A stretch of DNA of 64,000 bases from Calonectria ilicicola (Eukaryota > Ascomycota > Sordariomycetes > Hypocreales > Nectriaceae): assembly GCA_020809705.1 (NCBI GenBank), contig CP085827.1, positions 3,534,001 to 3,598,000 on the forward strand. Reading direction: 5' to 3'. The notes beneath the pieces are model-generated. The model was given only the letters and a program-made list of their open reading frames with translations, made no database searches and was not told the origin of the DNA. The translations under genes were made by a program, and so were the position numbers. Below are positions 1 to 64,000 of this stretch, piece after piece. Numbering within the stretch: the first letter of the stretch is position 1; each line of letters opens with the position of its first letter.

Positions 1-674
1 AAAGTAGAAGGACTACCACATACAACCAAAATTACTATTATAAAAATATTAATATAATAAGTAGAACAAGGCAATCCACTATTAAAAAAATCAAAGAATA
101 TAATCTAGCACTTCTAGAAAAAGAAAAAACAAATTATCTATAAATGCTAAAAGAATACCAAATAGAGTTAATAAAGAATATTTATAAACATCCCTTATAT
201 AACTATAAAGGCATTAATAAAACCCTTAAATGAGTTAAATAGATATTTTCCTTTAATAAGATAAAAAGAAAGTCGAACAAGTATATAAAAAATATAGCCT
301 ATATTAATACTTTAAAAAACTAAGATATAAATTATATAGATTATTATAACTATCCTCTATTACATAATAACTATAAGACTCAATTATAATGGACTTTATT
401 ATTGACCTTCCCTTATTAATAGATCCTATTATAAGAGTATATTATAATAATATTTTTATTATTATTAATTACTTTATAAAAGTAATATATTATCTCCCTT
501 ATAATAAAGTAATAAAAGAAGAATAATTTATCTATCTTTTTTTTTAAAATATAATTATTATATATAAACTATTAATTGAAATTATTTTAAATAGAGGACA
601 ACTATTTGTATTTAAGTTTTGGTAAAGCCTGATATCCTTAATGGGGTTAAACCATAAGCTAAGCATAGCCTTCT
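1..674 (+). mobile_element. Element C, Ty3/Gypsy-like retrotransposon, left part (integrase region, degenerate)
   Basis: This is the 3' part of a pol gene, interrupted on its right by element B. A short integrase-like stretch survives at 389-418 and reads MDFIIDLPLL, the usual core of Gypsy integrases. Stops surround it in all frames. The same sequence recurs on the plus strand near 12000-12660 and reverse-complemented near 6300-6950, which shows that A, B and C are related. The element resumes at 15315. The bases 670-674 (cttct) match the ctttt at 15315-15319 in four of five positions, consistent with a target duplication altered by a C-to-T change. The 5' end of C lies outside the window. 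Confidence 0.8.
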
Positions 675-1074
675 TGTTATGACCCAAACACCCAAAGGCG
701 GTAATCATAGGCAGAACCCCAACCAATCATAACAAAACTACCCTAGACCCACATAACTAGCCAATAAGAGTAAAGTCGAACAGCCCCTGTTTAACATCAT
801 CAAGGATTACAATGAATATTATTGAACCGACTCTATTCAACCATTATAATAATAAAACCTTAAATATAGTAATATATAGATAGATTAGGTCCTACTATAA
901 GGAATAGAATTAATTAGCTTTTAATATAACTTAATTATTTTAATTATAATTAATTATTATCTAATATAATACCTTTATTATTTTATTTACTATAATACAC
1001 CTAATTATCCTATTAATAATAAACCTTTTATTCTAATTAGTTTATTAAATTAGGAATTAATTAAATTATTATAT
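675..1074 (+). repeat. 5' LTR of element B
   Basis: The sequence starts TGTTATGACCCAAACACC and is about 400 bp long. It aligns along its length with 14076-15314 (minus the insert) and with the reverse complements of 4480-4879 and 10982-11381. Confidence 0.85.
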
Positions 1075-4000
1075 ATTAAAAGCTCTTATTTAATTAATTA
1101 CCTATATTAATAACTAAATAATAATAATATCTAAAAAGAACCTTACCGCCATTACTCCTTCTAATAATACTAAATTAACTATAGAATTATAGTAGATTAA
1201 GAAGAAACTTATAAATATATAAGCTTAATTTAAAATAAAAAAAGCTAGAACTATTATAATTAAAAAAAGTAAGGGTAAAGATATTAGTAAAATTCTAAGA
1301 TCCCCAGCCTTAGAACCCTTTCTAGGAAAAGCTGCTAATATAGTCCCCTTCCTTACCTAAATGAAGGAATACTTTTACTTCTTCTTAATTTAACTTATAA
1401 CTCCTAAAGCCTAAATATTATATACTAAAACCCTTCTTTAAAAAGATATAAGAGTATAGTTTAAATCTATTATAAGAGATTATTTGAAAAATAAGAATAA
1501 TATTAATTAAACTAAAGAAATTTAAGAAATTTTTAAAGATTAGGAAAATTTTAAGATTATTATTAAAGATAATTTTAATATAATTAATATAAAATAATAA
1601 GTTATAAATTAATTATATAAGCTTAAATAAATAAAATCTTATAGCTAATATTTAACTAAGTTTAAAAGAATTATAGTATAAATAGCCTAAAATAATAATA
1701 TATTAATAAAACTTTATTATAAAGGTTTAAAAGGTGAAGTTAAGAATGAAATCTATAAGGAAGATTGGTTAAAAAACTCTTAAAATATATTAAAAGTATT
1801 ATTAAAATTAATAAAAGATAATTTAACTAATATAAAGAATACGCCTAAGATAATAAAACCTTATATATTCTAAATAAAGAAAAAATCTAAAATAAGTAAT
1901 AAAGTATTATACATAGGACTCATTCAGGACTAATAGAACTTGGCGCTACCTAGGGTTATAATAAAAGTAAGATTATTTACTTTAATTATAAAAAAAAGGA
2001 TATAAATCCTTTAAATATTACTCTTTAAGAATAAGAAATTAGTTTAAACCTATACTAGAAGGATAGAAATAATTTAATATTATAAAAAATTAATAGATCT
2101 TAGTACTAGAGGGAAAAGGGAATACTATAAGAAAAGTTATTCTTACTATCATCTCCAAGCATAAACCAACTACTATTATCAAATAATAAAAAAAGTTATA
2201 AATTATAAAAAGTTAAGCTTATCTTATAATAAGAAGTTAATAAAGCTATTTATAAAGTATAATTAATTAAAGAAAAAGAAAAAACATGCCTATTATATAA
2301 ATAATTAAAATGAGCTAAAGAAATAGAAATCCTTATATCTATACTAGACATCCATACTAATAAAGCCCTAATATAATAGGATACTTACACTTATAATAAA
2401 AACAGGAAAAGAAGGTAGATAACTAGCCTACAGAAAATAACATAACAAATCAGGGAACCCTTATAGGATAGAGATAAAATATTTCTACTAGCCTAAAGTA
2501 AGTGATAACTAGGAAACCTTAACTTTCAACTAATCTAACACCTAAAGAATAACCCCTAATTAAACATAATATATAAAAAATATAAAGAAATTTTATAAAT
2601 AAGCTACTATAATTACAATTATTTTATCTATATAAAATAAAAATAAAAAATAATATACTTTCCTATTAAAGTAGAAGATATAGTTATTTATTATATTTAT
2701 AGAAGATACTTCAACTGGTATAAAGTTATAGAAAGAAACCCTTACTACCAATTTACTATATTAGAACTAGGCAAGCCTAAGTTCCTTAATTATAATAAGC
2801 TACCCTAAAATAAATACCAAGACCTCAAGTATAATATCTACATACTAAATAAAGTAACAGCCTAGTACTAAATAAAATCAAAAAATAAGTAAAGCCCTCT
2901 ATAAAAGAGCAACAGGAGCAGCTAGGGTAATAACCTTTAAAGTTACTAAAAGAACTTCCTAAAAAGCTCTATATTTTATAACCAAAGAGTAACCTTAATA
3001 ATAATTAAAAATAAAAGTAAGGATTAAAGGAAAGTAATATAATACTATAATAGATAATAGAGCTAAATAAAACTACATTAATCCTTAAGTAATTAACTAA
3101 TTTCAGCTACTATAGATAATAAAAGCTAATCTATATAAAATTATTAATATAAAAAGAACCTCTTTCAGTTACAATAATAGTATTATAGATAAAAAGATTG
3201 ATTATTTAAAAGTCTTTATTAAAAAAAAGAACTAAGAAATAATCTTTAATATTATTAATATCAGATAATATAATTTAATTTTAGGATATCTATAGTTATA
3301 TTAATATAACCCTAATATCTACTAGTGTACTAGCCAGATGTAAATATCTAAGGAGTATAATATAATTAATAATATTTTTATAAAATATAATAAAAGATCT
3401 TAAACTCCTAGTTTTAATTAAATAGAAGATATAAATAAAGAAGAATCTTTATTACCTAAAGAAATAAAATATAAATATAAGAACAATTAAAAAAAATAAA
3501 AGTAATAAATAATTATCTACCTTAGAATATAATTCTAATAAATTAATAAAAGCCTTAAAAAATAAAGGCTAAAGTAAAAATAAATAAACTATATAATATA
3601 CCCCTATAATACTGAATCTATAAAAAGCTCTTTATAGAAGAACTAGATACTAGATTACCTAAGTTTAGCTAGTAAAATCATAAAATCATCCTTAAAGATA
3701 GATCTAATATCTAATTTTACCCTATTTATAATCTTAATTAAATCAAGCTTAATATCTTAAAGGAATATATTTAAAATATACTTAAAAAGGAATATATCTA
3801 TATTTTAAATTTTAAAGCTAATTACTTTATTATATTTATACCTAAGAAAAATAAAAAGCCATACCTTATTATAAATTACTAATAGCTTAATAATATTATT
3901 ATTAAAGATTATACTTTATTACTATTAATTAATAAAATAAAGGATTATCTTTATAAAGCTAATATCTTTACTACATTAGATTTTAAAAAGTATATAATCT

Positions 4001-4479
4001 TATTTATATTAAAGAAGAATATAAATGGAAAACTACTTTTTAAATTAAGTTTAGATTATTTAAATACCTAATTATACCTTTTAAACTTATAAATACACTA
4101 GTATCATTCTAGCAAATAATAATTAATATATTATAAAAATACTTAAATATCTTTATAATTTATTACCTAAATAATATTCTTATTTTCTTTAAAAATAAAG
4201 AAAAATATAAAAAATATATTTATAAAATCTTAAAAGCCCTTTAAAATACCAAACTTTTAATTAAATTAAAAAAAGCAAGTTCTATACCTAAAAAATAGAA
4301 TTTCTAAAATATATTATTAATTCTAATGAAATTTACATGGACCTAAAGAAAATCATTATAATAAAAGATTAAAAGGAATTTACTAATATAAAGAAAGTAT
4401 AAGCCTTCTTTAGATTTATTAATTATTACTAAAGATTTATTAAGGGATTTAATAATATTACCTTAAGTATAATAGAATT

Positions 4480-4879
4480 TATAACAGTCTGGTTAATTCC
4501 CAACTTAATAAACCAATCAGAATGAAGGGTTTATTATTAGCAGGATGATTAGGCGCGTTATAGTAAAATAAAATAATAGAAGTATTATATTAGGTAATAA
4601 TCAATCGCAATTAAAATAACTAAATTATATTAAAAGCTGATTAGTTCTATTCCTTATAGTAGGATCTGATCTATCTATATACTACTATATCTAAGGTTCC
4701 ATTATTATAATAATTAAATAGAGTTAGTTTAATAATATTTATTATAATCTTTGATGATGTTAAATAGGGGCTATTTGACTTTACTCTTATTGGCTAGTTA
4801 TGTAGGTCTAGAGTAGTTTTATTATGATTGGTTGGGGTTCTGTCTATGGTTATTGCCTTTAGGTATTTAGGTTATAATA
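4480..4879 (-). repeat. 3' LTR of element A (left side on the plus strand)
   Basis: This is 400 bp, the reverse complement of the family LTR. It begins tataacagtctgg at the target junction and ends ggttataata at its inner edge. Confidence 0.88.
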
Positions 4880-7800
4880 TAATACTTTCCCTTTTATTGG
4901 TCTTATCCTAAGGCTAGGTAAATAGGCTAGTTTTCTTATTTGTGATTATTATATATTTTTTCTCTTTTTATCTTCTTATAGTCTGGGTATTAATAGGATA
5001 TTAGGTTGTGTTACTAAGGTTATGTTTTATTTTAAGATAATTAAAGCTTATTAAAAGAATATTATTAAATTAATTAATAAATTTAATTTTAAAATATTTT
5101 ATTATTTAGCTTATTTTTATATTAGGTAGTTATTTTATATTATAGTTAAGGGAAAAAGCTATTATAAATTTTATATAAAGAATAAATATTTTGGTTATAA
5201 TTTTAAAGGTATTTTTACTTAAATTTATAAGTATATTTTTCTTTTTACTTTTATATATTTATTTCTTTTTAATTAAGTAAGTTTTTTATAAGAAGGATTA
5301 AATTAATAAAGAGAAAGAGAAGATTAAAGTAGATTTAATAAGTGCTTTAGCTTAATTGTAATATTTATGTACTTAGGAGTATTATTTATATAAGAAGGTA
5401 AAGAAGATAATTTCTTAAGATTATAAGAATTTAAATAAATTAGAAGAAAAGGAGCATGCTAAGATATTAGTATTATTAGAGGTATAATTACTTAAGGATT
5501 ATAAGGTTATTGATTGGAGTGGTTTGCTTGATTTTCTTTGTATTAATTTTGGAGAAATGCTTTTAGTATCTTTAAGTAATATATAAGGTATTTAATAGGT
5601 TTTTAGATTATTTCTTTATAATCTTTTTATTTAATTTTAAATTTCTTATTTTCTTTTTTTCTTTATAGGATTTTTTTAACTTTTTATTAGTCTTCTAGGT
5701 TTTCTATTTGTGGTTTATAGTTAGGTTCTATATTAACTTAGATGCTATTATTAGGTTCTAGTAGTGAAATATAGAAGATAAAGTGAACTTTAATATTATT
5801 TAGGAGGTTGAGTTTATAGTTATTTTCTGATATTTTTTTTAATTAGATATGGTTTAATTTATATAAAGTTGATTTTTTTATTTTATCTTTTTATTATAAG
5901 ATTTTTTATTATTAGGTAGATTATATCTTCCTTTAAAAAGGATAATCCTTTTAGCCTTTTTAAATTATAATATCTTTTTATTATATTATAAATAAACTTA
6001 AGTTCTATTTTTATTTCTTTATATAATTTTCTTAAATTATTTAATTTAATTATAACTTTTATTTAAATTATACTTTCTAAGGGAGCTTAATAAATATTTA
6101 GTATAAAGCTAAAATTAGCTTTTATTAATATTATTTTAATATTATAATTATAAAATATATTATATATTAACTATATAATAAGTAATTTTTCTACTTAATT
6201 AATTTACTTATAGTTAATATAGTATTATAGATATTGCTTAATTTCCTGGTTTTAGTGTTTGGTTTATCTATTTATTTAGGGGTAGAAAACTATGCTTAGC
6301 TTATAGTTTAATCCTATTAAGGATATTAGGCTTTACTAAAATTTAAATATAAATAATTATCCTCTATCCAAAATAATTTCGATTGGTAATCTATATATAA
6401 TAATTATATATTAAAAGAAAAAGTAAATAAATTATTTCTTTTTTATTACTTTATTATAAGAAAGGTAATATATTACTTTTATAAAATAATTAATAATAAT
6501 AAAAATACTATTATAGTATACTTCTATAGTAGGGTTTACTAATAAGGAAAGGTTAGTAATAAAGTTTATTATAATTAAATCTTATGGTTATTATGTAATA
6601 GAGGATGGTTGTAATAATCTATATGGTTTATATCTTGGTTTTTTAGAGTATTAATATAGATTGCATTTCTTATATACTTGTTTAACTTTTTTTTTATCTT
6701 ATTAAAGGAAAATATTTATTTGATTTGTTTAAGGGTTTTATTAATGTCTTTGTGGTTATATAAGGGATATTTATAAATATCCTTTATTAGTTTTATTTGG
6801 TATTCCTTTGGTATTTATAGGTAGTTTGTTTTCTTTTCTTCTAAAAGTATTAGATTATATTTTTTAATTTTTCTTAGTAGTAGATTACTTTATTCTACTT
6901 ATTGTATTGGTATTTCTATAATAGTGGTTCTAGTTGTATATAGTAATCCTCTTATTTTTATAGTAGTAATTATTTTCTTTATTTCTATTATCATTCTATT
7001 GATTAGGGCTTATTTTAATTTTTTATTAGTATTATAGATTAATAGTTTTTTCTATATTTTTAGTTTTTCTATATTATAATTAGGTTAATAGCTAATTATA
7101 TTAGTATAGCTATTTTTAGTTCCTTTAATATAAATAATTTAGTAATTAAATTTAGATAGGTATTTTGTATATTATAGTTATTTTTTACTAAGTTTTTAAG
7201 TAATTGTAAAGTAAGTAATATTTTTATAATTAATATATATTATAATTTTATAATTACTTTCTAATAAGTATTATTAGAATTCTTTAAAAGTATTAATAAT
7301 AATAAGGAATTCTTTATTATAGATAGGGTAGTTTAGCTTAGAGCTATATAGCTTATATAAATAGAATACTATAAGATATAGATTTCCTTATTTATCTTAT
7401 TATCCAATCTAGGCCTCTAAAGCAAAATCCAATATATTAGTTTCTAGCTTTATAGGCTTATTAGGGTTGAATATTATAAGGATAGGTTCTTCTAAAATAG
7501 TATTTCTTATAGCTTTGAATAATTATTATACTTTATTTTCTTATTAAAAGATAATTCCTTTCTTAATTAATTCTATTATACCTAAGGTAATTTTATTAAA
7601 TCCCTTAATAAATCTTTAGTAATAATTAATAAATCTAAGGAAGGCTTATATTTTCTTTATATTAATAAATTCCTTCTAATCTTTTATTATAGTAACTTTC
7701 TTTAGGTCTATATGAATTTTATTAGGGCTAATAATATATCCTAGAAATTCTACTTCTTGAGTGTAGAACTTACTTTTTTCTAATTTAATTAGGAGTTTGG

Positions 7801-10800
7801 TATCTTAGAGGGCTTTTAAGACCTTATAAATATATTCTTTATATTCTTTTTTATTTTTAAAGAAAATGAGGATATTATTTAGATAATAGATAATAAAGAT
7901 ATTTAAATATTTTTGTAATATATTGGTTATTATTTATTAGAATAATGTTGGTGTATTTATGAGTTTAAAAGGTATAATTAGGTATTTAAATAATCTAAAC
8001 TTTATTTAGAAAGTGGTTTTTTATTTATATTCTTTTTTAATATAAATAAGATTATATACTTCTTTAAGATTTAATATAGTAAAGATATTGGCTTTATAAA
8101 GGTGATTTTTTATTTTATTAATTAATAGTAGTGGAGTATAATTTTTAATAATAATATTATTAAGTTATTAGTAATTTATAATAAGGTATAATTTTTTATT
8201 TTTCTTAGATATAAATATGATAGAGTAATTAGCTTTAGAGTTTAAAATATAGATATATCCCTTTTTAAGTATATCTTAGATATATTCCTTTAAGGTATTA
8301 AGCTTGATTTGGTTAAAATTATAAATAAGGTAAAATTAGGTATTAGATTTATCTTTAAGGATGATTTTATAATCCTATTAGCTAAACTTAAGTAATCTAA
8401 TGTTTAGTTTTTCTATAAAGAGCTTTTTGTAAATTTAGTATTATAGGGGTATATTATATAGTCTATTTATTTCTACTTTAGCCTTTATTTTTTAAGGTTT
8501 TTATTAATTTATTAGAATTATATTTTAAAATAAATAATTATTTATTATTTTTACTTTTTTTAATTATTCTTATATTTATATTTTATTTCTTTAAGTAATA
8601 AAGATTCTCCTTTACTTATATCTCTTATTTAATTAAGATTAGAAGTTTAAGATCTTTTATTATAGTTTATGGAAATATTACTAGCTATATTATACTCCTT
8701 AGGTATTTACATTTGGCTAATATACTAGCAGATATTAGGATTATATTAGTATAACCATAGATACCTTAAAACTAGGTTATATTATCTAATATTAATAATA
8801 TTAAAGGTTATTTCTTAGTTCTTTCCTTTAATAAAGACTTTTAGGTAATTAATCTTTTTATTTATAATATTATTATTATATTTAAAGGATATTCCTTTTA
8901 TATTAATAATCTTATATAAGTTAGCTTTTATTATCTATAGTAACTAAAATTTATTAATTATTTAAGAATTTATATAATTTTACTTAACTCTACTATCTAC
9001 TATAGTATTATATTATTTTCTTTTAATCCTTACTTTTACTTCTAGTTATTATTAAGGTTATTCTTTGGTTATAAAGTATAGAGCTTTTTTAAGGAGTTCT
9101 TTTAGTAACTCTAGGGATTATTACCCTAGCCACTCTTATTACTCTTTTATAAAGGGCTCTACTTATTTTTTAATTTTATTTAGTATTAGATTATTGCTTT
9201 ATTTATTATATAGATATTATATTTAGGGTCTTAATATTTATTTTAGGGTAGCTTGTTATAATTAAGGAACTTAAATTTATTTAGTTTTAATATAATGAAC
9301 TAGTAGTAGGGATTTCTTTTTATTACTTTATATTAATTGAAATATCTTCTATAAGTATAATAAATAATTATATTTTCTACTTTAATAAAAAAGTATATTA
9401 TATATTATTTTTACTTTATATATTAAAAATAATTATAATTATAATAACTTACCTATAAAATATTCTTATATTCTTTATATATTATATTTAATTTAAGGTT
9501 ATCCTCCTTATATTAGATAGATTAAGGATTATAGTTTCCTAGTTACTATTTGCTTTATATAAATAGAAAGACTTTATCTCTATTCTATAAGGGTTTTCTA
9601 ATTTATTAAGCTATTCTTTTAATATTAATTATCTATTTCCTATTTCCATTTTTATTATAGGTATAAGTATCCTACTATACTAATACTTTATTAATATATA
9701 TATCTAGGATAGATATAGGGATTCCTATCTTTTTGGCTTATTTTAATTATTTGTAAGGAAGGCAGGATTGGCCTTCTTATTAGATTGATTATACTTTTTG
9801 GATAGCTTTATTGATTTCTTATTATAAAGTGAGTTTTACTTTATATAACTTATAGTTTTCTATATATTACTTAACTATAGTAATTAGTTTATATTTTTTA
9901 ATAATAATAAGAATAACTTTTCCTATAATATCCTCTTTTTCTTTTAATACTAAGATTTATTAAGTTTTTATAGTATTAAGTTATTTCTATTCTTCTAATA
10001 TAGGTTTAAATTAATTTCCTATTTTTGGAGAGTAGTATTTAAAGGATTTATATTCTTTCTTTTTATAATTAAAGTAAGTAATCTTACTTTTATTATATCC
10101 CTAGGTAATACTAAGTTCTATTAGTTTTAAATAAGTCCTATATATAGTACTTTATTACTTATTTTAGATTTTTCTTTTATTTAGGATATATAGGTTTTTA
10201 TTATCTTGGGTATATTCTTTATATTAGTTAAATTATTTTTTATTAATTTTAATAATACTTTTAATATACTTTAAGAATTTCTCTAACCAATTTTCTTTAT
10301 AGATTTTATTCTTAACTTCACTTTTCAAGCCTTTATAATAAAGTTTTATTAATATATTATTATTTTAAGCTATTTATATTATAATTCTTTTAAATTTAAC
10401 TAAATATTAGTTATAAGATTTTATTTATTTAAGTTTATATAATTAATTTATAGTTTATTATTTTATATTAATTATATTAAAATTATCTTTAATAGTGGTT
10501 TTGAAATATTCCTAGTCTTTAAAGATCTTTTAAATCTTTTTATTTTAATTAGTATTATCTTTATTTTCTAAATAATCTCTTATAATAGGTTTAAATCATA
10601 CTCCTACATCCTCTTAAAAGAGGATTTTAATATATAGTATCTAGGCTTTAAGGATTATAAGTTGTATTAGGAAGAAATAGAAGTATCCTTTTATTTAAGT
10701 AAAGAAGAGGACTATATTAGCAGCTTTTCCTAGAAAAGGTTCTAAGATTGGGGGTTTTAGAATTTTACTAATATCTTTACCCTTATTTCCTTTAATTATA

Positions 10801-10981
10801 ATAATTCTAGCTTTTTTTATTTTAAATTATACTTATATATTTATAAGTTTCTTCTTGACCTACTATAGTTCTATAATTAACTTAATATTATTAGAAGGAG
10901 TAATAGTAGTAGAATTCTTTCTAAATATTATTATTACTTAATTATTAATATAAATAATTAATTAAATAAAAGCTTTTAATA

Positions 10982-11381
10982 TATAATAATTTAATTAATT
11001 CTTAATTTAATAAATTAATTAAAATAAAAGGTTTATTATTAATAGGATGATTAAATATATTATAATAAAATAAAGTAATAAAAGTATTATATTAAATAAT
11101 AGTTAATTATAATTAAGGTAATTAAATTATATTAAAAGTTAATTAATTCCATTTCTTATAGTAGGATCTGATCTATTTATATATTATTATATCTAAGGTT
11201 CTATTATTATAATAGTTAAATAAAGTTAGTTTAATAATGTTTATTATAATCTTCGGTGATGTTGAACGGGGGCTGTTCGACTTTACTTTTATTAACTGGT
11301 TATGTAGGTCTAGGGTAGTTTTGTTATGATTGGTTGGGGTTCTGCCCGTGGTCACCGCCTTTGGGTGTTTGGGTTATAATA
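10982..11381 (-). repeat. 5' LTR of element A (right side on the plus strand)
   Basis: This 400-bp partner of 4480-4879 ends at the junction in gggttataata, directly before the gaatt duplication. The outer half is less mutated than the inner half: it still has CG-containing stretches around 11250-11370. Confidence 0.88.
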
Positions 11382-14075
11382 GAATTAACTAAAAAAGGAA
11401 TTATCTTTTAATAAAGAAATAAAGTATAATAATTATTTAAAGTTATAAAAAATACTATCTTAAAAGAACCTATCCTTATAATATTCAACCTTAATAAGTT
11501 TATAGAGCTAGAAATCAATATATCAGACTTTACCCTAAAAGCCTAGATTAGATAATAAGATAAATAAAGAAATCTATATCCTATAATATTCTACTTATAT
11601 AAGCTATATAGCCTTAAGCTAAATTACTTTATCTATAATAAAGAATTCCTTATTATTATTAATACTTTTAAAAAATTCTAATAATACCTTTTAAAAAATA
11701 ATTATAAAATTATAATATATATTAACTATAAAAACATTACTTACTTTACAATTACTTAAAAACTTAATAAAAGGCAACTACAATATATAAAATATCTATC
11801 CAAATTTGATTATTAAATTATTTATATTAAAAGGACTGAGAATAATTATACCAATATAATTAGCTACCAATTTAACTATAATATAAAAAAACTAAAAATA
11901 TAGAAAAAATTATTAATCTATAATACTAATAGAGAACTAAAATAAACCCTAATTAATAGAATAATAATAAAAATAAAAAAAATAATTACCACTATAAAAG
12001 TAGAAGGATTACTATATATAACTAGAACTACTACCACAGAAATACTAATATAACAAGTAGAACAAAGTAATCCACTACTAAGGAAAATTAAAAAATATAA
12101 TCTAGTACTTCTAGAAGAAGAAAAAATAAATTATTTATAAGTATTAAAGAAATATTAAATAAAGTTAATAAAGGATATTTATAAATATTTCTTATATAAC
12201 TATAAAGGTATTAATAAAACCCTTAAATAAGTTAAATAGATATTTTCCTTTAATAAAATAAAAAAGAAAGTTAAATAAGTATATAAAAAATGCAATCTAT
12301 ATTAATACTTTAAAAAACCAAGATATAAACTATATAGATTATTATAATTATCCTTTATTATATAATAACTATAAGACTTAATTATAATAAACTTTATTAT
12401 TAACCTTCTTTTATTAGTAGACCCTATTATAGGAGTATATTATAATAGTATTTTCATTATTATTAATTACTTTATAAAAGTAATATATTATCTTCTTTAT
12501 AATAAAATAATAAAAGAAAAATAATTTATTTACCTTTTCTTTCAATATATAATTATTATATATAAACTACTAACTAAAATCATCTTAAATAAAGGATAAC
12601 TATTTATATCTAAATTTTAGTAAAGCCTAATATTCTTAATAGGATTAAATTATAAGTTAAGTATAATATTTTATCTTTAAATAGATAGATAAATTAAATA
12701 TTAAAATTAAGAAATTAAATAATATTTATAATATTATATTAATTATAAATAAACCAATTAGGTAGAAAAATTACCTATTATATAATTAATATATAATATA
12801 TCCTACAATCACAATATTAAAACAATACTAATAAAAGCCAACTTTAACTTTATATTAAACATTTACTAAGCCCCCTTAAAAAATATAATTTAAGTAAAAG
12901 CTATAATTAAGTTAGATGATTTAAGAAAATTATATAAAGAAATAAAGATAGAACTTAAGTTTATTTATAATATAATAAAAAGATATTATAATCTAAAAAG
13001 ATTAAAGGGATTATCCTTTTTAAAAGAAGATATAGTCTACCTAATAACAAAAAATCTTATAATAAAAAAATAAAATAAAAAAATCAACTTTATATAAATT
13101 AAATTATACCCTATTAAAAGAAAAATATTAAAAAACAACTATAAACTCGACCTCCTAGATAATATTAAAGTTTACTTTATCTTCCATATTTTATTACTAG
13201 AACCTAGTAATAGTATCTAAGTTAATATAGAATCTAGCTATAAACCACAAATAGAAAATCTAGAAGATTAATAGAAAATTAAAAAATCCTATAAAAAAGA
13301 GAAAAAGATAGAAAATTTAAAATTAAATAGAAAGATTATAAAAAAACAATCTAGGAACCTACTAAATATCTTATATATTATTTAAAGATATTAAAAGTAT
13401 TTCTTTAAAATTAATATAAAAAAAATCAAGTAAACTACTTTAATTAATAACCCTATAATCCTTAAGTAATTATATCTCTAATAATACTAATACCTTAGTA
13501 TACTCCTTTTCTTCCAATTCATCCAAATTCTTATAACCCTAAGAAATCATCTCCTTTACCTTCTTATATAAATAATACTCCTAAATATATAAATACTATA
13601 ATTAAACTAAAGTACTTATTAAATCTACCTTAGCCTTCTCTTTCTCCCTATTAATCTAATCCTTCTTATAAGAAATCTACTTAATTAAAAAGAAATAAAT
13701 ATATAAAAATAAAAAAAGAATATACTTATAAACCTAAATAAAAACACCCCTAAAATCACAGCTAGAATATTTATTCTTTATATAAAATTTACAATAACTT
13801 TTTCCTTTAATTATAATATAGGATAGCTACTTAGTATAAAAATAAGCCAAATAATAAAATATTTTAAAATTAAATTTATTAATTAATTTAATAATATTCT
13901 TTTAATAAGCTTTAATTATCTTAAAATAAAGTATAATCTTAATAATATAACCTAATATCCTATTAATACCTAGACTATAAGAAGATAAAAAGAGAAAAAA
14001 TATATAATAGTTATAAGTAGGGAAACTAGCCTATTTACCTGGCCTTAGGATAAGACTAATAAGAGGGGAGTATTA

Positions 14076-15314
14076 TATTATAATCTAAACACCTAAAGGC
14101 AATAATTACAAATAGAACCCTAACTAATCATAATAAAACTACCCTAGACCTATATAACCAACTAATAAGAGTAAAGTTAAACAATCCCCATTCAACATTA
14201 TCAAAAATTATAACAAATATTATTAAACTAACACTGCTCGTATCCTATCATACTGCTTGTATCCTGTTAGTTGTTTGATTGAACCATTATTTGTATTTCT
14301 TATTCTACCTTTCCTACCTTTTTCCTTCTACTATACTATATTTATAATTATTTAATTTAATATATTAATCTATATAAAACCCTTATTCTTTATTTCCTTT
14401 AAAAATCTCTTTTAATTCTTTTTAAAAGAAGATCTTTTATATTTAGGTATATTAAAATATCTTAGTATTAGTTTTATTATCTATTATTACTTTTAAATAA
14501 AGATTTTATTCTTATTTAAAAGATTCTCCTTTTTAAAAAGAAGTTTATATTTTTAAAGAATTAATTTAATTCTAATCTAATTCTTTATATTATCTTGCTT
14601 TTATACTTTTATTACTTTTTTTAAAGTTTTTTTAATTTTTAATTTTTTATATTTAATTTAATATTATTAACTTAGATTTCTTAATAAATATATTAAACTA
14701 TAGATTCTATTTCTAAAGGGCTATTACTTTTATAAATAATATATTATTTAAATATCTTAATTATATATATATATATTTTTAAGAGGGTCTATTTAATATA
14801 TATTTAAGAGAGGGTTATTTAAGAGAGATTTATTTAAGTATACATTACTATATTCCTAGCTAAAAATTCTTCCTTTTATTATACAAGGGTTCCATCTATC
14901 AAGGTTTTTATCTTATGTTGCCTTTAGGCTTTAGAGTTAGCATAAGGGCGATTGTATTAATTGATGTGAAAGTCTATCATGAGGCGTGCCTTTAGGTCCT
15001 GTGACCTTGTCGGCATCTTCCTTTCCTAAAAGGAAGAAAATAACTATATAAAAGACATATTATTAAACTAACTTTATTTAACTATTATAATAATAAAACC
15101 TTAAATATAGTAGTATATAGATAGATTAGGTCCTACTATAAAGAACAGAATTAATTAGCTTTTAATATAACTTGATTACCTTAATTATAATTAACTATTA
15201 TCTAACATAACACCTCTATTACTTTATTTACCATAACATACCTAACTATCCTGCTAATAATAAACCCTTTATTCTGATTGGTTTATTAAGTTGGGAATTA
15301 ACCAGACTATTATA
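14076..15314 (+). repeat. 3' LTR of element B, split by an insertion
   Basis: LTR sequence occupies 14076-14232 and 15073-15314, together about 399 bp, the same length as the other LTRs. The piece between them is foreign to the LTR. Confidence 0.82.
14233..15072. mobile_element. 840-bp insertion in the 3' LTR of B, flanked by a 16-bp direct repeat
   Basis: The exact 16-bp sequence atattattaaactaac occurs at 14217-14232 and again at 15057-15072, and the other LTR copies have it once. The left end carries two near-identical 14-mers 19 bp apart (actgctcgtatcct and actgcttgtatcct). The right 170 bp (about 14880-15050) is much less AT-rich than its surroundings. A 16-bp duplication is too long for an LTR element. 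It would fit a target-primed non-LTR element, but no poly(A) tail or coding frame is visible, so the class is undetermined. Confidence 0.6.
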
Positions 15315-17096
15315 CTTTTACCTTTAAATAAACAGATAAACTGAATGCTAAAACCAGGAAATCAAGTAATATTTATAATACTATATTAATTATAAATAAA
15401 TCGATTAGGTAAAAAAGTTACCTATTATATAATTAATATATAATATATTCTATAATTATAGTATTAAAACAATACTAGTAAAAGTTAATTTTGGCTTTAT
15501 ACTAGATACTTACTAAGCCCCCTTAGAAGATATAATTTAAGTAAAAGTAATAATTAAGTTAAATAATCTAAGAAAACTATATAAAGAAATAAAAATTGAA
15601 TTTAAATTTATTTATAATATTATAAAAAGATATTATAATCTTAAAAGGCTAAAGGGACTAACCTTTTTAAAAGGAAATATAATCTACCTAGTAATAAAAA
15701 ATCTTATAATAAAAAAATAAAATAAAAAAATCAACTTCATATAAATTAAACTATACCTAATTAAAAGAAAAATATTAAAAAATAATTATAAACTTAATCT
15801 CCTAGACAATATTAAGGTTCACCCTATCTTCTATATCTTATTACTAGAACCTAATGATAGTATCTAGGTGAACACAGGACTTAAATATAAACTATAAATA
15901 GAAAATCTAGAAGATTAATAGGAAATTAAGAAGATATTATAGAGAAAAGAGGAAGATAAGAAATTCAAAATTAAATAAAAAGATTATAAAAAAATAACTT
16001 AAGAACTAACAAAATATCTTATATACTACTTAAAGATACTGAAAGCATTTCTCCAAAAGAAGCAGAAGGAAAATTCATAGCATTCCAATCAATAGCATCC
16101 AAAGCCCCTAGAGCCTATATATTAACCACCACTTCTAACTCCACCCAATCTATATTATTTAAATTATCTATAGATAATAAACCATAATAAACCATTTCCT
16201 CATTACAAAACTTCAATAAATATTTCTATTTCTATAAATATATTAAACAAGTAAGGACTTTATTTAATTTCATTTAAGTAGCTAATATCTTCTTTTTAGC
16301 CTACTCTTTTACCTTATTTAAATAATTAAATTTCTTACTTAATTTAATTATTATTATACTTATTAATTATAAAATACTATAAAAATAAAAAATCTCTTAT
16401 AAAAATCCATTACTATCCCTAATATATTATAAGAATAACCTTAATATATACACTCCTCATAATAAGAAGACCAAGCTACTATCTAATAATAAAAATCTTT
16501 AAAAATATAAAAAGAATAAAATATAATATTATAATTAAATAAAGTAATATCTTTAGTAAGATAAATATAATAATAAGTAGATTTATTAAATATATTATTA
16601 ATATTATAAAAAGATAATTATAAGTTTAAGTTAACCTACTTTAAATAAAATAATATTAAGGTTATATATATAATCTTAAGGATAAAAACTAATAAAAGAA
16701 GGATATTATATTATAACCTATACCATAATAAAAACAATCAGACTCAGTAGAATAAGGATAGACCTACCTACTTGGACTATAATCACTACATATATATAAT
16801 TACCACTACAATTAGGATATAATTATTATAATTATTATTATAATTACCAAAATAATTACTATAATACCTAGTGATTATATATTAAGCTTAGAAGTATATA
16901 GATAGATTAGAATCCGCCCTTATAACTAATATTAACCAGCTTTTAATATAACTTGGTTATCTTAATTGCAATTAACTATTATTTAATATAATACTTCTAT
17001 TATTTTATTTTATTATAACATGCTTAACCATCCTGCTAATAATAAATTCTTTATTCTGATTGGTTTATTAAGTTGGGAATTGACCAGACTGTTATA
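15315..17096 (+). mobile_element. Element C, right part with its 3' LTR
   Basis: 15315-16043 continues the internal sequence seen at 12666-13405 in element B. 16044-16708 differs from B, but the end before the LTR aligns again with B's sequence just before 14076. The LTR is about 16709-17096. Its right half matches the family LTR closely (about 16911-17096), while its left half has diverged. C therefore looks like a sister subfamily of A and B. Confidence 0.7.
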
Positions 17097-18770
17097 TAGA
17101 TATACCTTCTTAACTTCTATCTCTACCTTAACTTTTACCTTAATCTCTATAATTATTAAAATATTACTTTTAAACATTTTTTTATTAATTAAAAAATAAT
17201 CTTTTAATATTATTATCTTCTTATACTTTTTATTTATTTTAATAAAAATAAATCTAAAATTATTTAATTTTATTAATTATTTTATAAAACTTTTTAAACT
17301 TTAATTTTTATTTTAATATTTCTATTTTTAACTTAAATTATAATTTAATATAATATTAATAAATTAAGATATTATTATTCTTTAAGCCTTTAGTACTTAG
17401 TATAATATATAGGGTTATTTATATAATAAAATATTATTATAATATATAATCCTTCTTTTATTTTAAAAATAATAATTTATTATAAAGCTAATATTTATAT
17501 AAATTTAAATTAATATATATCTTATATATAAAAATAAAAAAGTCTTTTTATAAAGGATCTTAATTAATAAGCCCTTTAATATAATTATACTATTATATTT
17601 ATAAAGAGTATAAGAACTTAATTATAATTTACTTTATATACTATATAATAGAACTATTTAATTATAAGCTATTACTAACTTTAATAATATAGATCTAGTT
17701 ATTAATTTAAATATCTAATATATCTTTATTAAGTTTTTCATAATTATATAATAGAGGTTTTTTATAGTTCTTCCTTAAACTTATATTAAGCTATATAACT
17801 AATTAGTATAATATATTTATTTAGAATTATTATTATTAAGCTTAAAGTTATTATTATTATATTTAAAATTATTTCTATTACTAAATTATTATAATTATAA
17901 AGTTTTTTATAAATATTATAATTTTCTTTATATTATATAAAATTTATATTATAAATAATAATAATATTTACTTTTTAATATTCTTTAAATTTTAAAATTC
18001 TTATTTTTTTAATTTTATAATTAAAATACTTTTAAAAATTAAAATAAAAAATATATTTAGATTTTTTAAAACTTTACTTTTTTAAATAAATTCTTTTTAA
18101 AATTCCTATTTATACTTTTAATTATATATAATTTATATTTATAACTTTTATTTATTATAATAAATCTTTATTAATTTAAAAAATAATAATATAATATTAA
18201 TCCTTCCTAAACTTTTAATAATTTTATTTATTATATAATATATTAATCTTTTAAAAAAAAGAAATTAAAAAATTATAATAAATTAGATTTATAACTAAAA
18301 TAAAGTATAAATAGGATTATAATAAATCTTTATTTTTATTATTAAAATTTTAATTTAATAAATTGTAGAACTATTTACTTATACTTATTATATAATACTA
18401 TTATAAATGTCCTTGCTTTATAATATCTTGCGCTAATATATATTTAGTATACATGTTTAATTGGTCCTTTTAGTCCTACATCTTTATAAATTAAAAATAA
18501 TATTTTAAATAAAAAAATTAAAATAATATTTAAATTAATTAATTAAAAATATAAAAAAATAATAAAAAAATAATAAAAAAATTTATAATTATATTAAAAT
18601 TTTAATATTATAATTTATATAATTTATAATATTAAAATAATTTTATTAATAATTAAAATATTTTAATATTAATAAAAAATATATTTATAATAATATAAAA
18701 ATATTAAATTACTTAAAAATGTATTATTTTAATATAAAACTCTAATTATAAAAATAAAAAATTATCTAGC
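17097..18770. other. AT-rich gene-free sequence, probably RIP-degraded repeats
   Basis: The sequence consists almost entirely of A and T, with no frame longer than a few dozen codons and no match to the LTR family to the left. A short less-mutated patch lies around 18410-18480. The base composition changes abruptly near 18770, where normal genic DNA begins. I cannot assign an element. Confidence 0.6.
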
Positions 18771-19275
18771 CACAATCAGCCACAATTAGGGATACTCGTT
18801 AGCCAAATGGGGATGCCAATTAGGAAGTTCCTAGATATTTCATACCGCGCCATTCTGGATAAGCTCTGTCCCAATATATGCGGACATTCTTTTCGGTTCC
18901 ACTTATAAAAAGTTTACAATGTTCCTTGATGAGATTTAAGTTGTTTATAACCTGGCCATATTTTCCAAGATTTTAGCCAAAGGTCAGGTGGCTGCATAAA
19001 TGTTGAACGCACCGGGTCAACTGTAACTGTCCTTAAGAAGATGTCGGGGGAAATTTGTATTAGCGATGTCATTGATCTTATATCTTCAGAAAACCAGCAG
19101 ATGCCCATTCAACCTTTGTGAAGAAATCTACCCTCCGAAACGAGTATACACCAAAGGTGATCCCAGCTTCCCTGTCTTCATTCAGAGAGTGATGCAACAT
19201 TCGGAATTTATCCAATATCCAATATCCGAAATATTAGGTCCAGTATGCATAACACTATTGCGACTCCTGTGAGGT
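18771..19275. other. Intergenic, AT-block boundary to MFS gene
   Basis: This normal-composition sequence lies downstream of the MFS gene. A short direct repeat (atccaatatcc twice) lies near 19210-19225. I see no gene. Confidence 0.5.
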
Positions 19276-21037
19276 CTATCCAGCGACAGCAAACCGACTT
19301 TTCGATCGAATCCAGGGCCCCTTATAGTAAAGGATATAAGGAACAGGTGCAAGAAAAGCTGCCAGACATGCCATAATGGTAAGTGTGTAGTGCTTGCCCA
19401 TATTCTCGTAAAACGGAATTCCCACAACCGTCATCCCTCCAGCCACGACATATCGGGTTAAAGCTACAAATGTGAGAGCTGAAGCTGAGTATATCTCGTA
19501 CGAATCGATGATGTACATATAGACACAAAGGAAAATCCCCATTATGCCAAAGCCAAATAGCACCACTGCGAATATAGGTGACCAGATACTGATGCTAGCA
19601 AAGTCGGTCCAGGCTAGCCAAAAGAGAGAAACTGGAATTGAAATCGAGCCTCCGAGCATTGCGTACCATAGTCGTATTTCAGGGCTGAAATGCTGCTGGT
19701 CCTGACTTTGTTTCATTTGCCGTGCAGTCATTCTATAGACCACGGGAACCAGAGCAAAAGCGACTTGGGTACCGAGAAACATGGCGATGAAGATGATGTT
19801 AGCGAGGCCCTGGTCAAGACCGTATGTCTTCCCAAAAATGTATGGCCATCCAACGAGGAAAGTGAAGAGGATGATATAGACAACTGTAATATAAAGTGTC
19901 ATGGCCATGATAATAGGCTCGGTCAACATGAAAAATGGCCGAGTCATGCTTACTTTGAGTCTGCTGAATAGAGTCGCATTCGTAGTTTCATGTTCAGAAC
20001 GGAATCGATCATCGCCTGTGATTCTCCGGTAGTGGATAGCTTTCCACTGCAATAATAGAGGCCCGTATGTTTCTGGCATGAAAAAGAAGACGAGAATCAA
20101 TACAAGACCAGCCGAAATTAAGGATGTCCACTCCGCCCACCTCCAGCTCACCACATTGGACCCTCCAATGTAAGCACCCATGACGGCACCTATCATTGGC
20201 CCGCCAAAACATGTGATGGCATAAAGAGGAAAGCCCCAAGTCTTTTCAAGGCTGTTGTACATGTCGGCTACAGAACCACCAGAACAAACTAGGGGAGTAG
20301 ATGCAGAGCATCCGGCCAGGAAACGAAATGTGATCTGGGCGCCAAAATTGGGAGCGAGGCCAGAGGCCATGATCCAAATCATGAAAACAGCCATGGACGT
20401 GATGTAGACCGCGTTTCTTCCGAATGTTTCTGAAAAGGGCCCGGCAATGAGGGACCCAACACCCATACCCACAAGATAAAGTCCTGGAAAGAATTAGCTT
20501 TTGTCTCGTACTGAGAAAACGTAAAACCGGACCTGTCGCTAGTGATTCTGCTACCTCGCTTACGTGAAGTGCCTTTGCAGCTTGAGGAAGCACAGTGGCA
20601 TCTATCCCGGATGCAGAACCGACAAACATGGCAATTAAAGAGATCTGCAAGGTAACGCCTGCTCGTCTCAAAACAGACCAATTTTTCGGATTCAATGGAT
20701 CATCTGGCCCTTCCCAGCTGATGACGAAAACCTTGTCGCCAATTTCCGCATTGCTCTGGGTATGTCGAACGTTTATGCCAGTTAATACTTGGAAGAGAGC
20801 AGTCTTGGAGGAGTGGTGAGTGTCAGAGGTTTTACACCGCTCAGCAGTAGGAGACTGCTTCTCGACATCATCATTGGTGCTGTCAGGCTCAATCACCACT
20901 GACACCTCCGAACTCGGAGAAGAGTCCCGAATACCCAAGTTCTCTTGTGTTCCGGCATTTCTGAGTTTGTGTACACCTCGATCGATTTGGGTTTGGGCAG
21001 CGCGACCGGCGCGCCTAAATTGTAAGATAGACTGCAT
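19276..21037 (-). CDS. MFS transporter, DHA1 (drug:H+ antiporter) type
   Basis: This is a predicted 12-TM plasma-membrane exporter of 570 aa in two exons (21037-20533 and 20483-19276). The 49-nt intron runs gtccgg..ttccag. The N-terminal cytoplasmic part contains the diagnostic WEGPDDPLNPKNWS box of fungal DHA1 proteins. The middle has the GPFSETFGRN version of MFS motif A, and the protein ends KGPWIRSKSRFAVAG. I chose the ATG at 21037. The frame stays open upstream to 21112, but the extra stretch is not like the family. It lies just inside the AT-rich boundary and transcribes towards it. The substrate is unknown. Its proximity to the mur cluster makes product export possible, but that is inference only. 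Confidence 0.85.
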
Positions 21038-21573
21038 GGCGGACAGAATCAGTACAATACTCAGCGCTCTGGCAAGAGAGAAGAAGAGAGTTGATCGAAG
21101 CACGATCCACACAAATCGTAGGGCGTAACTCCACCTTTATTGCTGAGGCCCAGATAAGCTCTGCCCTTGATAGATAGCTGATTAATGGAATTTTTTTTTC
21201 TATCGGACATCACGGCGATCGAAGTGGATTCCGGCGAAGCAGCTGCACGGGATAAGATGCGGAATACCTGTGGAAAGAGACGGTTCCGAGGTGGAGAAAA
21301 GCAGTGGTAGATGGCCAAAAAGGCATAGCACTGACTTGCAAGGCAGTTCATCGCCGCAAACCCGCGTATGTCCGGGCCAATATGACAGTGGTGGATCGAG
21401 ATACAAGGGCATTCTCGCTAATTGGCCAATGATGGAATTAATGTTGACACTGAGATAATGTTGACAGATGCGTTTAATGACTAACTAATTGACTCATCCG
21501 ACCCACTCTTCTTGGCATCGTCGCTTGAAATGTTTTTGACTTGATTTATTCTCCCCGAAATCAAAATGGGGCT

Positions 21574-23750
21574 CTAATAAGGTGTTGTGGCATGTACTGT
21601 GACTCCAGCAATGATTATTAATAAAAGCATGGTACAAAGAAGAATGATTCGGCTTTCGAGTGAGGTCCCAATTCCAAGAGTGAGACTAGTGGCCATAACT
21701 GTCCCAACCACAAATGTGCCACCGCAGATTATTGACCATTTGATCATGAGTGTAGCGTTAACAGAAGTAGCAGCTGCAAGAAATGCAAGCCACCACTTCT
21801 CTCTCTTGAACCACACCAAGATCTTTCTTCTAAAACTCGACGAGACGGACCCTCGAAGGCTGATGGAGCCTCCCTTTAAGAGTTGTTGGATTTTACGCTC
21901 GAGTTCTTGGTTTGTCAACTTGTTGAAATCGATATCAAGAGATTTGAGGTCCGTGATTATTGCATTGGCGAGTTGGATTATGCCTTTCCAGCCGCTCACG
22001 TCTTCGATTGGTTCACCAAGCTCATTGCGAACTGGCAGTTTGGCATCGGCACTGAGCCAAATTATCCCAATGCCAATTGTCCAAATGCAAGTTAACCCCA
22101 TGAAAATAAATAATTGCGGATAAGAAAACCCCCATTGGTATTTGTAATCGTTATCCTGATAAAGGCAAATTAGTAAAGTTTGATTTGGAGATGTGGATTC
22201 AAAACACAACGCACGGAATTGTTGGAGATTGGTTGACACCTGCCGGAGTCTTTGATATCCGTCATGCTATAAACATAATCATCATTATTTGCCATATAGG
22301 CGATATTAGATTCATTTTGGAACGGGAAAGTGTTTGTCCTCGGGTCTTTCCATGAATAGCCAAATAAACCAGGGGAGCCAGATGGACTGTCAGCGAGGAA
22401 GAAGAAACCGGAAATATTCAAGACTGGCGATTGGAGTTTTGTATCGCTCCAGGTCGACTCATCATCTTTTAGCCCGTAGAATCCGTGCTGTGATACATCT
22501 TGATAAAAGTGAGCGTAAGTGCAGTAACTTGGGAAGTGCCTAAAACCTACAGTCAGATACGTTGAGTGGTAAGTTACAACTGTCGTATTTGTCGTATGCG
22601 CTTGACAGGCATTCCCCAAAAGATATCCGTTTGTTATTGTAACCTGAAATAAGAGGTTCGCCTGCAATGGTCGTTAGCAGGTAGTCCATTGAAATTGGAA
22701 AATGAAATACTTGCTCGAAATTTCGAGTAGAAAAGGCACCATGTAGTCATCCGTTAGACCGATTCTCTTGCCATCGTGAATAATATATGCCAACAGAGAA
22801 AATTCGGAAAAAAGTTTTAGGTTTCCGTCCTTGTCAGTTACGAAAGCTCCGTTCTTGGGTGTGTATCCAGTCATTGCACTAGCAAGTGTTGAGAACATTA
22901 TAGCAAACACTACTGTTCCAATAATGAAGACTTTTGTGATTGTAGAGATGATACCACGCCGGCTTAGACCGCGCATTAGATCATACAAGGCGACAAAGGA
23001 GGCCTGTTTTTGTAGAAAAATAACCCAAAATGTCGTAAAGGTCTGTGGCTGTGTTGTCATGGTGGTTGTGACATGGCGTGCGAATACTTCCCAGGATATA
23101 ATGGAAATAATCAATTGACCACCATGCCCAATAATCTAGCCGGAAAAAGAAATGCCCATAGGTTAATATGAAGATAAACTGGCCACCGCATCAGAGACCT
23201 CGGACAACTTACAACATCCCATGCGAGGTCGATGACTTTTGCCTCTGTAAAGTCAAACCAGCCAAAATTCAGGCTGATCTGGAAGAATCCACCCCAAGAC
23301 AATCTTATAAAGCTATCATCGTATTGGCTAAAGAATCCGCTGGGCGAGCACGCTGAAGGGTAATAATCTCCCCCCGCGGTACCCCATATGGCGAGATAAA
23401 TGATGGTGCCCAGGAGCCCTGTAAGCCAACAGCCATAAAACACAGAAATGCCGACTCGTTTCCACCGGGTGGTCTTTAGATCTTGGCAGACATTTCTCCA
23501 CACTTCAATGACTTGTCGAGTAAGATATCCGTTGCCGATTCTACTTCGGACCAGGGTACCATCATCGTCTGTTAACTCGTATCGCATGGTGGAGAGGTTG
23601 ATAATAAGACGAGGACGCCTCATGAATGCGAATATTTGGCGCAACTCATATTGGGGATTTCTGGTCTAAGAGGAGAATAAAACCTGGCAAGAAGAAAATG
23701 GTGGCGGAGTATCGGATTCACCAATCAACCAGGGTATAGTAAGTGCACAT
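21574..23750 (-). CDS. Fungal-specific multi-pass membrane protein, uncharacterised
   Basis: The model is 607 aa in six exons: 23750-23730, 23665-23213, 23135-22711, 22661-22644, 22539-22215 and 22155-21574. Phases agree at every junction and the total is exactly 608 codons. The mini-exon of 18 nt is the least certain part. Several hydrophobic segments are visible (for example GLLGTIIYLAIWG and the long C-terminal segments ending in LLLIIIAGVTVHA). The sequence GFFQISLNFGWFDFTEAKVID, followed after the intron by IIGHGGQ, resembles a box common to a family of uncharacterised Pezizomycotina membrane proteins. The large loop between the third exon and the last is rich in Asn and aromatic residues, so it may be extracellular. 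I cannot give a function. It is not an ABC transporter: there is no Walker motif. Confidence 0.65.
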
Positions 23751-24400
23751 GTCTAAGTGGTATCCAGATGAGTTTACCGAAGATTGAACAGGGGTGCTGC
23801 CGGATAAGAGGCTGAGCCCGGGCGCGTGTCCGGGTTCGCAAGCCTACTGGCCCCCGCAATGGCTCGGCGGTTACTGTTTTCAACTATTTGCATTATTGCG
23901 ATACGACCGCTGCGCTAATTTCTGACAGGGCTATATGTTTAATTTATCCTCATAGTGGAAATCGGGCCCTCTTTTTAATTTCGCCTTATTGTCGATCAGT
24001 TACGGCAAGGGACTGCTTGAACATTAGGGAAAGTATTAATAGGTGGGCACATGCCTCTGTAACATGAGAAGTACGGATGACATTCTATTTTAAAAGATGG
24101 AAAAGATCGAGAAACGAAACATGTAAATTTTGATGATTTACTTGAGGATTCTAGTGTCGGTGATTTGTTCGAGGGAATTTACTTTAGGCGATCTTCTCAA
24201 GTTTTGAGAAAAAAATAGTAACAAAGAGGCAAGTGCCTTGGAATCAAAATTGCTATCAATAAAAATTTCTTGTTGCTGGATGAGCTCTTTATAGTACATA
24301 TAGCACATTTGAGTTGGAACCCAACCGTGAACTTCCTCTTTATTTCGAGATAGTCAAGATGCGCCCTTACGAATTTGCAAGTATGTTTTATTTAGAAGGA
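23751..24400. other. Intergenic between membrane protein and hydrolase
   Basis: This is the probable promoter of the minus-strand membrane-protein gene and the 3' flank of the hydrolase. I see no gene or RNA. Confidence 0.4.
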
Positions 24401-25249
24401 TTACTCTATCCAGCTATGTTGCTTGAGCCACGCGTCACACATTGATGGCCATTTAGAGACAGGGAGATTCTGGGTATCGAGACCAAACCCATGGGGTGCA
24501 TCCGCGAATATGTGTAGCTCAACAGAGGCCTCGTTTTTCGTGAAAGCCTCGGCAAGACGGTAGGCATTAACAACTGGGACGACCGGGTCGTTATTAGAAT
24601 AGACAATGAATGCTGGAGGAGCTGGTGATTTCAGTTGAGCATCTGGTTGGACTGCGTCGTAAAGAGCTTGTTTCTCTGCCGGTGGGAGTGGTGGCTTGTT
24701 CGCAATGATGGTACGGCCCACGGCGTTGGTTGATATCGGGCCATATCCTAGGATAGCGAATTGGGCTTGTGGCACATCTGAATCGGGAGATGTCCATGTT
24801 TGAGGGTATTCTGCCAGAAGAGCAGCGCCGAGGTGGCCACCAGAAGATAGCCCACAGATACCGAGCCCTTGCGGCGCAAGCCCACTCTCTGCCATCAACT
24901 TAAAAGCACGTCTAGCATCATCCAAGGGTGCCTGAGCGCCAGTTTGTGCAGTAGGAAACCGGTGGACAAGAACAAAGGCGTAGAATCCCAAGCTGTTTAG
25001 CCACTTTGCAACGGCAATGCCCTCACGGCCAACCATGAGCTGAACGTAGCCGCCGCCTCCGAGAATGAGAACTCCTCGTCCATTGGCCTTTTCTGGACTA
25101 TATCCAAAGAGAAATGGGCGTTCGACTTGGGTCACGACAGCGTTGTCCAAGTTGTTTCCGGGTCGGTCAAGCTCAAAGGCCCCATCAAGTGGGCCGTCCT
25201 CCCACAGCGGCCAGCACCGGTCGGCTCCGAGAATAGCAGCAGTTGTCAT
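24401..25249 (-). CDS. Alpha/beta hydrolase, acetyl-esterase/BD-FAE-like, intronless
   Basis: This 282-aa single-exon protein has the alpha/beta-hydrolase fold. The oxyanion-hole box LILGGGGYVQL is near residues 61-71. The nucleophile elbow is GLSSGG with Ser135, the acid Asp221 is in SNNDPVVP, and His253 is in DAPHGF, so the triad looks complete. The family (COG0657/acetyl-xylan-esterase-like) removes small acyl groups from sugars or other alcohols. No signal peptide is visible, so it is probably cytosolic. It lies 221 bp downstream of murC on the same strand and also lacks introns. This suggests it may belong to the same acquired set, perhaps trimming an acyl group from an amino-sugar intermediate (inference). 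Confidence 0.8.
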   Translation of the reverse strand: MTTAAILGADRCWPLWEDGPLDGAFELDRPGNNLDNAVVTQVERPFLFGYSPEKANGRGVLILGGGGYVQLMVGREGIAVAKWLNSLGFYAFVLVHRFPTAQTGAQAPLDDARRAFKLMAESGLAPQGLGICGLSSGGHLGAALLAEYPQTWTSPDSDVPQAQFAILGYGPISTNAVGRTIIANKPPLPPAEKQALYDAVQPDAQLKSPAPPAFIVYSNNDPVVPVVNAYRLAEAFTKNEASVELHIFADAPHGFGLDTQNLPVSKWPSMCDAWLKQHSWIE

Positions 25250-25470
25250 GGCAGATAGGGTACGTTCGAAAGGAGCGATTTGAAAGATTCAAGTTTGTTC
25301 AAAAAGGGTCGATATTTTGATGCGGATTATGAGGGAAAACTAAACTGCCATCTCGGAGCACATCAACCCGAGGCCCGAGCTTTGGGCATTTTGAGCTATT
25401 TCCACCCACAAGCCTCTTATTTTCCACCATTCTCCTTGCATCCTCAAAATGTCTGGGAGTTCTTATCACT

Positions 25471-26940
25471 TCATTTAGATTGTAGTGCCTTCAACTGCTC
25501 AGGCAGGTTTCTCGCCCAATCCGTCGAGGTTTGATACCCTGTACATACCACAAAGTCTCCCTCTTGCGCAATGCTCGACACCAACTCGGGCAGCTGCGTA
25601 GGGTCAGCCATATCTATCACATTTTGGATGCCATTCGCTTTCAGGTGCGCAACAAGTATATGCCGCGACTCTGCAGTCTTTTCGCTACCTGGGGGTTGAC
25701 CAATGATGACATGATCCGCATCTTCAAATGCGGCGGGGTATTCGTCCAGCCAGCCCCTCACGATTGCAGGTCTTCCGCACGGTTGATCTACGATGATCGT
25801 CTTGCATGCACCCGCCTGCTTCGCCATTCCCAGTGTGTTTTTGATCTCTGCTGGGTGAGCAGCGTGGTCATCAATAATTGTGATACCGTTTACCTCGCCG
25901 ACGCGGGTAAAACGTTGCTGCAGGCCAGGAAAGGTACTCAAAGACTGCTGGATGACGTTGTGTTCGATCCCGAGTTCAAACGCGATGGCAATTGCAGCCA
26001 GTGAATTTCGGACATTGCCTTGTCCGACCGCGTTGACCGTGAAGGGGCCACTGGTTCTTTTGGATGGATGCTGATTTTCTCGGACGAGGAATGTGAATGA
26101 TGTGGTTGAATATGTCACATCCACGGCTTGAATATATGCGTCGTCTGAAGTTCCGTACGTGATAATGTTGCGATCCTGGACCGCAGGAAGAATTTGGCGA
26201 ACACCAGGATCATCGATGCAAAGTACCCCAAGTCCATAAAACGGCACGCTGCGAACAAATTGAGTAAAGGCTTCTCGAGTTTTGTCCTGCGATTTCCAAA
26301 AGATGATGTGATCGCTGTCGATGTTGGTTACCACCGTTACCAGAGGGGGTAGCCATAGAAAAGAGCCGTCACTCTCATCTGCCTCAACAACCATCCAATC
26401 TCCAGAACCGACTTTTGCGTTACTATTGTAGAGATTCATGACTGCACCATTGACGACTGTAGGTGTCAACCCGCCAGCTTCTAATACTCCTGCAACCATG
26501 GTGGTGGTTGTGCTTTTGCCATGGCTGCCAGCCACGGCAATTGCCTTTTTGTGCTTCATCAAAGCAGCTAGCATCACTGCTCGGTGAATCACAGGGATTC
26601 CCTTGTCTCTAGCACTCTCAACTTCGATATTGTCCCGTTCTCTGAACTTGATAGTCAATGCCGCGGCTGATGCCACCACCAATTTGGCGGAATTGACGTA
26701 TTCTGGGTCATTGCCAATGAAAACAGTGATGCCAGCCTCCCGAAGTCGCTCGGTGTTTTTGCTTTCCTTTGCGTCGCTCCCTTGTATTGTGTATCCCAAC
26801 TGTTTCAGGGTTAGTGCGATTGCGGACTGGCCAATGCCACCTATTCCGACGAAATGAATGAGCCCAATGGAAGATGGAAATCCGGGCATGTGTGGTGGCC
26901 TGTCATTGTTCAGACAATCCTTAAAGTCTGGGAAATACAT
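25471..26940 (-). CDS. murC: MurC-like UDP-N-acetylmuramate--L-alanine ligase, intronless, bacterial type
   Basis: In bacteria this enzyme joins L-alanine to UDP-MurNAc using ATP. The 489-aa protein shows all three Mur-ligase domains. The N-terminal UDP-binding box is LIHFVGIGGIGQSAIA (28-43), the P-loop is AGSHGKSTTT (137-146), the VVEADESDGSF box is at 185-194, and NIDSDH is at 206-211. In the C-terminal part IDDHAAHPAEI (356-366) replaces the usual DDYGHHPxEI, and DQPCGRP replaces QPHRYSR. Bacterial proteins start near Met18 (MPGFPSSIG), so the first 17 residues may be an added leader or the true start may be 26889. The sequence resembles alphaproteobacterial MurC in my judgement (FYGLGVLCIDDPGV box). 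It may have changed its substrate. Confidence 0.9.
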   Translation of the reverse strand: MYFPDFKDCLNNDRPPHMPGFPSSIGLIHFVGIGGIGQSAIALTLKQLGYTIQGSDAKESKNTERLREAGITVFIGNDPEYVNSAKLVVASAAALTIKFRERDNIEVESARDKGIPVIHRAVMLAALMKHKKAIAVAGSHGKSTTTTMVAGVLEAGGLTPTVVNGAVMNLYNSNAKVGSGDWMVVEADESDGSFLWLPPLVTVVTNIDSDHIIFWKSQDKTREAFTQFVRSVPFYGLGVLCIDDPGVRQILPAVQDRNIITYGTSDDAYIQAVDVTYSTTSFTFLVRENQHPSKRTSGPFTVNAVGQGNVRNSLAAIAIAFELGIEHNVIQQSLSTFPGLQQRFTRVGEVNGITIIDDHAAHPAEIKNTLGMAKQAGACKTIIVDQPCGRPAIVRGWLDEYPAAFEDADHVIIGQPPGSEKTAESRHILVAHLKANGIQNVIDMADPTQLPELVSSIAQEGDFVVCTGYQTSTDWARNLPEQLKALQSK

Positions 26941-27377
26941 CCTGGCTAGTCTGCTGATTTCGAGAGAAAAGGTTGGTTGGGGTAGCCAGTGAATGCGTCT
27001 ATATGGCAGAGATGTGTTGGGTTGGCGAGCAATAAATCACTCGATACCCAAGCGAAAAGCTCATTCCACGTCCAGAATTGGGGTGCGCTGTGCTTTTGAG
27101 ACATGCAGCGGCGCTATAATGAACAGTTGGCTTCGCGTCAGGTTGCAGGATATTTACTGCAGTGTAGCGTCTGCCATTCGCCACAATAAGGGTCGAGCTG
27201 GGCCGGTGTGGACTAAGATCAACAATTGGTGCATGGTAAGCCACTAATCTGCATGTGAGACCAGTCGGTCAAGTTGGCGAAAGCGACTGTAACCGTACGC
27301 CTGAGAGGAGCGTAGTGACCGCCTAGCTCTAAGAGCGCAATGATAGGCCTAAAGCGGAGTCCTTAGACGCAAGCATC
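26941..27377. promoter_or_regulatory. murC-murB intergenic region, presumed murC promoter
   Basis: These 437 bp separate two minus-strand genes, so murC probably has its own promoter, as in eukaryotes, rather than being in an operon. I see no gene. I identify no TATA box with confidence. Confidence 0.4.
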
Positions 27378-28439
27378 CTAAAAAGACGCAAATTCCGTTC
27401 TTGCTTCTGTTGGAAACAATTCTGGTTCCTGCACGAGTGTTACGCTGAACCTTTGATACACTGCATCAACAATCCGTTTTTTGAAAGCCAGTAACTGGTT
27501 GGTTGATCGGGCATGCTCGTTGACAAGCACGAGCGGCTGACTGTGCCAAGTTGCCATGCCAGTCGTTTTGTCATGCGCATCTTTAAAACCTGCTTGTTCT
27601 ATGAGCCAAGCAGCGGCAATTTTAACTTGCGATGTCTGAGCTTCAAGCCAGTGTGGGATGTTGGGGTGCATTGACTGAAGCTGTGTGAAAACATCAGCAT
27701 CAATAATTGGGTTAGCGAAGAATGACCCGCAATTTGCAACACTGGCAGGATCAGGCAGCTTGCGAGAGCGGATTTCTATAACAGCCTCACGAATAACATG
27801 TGGCGTGTAGGTTTGAATGCCATGTTCTTCAAAATAGTTTGCTAGTGCGCTGTAAAATGGCGGCTTCGGATGTTGGCGTTGCAGATGGAAAGTCACGGTT
27901 GTAATAAAAAAGCGGCCGCTGTCGGGGCTTTTGAAACGACTGGCTCGATAGCCAAAGCTGCATTCGTTGCCCGGAATAGCAATAAATTCCTGGAGCGTCG
28001 CATCGTATGCTTCAACTTTGACTATTGTTTGCGAGACTTCCTGGCCGTAGGCTCCCACGTTCTGCACAGGCGCAGCACCGACAGTACCCGGGATCATAGT
28101 GAGTGCTTCGATCCCGGTCAAGCCGTCGTTGACTGTCCGATCAACAATGTCATCCAAGCATTCACCTGCGCCAACTGTGAGGTAAACATTGGTACTGCCG
28201 TCATCCGATAACTGGTAACGTCTAATTTTGTTGATCATGACTAACCCACTGTAGCCTTCATCGCGCCATATGATATTGCTGCCTTGTCCGATCATAAGGG
28301 CTGGCAGATCATGGTCTTGGGCCCAGTCGATGGCCTCGCGTAGTTCGTCGCAATTGCGCACCTCGGTAGCGTATGCAGCTCGACCACCGAGACGCATAGT
28401 CGAGTGCGAACTTAATGCCACATCTTTTTGTAGTATCAT
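27378..28439 (-). CDS. murB: MurB-like UDP-N-acetylenolpyruvoylglucosamine reductase, intronless, bacterial type
   Basis: In bacteria this FAD enzyme uses NADPH to reduce UDP-GlcNAc-enolpyruvate to UDP-MurNAc. The 353-aa length is normal for type I MurB. FAD-domain boxes are GQGSNIIW (51-58) and IPGTVGAAPVQNVGAYGQEV (116-135). The substrate-binding CSFGYRASRFK is at 160-170. The catalytic Ser239 is in NCGSFFANP (236-244), and the EPE motif holding the catalytic Glu is at 338-340. WLIEQAGFK (278-286) is also typical. Active-site residues I can recognise are kept, so an active reductase is likely. There is no signal peptide, so it should be cytosolic. No intron is present, unlike most neighbours outside the cluster. 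Confidence 0.92.
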   Translation of the reverse strand: MILQKDVALSSHSTMRLGGRAAYATEVRNCDELREAIDWAQDHDLPALMIGQGSNIIWRDEGYSGLVMINKIRRYQLSDDGSTNVYLTVGAGECLDDIVDRTVNDGLTGIEALTMIPGTVGAAPVQNVGAYGQEVSQTIVKVEAYDATLQEFIAIPGNECSFGYRASRFKSPDSGRFFITTVTFHLQRQHPKPPFYSALANYFEEHGIQTYTPHVIREAVIEIRSRKLPDPASVANCGSFFANPIIDADVFTQLQSMHPNIPHWLEAQTSQVKIAAAWLIEQAGFKDAHDKTTGMATWHSQPLVLVNEHARSTNQLLAFKKRIVDAVYQRFSVTLVQEPELFPTEARTEFASF

Positions 28440-28843
28440 GGCGAATTTACCCTGTGACTGTCTGTTGTTGTAAAACTACTGAAAGAGGCGTGAACGCGAA
28501 AGGAATCCATGTAGCTTAAAAATATGAAGAATTAGGGTTAGGGCTGGTATTCGCAAGCATCGATAGTATTATTTTGATATTTCTTTTAGAATCGTTTTGT
28601 CACATATCAAATGTTATCTTGCAAATGCCACCATGCATAATCGAACGGAACTTTGTGTGTAATTTATAGCTGATACCTGTGGGGTCCACGCTGGCGAAAT
28701 CCAGAACACATCACAGATCAATCAGATGAGCGTTGCGCTGTTTCAATCAATACAAGAATATTTGAAGTAAGGTTTTATTCAATAATTCATGCTATCAAAT
28801 GATGATCTTAAAAAAATTCAATGCAGCTTGGCATACGCTGTTA
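28440..28843. promoter_or_regulatory. murB upstream region / OPT 3' flank
   Basis: This 404-bp stretch holds the presumed murB promoter. Some AT-rich runs occur (28540-28620), but I see no coding sequence. Confidence 0.4.
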
Positions 28844-31323
28844 TCAAGGATTTCGCATGGCAGGTGGAAGGTCAGAAGGTGGAAAACAGCGATCAGTTAC
28901 AGCGCTATTGCCCCACCATGTCGGAAATTCTGTGTTTGTAAGACTGATTGTAAACACCATAACAGTTTGCATGATCTGAGAACCACAGTCGAGTCCTACG
29001 CTTGTTAAGTAATTGTACTTGCGGAACCAAACGGGATGGTAGTGATAGATGTAGCCCATACTATAATTGAAGCTGTTAGATGACGTCTTTTCTGCATGCG
29101 GAGAACAACTCACAAAACAAAGGCAACAATGGCAGATGTCATTAAGTTAGCAGACTCGTATATAGGGAAATATGTCGCTCCCCACATCATAACCACGGGA
29201 TTACACCAGTGTTCTAGATTCCAGTGAGGCTTCCGTCTCTGAACGAGATAGGTCAATATCACGAGCATTGGACCGACCAGGAAAGCGTAGTAGATGTATG
29301 AGTAGTTGGACGAGCTTTTGAAGAACTCTCCCGGGCCAAGGACACCCCAGATCACCGATATGGAATAGAAGTTGCGGCTTTTGAGCGCGAGCCAGGCTGT
29401 GGAACGCTTTGCTCCAGTCAATACATCAGCTCCCACGTGGTCAATAATGACACGCATGATTCCGTAATTAAAGAAAGGGCCTATCACCGTGCCGTAGACC
29501 TGTGCAATAAAGAGTTCCTTTTCTGGAATCTTCATATAAAAACCGAACTTGTAGTCTGAGCATAGATTCAAAGTCTGGTCTAGCACCTGACGGCCAAAGA
29601 CCAATGCTGCAAGCACGGCTCTGGGGTTGCCATTGAACAAAGTACCAGCGATTAATTCGGTGAAATATGCCATTCCAACCTGAATGTTGGCTATGCCAAA
29701 TAAAATGCCGCTTGGGTAGGTAAAAAGCAGAGACACAAAGCTGATGAGTATGAATCCCCACCATGGCAGACCCCAGTCACCACCATACAGTGCTCCCAGT
29801 GAGAGACCTCCAGAAATGACCAGTAAGATCATATACCACCAGTGGGGCACCCTGGGGAACTCTGACATGACCTTCAAGTACGGATCGTCTGCAAATGCAG
29901 TTTTACCTTTGAAGGTCTCTCGCACGACGTCGTAACCTTCTTTGCCATACCACAAAATTGCAAAGGCGATGGCCCCAGCAGATGCAGCGAATCCCCAGAA
30001 GAAAGTCATTGCGTACGAGGTGGCCCAATAAGGAGCAGAATACTCATCCATCGCAGTGTGGTTTCCATGACCGTCTGGGGTCAAGACGCGGGAGATGTTG
30101 TATTGGGCCCCTGTATAGTCAAAAGTGCTCGAGGACATGGCCGGAAAGCTCTTGCTGTCAAGTGTGTTTGTGAAGTATAGGATGGGATACAGAAACCAGC
30201 ATGAAAAGACAGCTCCAGCGACTGGATTTGCAGTCGACCACAAAGGCGTCATGAGAGGACTGAAGAAAGTTGCATAATTCCAGTCAAGAGTGATGTCCAG
30301 CATACCAAATCCGTACGTCCCAGAGCCAAGAATATATGCGATCCAGTTTCCGTGACCCATGTAGCACAGGAGCGGCAAGGAACTGATCATTGGCCATATC
30401 AGACCAGGAAACCACTGGTAACAAAATGTAGCGACGGCGACAATTCCAAAATACCGAAGCGACTTTGCAGCCATTGTTGGGTGTTTGTGCATCGCGTTGA
30501 GGAGGACTACATTCGGCAGCACAATCGGATAGAATATTCTTGGAGGCCGGACAACGAGATCACGTAGTAGTCCAACAAACCCATATCCGAGCAATTGTGT
30601 TGAGAGCAGAAAGAGGATGGCCCACCCCGCATTAATCTTGTGGCCTATTGAGTAGTCAGCGTGAGGGTATTCCCTGTGGATCAGGGGAGTTCTGTACCAT
30701 AGTATAGCTCAAGTGCGGAGAGTGGCCCCAGGCCATACGCAGTCTTTTGGCTGCCCCAAACAGCGACGGTGATCAAAGCATGTTCCTTGGCATTCCATGG
30801 CCCTGGATTGAGGCTCCATTCATATCCAAAAGTTTTAAATTTTCGAGTCGGTAACCATCGAGCCATAGCATCACCGGTCCACCATGAAAGTAGCTGCACC
30901 GTGATTGCCGATATGCTGGTGTTGTATGGTTTAAAGAAGTAAAAGGTTGAGATTACGCAGCCAACACTAACCCAGAATCCACCCAGGAACCAAAAGCGGA
31001 ATGTTAGAATTGATTCACTACCATGTATCAGCATGTGAAACACATACAAAAAGGCGACTACTATTTTGCTTCTCTATGCAGTCGCATGTGACTTACGTGG
31101 GATCATTGTGCAAGGAGACAGTCTTTGCTACCAGTGGAACCGGATAGTCCTTAACGCGGGGATCAATGACTTCATCACGATCGCCTGTGGTGATATAACC
31201 ATTCACAGAGTCGTTCTCTCCCGAGCTTGACGATACAAGGCCTGCTGAGGATGATACGTGTTTTCGTGTCGCATCCTCGTGGTCGGGATCCGGCGCTGGA
31301 TGATCCGGATCGGGAGACTCCAT
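28844..31323 (-). CDS. OPT-family oligopeptide transporter
   Basis: This is a proton-coupled small-peptide importer of the plasma membrane (isp4/Opt family). The model has four exons: 31323-31097, 31017-30698, 30644-29114 and 29060-28844, giving 764 aa, normal for OPT. Introns are 79, 53 and 53 nt. The hydrophilic N-terminus is Asp/Pro/Ser-rich. The diagnostic WSLNPGPWNAKEHALITV lies in exon 2, followed by about a dozen hydrophobic segments such as LLSTQLLGYGFVGLLRDLVV. Introns and sequence are typically fungal, so this gene was not acquired with the mur genes. Its position between murB and the secreted serine hydrolase, with which it shares an upstream region, makes it a candidate importer of peptides or muropeptides (inference). 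Confidence 0.88.
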
Positions 31324-32038
31324 GTCCGTTCTATGGGACTCGCTGCTATAGCCCAGTACTAGCTTTTGCGACGAAACAGCTTAATAAAGTGAGATTTTAA
31401 ACATTGTTTTTGCATTGAAGGGACTTCTGCGGGGTATCCAGCTAGGTGAAGGGATCTGACCACCCGTAAGAGTCCGGGTCATGCACCCGCGGTTGGGGTG
31501 GGCGATCATCCAGCCACTCGCTAAGAAATGTCTCGAAAAAGTGGCGAGTTGGGGGGAAAACTTGACATGCCCGCGCGCGGAATATGCAAGAGAAAGCGGA
31601 ACAAGAGTGAGCCGTTTACTTGGTCCTATCAATACCCGTTATGTCCCGCTTCATGTATTGTAACGTTCCCGTGTTACCATGGCGGGGATGGTGGTGAACA
31701 AGACGCTGAGCGGAATGTATCTAGTGGCGTCGTTTCCCAGGATCAGCGGCCGCTCAGCCGACCCACACCATGTCCAACAATTTGCCCATTCAGTCGAACT
31801 GCATGTGCAATTGCACCCAAGTGCGTGCGGAGCATGCAGTAGAGATCGACAGACCGGAGCAACGTTTCCCGTGTGCTGAAAAACCCAGAAGTTTTGCCTT
31901 TGACAAATCCCTTCAATGTCTTAGTTAGTCGAGTCGATCTAGCAGCTAGGAACCGTCGCGAAATCTTCTAGGCCTAAGATCTGCCGGAAGTCAGACATGC
32001 ATCACTCCTAAACGCTGGTAGCAAGCCTTTTTGATACC
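31324..32038. promoter_or_regulatory. Shared divergent upstream region of OPT transporter and secreted serine hydrolase
   Basis: These 715 bp separate two genes transcribed away from each other, so they may be co-regulated. I find no clear TATA box or repeated operator. Confidence 0.45.
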
Positions 32039-33370
32039 ATGGCGCTGCGTTTAATCAGTGTTTTTAGTGCTTGGACAAATTTGTCTATCTTTTTTCTCGC
32101 GCTCTCGGCCCAAGGCCAACCACTGGACGATGTCTTGCGCTACAGGCCACCAAGCTCGGTGGGAATGGACCCCGCGGTGCTTCACAGGATGGTTAGAAAC
32201 TTGACGGCATACACTCAACCCGCCAACTATAGCAAATTCACGCACTACGAAATCCATCCCATAGAGCCTGGGGGAACTATTGCTATTGGGCACAAAAGCA
32301 CAGTCGTTAGTGCCTTTGCTTTTGGAAAAAGGAGCCTTTACGCTAACGCCGATGGCGATGCACTACCGGAAAACTTGCAGGAAGACGCGACCTTGGACAC
32401 CATTTATGACATGGCAAGCCTCACCAAACTTTTTACGACGGTCGCAGTGTTGAGAGAAATAGATTCGGGAAAGATCCACTTAAATAGCACCGTGGAAACA
32501 TATGTACCTGGGTTTGAAGTAAATGGAAAGGCTAACATCACTATTTTAATGCTGCTCACTCACACAAGCGGATTCGATTCTGGTCCACGACCGTCGCTAT
32601 ATTCCTCTTCGTACCAAACTTACGAACAGCGAATAAAGGCTATCATTACCCAAAAATTAAAAAATCCTCCTGGAAGTACCTTTCTCTACTCGGACCTCAG
32701 CTTCATGGCCCTTGGAATCGTGCTAGAGAGAGTTACGGGCAAAAAGTTGGACGTCGTGATATCGGAGTTCACTACTCTACTTGGCATGCGCGGGACCTTT
32801 TTTAACCGAAATAACGTTGAAGGGGCTTGCAATCCTTTTTATCACCAGACAGCTCCAACCGAGTTCCAGATTGAAGTGTTGGGTTCTGGTGAACCTGTCC
32901 GACCGCAGCCAGTCCGCGGCACAGTGCACGACGAAAACACGTGGGCGTTAAATGGCGTCGCTGGCCATGCGGGCCTATTCTCTACTATGAAGGATTGCGC
33001 AGTGTTCTGTCAGATGATTCTAAATAATGGGACTTACGGAGGCCGCAGAATATTATCTACCAAGGCAGTCGATTTGATCTTTACAAATCTAAATGCTCAC
33101 TTCCATAACATAGACTACGATCACGGTGCCGGGTTTGAGCTTAACCAGCAGTACACCGCAGGTCCCTTGAACAATTCGCTGGTCGCATCTCACACAGGCT
33201 TTACCGGGACAAGTATTGTCATCGACCGTGGCAGGAATTTATTTTATATTCACTTGGCCAACCGAGTACACCCTTCAAGGAACTGGAGCAGCAATAATAT
33301 CGTTCGTCAAGCTCTAGGCTATTGGGTTGGTTCAAGTTTGGGACTTGATCTCAAATTCCCAAGTTCTTGA
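32039..33370 (+). CDS. Secreted serine hydrolase, penicillin-binding protein/class C beta-lactamase family (PBP4B-like), intronless
   Basis: This 443-aa protein belongs to the serine beta-lactamase/DD-peptidase fold. A signal peptide is clear (hydrophobic 12-24, likely cleavage after AQG, residue 26). The catalytic motifs are SLTK (Ser127-Lys130), YSD (217-219) and HTG (385-387), where the last replaces the usual KTG, as in several esterase and peptidase subfamilies. GVAGHAGLFST (306-316) resembles bacterial PBP4B/YfeW-type proteins. Seven N-glycosylation sequons (N54, N63, N149, N166, N330, N378, N415) suit passage through the fungal ER. It may cleave D-amino-acid peptides or esters outside the cell; the exact substrate is unknown. 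There is no intron. It sits between OPT and murA. Confidence 0.85.
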   Translation: MALRLISVFSAWTNLSIFFLALSAQGQPLDDVLRYRPPSSVGMDPAVLHRMVRNLTAYTQPANYSKFTHYEIHPIEPGGTIAIGHKSTVVSAFAFGKRSLYANADGDALPENLQEDATLDTIYDMASLTKLFTTVAVLREIDSGKIHLNSTVETYVPGFEVNGKANITILMLLTHTSGFDSGPRPSLYSSSYQTYEQRIKAIITQKLKNPPGSTFLYSDLSFMALGIVLERVTGKKLDVVISEFTTLLGMRGTFFNRNNVEGACNPFYHQTAPTEFQIEVLGSGEPVRPQPVRGTVHDENTWALNGVAGHAGLFSTMKDCAVFCQMILNNGTYGGRRILSTKAVDLIFTNLNAHFHNIDYDHGAGFELNQQYTAGPLNNSLVASHTGFTGTSIVIDRGRNLFYIHLANRVHPSRNWSSNNIVRQALGYWVGSSLGLDLKFPSS

Positions 33371-34408
33371 TGGACTTTTCATTGACCGCAGTGCTTCTTG
33401 TACATAGATTTTGCGAGTATACCATACCTATTCATCTGAGTAAACAAGGACCTACATGTGTCACATTGTCATGCATTACTCTTGATCAATTTAACATAGA
33501 GCTCTGCAACTATATAGTATCTAAAATTAGAAATGTTGAAACTTTTCTTCCCTCTCGTGTGTGACATTTGTCGTTGATGGGATATTGAAAACCGAAGACA
33601 AAAATGTTTGTTCTTTAACATGACAAAAACTAAGATTTTATCGCGAAAAAGAAAAAGTTGATTGACCCTTCAGTAAACAAGATCCATATTGGTTTTTTTA
33701 GTTTCATTTTACTTAGTTCCCAGGCTTTTCTGGTTTGCATACCCGTGTTGCTGGGGCGCGATCTACCATTCTTCATCCAAGCTAATCGACATTAGAGCAG
33801 ATAAGCTGCCCAAGCTACCAGTATTGAACTGAGAAAAGTGGTCTGAGTAGATTGCGCCTTTCGCTATCAACAAATGTATAAAGCTTTGAACATATCATCT
33901 GTTACCAGTTTGAATATGAGACAGAAAGGAGAATGAGGCCAGCTACGTGTTATCACAGGGCATTGAACCAATCGTCATCATCAGGCTTGAATTGCGCTAC
34001 CACACACCGGTCGGATCAATACAACGCTAAGCGGCAGAATGCACAACCTTAGTGGCTCGCCGGTGAGCCGAAAGTACCTGTGGAATGCATTGAATGGCGC
34101 GTCTCATTCGAGATACGGTAGTCAGCCGACATGGCGACCGACCCACAATGTGTGCGCCCTACTTCTGGTGTGCAGACACGGCCTACCTGGAACATAACAT
34201 CCCATAACATCGATCTTATCCCATTCACGGGCAGGCCCTGGCCTAAATACATCAGTTTGCTTGATCAGATTTAGAACATCCGATAGATATGATCTGATTG
34301 GTCGGCTGCAAGCATAGGTACGTCGGAGATGGGACTTTGCAAAGGCTCATTACTCCCACCAGCTGGGCTGGACTCTCGTTAACCAGTTGAGCATAGAGCA
34401 GGTAAACA
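33371..34408. other. Intergenic, serine hydrolase 3' flank and murA promoter
   Basis: These 1038 bp contain short frames only, none with a recognisable product. The murA promoter should lie in the right half. I see nothing else. Confidence 0.4.
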
Positions 34409-35824
34409 ATGGGCCTGAATGATCTTGGTCACAAAGGGGATGTCGCAAGGAAACACTCCGTTCGCCCAAGGCATAGCCCCCCCATGAACCTGCGCGTAAA
34501 GGGTGGACATGAACTACACGGTAACATCCGTCTCAAAACAAGCAAAAACGCCGCCGTTGGTTTGCTATGCGCCTCTCTGCTTAATTATGGCGTCACTAGG
34601 TTCAAGGCTTTCCCGCGCATTCAAGAGGTGTACCGCATCATCGAGGTTCTAAGAAGTATTGGGGTGCAGATCAAATGGCTGAACAACAGCGATCTGGAAA
34701 TTCGTCGTCCAGTCAATCTCGACCTGGCGAACCTGAACGTCGAAGCGGCCCGTAAAACCCGTTCAGTTCTCATGATGATCGGGCCGCTTATGCACGATCA
34801 CGCGGACTTCCAAATTCCATATGCTGGCGGTTGCAAGTTGGGGGCCCGCACAGTTCAGCCGCACCTCTACGCCCTTGAAGATTTTGGAGTCAATATCAAT
34901 CCTTCTGGAGGTTATTACAAGATAAATTCAAAACCCAAGCCAGCTGGCCGTGTTACTCTGTACGAATCCGGCGATACCGTCACCGAAAACGCTCTGTTTG
35001 CTGCTGCCCGCACAGAAGCTGATTCAACTCTGGAATACGCATCTGCCAACTACATGGTACAAGACGTTTGCTTTTTTCTCCAAAAGCTCGGTGTAAAAGT
35101 TGAGGGTATTGGAACCACGGTGCTACACGTCAAAGGGTTGCCATTCATCAAGAAGAATGTGACCTATGCATCCAGCGAAGATCCCATCGAAGCCATGTTT
35201 TTTATTGCCGCGGCGATTACGACCAACTCGGAGATTACTATTGAAAGGATACCTATAGGATTTCTATCTTTGGAACTCTTCAAGCTAAAGAAGATGGGGC
35301 TCAAATATACTGCTACGGAACGCTACACAGCCAGTAATGGGAAAACGGAACTCGCTGATATCACAATACACAAGCACAACGGCAATCTCCATGCGTTAAC
35401 AGACAAACTCCACCCAAATGTCTTCCCGGCCGGCATCAATTCTGACAACTTGCCTTATTTTGTGCCCATTTCTGCTGTCTCAAATGGTCGGACACTGATA
35501 CACGATTGGATGTATGAGAAGCGTGCCATCTACTACTCAAAGATGAACGAAATTGGCAGCCAAGTGGAATTGCTTGACCCGCACCGCGTTTCCATTATTG
35601 GACCAACGAGATTCAAGTCAGCAGATTTGGTGTGTCCACCAGCATTACGCCCAGCCAGTCTGCTACTTATTGGAATGTTGGCAGCAGACGGCTGTAGCAC
35701 CCTGCGCAATATTTACCCTATTCAACGTGGTTATGAAGACTTGGCCGAACGCCTCAATAGTCTCGGTGCCAATATTGAAGCTTTTAGTGGTCCTAGTAAA
35801 GATAAACACAAAACTACAAATTAA
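34409..35824 (+). CDS. murA: MurA-like UDP-N-acetylglucosamine 1-carboxyvinyltransferase, intronless, bacterial type
   Basis: In bacteria this enzyme transfers enolpyruvate from PEP to UDP-GlcNAc, the first committed step of peptidoglycan synthesis. The 471-aa protein has the EPSP-synthase-type inside-out barrel. The family's Lys-Asn pair is K46-N47 (LKTSKNAAV). The loop cysteine attacked by fosfomycin is Cys142 in GGCKLGAR, with Arg147 after it. The acid is Asp346 in INSDNLPYF. Arg372 (EKRAIYY) and Arg414 (ALRPAS) are also kept, and IQRGYEDLAERLNSLGA is near the end. Bacterial proteins begin near Met26, so the first 25 residues (rich in His, Arg and Lys) are an extension, or the start is 34484. 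The closest forms I recall are from Patescibacteria/Saccharibacteria. There is no intron and no signal peptide. Confidence 0.92.
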   Translation: MGLNDLGHKGDVARKHSVRPRHSPPMNLRVKGGHELHGNIRLKTSKNAAVGLLCASLLNYGVTRFKAFPRIQEVYRIIEVLRSIGVQIKWLNNSDLEIRRPVNLDLANLNVEAARKTRSVLMMIGPLMHDHADFQIPYAGGCKLGARTVQPHLYALEDFGVNINPSGGYYKINSKPKPAGRVTLYESGDTVTENALFAAARTEADSTLEYASANYMVQDVCFFLQKLGVKVEGIGTTVLHVKGLPFIKKNVTYASSEDPIEAMFFIAAAITTNSEITIERIPIGFLSLELFKLKKMGLKYTATERYTASNGKTELADITIHKHNGNLHALTDKLHPNVFPAGINSDNLPYFVPISAVSNGRTLIHDWMYEKRAIYYSKMNEIGSQVELLDPHRVSIIGPTRFKSADLVCPPALRPASLLLIGMLAADGCSTLRNIYPIQRGYEDLAERLNSLGANIEAFSGPSKDKHKTTN

Positions 35825-35896
35825 TTTGATGTAAAATAATATTCATAAAAGTTTTCTTCAAAGGTGTAATTATACATCGAACCGTCATCCAGAAAC

Positions 35897-36361
35897 TCAG
35901 CCGCCCTCGCCGTAGCAAACTCCGGTATCGCATACATAAGCGCTACTGCAGTCTGCTTGAGTTGCGCAAGAAAGATTGCACACATCTGATCCACAATCAC
36001 CGTTTTGGTTACATATTTGAAAGCAATAGTTATTGACGCAGGAATTACCTGCGTCACAATCTGCGGTTGTGCTACAAGCGGGTGGCGCACACTGCGCAAA
36101 AATACACACATATCCCAGCACCGGGCAGTCTTGATCGACATCGCAAGGCGCAGTGCCCCACGCGCAAACTTGAGGTTTTGCTGAGGCTGATGCAGATATG
36201 CTAGATGCAGTTGCAGTAGATGTAGATGTGGTAGATGCAGTTATAGTAGATGTGGTTGCAGTAGATGCTGGGAAAGTCGTATAACAGATCAAATTTTGCG
36301 ACGTGACGATTTTTGAGGCTAAGGTTGCCCAAAGAAAAGGTAGTAGTGTAAAAGTGCGCAT
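35897..36361 (-). CDS. Small cysteine-rich secreted protein
   Basis: This 154-aa single-exon protein has a signal peptide (residues 1-21, hydrophobic core LLPFLWATLA). A Ser/Thr/Ala-rich, probably O-glycosylated linker spans 30-62. The C-terminal domain (66-149) has 16 cysteines, arranged in repeats of the type C-x(4-5)-DC-x(4-6)-C. The even number and regular spacing imply a disulfide-stabilised extracellular module, similar in style to EB/Dickkopf-like or wall-binding modules. I do not recognise a named family. It is convergent with murA, with only 72 bp between the stops. It could be a secreted effector or wall protein, but no function can be inferred. Confidence 0.7.
   Translation of the reverse strand: MRTFTLLPFLWATLASKIVTSQNLICYTTFPASTATTSTITASTTSTSTATASSISASASAKPQVCAWGTAPCDVDQDCPVLGYVCIFAQCAPPACSTTADCDAGNSCVNNYCFQICNQNGDCGSDVCNLSCATQADCSSAYVCDTGVCYGEGG
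36189..36272 (-). repeat. Imperfect short tandem repeat encoding the Ser/Thr/Ala linker
   Basis: Units related to tagatgcagttgcag and tagatgtgg recur on the plus strand inside the cysteine-rich protein gene. They encode the low-complexity Thr/Ser/Ala linker. Such repeats often vary in length between strains. Confidence 0.6.
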
Positions 36362-36650
36362 TTTTGGAATTCACAAAGAACAAATAAATGGACATTTAGA
36401 ATGGACAAGGCGCAGAGACTCTGAGAACCTTTATTGAAGGGTAGTTGGAATGGAGCTAATGAATCGTCAAGAGATCTACACGACTCTTTTGTCTCGGACT
36501 AACTTTTTACCATAATATCCCCCTAGCTATATATTTCACTTGGTATGCCTTTTAATATTATGTCTTTAGCTCTAATTTAAACGTTGTCGCAGCATCCCTG
36601 AATCCACTTCAGAAGGGGTACGGAGATATATCGGAAGGAGAGGGAGCTGC
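36362..36650. other. Short intergenic gap
   Basis: This is the upstream region of the cysteine-rich protein gene and the 3' flank of the TatD-like gene. I see nothing else. Confidence 0.4.
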
Positions 36651-37826
36651 TTATCCAAAAACAAACTCTCTATAGTTTTCTGCAATTATTCCAACACCAC
36701 GATCTAAATCCCAGCCTTTAATATTGCAGATAGCACGATACATCTCTTCAAGCTCATTATCCATCCTGTCCCCTGCCGTATGCAGATCGCTCTCAACAAG
36801 CAAGCGGTTGTCTGGAATTTGCTTAATCGCATCTTCAGTTTTAGCCCTGGCATCGTCGGAAGAAAGATTATTCGCCTTGCAGAAAGAAAAGAAGATCTTG
36901 GCAGGAATCGATGGCTTGAGATATTGCTTGACCGCATCTGATTTGCCGCTGAAGGAGTGAAGGCAAATGCGAGGAGGGTAAGGTTTACCCAGTTCTTTGG
37001 GGGTATCCACATATCCGTTTTCTTTCCGTTCTTTCTGTTGTGCTCGACGGCCTTTCAGTTCATGTCCCTTCCAACAGCTAACCAAGGCATCATAGAGAAC
37101 TCCGTGCACCTGGACACCGTGTACGCTGACTGCCCTGCCAAGGTCCCCAGCAAGCTTGAGATGGGCCATGAGAACTGATTTTTGATGTGCCATTGTTATC
37201 TTGTGAGGGCTGAGTGGTCGCCTTTCTCTGCCTCCGGGAGTTCGGACCGGATCTCGAATAGCTTTCTTTTCAGGTTCCCATTGCATTGGCAACCTGAAAT
37301 TTTTATCGAGACCGATTTCACCAACCATGGCGAATGGGTCGGCTTGAAGCCTTGCTTTAGTTTCAGCGATGAATGTGGAGAGTGGTATAGGCGTCGGCAG
37401 GTCTTCCCAAAAGGCAGCGTCTTCAGGACTTGGCGTGAGAACAGATTTATAGTGTATTTCTTTGGCTAAATTGACGTCCATTTTTGTGTCAAACGTTGGT
37501 TCGTTGCTGGAATCGTCATATAGCTCATGCGAGAACCATGGGTGTCGTCCATAGCCAGCTACAATCGACGTCCGATCTCCAGGGAAGCAACCTTGGCCCC
37601 CCACTCCGTGACTTGTTGTGATATCTGCGACAATAGACTGGTCTTGTGTTCGGGTTGCCATGATGGCCAACGCTCGGGCTTTCATGCTTGGAAGATTCTC
37701 GATGGTGAGTGCTCTTTCTGCGATGTGATTGTGAGCGTCAAAAACACCCAAATGCCACGGGAATGGCGTGTCATATTGGCGAGGCGGCTCAGCCTCGCCA
37801 GGCGGGTGCTGGCCTTGTCCACACAT
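36651..37826 (-). CDS. TatD-family metal-dependent hydrolase, Scn1 (Cut9-interacting) type
   Basis: This 391-aa single-exon protein has the TatD amidohydrolase fold. Metal-binding motifs are in order: FDAHNH near residue 29, VGEIGLD near 170, SVHGVQVHG near 235, CLHSFSG near 288, and ESDLHT near 347. This order and the long insert between the third and fourth motifs match the fungal branch named after fission yeast Scn1, a Cut9-interacting protein. Bacterial TatD proteins are 3'-5' DNases, and whether this one is a nuclease is not known. It is likely a conserved fungal gene marking the right edge of the acquired segment. Confidence 0.85.
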   Translation of the reverse strand: MCGQGQHPPGEAEPPRQYDTPFPWHLGVFDAHNHIAERALTIENLPSMKARALAIMATRTQDQSIVADITTSHGVGGQGCFPGDRTSIVAGYGRHPWFSHELYDDSSNEPTFDTKMDVNLAKEIHYKSVLTPSPEDAAFWEDLPTPIPLSTFIAETKARLQADPFAMVGEIGLDKNFRLPMQWEPEKKAIRDPVRTPGGRERRPLSPHKITMAHQKSVLMAHLKLAGDLGRAVSVHGVQVHGVLYDALVSCWKGHELKGRRAQQKERKENGYVDTPKELGKPYPPRICLHSFSGKSDAVKQYLKPSIPAKIFFSFCKANNLSSDDARAKTEDAIKQIPDNRLLVESDLHTAGDRMDNELEEMYRAICNIKGWDLDRGVGIIAENYREFVFG

Positions 37827-38224
37827 TGTGACGTGAATACTTGCGTATTATGGCGGTATTCTTGGTGTAGTCTGGTTTACGTCAAAGAAATCGAGGCTTA
37901 TTTATTATCGCCCTTCCAAGTTGAGACAAGGTGACTCATCAACACAATTGAGGCTGTGTTGCTTTAGTGCAGGCAGATGAGCAGTAACTGTGGCGGTGCT
38001 ACCCACTAGGGACGAGACCTAAAATTTGGTGCTGATTTAAGGGTCTGAAGTGACTCGCACAGCGCGAAAAGAAGTTTTGGGTTGAGATTGCGCTATCTAT
38101 TTAATCAAAGTATACTTTAATCTTGAGTTGGTAGAATAATTTCATTCGGGGAGTAGAAGCGACAAGGCTAATTGAACCATGGATCCTCACGACAACCCTT
38201 CATCAAATAGTTCAATCTACTAGG
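37827..38224. other. Intergenic, TatD-like gene promoter
   Basis: This is 398 bp between two minus-strand genes. I see no gene. Confidence 0.4.
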
Positions 38225-39847
38225 TTACGGTCGTACCTTAGGGCTTCTCGTTCCATCTGATTCAGATACCGCACTACCATTATCTTCATCAATCCCTCGG
38301 AATCGAATCCCAATGTTATGAATGACAATATAAGCTGGGATAACAACCACTCCCCATAGTCCAAAGTTTATTCCCAAGGCTGTGATGAGCTAAAATGGAG
38401 TCAGCGATTTGGGTTGAATTGAGGATTATGCTTCAACCTACTGGAGTTGAGGTAGAACTGATGCCGGAAGAAATGCACTGCCCAGCACTTTCCAATGCCC
38501 TCACATAGCTACTAAGCCGAGGAATGTCTGCAGGTTCTCTAGCCAAGCTAGGAATGAGCCAGTAAGCGTGGTTGTATGTCAATACCCAGTTAACTTGCCA
38601 GATAATATAAAGGGCCCAGCCACGACCGAACCCCTTATCTGTCCAGTCCAAAGCTGGTGCTGATGATGAATATTCCCGCTGAATGACTGTTCCCCAGGCC
38701 CAACAACCGCCGATCAACACCATCATAAAACTAAAAGAAGCGACGGCTCTCGTTCTGAGAGAGATTCGCTTCAAGTCAAGAAAGGACCCTAAAAGAAGGG
38801 ATGCAATAATCTGTGCCAAGGCAGAGATGAGTGATGCAAGGGCTCGGGCACGGACAGAGAAGTACAAGGAAATGTACGATCCAATGTACGGTAGGCACCA
38901 GTTAATATAAATGAAGTATGGAGTTCTATAATATGGTCAGCTTTTTCTTCAATTGAAGTATTATAATGGTTCGCACAGAAGCAGAATTTCCTTTCGTCGG
39001 ATGAGCCTCCCCAAAGCTTTCACTTCTTCCGCATCAGATATTCGTTTTGGCAATTGTACAGTCGTTCCATCGCGACGGAGAACCTTTTCTGGAGATGAAA
39101 GAAGAAAACAAACGCCCGGCCCCAAGCACTCTAATTCTGGTCAATTAAAGCCTCAATTATATGACGTTTACTCACGAAGAACAACAAAGACGATATAGGT
39201 TCGCCAGTCAAGTTTTCCTGTACGTTTACCATGCACATTGAAGGCGAGATTTATGATACCTCCCAAAATACCTCCACTGTTACGATAACAGAGCCAATAG
39301 GCTAGATATTTCCCCCTCTTTTTCGGTTCGGGATAACTGAGCATTATTGCACCCTCGGCAGCCCAAAAGAGACCGGCCGTGATACCACACGCCGCTGAAC
39401 CCAGATAGATAAACCACTGGGTCCCGTAGCGGTTATTTGTATACAGAGCTGCAGAATAAAGAGCATACCCCGTAGTACCAAATATTAATGTATTCTTAAG
39501 CCCAAATCGGTTAGCGACAATGCTTCCACTCAGACAAGTCACGGTCATCAAAGAAAACAGGAGCGCATTGCCAGCCCTATTCGCAATTAGCTTCCGAACA
39601 TAGTGAGGAGAACGGTCGACGATGAAACGCACATTACGAGAAAAGGGGTTTGTTGACCACCAGCACCCACTGAGTTCATCGCATTCCACAACCCTGGGGC
39701 TGCAAAGGCAGCGAACCCTACCACGGTAGCCTGAAAGAAGGCTCCTCTAAACCAGTGATATTTTATCGCGACTTCATTCTCACGAAGAGTTGGATCGCGT
39801 AGCGTATTTGGCCCAGAAGAACCTACATCATTGTCCGGAGAAGTCAT
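38225..39847 (-). CDS. UNC93-like MFS membrane protein
   Basis: The model is 461 aa in five exons: 39847-39638, 39590-39176, 39088-38977, 38925-38442 and 38389-38225. Introns are 47, 87, 51 and 52 nt with consistent phases. The motifs GLWNAMNSVGAGGQQ and ANRAGNALLF in the first transmembrane pair, and FWAAEGAIMLSYPEPKKRGKY in the middle, are typical of the fungal UNC93/DUF895-like family (PF05978). About 11-12 hydrophobic segments can be counted. The transported substrate of these proteins is unknown. It shares a divergent upstream region with the TauD-type dioxygenase gene. Confidence 0.82.
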
Positions 39848-40352
39848 ATTAGGTAGATGTCAAAAGAAGATCTATTGGCGATCTAATTTAGACCGACATG
39901 AAGGATAGCTAAAGAATTGAGCAACTGAGAACATACTGCTCGAGATTTTGTTGAAACAACTTGTTTCTATGCAGGGATACCATGGCGTCATTTTCATGTA
40001 GTATTACCATAAACGGCGGATCAGATACTAGCAATCCCATGCACCAGCTTGGTTTAATTCGTTGGATCATTCCCACGTTTACGGTGCCATTCTCAGCGCA
40101 GTGGCCTGTCTAGAAGACCTTGGCAAGCTGTGAAAAATCCACTTTACAATTTGACCACCCCCCGCAAATATGCACCATCCCACTTCATTGGTATTGAAAT
40201 GTTAGTATTTGCCGTTCGGGTGCGCGCACGTCATTATATGACAACATCACGTTTTGTCCCCACTCAGGTGCACCAGATAAGCATGAAAACAGTCCTCACA
40301 TCACATTTTGACAGATGGCAACCTTAAGCAACACGCGATACACCGTGAAGCC
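39848..40352. promoter_or_regulatory. Shared divergent upstream region, UNC93-like and dioxygenase genes
   Basis: This is 505 bp between two genes transcribed away from each other. I identify no specific site. Confidence 0.4.
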
Positions 40353-41714
40353 ATGGCATCCAAGATCACTTTTAATCAATTTGAATTTGCTGGCCAGAAG
40401 AGAACAGACGAACTTGGTTTTGAATGGAGCGCTACGTTTCCGCTAGCTTTGAATGCCGTGGCGTTACCCGACACACCTCTTGATGATTACATCAAGGCGA
40501 TTAGGGAACTGACAATCTCTGGAGAACTATTCAATCTCGTAAAACACCATGGCGGAGTAGTTTTATTCCGCGGGATTCCCATAACTAGTCCTCATGACTA
40601 CAGCCTGGTCGCCCATGCTTTTGGCTTCCAAGCACATGAAGAGGTTGGAAGACCGCCAAAGAGAACACTCCTAGCTAAGAATGTGAAAACAGCAAATGAA
40701 GGGTATGTGAGTCCTTTTCATCGTTGCAAATCTAAACTAATTAGTAAACCTAAAATCCAGTCCCCCAGAGCTTCCGATATGGCCCCATAACGAGTATGGG
40801 TGGTCAACAATTAACCCTGCTTGGTTGACCTTTTCAGCCATAGTCGCACCACAAAAGGGTTGGTCAAGCCGAGTGTTTAATTTCTACAAGCTAATGGGTC
40901 TTGAGGTGGTGAAACTCCCATCATTTCCAGCATCCACCTTGCCACCGAGATCAAGCGACGAGCACCAGAGTTTTATGAGAAGGTATTGAAGAAGGGTGTG
41001 CGCTATGTGTATCGGTACGGCACCAAGGATGTAGTGTCTACTACCGGCACAAGCGTTTTTGGTGCTTATGGCCAACATGTACTGGCTATAGATGATGAAA
41101 CCACGGCGCGAGCGAAAATCGAGCAAGAAGTGAGGCGCCACAGCAATGATTTCCGATGGAACGATGACGGCAGTCTCACTGTAACTCATACCACGCCATG
41201 TAAGCTGTAATTATTCAGCAAGATTGTTTAAAAGATGACTAAAATTCTTCATAGTGATCCGAATACATAAGGACACAGGCCTAGCAACCTGGTTTGGCAA
41301 TGTCACCAGTGCCTGGGGCCGCAGTGTGCATCATGGAGCTACAGAACCACCTTTCCGTGGTGATGATGACTCCTACCATCCGCCTCCTCAGTATGGAGAT
41401 GGTGAGAATATTGAGAAGAAATATCTTGACCTCGCTTTATCCATTGCGGAATCTTCACAGGTGTTGGTGAAATGGCAGCAAGGTGACCTAGTTTTGTTGG
41501 ATGTAAGTATAAACAAATCGGAACTTTCCAATCCATTGGTTAATTAATCCTTTAGAATTATGCTGTAATGCATTCGAGATCTCCATGGGAAGGCGACAGA
41601 AAGATCTTGGCTGCTTTATGGGACCAAGAAGGAAGGGTTGATGATTTCAATAAAGGAAAGGAAATTCTCAAGGGAATTCCACGCAAACCAATCACCCCAC
41701 CACCCTCACCATAA
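40353..41714 (+). CDS. TauD/TfdA-family Fe(II)/2-oxoglutarate dioxygenase
   Basis: The model is 382 aa in five exons: 40353-40702, 40761-40858, 40906-41199, 41255-41502 and 41556-41714. Introns are 58, 47, 55 and 53 nt. The proximal iron ligands are His126 and Glu128 (WPHNEYG), and the distal His336 is in NYAVMHSR. The arginine that would hold 2-oxoglutarate is in the following WEGDRK. GGETPIISS near 150 is typical of the fungal TauD-like branch. An earlier non-ATG start at 40308 is possible but less likely than the ATG at 40353. Its substrate may be a small organic acid, a sulfonate or a secondary metabolite; the sequence does not decide. Confidence 0.82.
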
Positions 41715-41925
41715 TTATTAGACTTCATAAATGTCAGTTCTTCATATCTGTACCAGAATCACAAATGAAATCCTTTGCCTCAACGCACAAATAGTCTACT
41801 TCAGCGTACCTATAGACCAGGAGGTGAGACTAAATAAACTACTACCTATTATGTTCGAAGATTCATTCTCTTACTCCAAGTGACATCTCAATACTATAAA
41901 GCTTGACCCTGGCATTATCTTAGAA

Positions 41926-43869
41926 TTATACATTGGCGCCACTTTTCTTAGTTTCCGGTAGTGGCATATCCTCGTGATGAACCGCCTTTTCCACCGCTGC
42001 AACTGCTTGGTTGGCAAGCTCCTTGTCTTCGAACACTGAAATCAATTAGCATGTGATCATGGTGGAAATAGGCTGGTCGCTTACAAAATGCCAATTCCTC
42101 CAGCGTTCGGCCGGAGGTCTCCGGGAAGAAAAAGTATATGAATACAAGTTCAAACCCAAGCCAACAACAATAACTGATAAGATATCTCCAAGAAGCATCG
42201 CCGAGACCGATAGGATTTACGAAGGTAGTAAAGAATCCCGCAAGTCGGCCGAAGAGCTGGAATAGAGCAATTCCACGACTACGTTCGGCGTATGGCCATA
42301 ATTCGACAAGGTAGGCTAGTAGGTGTCAGATACAAGTAAGAAATGGGAGGGAATGAAAGACACACTGTAAGTGAGGGCATTGTAGCCGATGTTGTAGGCC
42401 GGAGCGTATAGGAAAATGAATACGATAACTGCCCAACCCGCCGCCTCGTTCTCTCCACCCGCTTCTCGCGCAGTAACAGCTCGTTCCATAGCTATGGTCC
42501 AGGAAATGTATACTGTCAATAGTGCGGCTGCGCAAGTCAAGTACATGGTTCTGCGCTTGAAGCGACGGACAAGCATGGCCACAAAAAAGGCACAAACCAG
42601 AGACCAGCAAGCGTTTACCAGATTGACCTTTTGCTTCACAGTACTTTCAGTCTTTCCAATCATCTCAAGGAGGTCTCCGAGATAGTACGAAATGAGTGTA
42701 TTTCCAGACCATTGCGTGAAAAGCCCGAGAAAAGTGCTAACAAGTGCACGACGTCTCATGCCGGAGGTGGCCAGTAGGTCAAGCCAGGAGCGCTTCGAAA
42801 CCTCAAGCTCAAGTCTGAGGGTAGTATCAATCTGCGCCATCTCTGCAGTCACAAACCCAGAGCCCATATCGCCTTCAGCATGGTATTTGATGAGAATCTG
42901 GCGAGCTTCTTCGCTCCTGTCCTGTGAGACAAGCCAGCGGGGACTCTCCGGTATCGTACTATTTAAGTCAGTTTTCAACGAATTAATCCGGGATCGGCTG
43001 AAATTCTCCCGTACAAGATGAACATGATCTGTAGCAATGATGGGCATATTTGCAATAGTGATGGGACACGCCAGCCCCAGTTACTCATGATGCTGTTGGT
43101 TCCGAAACAAATCCCAGCGGCAGTAATTTGGCCTACGCATGATTAGAAATTAAAAATCCAAGAGTTTTTTTAATACCAAACATGACCCCAGCATGACGTA
43201 CCAAAAAAGTAGGACACGTTAAACAAAGAAGTCAAAATTGGTCGTTCCTTTGGATAAGCCAACTCGCCAATCAGACTACTGCCAGAAACAATACATGTTG
43301 GTATTCCAAATCCAAGAATAATTCGCGCGATAATGTACATAGCCACTATAAAATATGTTAATTCTCTTATCAAGCCAGATGGTAATGCTGAGCGAGCCAT
43401 CGCGCCAAAACGGGCAGAATTTAGTTACTTACCATGCTGCGAGAACCCTTGGATAAGGGCGCCAATTACCATGCACCAGCTACCGAGAAAAATGCTCCAT
43501 CTCCTTCCCAGTCTCTCATTTACAATTGGAACCAAGGGCAGTGAAAGAATTGCCCCCAAAGAATATGCGGCAGCTATGATACCCTGCAGACTCCCCTCAG
43601 GGTTGCCGAAATCTGGGCTTGTCAGCAAGAATCCTCTAACTTTGGTCAGTAAACATACAATCTTTCCAATAATCGAGAAGTTGCAAGGCATTGATGAGCT
43701 GAGAGTCAAAGCCGGAAGTCAACTCAATACCCATGCAAGATGGGAAGAGGAGTAGATAAAGAATTCTCAGGTTTGGTTTCTTGTACCAAGGAACAGGATC
43801 TCTCTCAACAATCTCTGTGAGAATGGCATCAGATATGCCAGTCTCTTTCTGGCGCGATGGAAGGACCAT
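41926..43869 (-). CDS. MFS sugar transporter
   Basis: The model is 528 aa in seven exons: 43869-43659, 43612-43433, 43345-43202, 43132-43015, 42958-42366, 42315-42085 and 42035-41926. All phases agree. It has the sugar-porter signatures ERLGRRWSIF (loop 2-3), PESPRWLV with KYHAEGD after TM6, and VELWPYAERSRG and PETSGRTLEE in the second half. Twelve TM segments are expected in the plasma membrane. The best-fitting group is the lactose/hexose permease-like branch of fungi. The C-terminal tail is acidic and cytosolic. The neighbouring gene (TauD type) is convergent, 211 bp away. Confidence 0.85.
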
Positions 43870-46634
43870 GGCGACGGTTTAGCGGTGAGCTGCTGGCGTG
43901 AAGCAATTGCAAAGGGACGCCCTTATCGTTCGATTGTGTGTTTCATGACGTCCGACAGCTTCCTCTTAAATGGCACCGGCAGAATGCGAGTCCGAGACAT
44001 GGCCCCTGTAGCCATTTTGGACCACTTATGAATTTAGCCGGCCAGTCGGGACGATGTTGGAGCGAGCCAAGAACATTAGAGTTAAAAATTAGAGCCGAAA
44101 TGATGCGGGGTCAGAACATTAACATGCGGGGTGTGATGCAGCGATGTAACATTATTTGGTAGTTTGAGGATGCCGATGAAGGACGTTACGCGGTTAGTTC
44201 TATTTGGCACGCTAACGGACAAGTCACCTGTTTATTGGCAGAGAGTGTGACGGCCAAGGCAGATGTGTCATTCGTATAGCCTGACCATGCGTACAAAGGG
44301 TCTAGCTGTGGCCAGCCCCAAGTTTTGATAACACCCAACTCATCAAGAAACACGCGGACGAGGAAAGTTGGTACTCCTTGATTGGGAGCCCGCCCAAAAG
44401 CTGCTATGCGGAATGGCTAGAATTTGGTTAGAGGGGTGAGAATGGGGCGGCGTGTGAATTTGAACCAAAGCTATTAGCGAGATGAGATTCAATTGTGGTT
44501 GAGCAATGGCATATTGAACGAACATCTAGGGTAGTGAAATGCATGGTATATTTTTCATGTTTCAAAGCTCACAAATTCCTGCATGATGATTCAGCTTCCA
44601 TCAAGATTTGATTCGTATGCAATAATAATTTGATCAGAGACACATTATCGAATCAACTGGACGTCGTTTCTCGTAAATTGTTCACAAGTATATATTCTAC
44701 TGATCTTCCCGATCGCCTTTCTATATACAAATGTTTGACATAGTAAAAGCGGAAACACTTGATAAATTGGACCAACCATCACAAGCACTTCTGTCAAACG
44801 GATGTAGGGCACCATTGCACTACACATCAGCGGAGTGTTCACTTCACTTTTGCCGTAGCCGGCAATGTGACAACTTCCAACTGTGCTCACATCAGCAAAA
44901 TAGAGATTGTTCATTCTACCTTTGGTTACAATAAAGCCTTGTAATCATGACTCACTATAAACAAATCTGAGAATTGGAAATGTACCACAGGGTGGTTATG
45001 TTTAATATTTTGCAACTCTGACTTCTGCCCATTTGCGATGGGTCATGGCATACATTAATTTTAACTTCAAGAACCCTAATATAAACACGTACCAGCTTTT
45101 AACAACAGTCTAGTGGGGCATTTAAACGCATAGGATTTGGCTTTTGCCATTCTTGGCCAACAGTGACGGAATAAGCGAGGGGTAGTTAAAATGTAAGATT
45201 ATGGGGTGTCCTGAGAATTGTATTTTTATTTCAAACACAACTAAGTATCACTATTTTCAGCGGTTGTAAAATGCCTAATGCGTGGAAAGCATATATCATA
45301 GTTTTGCGGTTCGCCACAATTCTGTCCAGGGGACCGTGGAGCCTACATGGCAGCTACCTGGTATTATCAATTCTATCAATCTAAATATCTTTAGAGCAAA
45401 GTATGCAGAAGATTGTCGCGCACTTTGCTCTGGCGAATATTGTAATGCTGTAATAGCAATAAAAAATCCAGGAGTAAAAGTCGAGATATGTAGTCAACAC
45501 GTGCGAGACATACTTTCCTCTCGACAAGGTAGGATAGGCCCGTTGACTCTGTCCGAAATTTGTCCCGATCGAGATTAGTTAAGATACTTTCCAAAGATTT
45601 GGTGGGTATGGTAGTTGGACGCCTCCGGCATTGGCTTGAACGATGATGTGATTGGTAATAACAACTGGCTGTAGATTGAAACTATGTCTATTTGCACGGT
45701 CGCATATATGTTCCGGGGACGTTCTCATATCCGACAATCACACTTCACTGATGCATAACCCCTGCCTTAAAAGTGGGCAACACATCGGCTAGGCCCGAGA
45801 TACGGCAGATCCTGGCATTCGCAGACTTGTGTTTTTCCTTTTCGTACAATATGTCCCGGCAACCACGCATTGTCTCACCATTTCTCGCGCGACGGTGGAA
45901 CCCATCTGCATCTCGCACTTGGTTTGGCGTGCTTACACATCAATCTAAAGGACTGTAGTCTCTGGGCATTTGCTGGTCTATCACTCTTTTACCACACGCT
46001 ATGGGATCAGAATGGACAATGATGATTTACGTGCTTCTTGATATTTTTTCGCTTAACTCGACTGTGAGATTTAATTATAAACCCCATTTATTTAACCTTC
46101 AATACGTATGCTTATCGCTCGGAAACGGCACGCTGTTACGGAAAGTGGGTGGGAGCCGAGTGACGCCAGCTATCCGAGAATTGCACCATAGCGCGGTGCT
46201 ACAGTTGGCCTCTATAACAAAAGCTTAGCCCAGCCACGAGCTCGCGATTGCAGGCTCTTGAAGACGTATCAAGCCATGATTACCCGATCGAGCCAAATTA
46301 CATCGGCTAGCCCCCGCGAATTTGCTACTAACGGGTGATTCCCCCCACTGGGGTTTACATAGGCCGATAATTGACTACGCAGCGGTCCTTCAAAGTGGGC
46401 CTCGTGGGCCGATTCCATTCTTTGTAAAAGCTGTCAAACATATTGTAGCGGGTGATCTTAGATAGGGAATTCGTAGCTGAATCTGAGCAGGATGGGGTTT
46501 ACAAGATTTGATTGCTTCCCCAGGGCTGGAGTCCATAAATAGACCCGGGCACACCTCATCGTAAAGCGTATCTTGCCAAGCGTCTTGTCAAACTTTGTGC
46601 GAGTCCCCTTTTCCACTACTGCACACCTCTCATC
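43870..46634. other. Large gene-free gap between divergent transporter genes
   Basis: This 2765-bp stretch has normal base composition. Short frames at 44343-44525, 44645-44944, 45282-45594 and 45773-45958 have no recognisable product and no supporting splice structure. The promoters of the sugar transporter (left end) and the Dal5-type permease (right end) lie here. I see no RNA gene. Confidence 0.5.
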
Positions 46635-48806
46635 ATGGGCTGGTCTACTGCAATCGGCCGTTTGGCCTTTGCGAAAAAACATGACCGAACACCTGAGGAA
46701 CGAGCTTTTGTTCGGCGACTGGATTTATTTCTCATGACATTTGGGTGTATTTCTCAAGGTATTCTAGATTCTATCAAGACTTCCAAATCTTCAGGTCGCT
46801 CACAACTATGTCTAGTCATCAAATACCTCGATCAATCCAACATCACGACCGCATATGTTAGTGGAATGAAAGAAGACCTCGGCTTGTTCAAAAATGAACT
46901 AAATTTGTGAGCCATCGACATTGGACAGAAATGAAGAGCAAAATATTGACTGGAGAGCAACATAGTTTCACAACATATTTCAATATCGGATATTGTATCA
47001 TGCTCATTCCTTCTCAAATTATTATGACTTATGTTCGCCCCAGCTTGTGGCTTCCAGGCCTAGAGCTTGCATGGGGTGTAATAACAGGTCTAATTGCGAT
47101 TGCCCACAGCGCGAAGCAGGTTTATGCTCTCCGCTTTGTTCTCGGATTGCTCGAAAGTAGCGCCTGGCCAGGAATGATCACACTCCTCAGTTAGTCTCCT
47201 TGAGGAAAAGCTTTTCTCTTTAAGAGAGCCTTCTTATTAACTGTTGGTTGTCTTCTAGTGTATTGGTACACACCCTCAGAACTAGCAAAGCGGTATGGGA
47301 AAATCTATCAGTTCTCACAAAAATACCAGGATCTGGCCACTAATTCTTCCTAGAATGGGATTCTATCACTCCGCGCGTGCAGTAGGTGGCATGATGTCTG
47401 GTGCATTACAAGTGGCGATTTTAAACACTCTCGAAAATAGAAGTGGACTGGCCGGGTGGAGGTAAGATAGACTCCTACCAATTATGGTAATGCTGAACAT
47501 ACTAATGACTCATTTCCAGATGGCTTTTTGTCATTAATGCCATAATGACGGTATTGATTGGCTTTTTTGGGTTTGTCATGCTCCCGGACACACCCGGCCA
47601 ACCAAACCCTTGGGCGAAGTGGTGGTTCACCGACGACCATCGTCGAATCGCACTTGGACGACTTGAACGATACGGGAAGGCTGAGGCCAAGAAGATTACC
47701 TGGGCTGCGACAAAGTATAATCCTTGTCAATATTATCTTCGAACTAAGCTGATAACCAATCTTAGGCGTGCCAGTCGTATGTGGATCACATATTATATTC
47801 CGGCTTGGTGGGTAGTCAGCGGCATGAGCGCTGGAGCTTTGTCATATTTCAGTGTTTTCCTCAAAAACCTGGTCGATTCCGATGGTCAGCATGTTTGGAC
47901 CACAACGCAAGTAAATACCATTCCTATTGGTGGCGGTGCTGTGCAGGTTGTGTTTAGTAAGTTTCCGTCTTTCAATCGGGTACAATTGGGACCGCCAGTC
48001 TAACCATAATCACAGTCTGGATTTGGTGTATTTTATCGGATCTTCTGCAAGTCCGATGGCAGCTTATTGTCCTGCAAAGTAGGTTGAAATATGACATCAA
48101 GACACTCATGCACTGACAATCTGGGTTAACAGGTGTAATTGGTGCCATTCCCGCGATTGTCATGTCCATTTGGACCAGACATCCCGGCCAGTTGCCATTT
48201 TCGGCTGCATATGCCAGCTATTTTATCACATACGCTTGCCAAGGATCAGGGCTTATTCTCCTAGCGTGGTTCACAGATATGTAAGCTTGTACAACGAAGC
48301 GTGAAACTAACTTGACTAATCAAAATTTTACTGTTAGGTATCCCCAAGATCCAGAGGCACGGGCACTGATTGTGGGAATCGCCGTTGTCGCCATCTATGC
48401 TGTTGACGCCGGCAGTACGGTCAAAGTATGGCCAGCAACTCAAGCCCCATACTGTAAGCGAATAGAATTGCCTTGAAACTTTATCTTATTTGAGACTAAT
48501 ATTCTTTTGATAGATGTCACTGGCTGGACTGTGATGCTTTCGATGTGGATTGCTGGCATAATTCTAATCATCGGGCTCTGGCAACTTGATATCCGTCTCC
48601 TCCTGTAAGCTCAATTCTTTGACCCGCTTGTGCCTCTTAAAGACTAATCACTAACTAAATCTAGGCCTAAACGCGTGGCTTTTGAAGAATCTCGGGATAA
48701 CGCTGGCACAACTTCCGATCACAGCAAAGACCTGCATTCTGATGGCGAGGCGAATTCAGTGGGCACGAAGGGGGCTGAGATCGTCCGAGTCAACCAAACA
48801 GTTTAA
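46635..48806 (+). CDS. MFS allantoate/Dal5-type anion permease
   Basis: The model is 508 aa in twelve exons: 46635-46758, 46816-46906, 46966-47189, 47259-47292, 47354-47461, 47520-47714, 47766-47956, 48016-48078, 48133-48280, 48338-48453, 48514-48604 and 48665-48806. The total is exactly 509 codons and every junction is GT..AG. Family signatures are [48 protein letters not shown] and [19 protein letters not shown]. The group includes allantoate, pantothenate and other organic-anion importers. The short tail is Ser/Asp-rich. One exon is only 34 nt. The number of introns contrasts sharply with the intronless mur genes. Confidence 0.85.
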
Positions 48807-48903
48807 ATCATTTTCTTGTACATGATATTTCGGACCTATTAAGTACAATGCCCTCAGGTGAAGGAACTAAGTGGCCGGCTTCATCGTTCTAGCCAAAACA
48901 ATC

Positions 48904-50081
48904 TTATTCAGGAATTCGTACGACAACCCGACCCGTTATGCTTTCCGTTTTCAGTTTCTCAAAAATGTCTGGAATTTCGTTAAAGTCCCGGACTTCTATG
49001 AGCGGGTCGATTTTCCCGCTTGAGGTGTGATTTAAAAGTGTTTCCATTTGATACTCTGTGCCAACCGCGACTCCCATCACCGTAAGGGCTATTGCTCATG
49101 AATTAGTATATAAAAGTCAACATTCTGCGCGTGAGATACATTACCTCGGGCTGAACAAAGCGAGGCTGGGACGGGAATGTTGAAATCATTGGCTGGCAGG
49201 CCAATCGAAATGATGTATCCCATATTTCGTACCAACTTTGGGGAGATCTCGAATGCGCTTTTCGACCCTGAGACTACTAACACGGCGTCTGCTCCCTCAC
49301 CAGTAATCTCCTTTACTCTCTTTTCGACGTCCTCTTCTGAAAAGTCAATGAAATGCTCAGCGCCGCAACTGAGACTGAGATCGCGTTTAGATTTCCCAGA
49401 GTCAATAGCAATGACGCGATATTCTTGCAATCTACTCGCAATCTGGACTCCAATGTGCCCAAGGCCACCGCCAGACCCAGAGACTACAACCCAATCCCCT
49501 TTGGCCAAGTGACCATCAAGCTTCGAAATCCCGCCCACCATCGTAAGACCTGCGCATAGCAAGGGCGATGCTACCTCGCTGGTAACATCATCAGGAATTG
49601 TTGTGACATACCTCGCATCTGCGACGACGTATTGCTGAAGCGTTCCATGAACATGCTTGCCCGTATTGAGTTGGTTTGGGCAATTGTTTGGGTAACCCCG
49701 AGAACATGCTCGACAATTGCCACAAGCACTATAAAGCCATTTGACACCAACTCGCTGTCCAAGCATTGATTCCGCTACTTGGTCACCTACTTTAACAACG
49801 GTCCCTACACCTTCATGGCCTACAATGGGTGTGTACGGGCCCCATCCTAGAAAGGCTCGGATTTCAGAACCGCTGTATTTAGAGACGTGCATTAGAATCA
49901 AGCCCTATTTTGGAGGGGTTTGCATCACGCATTACCAAATACCACTAAAGGATAGCTTGACGAGAATTTCGTTGACACCGGGCTCGCCAACAGGGACATC
50001 ATTTTTGATATTGATTGCGGCGCCTGGGCCTGGATTCTCAATGACGGCCGCCGTCTGGACAAGTGGAACTGTGGGATGCAT
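48904..50081 (-). CDS. Zinc-dependent medium-chain alcohol dehydrogenase
   Basis: This 352-aa protein in three exons (50081-49936, 49872-49145, 49088-48904) has introns of 63 and 56 nt. It oxidises alcohols or reduces aldehydes with NAD(P). The catalytic zinc site is formed by Cys49, His68 and Glu69 (VGHEGVG). The structural zinc site has Cys99, Cys102, Cys105 and Cys113. The cofactor box SGSGGGLGHIGVQ is in the middle. The upstream P450 gene shares its strand. The first exon encodes a short N-terminal beta region that would be missed without splicing. Confidence 0.85.
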
Positions 50082-50975
50082 TGTGTTTGTTTGTGCTGTA
50101 CCTCATCAATTTTCACGACATGGACCCAGCCAAGGCAGTTCAAATATCAATCAATAGTGAAGCCAAATCACTGTGTATACATTAATAATGATTTTGGGGG
50201 CCGGCACCGAATAAGCAATTGCCGGATGAGCGGGGCCTCGGAGCGATGAGGCCCTCCAAGGCACTCAGGGAGCGCACGTGAGCTCGTTGAAACCGTGACG
50301 TCGTTTTTGCGAGCGTGATCTCCAGGGGAAGCGGAACGCTGAGCAAGGTCTAGACCAAGAGAATGCACTGACTACGGCACATTAGTGGCGACTTCATTGG
50401 CCGTGCTCTTGGCACCAAGCTGGGCTAAAGGGCTCCTCGGTAAGCGGCGGGGCACTCACGACACGGCTATTGACATCGGCAGTTCATCGTGGCCTAAGCT
50501 CTCCGCAATGAACAGCCTGTAATTACACTGGCCTTCAGGCCTCGTTCAGGTTGTTTTGGGGCCGAGGACCTTATTTGCATGATATTTAGAAAACCCTCTG
50601 AATGATTGACTGCTGTGCATAAATGCAAGCCGATCACGGAGAGCATTGCAGTCTCAAACGTCCACTTTTCTGATGTAACCGCTGTGGGCCTCTGTCACTG
50701 TGTTTGACACTGAGAATTGTCGCGCATTCGCATGGATTGCAGTTGGTTCATAGGATCTAGATTCGATCATGCATGCTGGCCCCTGGATGCCATGTGCTGA
50801 CCTACAGATCTACGATCACCAAACTCTCCTGATTTATGCAGATGGATTTATGTCTCAGTTTATTTTTAATTTATTCTTTTTTACTTGAAAGAATGCTATT
50901 CATCATGATACACATATTTCAGCTTTTGCTGTGTACATTCACCGCTGCGGTGCGATCCACCACGACAAGTCCCGC
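50082..50975. other. Intergenic, ADH promoter and P450 3' flank
   Basis: This is 894 bp between two minus-strand genes with no convincing coding frame. I see no repeat or RNA gene. Confidence 0.4.
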
Positions 50976-52669
50976 TCATCGGTGAGAAATGGCAACGTTC
51001 AGACCCATAGGCTTTCGCAAAAATCCCTCTCGCGTCTCCATCACCTTCTGTCGCAATGTGACGCCGTATCGCTTAATCCATGTAGTAGCAATGAGTCTCA
51101 TTTGCATCTCAGCAACGTTCCTGCCTACACAGGATCGTGGACCGTGGCTGAAGGGAATAAAAGCCGTCTTTTGTGCTTCGGTTACGGTCTCCCACCTCTC
51201 AGGTCTAAAGTCGTCGGCATCCGGGCCCCATACCTCCTTGGAGTGGTGCACCGTGTAAGTGGGGACACTAAGGACAGTTCCAGGGGGGAAGTAGTGGCCG
51301 TGGAGCGTGATTCCACGCGAGTTGGGTGGGATCTCGCGGGGTAGACCAATGCCGGAGGGGGAGTGGTACCGCAAAGTCTCGTTGATGGCCATACCAAGGT
51401 ATGGGAGATCCTTGACTTGGGCAAATGTAGGAACAATCTGGTCACGAGGGACGGCTTCGTCAATTTCCTGCTGGAGCTTCTCAAGAACTCCAGGGGTCCT
51501 GACAACGTTGTAGAGGAAGGCGCAAGATGAGTTAGAGGTGGTGTCACTGCCAGCAATCAATTGAGTCAAGGCCTCAGCAGTCAGCTCTGCGCGACCAAGA
51601 GGCTCGCCCTTTTCGTCTCGGCCTTCCATCAATCGAGCGAGAAGATCCTTTCGGTTGATGTCTGGGGGGTTCTCAAGACGCTCACTGACTCGAGCAATGG
51701 CAATTCCGGCAAGGTTCTCAACAGCTTGGAGACCTTGGCTGAAGAATGAATCGGGAAACCACTTGGCATAAGGCTTCAACCAGGGCATGCATCCAAGCGT
51801 GGCCGAAACCTCACCGCGACGGTTCATAATCTCGCAGGCTGGTGCATAGATGGCAGGGCTGGTGGGTGTGGCCTTGACCTCTGCAATATCGGCACCACTA
51901 GCAAGCATGCCTATGCATCATGATTAGCGAACCGCTAATACGTCAATGTTTCAGTACTACTCACCAAACGGCTTGCCAAACGCCAGATCGGCAATGGTGT
52001 CAAAGGCAAGGTAGTTGACTAGAACATTTTTAGTAAGTGCGGCTCGGGAAATTAGAGATGTGCATACACCATGAGAGACAATCCAGGTACGCGGTTCCGT
52101 CCGTGTTTGGCGAGGTCTTAATTCTAGAATCCCACTGCTGGACCCATAGATCGAGGTTTTGACGGATATAGGGCTCAAATTCGAGAACAGACTTTGGGGC
52201 AAAAGTGTGGGAAACAAGCTTTCTCTTGCGGGTGTGCTCTGCACGATTTCTGGTGTTGAATAGACCCCGATGAATTGAGACGAATGGGTCATAGAAGTCG
52301 CTGATCAATGCATTAGCCGTTTGTACGCGCTTAAGCACTAACATCTGTGTAAACTTACGATTTGAGGAAGCCATTTCCGTGGCCGTAGATGGCCTGGATA
52401 GCCTTGTAGTCGGCAATGCTGATGTGGTTTGGCGCAATGCGGACGACAGTGCCCAGCTTCTTGTGAACTTCATCAACAATTTCGTACCGCTTTCCCCGTC
52501 TACAGGCAATGAGCAGCCAGACGTTACTAAATTGCGCTCCAAATGGAGCGGGAATGTCTCGGAAGCCGCCAAGCTTTCCAAAGTATGGGAGAATGTAGTA
52601 TGCAACGATGGCAACCAGCAAAACAGCCGGTGCTCCCCAAGGGGAGACTAATAATTCGATGAGGGCCAT
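50976..52669 (-). CDS. bphA: Cytochrome P450, CYP53-like (benzoate 4-monooxygenase type)
   Basis: This 510-aa ER-anchored P450 is in four exons (52669-52359, 52300-52068, 52018-51965, 51910-50976), with introns of 58, 49 and 54 nt. An N-terminal anchor (APAVLLVAIVAYYILPYF) precedes a proline-rich hinge. The oxygen-binding I-helix is AGSDTT (319-324), ExxR is ETLR (377-380), and the heme loop is FSHGPRSCVGRN with Cys460. The stretches GMLASGADIAEVKATPTSPA and KDLLARLMEGRDEKGEPLGR strongly resemble fungal CYP53, which para-hydroxylates benzoate to 4-hydroxybenzoate in aromatic catabolism. It lies head-to-head with a cytochrome b5 gene, its likely electron donor. The family assignment is by recall. 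Confidence 0.85.
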
Positions 52670-53438
52670 TGTGTTGAGAGAATCATATAATGCTTGGCTG
52701 ATGATTTACAAACTATGTTGACAGGAAGTAGATATATTTATGTGGAAGTAGTTTGTGACGTAGATCCTCGGGCCCCTCGCAGCATCTTGCACCTGAGGCG
52801 AGCTCTTCGTGACACCAATTAGAGCTTCGGCAATTGCTCGTCTCCCCAGGGGGCTTTAGCGCCACCACCCCGCCATCCAGGAATCAAGCTCCGAGGAGCG
52901 CCTCGGATTGGCCTGCGGGAAACGTATTCGGCATGGGCCCCGCGGATGCGGAGGTGGCCATGTGCAGCGTGGACAGCAGCAGATGGCCGGTGCATTGCTG
53001 AAGACAATGCTGCTCCGCCCAAACCATCTCGGGGTTCGGGTCTCGAGACTAGTTACCCACATGGCACATCGGCACCAGAGCATGCTACCCCATATTAGAG
53101 CCGGCGCCGGAGTAGTCGTCTCCACTTATTCCCTCGGCGAGAGTTGTTTCTGACTGGCTGCTTTTTCAATGCTGGCCAGGGCGAACTCGACGGTGGCGCT
53201 TGGCTCGGACTTCGGTGATGGACCTCAATGTCACACCATGTTGCAATCGGATCCGCTGCAAAGGATCAACAGGCTAATACTTACCGTGCCGTGTTCCTGT
53301 GCACCATCATCGTCCCAGCCGCCCCCGGGCATCTCATAAATCACTTTTAATGGGCTTCGGTCCGTTCTCATTCAACACGCGTCGAAATGGCAAAAGAACT
53401 GGGATGAGTAGTCTGAGTCTCCATTTACCAGCCAAAAA
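52670..53438. promoter_or_regulatory. Shared divergent promoter of P450 and cytochrome b5
   Basis: This 769-bp region lies between divergent start codons. On the P450 side a TATA-like taaatata (minus strand, 52733-52740) lies about 65-70 nt before the ATG. A GC-rich segment (about 52760-53120) lies in the middle. The frames there look fortuitous. Confidence 0.5.
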
Positions 53439-53989
53439 ATGGATGCCAAGACCAAGTTTACCTACTCGGACGTTGCCGAGCATTCGACCAAGAAGGATCT
53501 ATTCGTCGTGATTCATGACAAGGTCTACGACTGCACGAGCTTTGCTGACGAACATCCGTAAGTCTTACCTGTCACATTCGGCTTGCACGCAAAAGCGTCG
53601 ACGAGTTGCTTCAATCCATCCATATTATTTTATCTAATCTGAAGCGGCTCATAGTGGTGGCGAAGAGGTACTTCTAGACGTGGGGGGCAAGGACGCCACA
53701 GATGCATTCGAGGATGTTGGCCACAGCGATGAAGCCCGCGAGATTCTCGAAAAGCTGATAGTTGGGCAACTTCTCAGACAGGTATGTTCACTTTCTTAAC
53801 CACTTTACCATGATGAATGTCAGTACTGACCTCACCTAGCCTGGTGACGAAGAGCCAGTGGGTCACGGCTCAGTCTCGCTTTCTTCTCAACCCGAAGGGA
53901 AGAGTTTGACGGTTTATCTTCTTCTTGCGCTGGTTGCAATGATTGGTTCAGCTGCTTATCAATACGCACATGCATCTCAACTTCTATAG
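53439..53989 (+). CDS. Microsomal cytochrome b5
   Basis: This 131-aa tail-anchored heme protein has exons 53439-53557, 53655-53781 and 53840-53989. Heme ligands are His39 in EHPGG (38-42) and His63 in DVGHSDEA, the classic 24-residue spacing. The C-terminal hydrophobic segment [20 protein letters not shown] would anchor it in the ER facing the cytosol. It passes electrons to P450s and desaturases. Its gene is head-to-head with the CYP53-like gene. A second, housekeeping b5 probably exists elsewhere, but that cannot be judged here. Confidence 0.9.
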
Positions 53990-55971
53990 TATTAATGATA
54001 CCAATGGAGCATGTCAACTCGGATTCACGGCAATGAGTGCAAATGGCGAAGTAAAATCCGGTCTTGATTTACATGTGCCTGCTGGCTGCATAGTTGAAGA
54101 TCATGGCTCCACTTACTTGTTTTCCTTGTTTCCTATCATTTTACGAATTCCTAATGCCTCTTATCGCCAAAATACACCTATTGAATGTTTTCAAATATCA
54201 CCAAGCGTAGACTAGCATGCCAAATAGTAATTTGGCTTGTCCGCAGAAATGGCTTCAGATTGCTGATACTCAACCGGATTCACTGTGTTTCATTCGGCCG
54301 AGTAGATTCCTATCAAGGTGACTGGATCCCATGTAAAGCGGAACCGAGTTGGTGATATGAGAACCCATGCTTTCCCACTCTGGAGCCTAGTCAATTTTTG
54401 GCTTGTAGAGCCCAAATATTTTCCGATCAATATCCCGACAACGATCTCATCCACTAAAACTTGGACTCGGGAATCCTAAAGCGGCTCATGAACCCCTAGG
54501 AATTGATGATTCAGAACAAGCGCTTGTTATCCGAGAGTTCTCAGATCTCCCGCGATCCTATCTGCGATCCGCGAAGGCTCGCTCGCTCTGTGTGCAAATC
54601 GCGCAACAGACACAGAAATCCTGGATAATTTGCATGTGGACTCGGCGTCGTCCAGTCGTCGGCCATGTTTTACGCCATTATTTCACACAGGTTTTACTTG
54701 AAATATCGCAATTTTGTGGCGATAAGAATATGTCATTTTTCCGAGGTGACGATTGCTCCACAGATGTGATGTCGTGACAGTTGCATGAGTGCAAACCCCG
54801 AATGATGCCCGATCATAATCGCTAAGTAGCGCGCTCCACCCGAAATTATGAGTGGTATTTGATGCACAAAGAATTGATGACGTTTTATATCGCTATCGTT
54901 CTTCTGTTCTTCTTTGTTGATTTGCTTCTGATACATTCGGTGCGCCCGATGATGATGCAGGCTTGCGTCTGTGGCGGGAGCGGCGAGAGCGGCGAACCAG
55001 CCGAATCCCGAAAGTCAATCATGCAGGAATAAGGCTTAACGTGAATCAAAGTCTTCTTATCACGCTTCCCCCTATGAGCCATCAAACGGCCAATTGAGAA
55101 TAATATAGTGATCACACGCAACGGAGAGTCCGGATATCTGCGGGTCAACCGGGCGCACCCTTTTTGTTAATTCTTGCCTCACAGTGGAGTCGACTCGTAG
55201 CGAAAATTGGCCTCTGCAGATTGAATGGGCCGAAAGCTGAAAGTATTGCAGAGGACCCACGCCTCAATGGGGATTCTGACATCACTGCAAGACAAGCCCG
55301 GCTCAATCATTTTGCCGCAGGCCTTCCCTTCAGGTTGCCTATGCAAAACTTCAACCCGCATGTTCCAGACATACAAGTAAGCTTACTTTGAGCAGCAGAG
55401 CGCCGGGTACAGCTTTAGCCTAATCAGAGGGACCAGTGCGAGCGTGAGCAAGGCCCCTTATATACCCTCCACACAGGATTGGCCTAGCGGAAGAGCACAA
55501 TGCTTGGCGTGCCGCGATCAAGCCATTCACGGTGCAGACCCAGTACCCCGGATTGGAGGATTCAATGCTGCAAACCCACTCATCCACTCTGGATTGGCAA
55601 TGCCTCGAAATACGGGGTAACTTTACCATGCCTCTGTCACGTCAAGAGGTGCACACCCCGCGTCTCCCAGGCGTGAGGCGCCGCCGTGTCCCATCTTGGG
55701 CTAGGGCCATCGCAGATCGCGGGGTGAGAGCACGGCAAATAAAACCGGCTGCGGCCTGATTGGTTCCCATGACCCTTTTTTCATCCTTCTCGGCCCATCC
55801 GTCATGGTTCTCGACCTTTGAACATGTCATAAAGCCAGATGCCCTGAACTACTCCACTCTTGACACAACCCGTCCCTCAAAATTCCCTCTCGCCTCATGA
55901 GGTCTCTATCACGTGTGCAGCTTCCACTGCTGAAGACGCCTGGCGAGTAGTCAACCAAACATTACGAGACC
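53990..55971. other. Intergenic, cytochrome b5 3' flank and transcription-factor promoter
   Basis: This is 1982 bp without a supported gene. Frames at 54592-54777 and 55532-55759 lack recognisable products. The Zn2Cys6 gene probably has a long 5' leader here, with short upstream ATGs (for example 55860). Confidence 0.4.
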
Positions 55972-58961
55972 ATGGAGCCGACGACGAAGACGAAGAAGAG
56001 GGCATTCCGAGCCTGCGTACCCTGCCGAGCGCGCAAAGTCCGGTGCATCGTGACCGAAACCTGCCAGCCATGCATGAACTGCAAGTTAGATGAGAAAGAA
56101 TGCGACTTCGCCAAGCGGCCCAGCATACCGCACGTTCCATCCCGCCCATCACTTCCTTCCCTGTAACTGACCATGGTCCAGCCCAAAATATCCACGAGGT
56201 TGTCACCCAGGCCTCAACAACGCAGATAACCAGTCCGAAGCCTCAGCCAGCGAGTTTGCTCCTTCTTCTGCCAGAGGGCGCTCTCCCGGAGCTCCCGACA
56301 ATGTAGGAAGCAATGCTCTCAAAAGGCGGTGTGCCGGTGAAGGCATTCAGAGTCAAGATGGCCAGCAAGCATCAATATCGAACCAGATTACCAAGGGTAA
56401 CAAGAAAAAAACCTCTACGCCGCTCAAAAAAGACAGAGCAACATACTAACATGGTATACATAAAGACATAGCAGGCCTGTTATATGACCCAACGGAGCCG
56501 GCCTATTCCTTTCTTCAAGCGCCCAAGACCAAGACGATACTGCCGCAAGATTTCGAGTTTCTTTACAACCAAGGGTGTTTTAGTGTGCCGGAGCGACATG
56601 TACTCGACGAATTTATGAAGCAATATTTTTCCTTTATCCACCCGATCCTCCCCATCATTAATGAAGCCGATTTCTGGGCCATGTATAATTCGAAGGATAC
56701 GGACGCTACAAACGAGGACCGAATATCTATAATCGTTCTTCAAGGAATGCTTTTTACATCGGCCACAGTAAGGTCAACCGTTTCTCCCCTTGACAACACT
56801 TAATTAACAACCCGGTTTAGTTTGTATCTCAGGAGATCAGACAGAGTCTGGGCTTCAAAACAACCCAGGACGCAAAATACTCATTTTACAGACGTGCAAA
56901 GGTATGTATCATGCCTAAATAGCAGAGCAAAAATTAACATGCTTTAAGCTTCTTTATGACTTCGGCTACGAGCGATCGTCGATAGCTGTCGCGCAGGCTG
57001 CGGTACTACTTTCACACTCACACCTAATCCCTCTTCCGTACGGAGGATTTAAACAATTGGGCTCGTTATGGGCAGGCATCGCAATTCACCATGCACGAGA
57101 TGCGCGGGCGCACCGTTATTACATGATGACACCGAGCAACCCTCCATCACCCAAGGACCTTAAACGTTACAATACACTAAAGCGGTTGTGGTGGTGCTGC
57201 ATCGTTTCCGACCGAGTCATCCCACTTACCTCACGCCAAAATATTAAAATCACGAGAACCAACTTCAACTTTGACGGAAGCCCGACGTTGAGCATAGAGG
57301 ATCTTTCCGAGGAAAACGACTGTTCGGAAGTTTACGATTCGACGACAAAACGTCTTTTAGCTCAAGTGACAGTCAAGATTGTGGAACTATGTATTGTCTT
57401 GACGGATGTGTTGACTCTATCTGCTCTCGTACACGAAAATCCTAGCTGGGGCATTTCTTCAAGACTAGCAGAGACGAACCAAGCTGGGATATGCCGAATT
57501 CGACTGCAGAGGTGGTACCAAACGTTTCTATCGATGAAATCTGCGATGGCGAAAATGACGGTGGACAGCCCTGGGGAGAAATCCTCAAGGAGCTCTGTTA
57601 TTTTATTCACCAATCTAGCAGAGATGTATTACCAGTTAGTTTCCCTTTATATCTGAAGGAGCTCTGCTAACACTTAATACTCTAGCTCTGCGAGACTTAA
57701 TCTCTGTCACTATGAGATGCTGCACCTCGGCCAAGCCGCACTTACATTAAACCCACTATTTGACACCACAGACATGACCCAGAAAACATATGAACTTCAG
57801 AATGCTACGTCCCAGGTGACAGAATGCCTCGCAGAATTAACTCGGTTAGGCCTGATACGTTGGCTACCAATGAGCGCGTAAGTTTTTAAATGCTATCATT
57901 ACCAAGTTAAAACCTAACCTCGTTGCAGCGTTGGATGCACAGCCTTCCCCCTCGCTCTGCAAATTCTCGATGCCGAATTGTTCCAAAAGAAACTAAGCGG
58001 TGCTTCACAATCCAAAACTTCGGCACCTTTTTCCGACTATCAGAGAGAAAGACTCAATATTCTGGTTGAAGCGATGAAGGTTTATCGACCCAGGTACTGC
58101 ATGGCGGATTGGATCACTCAAACCGTCAAGTTCATCGTAAACGCAACCCACAACTGGTTGCCCTCGAAACCCATGGAATCAGGGAGCTCGAAACTATCTG
58201 TTGCAAGTTGGATCGAAATACTGCAGTTACAGCCAACGTACTATTTACGACTAGCTCTAACGATGGATTTAAGCATCAGCAATGGAAAGCTACCCGACGA
58301 TGACGATTTTCCACCGGGACTTCGCCAGGCGTGGCATGGACGCATCACGGCTACAGTTTCTCCAGAACTTATCCCAATGAACTTTGGAAACTTCTTCGGC
58401 GCTGGTGTATCGACTTCAGAGCCTAGTGGAATGCCGCAACGATTACTCGAGGCCACCGATGAGCCACTGGAAAATTCTACGCCTTATGTCGGAGCAGAAC
58501 CTTCGGCCGAGCTGCCTATTGAGCAAATCGAGCTTCCAGAGGAACCCACTGATACCACCAACAAACCAAACGCATTTGATGCCGCCTTCCCATCGTTGAC
58601 AGACTGCCCCGATATTCTTGCACCACAGTCCAATGCAGGAAATGAAACCTTCTTAAACACATTCAGCCCTGCCAATTTCGGCGAGGACATCTTTCCATTC
58701 AACCCTGAGATTTCATTCCCAGTGTTTCCCTCGCAGACCTTTGACTTCTCAATGGGAGGAAGCTATTCAATTCACAATTCGATGAGTCCGCTGGGTAAAG
58801 GTCAATGGACCAATTCCCAGTCCGATGCCAACCCAGATGAGGCGCAGCAGCGCATAAACGACTCCTTCCTGGAGTCATTGCGGGAAGCTACAAGCAGGAG
58901 CTTCAGAACCAATGGAGAACGACTACTGGAGGAGTTGAACAGGGCCATCAACTTACCGTAA
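55972..58961 (+). CDS. Zn2Cys6 transcription factor with fungal_trans domain
   Basis: The model is 874 aa in seven exons: 55972-56162, 56251-56396, 56472-56767, 56821-56901, 56949-57634, 57686-57877 and 57929-58961. The zinc cluster uses Cys15, Cys18, Cys25, Cys34, Cys37 and Cys44 (RACVPCRARKVRC and PCMNCKLDEKEC), with a basic run before it. The middle domain shows FIHPILPIINEADFW, LLYDFGYERSSIAVAQA and the RLWWCCIVSDR box typical of fungal_trans regulators. The C-terminus is acidic and Pro/Ser-rich, likely an activation region. The first intron (88 nt) is the least certain: a different acceptor would alter a few linker residues. It may regulate the adjacent P450/b5 pair (inference). Confidence 0.82.
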
Positions 58962-59993
58962 CTAAACAAGGCCGGATTTCTGGTCAAAACGAAATAACTC
59001 CTGAACTTCTCGTGATCGAGAGCTTACATGTATATAGAAACAACTAAATAGACGGGTGAAGATGGGACGCACAGCGCCTGGGGGCGGAGCTATTTGTATT
59101 TTGTATGAGTAACAAGCGTCAATTGGCTCTCTCGGTTGAGGAATACCCTCCCTTTGGGAATCGCAATATTATCAATGTTATCTGCAAGCTGTGGTTCTTA
59201 GATTCTGTAAAGGTTCCTGACTTAAAGTCTTTTTTTAATACCGTAATCATCTTAAAAAAAAACATACGTGATGAATGTATTCACGAAGATCACATCGAAC
59301 TTTCAGGTTTGTTTCGCCGTCAATAGTAGAACGCAACGTCTCGAAGTCTCTCCTCGATAATACTCCACGGGAAGTCCCATCTCATTTCTGAGAAATTGTA
59401 ATCAACCTAGGTCAACAATGTCATGACTTTTGAAATAGGATATGTGTTGGATGAACCTAACATCTGTTGGCTCACGTATCGGCTCACAGATACGCACAAT
59501 ATTATCAAAACCTCCAGATAGATTTTGGCTATCCAATCAATGAATAAAATATTATCTAAGATTATTTAATGTCCAAAATAGTAAAATATAGTTATGGCGC
59601 ATTTCAACGGATCATGTTGCTATCTGCAGTGAGGCTTTTTTTACATCGACCTTCATTCTCTCCAACTAACTTCCCGACCTCATATTCGATAGTTCAAACC
59701 TACTCTCAGCCCTGAGCATATCTGGTCGTCACGATTAGAGTTTTATCTTCGCTTACCACCTCCGCACAATTCTGTGTCTCGACTGGTCTGGACCAGAATT
59801 AGTGCCCCTCTGGTCCAGTGAGATGGTTTCGCTGCGGGCCCCATTCCAAGATAAGGTGTAGCGTCGATCGTCCCAAACTAGTTCCCACCCTAACGAGGCC
59901 AACAGTCTTTCAAGATGCCACTTCCTCACTATGAGAGAATTTCCCGGTATCCACAATCACCACTCACCGAATTCTCTCCGCAACAGCTGCATC
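58962..59993. other. Intergenic between regulator and sugar bisphosphatase
   Basis: This is 1032 bp with moderately AT-rich stretches (59500-59600). I see no gene. The bisphosphatase promoter should lie at the right end. Confidence 0.4.
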
Positions 59994-60995
59994 ATGGCTG
60001 AAGCGACAAAAGGATCAAGCCTTGAGCTGAGCTCATGGCTGCAAACGCTGCAGTTCCCAGAGGCTCGCAAATCGCTCTTCACTTCCGTCATTCCTGAGCT
60101 CCTCAAAGCCACCGCCGATGTTGGCAAGGCGCTGAGGTCGGCAAACGTCAGTCTCGCGGGGTCAGCGAACACCTTTGGCGATGAGCAACTCAACGTCGAT
60201 GTGCTGGCCGAGAATCTCATCCGTGATGCAATCTCCAAATGCCCAACAATAGCTACCGCCAGCAGCGAGGAGGATCCTGTTGAACGGCCAGCGCGAGAGG
60301 GCACTGCCCCCGGCCAAGACGCCCAGTCGGAGCAGTATACGGTTGCATTTGACCCCCTTGATGGCAGCTCAATCATTGCTCCTAACTGGTCCGTGGGCAC
60401 CATCATCGGTATCTGGGACGGTAGTTCGGCACTTGGCAAAAACCCTGCTGATAAGCAGGTTGCTTCGATACTTGGCGTATACGGCCCACGAACCACTGCA
60501 TTCGTGGCAGTACGCGTCCCTGGCGCTGCCGACGTGTGCTTCGAAGCCAGGCTTGGTGAAGACAGCACTGCAAAGTGCGAGATCGTCCGGCCCCAGGTCC
60601 AGCTTGCAAAGCCCCCGTTTAAAACCCGTTATTTTGCACCAGCCAATTTGCGCGCAGCGGCCGAGGATGCCAAATATATGGGCCTTATCACAAAGTACAT
60701 CCAAGAAAAGTACACGCTAAGATACTGTGGTGGCCTCGTCCCAGACCTTGTTCATGCCTTGGTAAAGGGTCATGGCGTCTATATCACACCCGTTATCCGC
60801 GAAAGCGAGGCAAAATTACGACGACTATACGAGCTATGCCCTGTGGCTTTGCTAATGGAGTGCGCGGGCGGCAAAGCTGTGGAGCCCAACGGAAAGAGGA
60901 TTCTTGATCGGGCGATTGAAAACTGCGACGAGCGTGGGGGGCTTGTGTGCGGAAATGTCGAAGAGGTTGAGGTTGTGGGGGAAGCATTGAACTAG
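59994..60995 (+). CDS. FBPase-superfamily sugar bisphosphatase, sedoheptulose-1,7-bisphosphatase-like
   Basis: This 333-aa single-exon protein of the FBPase fold removes the 1-phosphate from sugar bisphosphates with Mg2+. The metal-binding signature FDPLDGSS is at 119-126 (Asp120, Asp123), followed by APNWSVGTIIGIW, closer to SBPase than to FBPase, which has a different follow-on. The acidic SSEED at 91-94 supplies further ligands. RYCGGLVPDLVHALVKG and LLMECAGGKA are also typical. An ATG in the same frame at 59931 would add 21 residues, and I prefer the one at 59994 (MAEATKG). Fungal members are described for chain-length pathways of C7 sugars. Physiological substrate is uncertain. Confidence 0.82.
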   Translation: MAEATKGSSLELSSWLQTLQFPEARKSLFTSVIPELLKATADVGKALRSANVSLAGSANTFGDEQLNVDVLAENLIRDAISKCPTIATASSEEDPVERPAREGTAPGQDAQSEQYTVAFDPLDGSSIIAPNWSVGTIIGIWDGSSALGKNPADKQVASILGVYGPRTTAFVAVRVPGAADVCFEARLGEDSTAKCEIVRPQVQLAKPPFKTRYFAPANLRAAAEDAKYMGLITKYIQEKYTLRYCGGLVPDLVHALVKGHGVYITPVIRESEAKLRRLYELCPVALLMECAGGKAVEPNGKRILDRAIENCDERGGLVCGNVEEVEVVGEALN

Positions 60996-61403
60996 AGGGA
61001 GATATGGATGGATGGCGTATTTTAGACATGGACACGGATAGATTGGCGGGCATAGAGTAGCAAAGCAGGATCTTGGAACAGGCACTGAATGCACTGGAAG
61101 AAATTAAATTAAAAAATAAAATCACGGGACTGGCAGGTAGCGGGTCTTGGCATTGATTTGCGAAAATCATAAACGAACGTCTATTTTATCGTGTCATAAG
61201 CTCATTGTCGTCTATCTGAAACGAGCCCTATGAACAGATGGGGTATCGAGATTGCCAAACGAATGCGTCGCTAAAAAAGAACAAAAAAAAAAGAAAACTA
61301 TAAAATACAAGAGTCGGTTTGTTGGTTGATCGTGCAGGGGGGATTCATTCTTCTGTGTCCTCCCCCTCTTTGCTGTTGTTTTTTTTGTTTTGTTTTGTGT
61401 GTC
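60996..61403. other. Intergenic, convergent 3' flanks
   Basis: This is 408 bp between convergent genes. It has A-rich runs (61270-61310) and a T/G-rich run (61370-61400), probably part of the 3' untranslated regions. I see no gene. Confidence 0.5.
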
Positions 61404-62282
61404 TTAGAATCCATCCAGCTGCTTGGATCGCTGGTGCTCCAGTATGCAAATGGCCGACATAGCGGCCGTTAGAGTCCAGTGATAGCCGATCTCATCCGTG
61501 TTTCCGGTGCCCTGGTACTGGAATCCGAAGCTTTGCGGGTGCTTCTCGTCCTCAATCAGCACGGCAACTTCCTCGCCCTCGTTCTCAACGGCCGAGGCGC
61601 GGCTGCTGGCCACGGGCGAGTCCTTGCTCTCCTTGGGCGGCGCCCTGCAACGGCGGCGATTGCGATTATCACGCGAGTACTCGGTCGACTCTTGGCGGCC
61701 GGCCGGGGGGCCCAATCGGACCAGCTTCCACCCGGGCCCAGACACGCCGAGACCCCTCACTTCGTCCCTCGCTGTGCGGCGCCACTCAAAGGCCTCGTTC
61801 CGGTAATTGCCCTTGTGTCCCACCATCAGGGTGAACTTGTAGCGGTCGGATTTGGAGCAGCGGCGCATCTTGGCCTCGCACGCCATGATGCCCGCACCTG
61901 GCACGTCGGGCAGGTAGAAGACGAAGTCGCGGTTCTTGCGCACGGCGTGCACCAGCGGCTTGAGCCTGTTGGTGCCCGTAGAGTACAGCACGGTGCGGCT
62001 GCCCCAGGGCTCGCGCGTCCCGACAGCGCGGAATGGCTTGAAACCCCGCGCCGATATGTGCGAAATGTGCTGGTGGTCTTTGGCGCCCGTGTTGGTCATG
62101 TGAAATGCAGCAGGCATGCCTTTGCAGGCGACGTTGTCCGACACGGCGCCCTCGCCGGCGTACTTTGATGTGAAGCAGCCCATCTTGACCTTGCTACGGA
62201 GGCTGCCGTGTCTGGACAGCGACGAGCGCACGCGGGGGGCGCTCTGGCTCTGCGGGTTCGGGGTAGTGAGGAAATCAATCAT
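61404..62282 (-). CDS. Uncharacterised protein with possible N-myristoylation site
   Basis: This is an open frame of 292 aa with no intron and strongly GC-rich third positions, as in real genes of this region. An internal Met at residue 34 begins MGCFTSK, the pattern for N-terminal myristoylation of Gly2 and palmitoylation of Cys3. The true start may therefore be 62183, giving 259 aa. The middle contains aromatic and charged residues (FVFYLPDVPG, YKFTLMVGHKGNYRNEAFEWRR), and the C-terminal part before FGFQYQGTGN is low complexity (Ser/Arg/Glu). It resembles conserved Pezizomycotina proteins of unknown function. A plus-strand frame at 61479-62168 is its shadow. Confidence 0.6.
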   Translation of the reverse strand: MIDFLTTPNPQSQSAPRVRSSLSRHGSLRSKVKMGCFTSKYAGEGAVSDNVACKGMPAAFHMTNTGAKDHQHISHISARGFKPFRAVGTREPWGSRTVLYSTGTNRLKPLVHAVRKNRDFVFYLPDVPGAGIMACEAKMRRCSKSDRYKFTLMVGHKGNYRNEAFEWRRTARDEVRGLGVSGPGWKLVRLGPPAGRQESTEYSRDNRNRRRCRAPPKESKDSPVASSRASAVENEGEEVAVLIEDEKHPQSFGFQYQGTGNTDEIGYHWTLTAAMSAICILEHQRSKQLDGF

Positions 62283-64000
62283 GGCTGCGATGCGATGCTT
62301 TGCCCAGACTGTGACGCGGCCATGGCCAGCTCTTTAAGGACGCCAGCGACTCTGAAGACGCCTCTCAATCTTGTAGCCACACCGACTGAGAACGGGGCCA
62401 TGTGATCCGCTTGTCACGGGGATGTGCATGTCAATTCGTGGAGATGGCCTGCTCCGCCCTGTCCCCCACTTGGACACCCATGCAGATGAGTGCAATGCAG
62501 GCTATTTCCCACGGCCGCTGTGTTGTGAGCGCAGCCTTGTTTCAATTTGCCACCCCATCAGGTCCCTCCCTGCTACGGCTGCTACTATGTGCTGGGATGG
62601 GGGATGAACAGAAAAAAAAAGGGACCCCTTTCGTGGGAGGAATAAGGTTGACTATTGGCGACCAGCGGGACAGTCTAACCGAACACGTCATCGCCAAGAG
62701 TCAGTGCCCTTCTTGGGACCTCTTGGCCCTCTCTTGGCCCTGGAGTGAAGCTAAAACATTGCGGCCCAGGCCCATCCGTGCTGCCCTGTGTGTGGATGAA
62801 TGCATTTTGTGATTGGAAACGGCCGAGTTTCCGCAGCGCTGGGACAGCGCAGTCCCGTCCCCTCATACGCCCAAACCTCTTTGCTTTGCTGTCTATCCAA
62901 CGTCATCCTCACTCATCATCTCACTGCCTCGATGGATTCCTTTTCTCGTAGCCAAGAATATGAGTCTCTCTCCACGGTCGCGAGCTCCATCCCCTTCGAG
63001 CTTAGCACGCGACCAAGAACGACTAGCCGCTCGCTGAGCGTCGTCACCAGCAAATATTGAAACAACAAATCAAACCATGAAAAAAAATCATATGAGCCTT
63101 TTTCCCTCACGTCTGCCCTCTGAACCACTACTCCTCACATGCACGCATGCTCCGCAGTGACCTCGAGCTAACCACATTCTAAGTCAGTGTCTGTGAAGAA
63201 CGGACCCTCGATCCGGTCTGCCTCGGTTCCTAGATCCGATTATCGAACCGTCTCGGCATCCGGCAGCATGATGCACAGGACATTTACCCTCCAGCCGGCC
63301 GCCAGGCACAGGAACAGTCTTTTTACGTACAGCCTCAGCCTCACCTCGCCCACCACACCGCTTGGGTCCCATCCATCAGCTGGTGCTTTAGACTTTTTGC
63401 ACCTAATAATTTTGTACGACAGGGGAACCTGGTCCGCCCGTGGCGCAAGCAGCACTCGGCGTCGCGCTGACGTGGAGGCATGAATCTGCTCCAGCGCAGT
63501 GAATTACTGCTTTCGTGTTGGACATGACTGATAATCCCAAAGTTAAGGGCCCCTTGCCCTTAACAGGGTAACACCGATGTATTATAAGGTCCACCATCAA
63601 CAAGACATGCGTCGTTGTTGGGTGGGGCCGTTCATCTCTTGCAAAGCTAATTGAAATTCAGCGTCGTCACGTCCTCAAGACGCCTCAAGAACGACTGCGC
63701 CATGTCAATTCCATTGTAGGCGCAAGCACTTTTTGCTATTCCAATCCTTGATGACATTTTCAACTAGAAAATGATTGATCGTCATAAAAAATACCTTTGT
63801 TGGTGATAAAAATAAATTGCTGCCGTAATCTTGTCACAATTGGAAAACACCGAAACCGAGAATCATGCCATGTCCATCCAACATGCTAAAACTTCGGTCA
63901 CATCCAAAAAGCGAAATCCCCAGATTTTCATCCCCACAACGATTGCTAGCATATATGTATGCCTGAACTTTGACACGCAACCTTAACAATTTCGCTTTGC
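62283..64000. other. Right end of window, no supported gene
   Basis: This region is the promoter and 5' leader of the minus-strand gene plus about 1.5 kb of intergenic DNA. Several overlapping frames of 60-136 codons occur on both strands (62402-63603), but none has a recognisable domain or a splice structure. A gene may continue beyond the window. Confidence 0.45.

Follow-up and report, generated by a model that had tools for sequence, protein, structure and literature searches.

Muramic acid serves as a bacterial marker, and one point of comparison for the fungal locus described here is the bacterial MurA-to-MurF pathway. The fungal cluster resembles that pathway in encoding MurA, MurB and MurC homologues with catalytic and ATP-binding residues retained, but differs from it in having no detected MurD, MurE, MraY or transpeptidase, in the altered L-alanine residues of its MurC, and in including a likely secreted hydrolase. 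The E. coli murQ-murP-yfeW and B. subtilis murQRP-amiE-nagZ recycling clusters share a PBP4B-type hydrolase with the fungal locus (PMC5061867). Unlike these clusters, the fungus has no detected MurQ, and MurA and MurB make rather than degrade MurNAc. In mealybugs with nested symbionts, transferred Mur genes complete the peptidoglycan of the symbiont; such insects are likewise eukaryotes with Mur genes from different bacteria, whereas the fungal chain has no detected MurD or MurE. NikO-type enolpyruvyl transferases (PDB 4fqd) share the MurA fold, and NikO itself is part of nucleoside antibiotic synthesis, but the fungal protein has a better match to MurA (1.4e-49) than to the NikO type (9.4e-19). 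We found no description of a fungal MurA-MurB-MurC cluster among the titles and opening parts of abstracts listed, and a word search of PMC11898892, PMC4626719 and PMC5169069 returned no mention of muram or Mur ligase. Two genes of Fusarium graminearum carry EC 1.1.1.158 in an annotation table (PMC4511438), and a Penicillium transfer study, which set aside families common to other genera, reports 15 events with none named Mur (PMC9893605).

We analysed 64,000 nucleotides of Calonectria ilicicola CP085827.1 (hereafter the window; positions 3534001-3598000 of contig C3 in the 69.9 Mb assembly searched) and found homologues of MurC, MurB and MurA as intact single frames within 10.4 kb. The uninterrupted reading frames, their profile scores and this span confirm the original prediction of single-exon MurC, MurB and MurA genes within 11 kb, and the alpha/beta hydrolase, OPT transporter and PBP-family hydrolase that it placed alongside them are all present:

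24401..25249, minus strand: alpha/beta hydrolase, acetyl-esterase-like, single frame (best NCBIfam match PaeX, 128.7 bits, below the cut-off of 550)
25471..26940, minus strand: MurC-type ligase with altered L-alanine pocket, 489 aa (TIGR01082, tree, pocket counts, model)
27378..28439, minus strand: MurB, UDP-N-acetylenolpyruvoylglucosamine reductase of saccharibacterial type, 353 aa (profile, identity, tree, residues)
29110..31073, minus strand: OPT oligopeptide transporter (PF03169 in both frames, 29110-30594 and ~30684-31073)
32039..33370, plus strand: PBP4B-type serine hydrolase with hydrophobic N-terminus (PF00144, 165.4 bits; NF002968, 156 bits)
34288..34408, plus strand: likely decayed remnant of the HTH domain seen in bacteria, not in the MurA reading frame and interrupted by a stop
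34409..35824, plus strand: saccharibacterial-type MurA (UDP-GlcNAc enolpyruvyl transferase) lacking the HTH, 471 aa (identity, tree, residues, column counts)

We propose, at roughly even odds (probability about 0.5), that this fungal cluster, likely drawn from at least two bacterial sources, likely makes UDP-MurNAc, which is predicted to be joined to an acceptor other than L-alanine to give a small molecule and not a wall. Fungi have UDP-GlcNAc as a chitin precursor; MurA would add enolpyruvate to it, MurB would reduce the resulting product to UDP-MurNAc, and a re-tooled MurC would use ATP to activate the lactyl carboxyl for joining to the new acceptor. The serine hydrolase may then act extracellularly, cleaving either this product or muropeptides from bacteria, and the OPT transporter may move a peptide or conjugate. 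The adjacency of the three Mur genes is not attributable to chance, because their homologues are full-length, belong to one pathway, and have so few counterparts across the genome, where MurB_C matched once, Mur_ligase_M twice (MurC, plus a MurF on contig C10) and EPSP_synthase twice (MurA, plus a 1155-aa frame on contig C8 that is presumably AROM).

The fungal MurA is 69-74% identical to its best 120 matches, with Saccharibacteria (CPR) nearest, and nests among Saccharibacteria in the tree. It scores below both family cut-offs (TIGR01072, 272.0 bits against 392.7; NF006873, 284.4 against 297), and each of the three saccharibacterial genomes searched has this MurA type as its only MurA-family match, likewise under the TIGR01072 cut-off (290.5-304.7). 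The catalytic residues K22, N23, R91, C115, R120, D305, R331, R371 and R397 are all retained. Near-invariant columns are kept at 203 of 213 positions in the catalytic domain and at 1 of 27 in the HTH and linker, and upstream of the gene lies a weak, decayed piece of the donor DNA-binding domain that is likely the leftover of the bacterial HTH. Functionless genes undergoing decay are an improbable explanation of the cluster: the genes are single frames and MurA has diverged beyond the bacterial rows, its catalytic-domain conservation of 95.3% falling under the lowest bacterial leave-one-out value of 97.7% and counting against the proposed pathway, but three ORFs are intact with catalytic residues retained, the catalytic domain is preserved where the HTH has decayed, and MurC is preserved across Penicillium and Aspergillus.

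We rejected bacterial contamination or a chimeric assembly, an explanation of very low probability, on contig size, fungal neighbours, MurC kin in other fungi and the HTH remnant. Matches to MurA and MurB are almost all bacterial, as contamination would have it, but the genes lie among fungal frames on a multi-megabase contig whose matches extend to 6.9 Mb, making it chromosome-scale. The fungal MurC has named kin in nine species of Penicillium and Aspergillus, and, unlike bacterial locus L019, the cluster lacks a glyA-like gene in the interval from MurB to MurA. Ordinary fungal genes had been described on both sides of the cluster; to the right, neighbours include frames of TatD-type, sugar-transporter, ADH, P450 and FBPase proteins, but the left 18 kb of the window, in place of a series of such genes, is AT-rich, with 16-21% GC.

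MurB passes its family profile (NF000755, 329.2 bits; cut-off 277), is 57-62% identical to its best 120 matches and sits among Saccharibacteria in the tree. It retains 106 of 110 near-invariant columns, as well as the catalytic residues R159, Y190, K217, S229 and E325. Saccharibacterial MurA and MurB usually lie about 2 kb apart, with MurB upstream of MurA in 54 of 65 loci (46 of these at 40% identity or more), the 65 being those with at least 5 kb of upstream sequence among the best 80 of 426 MurA loci. A tblastn search of the 80 bacterial MurA loci gave no MurC match at 1e-15, and named bacterial matches to MurC are mostly Acetobacteraceae; we therefore rejected transfer of the trio as one block. 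The MurA, MurB and MurC trees support the bacterial origin by transfer that had been predicted, and the acquired genes are co-localised as claimed, but MurC does not group with Saccharibacteria, and bacteria of two or more kinds were likely the donors. Were muramic acid made by it, the fungus would exemplify a eukaryote that combined CPR-bacterial genes with a ligase of other source.

No fungal relative appears among the best 120 MurA matches listed, so the full MurA-B-C set is known from one fungus only. Linkage elsewhere in fungi, on which the original prediction had partly staked itself, is found in part in A. terreus, where MurB and a fungal-clade MurC lie within one gene model, but annotation may have fused two separate genes here. 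The A. terreus MurB is unrelated to that of the window (tree; AU p 9.6e-6), and its other origin implies that the MurB-MurC pair likely formed twice. Since MurB was seemingly paired twice with a fungal MurC, the assembly of one pathway by independent transfers becomes testable. We tentatively suggest that fungi repeatedly built a de novo muramic-acid pathway from different bacteria, independent of any peptidoglycan, with a last ligase re-tooled for a new acceptor and secreted PBP4B-type processing. Its product would be the first natural product with muramic acid in any eukaryote.

The predicted change of acceptor follows from MurC itself, which forms a separate fungal clade (support 100/99) common to Penicillium and Aspergillus and retains its ATP and magnesium motifs. 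We took five residues believed to bind L-alanine from PMC3060825 and counted them with three alignment modes in 13 fungal-clade rows and 108 others. None of the 13 fungal-clade rows retains Y346, H348, H376 or R380, whereas each of them is retained in 107 or 108 of the 108 other rows, and all five residues together in 107 of these. Eight of the 13 fungal rows may retain R377, among them that of the window, where it can be aligned, and this counts against a new acceptor, as does a score above the TIGR01082 murC cut-off (378.8 bits against 335.1). Both observations, together with a predicted model (pLDDT 88.5) whose closest fold is H. influenzae MurC, favour the unlikely but appreciable alternative that the three enzymes make ordinary UDP-MurNAc-L-Ala with an altered pocket still accepting L-alanine. 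Against it stand the loss of the four pocket residues and the failure of a genome-wide PF08245 search to find a MurD that could use the product. Although the TIGR01082 result agrees with the UDP-MurNAc-L-Ala first proposed as the product, change of four of the five presumed L-alanine residues in all 13 fungal-clade rows weakens that proposal. The amino-acid choice of MurC is not absolute even in bacteria (PMC8844914), a further point against the proposed reading.

We next turned to the remainder of the pathway. A whole-genome PF08245 search in six frames, exon by exon, found no MurD or MurE and matched only MurC and MurF; no MraY was found (a single GT4 match reached 37.1 bits on mraY, whose cut-off is 192), nor did the genome yield a PF00905 transpeptidase match or an alanine racemase. 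PF07478 (D-Ala-D-Ala ligase) gave 12 ATP-grasp matches, of which 5 were scored, none of those 5 near a Ddl cut-off. We rejected full peptidoglycan synthesis because MurD, MurE, MraY and transpeptidase were not found; with most later wall enzymes undetected, a small muramic-acid compound is favoured over a wall, in keeping with the earlier claim that the product is not peptidoglycan. The solitary MurF on C10 does not fit the proposed scheme and counts against it. Transferred Mur genes of mixed origin and the presence of MurF would also suit a role in the peptidoglycan of a bacterium inside the fungus, but with MurD and MurE not found and the MurC pocket altered we regard this as very unlikely. 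Were the proposed small molecule made, the meaning of muramic acid in soil or tissue would change, and compounds imitating or jamming bacterial wall synthesis could result.

Lying between MurB and MurA, the serine hydrolase is likely secreted, judging from its hydrophobic N-terminus, and is the only strong PBP4B relative in the genome, scoring 156 bits on NF002968 (PBP4B/YfeW) against 47.2 for the next best; at a cut-off of 385 it is a relative and not a member of that family. PF00144 matches are common genome-wide (54 match rows), so chance could account for part of the clustering. PMC5061867 assigns PBP4B to the E. coli murQ operon for MurNAc recycling and describes bacterial recycling clusters containing PBP4B and AmiE. 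Together with the OPT gene adjoining the hydrolase, this would fit muropeptide feeding, in which the secreted hydrolase strips peptides from bacterial wall fragments, the transporter takes these up and the Mur enzymes play a secondary part. We consider feeding improbable, as MurA and MurB are biosynthetic, and rejected MurNAc catabolism because no MurQ was found in the genome (best 24.6 bits; cut-off 302). For the proposed biosynthetic cluster, the OPT transporter, apparently at least two frames with an intron between them, has a role that we only infer, and the place of the alpha/beta hydrolase is uncertain. A bacterial parallel for the core arrangement is found on actinobacterial plasmids, where MurA, a serine hydrolase and MurB occur in a row on three of the five whose gene context was examined, all three from Streptomyces (L117, L120, L121). 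This cassette has the same three gene types adjacent and outside a wall operon, but its sequences are distant (24%, 28% and 31% identity) and it has no MurC; two of its three hydrolases were scored, and both match PBP4B best.

The cluster is a real, transferred enzyme set that is apparently maintained in the fungus, and it likely leads to UDP-MurNAc. It lies in a 69.9 Mb assembly of 12 contigs, within the window at C3:3534001-3598000. Single-exon MurC, MurB and MurA homologues within 11 kb had been predicted originally, and we confirmed that all three open reading frames (ORFs) are unbroken with full-length family matches:

25471-26940, minus strand, MurC
27378-28439, minus strand, MurB
34409-35824, plus strand, MurA

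MurB and MurA are separated by an OPT transporter that spans at least two frames and by a serine hydrolase (PF00144) whose N-terminus is hydrophobic, and an acetyl-esterase-like alpha/beta hydrolase adjoins MurC on the left. To the left of the gene-bearing part, window positions 1-18000 form an AT-rich block (16-21% GC) that looks like RIP-degraded DNA, and to the right of the cluster are a TatD-type gene and frames for a sugar transporter, ADH, P450 and FBPase. Just behind MurA, positions 35897-36361 on the minus strand hold a small ORF rich in cysteine; its N-terminus is hydrophobic and it has no Pfam match.

The window MurA is 69-74% identical to the best 120 of 8000 scored matches, among which all organism-labelled proteins belong to Saccharimonadales or Saccharibacteria. 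A quick tree of 47 rows groups it with three bacterial matches in a starred four-member set. In three of three saccharibacterial genomes searched (two titled complete), this type is the sole MurA-family match and therefore likely functions as MurA. Comparison with near-invariant columns, defined as at least 97% uniform across 119 bacterial rows, reveals that the fungus retains 203 of the 213 that fall in the catalytic domain but 1 of the 27 that fall in the HTH and linker. The catalytic value of 95.3% falls below the lowest bacterial leave-one-out value of 97.7%, indicating that the fungal MurA evolved somewhat faster. The catalytic residues K22, N23, R91, C115, R120, D305, R331, R371 and R397 are all retained. 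The usual bacterial counterpart has an N-terminal HTH, and the fungal ORF begins at the end of that domain. Directly upstream, a stop-broken piece in another frame scores 7.5 bits against a profile built from 113 bacterial HTH domains. Of 300 shuffles made, 289 were scored and none reached this value, which is also the highest among 644 scored windows (674 tried) across 20-64 kb on both strands. This match is itself weak, and it is the position of the piece directly upstream of MurA, not match strength, that makes it a likely remnant of the bacterial HTH.

MurB has a similar affiliation. The window protein is 57-62% identical to its best 120 matches, and the organism-labelled ones are Saccharimonadales or Saccharibacteria except for one labelled Nevskiaceae (P0325), which sits among Saccharibacteria in the MurB tree and is probably mislabelled through a binning error. 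The starred set that holds the window in this tree numbers 19 rows, the others being 17 Saccharibacteria and this Nevskiaceae-labelled row. Of 110 near-invariant MurB columns 106 are kept, and the catalytic residues R159, Y190, K217, S229 and E325 are retained. Among the best 80 of 426 bacterial MurA loci, 65 have at least 5 kb upstream, and a MurB match occurs there in 54, with at least 40% identity in 46; across all 80, a MurB of at least 40% identity lies on the same strand as MurA in 48, at 1.5-5.4 kb (median 2.1 kb). In one such locus (L019), a glyA-like gene, assigned by reading the sequence, lies between the two on the opposite strand. The fungal MurA and MurB may have arrived in one transfer and been rearranged later. 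Codon usage scores 0.65 for MurB and 0.58 for MurA against Saccharibacteria, compared with 0.23 and 0.34 against eleven pooled host genes, a closeness that is weak because single host genes reach up to 0.53 against Saccharibacteria.

The best matches to the window MurC (P0001-P0011) are 56-65% identical and comprise six named Penicillium, three named Aspergillus species and two without a species name. In a tree built without P0011, a damaged gene model, the window, the ten others and fragment P0022 form one group (100/99). Bacterial matches are 45-50% identical, the named ones mainly from Acetobacteraceae. Penicillium lagena MurC (P0007) groups with Aspergillus sequences apart from other Penicillium, a hint of possible fungus-to-fungus transfer. 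In Aspergillus terreus, a single 839-aa model (P0009) carries MurB in front and MurC behind, in the same order as the window. Annotation may have fused two separate genes in this model, and its MurB part is garbled towards the end. This MurB shares 34% identity with that of the window and up to 39-44% with proteobacterial MurBs, and holding the two together in a constrained tree is 42 log units worse (AU p 9.6e-6). The A. terreus MurB is on a long branch with its own position unsure, and the two MurBs very likely have separate origins. That MurB has been paired with this MurC more than once suggests that the two act in a common function. Of the linkage in other fungi raised by the original prediction, the MurB-MurC pair recurs in A. 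terreus, in this possibly merged model and with a MurB of different origin, and no fungal MurA besides that of the window appears among the matches listed (best 120 of 8000 scored).

Fungal-clade MurC keeps its P-loop in 13 of 13 rows (GSHGKST versus bacterial GTHGKTT). The EADESD motif is likewise present in all 13, with a single-residue difference in three of them, and so is the last histidine of NIDSDH. A predicted model (pLDDT 88.5) best matches H. influenzae MurC, in which, according to PMC3060825, H376, R377, R380, Y346 and H348 are believed to bind incoming L-Ala. We located these residues by motif. None of the 13 fungal-clade rows has Y346, H348, H376 or R380, whereas each of these four is present in 107 or 108 of the 108 other rows, and R377 is alignable in eight of 13, including the window, beside a one-residue insertion (three alignment modes), with the same arginine displaced by one column in a smaller alignment. 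All five residues occur together in none of the fungal-clade rows versus 107 of 108 others, the exception being P0012. P0012 has Y346, H376 and R377 changed and H348 and R380 kept, a partial loss of the L-Ala pocket, and is perhaps an intermediate form. The changed pocket suggests that fungal MurC would take another acceptor; bacterial MurC also weakly accepts serine and glycine (PMC8844914).

The step after UDP-MurNAc likely departs from peptidoglycan. PF08245 has two matches in the whole genome, MurC and a MurF on contig C10:

G000:C10:1050075-1051502 (positions 1162-2586 of the extracted stretch L003), full-length single-frame MurF, TIGR01143 406.7 bits (cut-off 288.6)

MurF has 60% GC versus 42-52% in the surrounding kilobases, and the frames around it encode HET, ankyrin and peptidase A4 domains. 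Six-frame searches of the genome, from which introns may hide genes, found no MurD or MurE (PF08245), transpeptidase, alanine racemase or MurQ. MraY was likewise not found, the one GT4 match in the genome not being MraY by score, and the D-Ala ligase domain has 12 ATP-grasp matches, of which five were scored and none of these came close to a Ddl cut-off.

Against a PBP4B model, the cluster hydrolase scores highest of 20 genome-wide matches (156 bits, next 47.2), with none passing the cut-off of 385; PF00144 gives 54 match rows in the genome, and the two non-cluster ones scored are LipL-like. The B. subtilis protein AmiE is likewise a PF00144 protein. PMC5061867 describes PBP4B within the murQ operon of E. 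coli, and the matching B. subtilis cluster holds AmiE, a MurNAc-L-Ala amidase. MurA, serine hydrolase and MurB also stand in a row on three of five actinobacterial plasmids inspected for gene context, all three from Streptomyces, in contrast to the Rhodococcus and Nocardia plasmids. Two of the three Streptomyces hydrolases were scored, both best on PBP4B. The Streptomyces proteins are distant in sequence from the fungal ones, and their row is therefore a parallel, not the source. A common accessory row on these plasmids comprises a nucleotidyltransferase-like protein, MurA, serine hydrolase and MurB (L117 10894-15092, L120 4893-9134, L121 4894-9113), and MurB on the Rhodococcus (L118 10022-11008) and Nocardia (L122 7989-9029) plasmids has neither a MurA nor a serine hydrolase annotated next to it.
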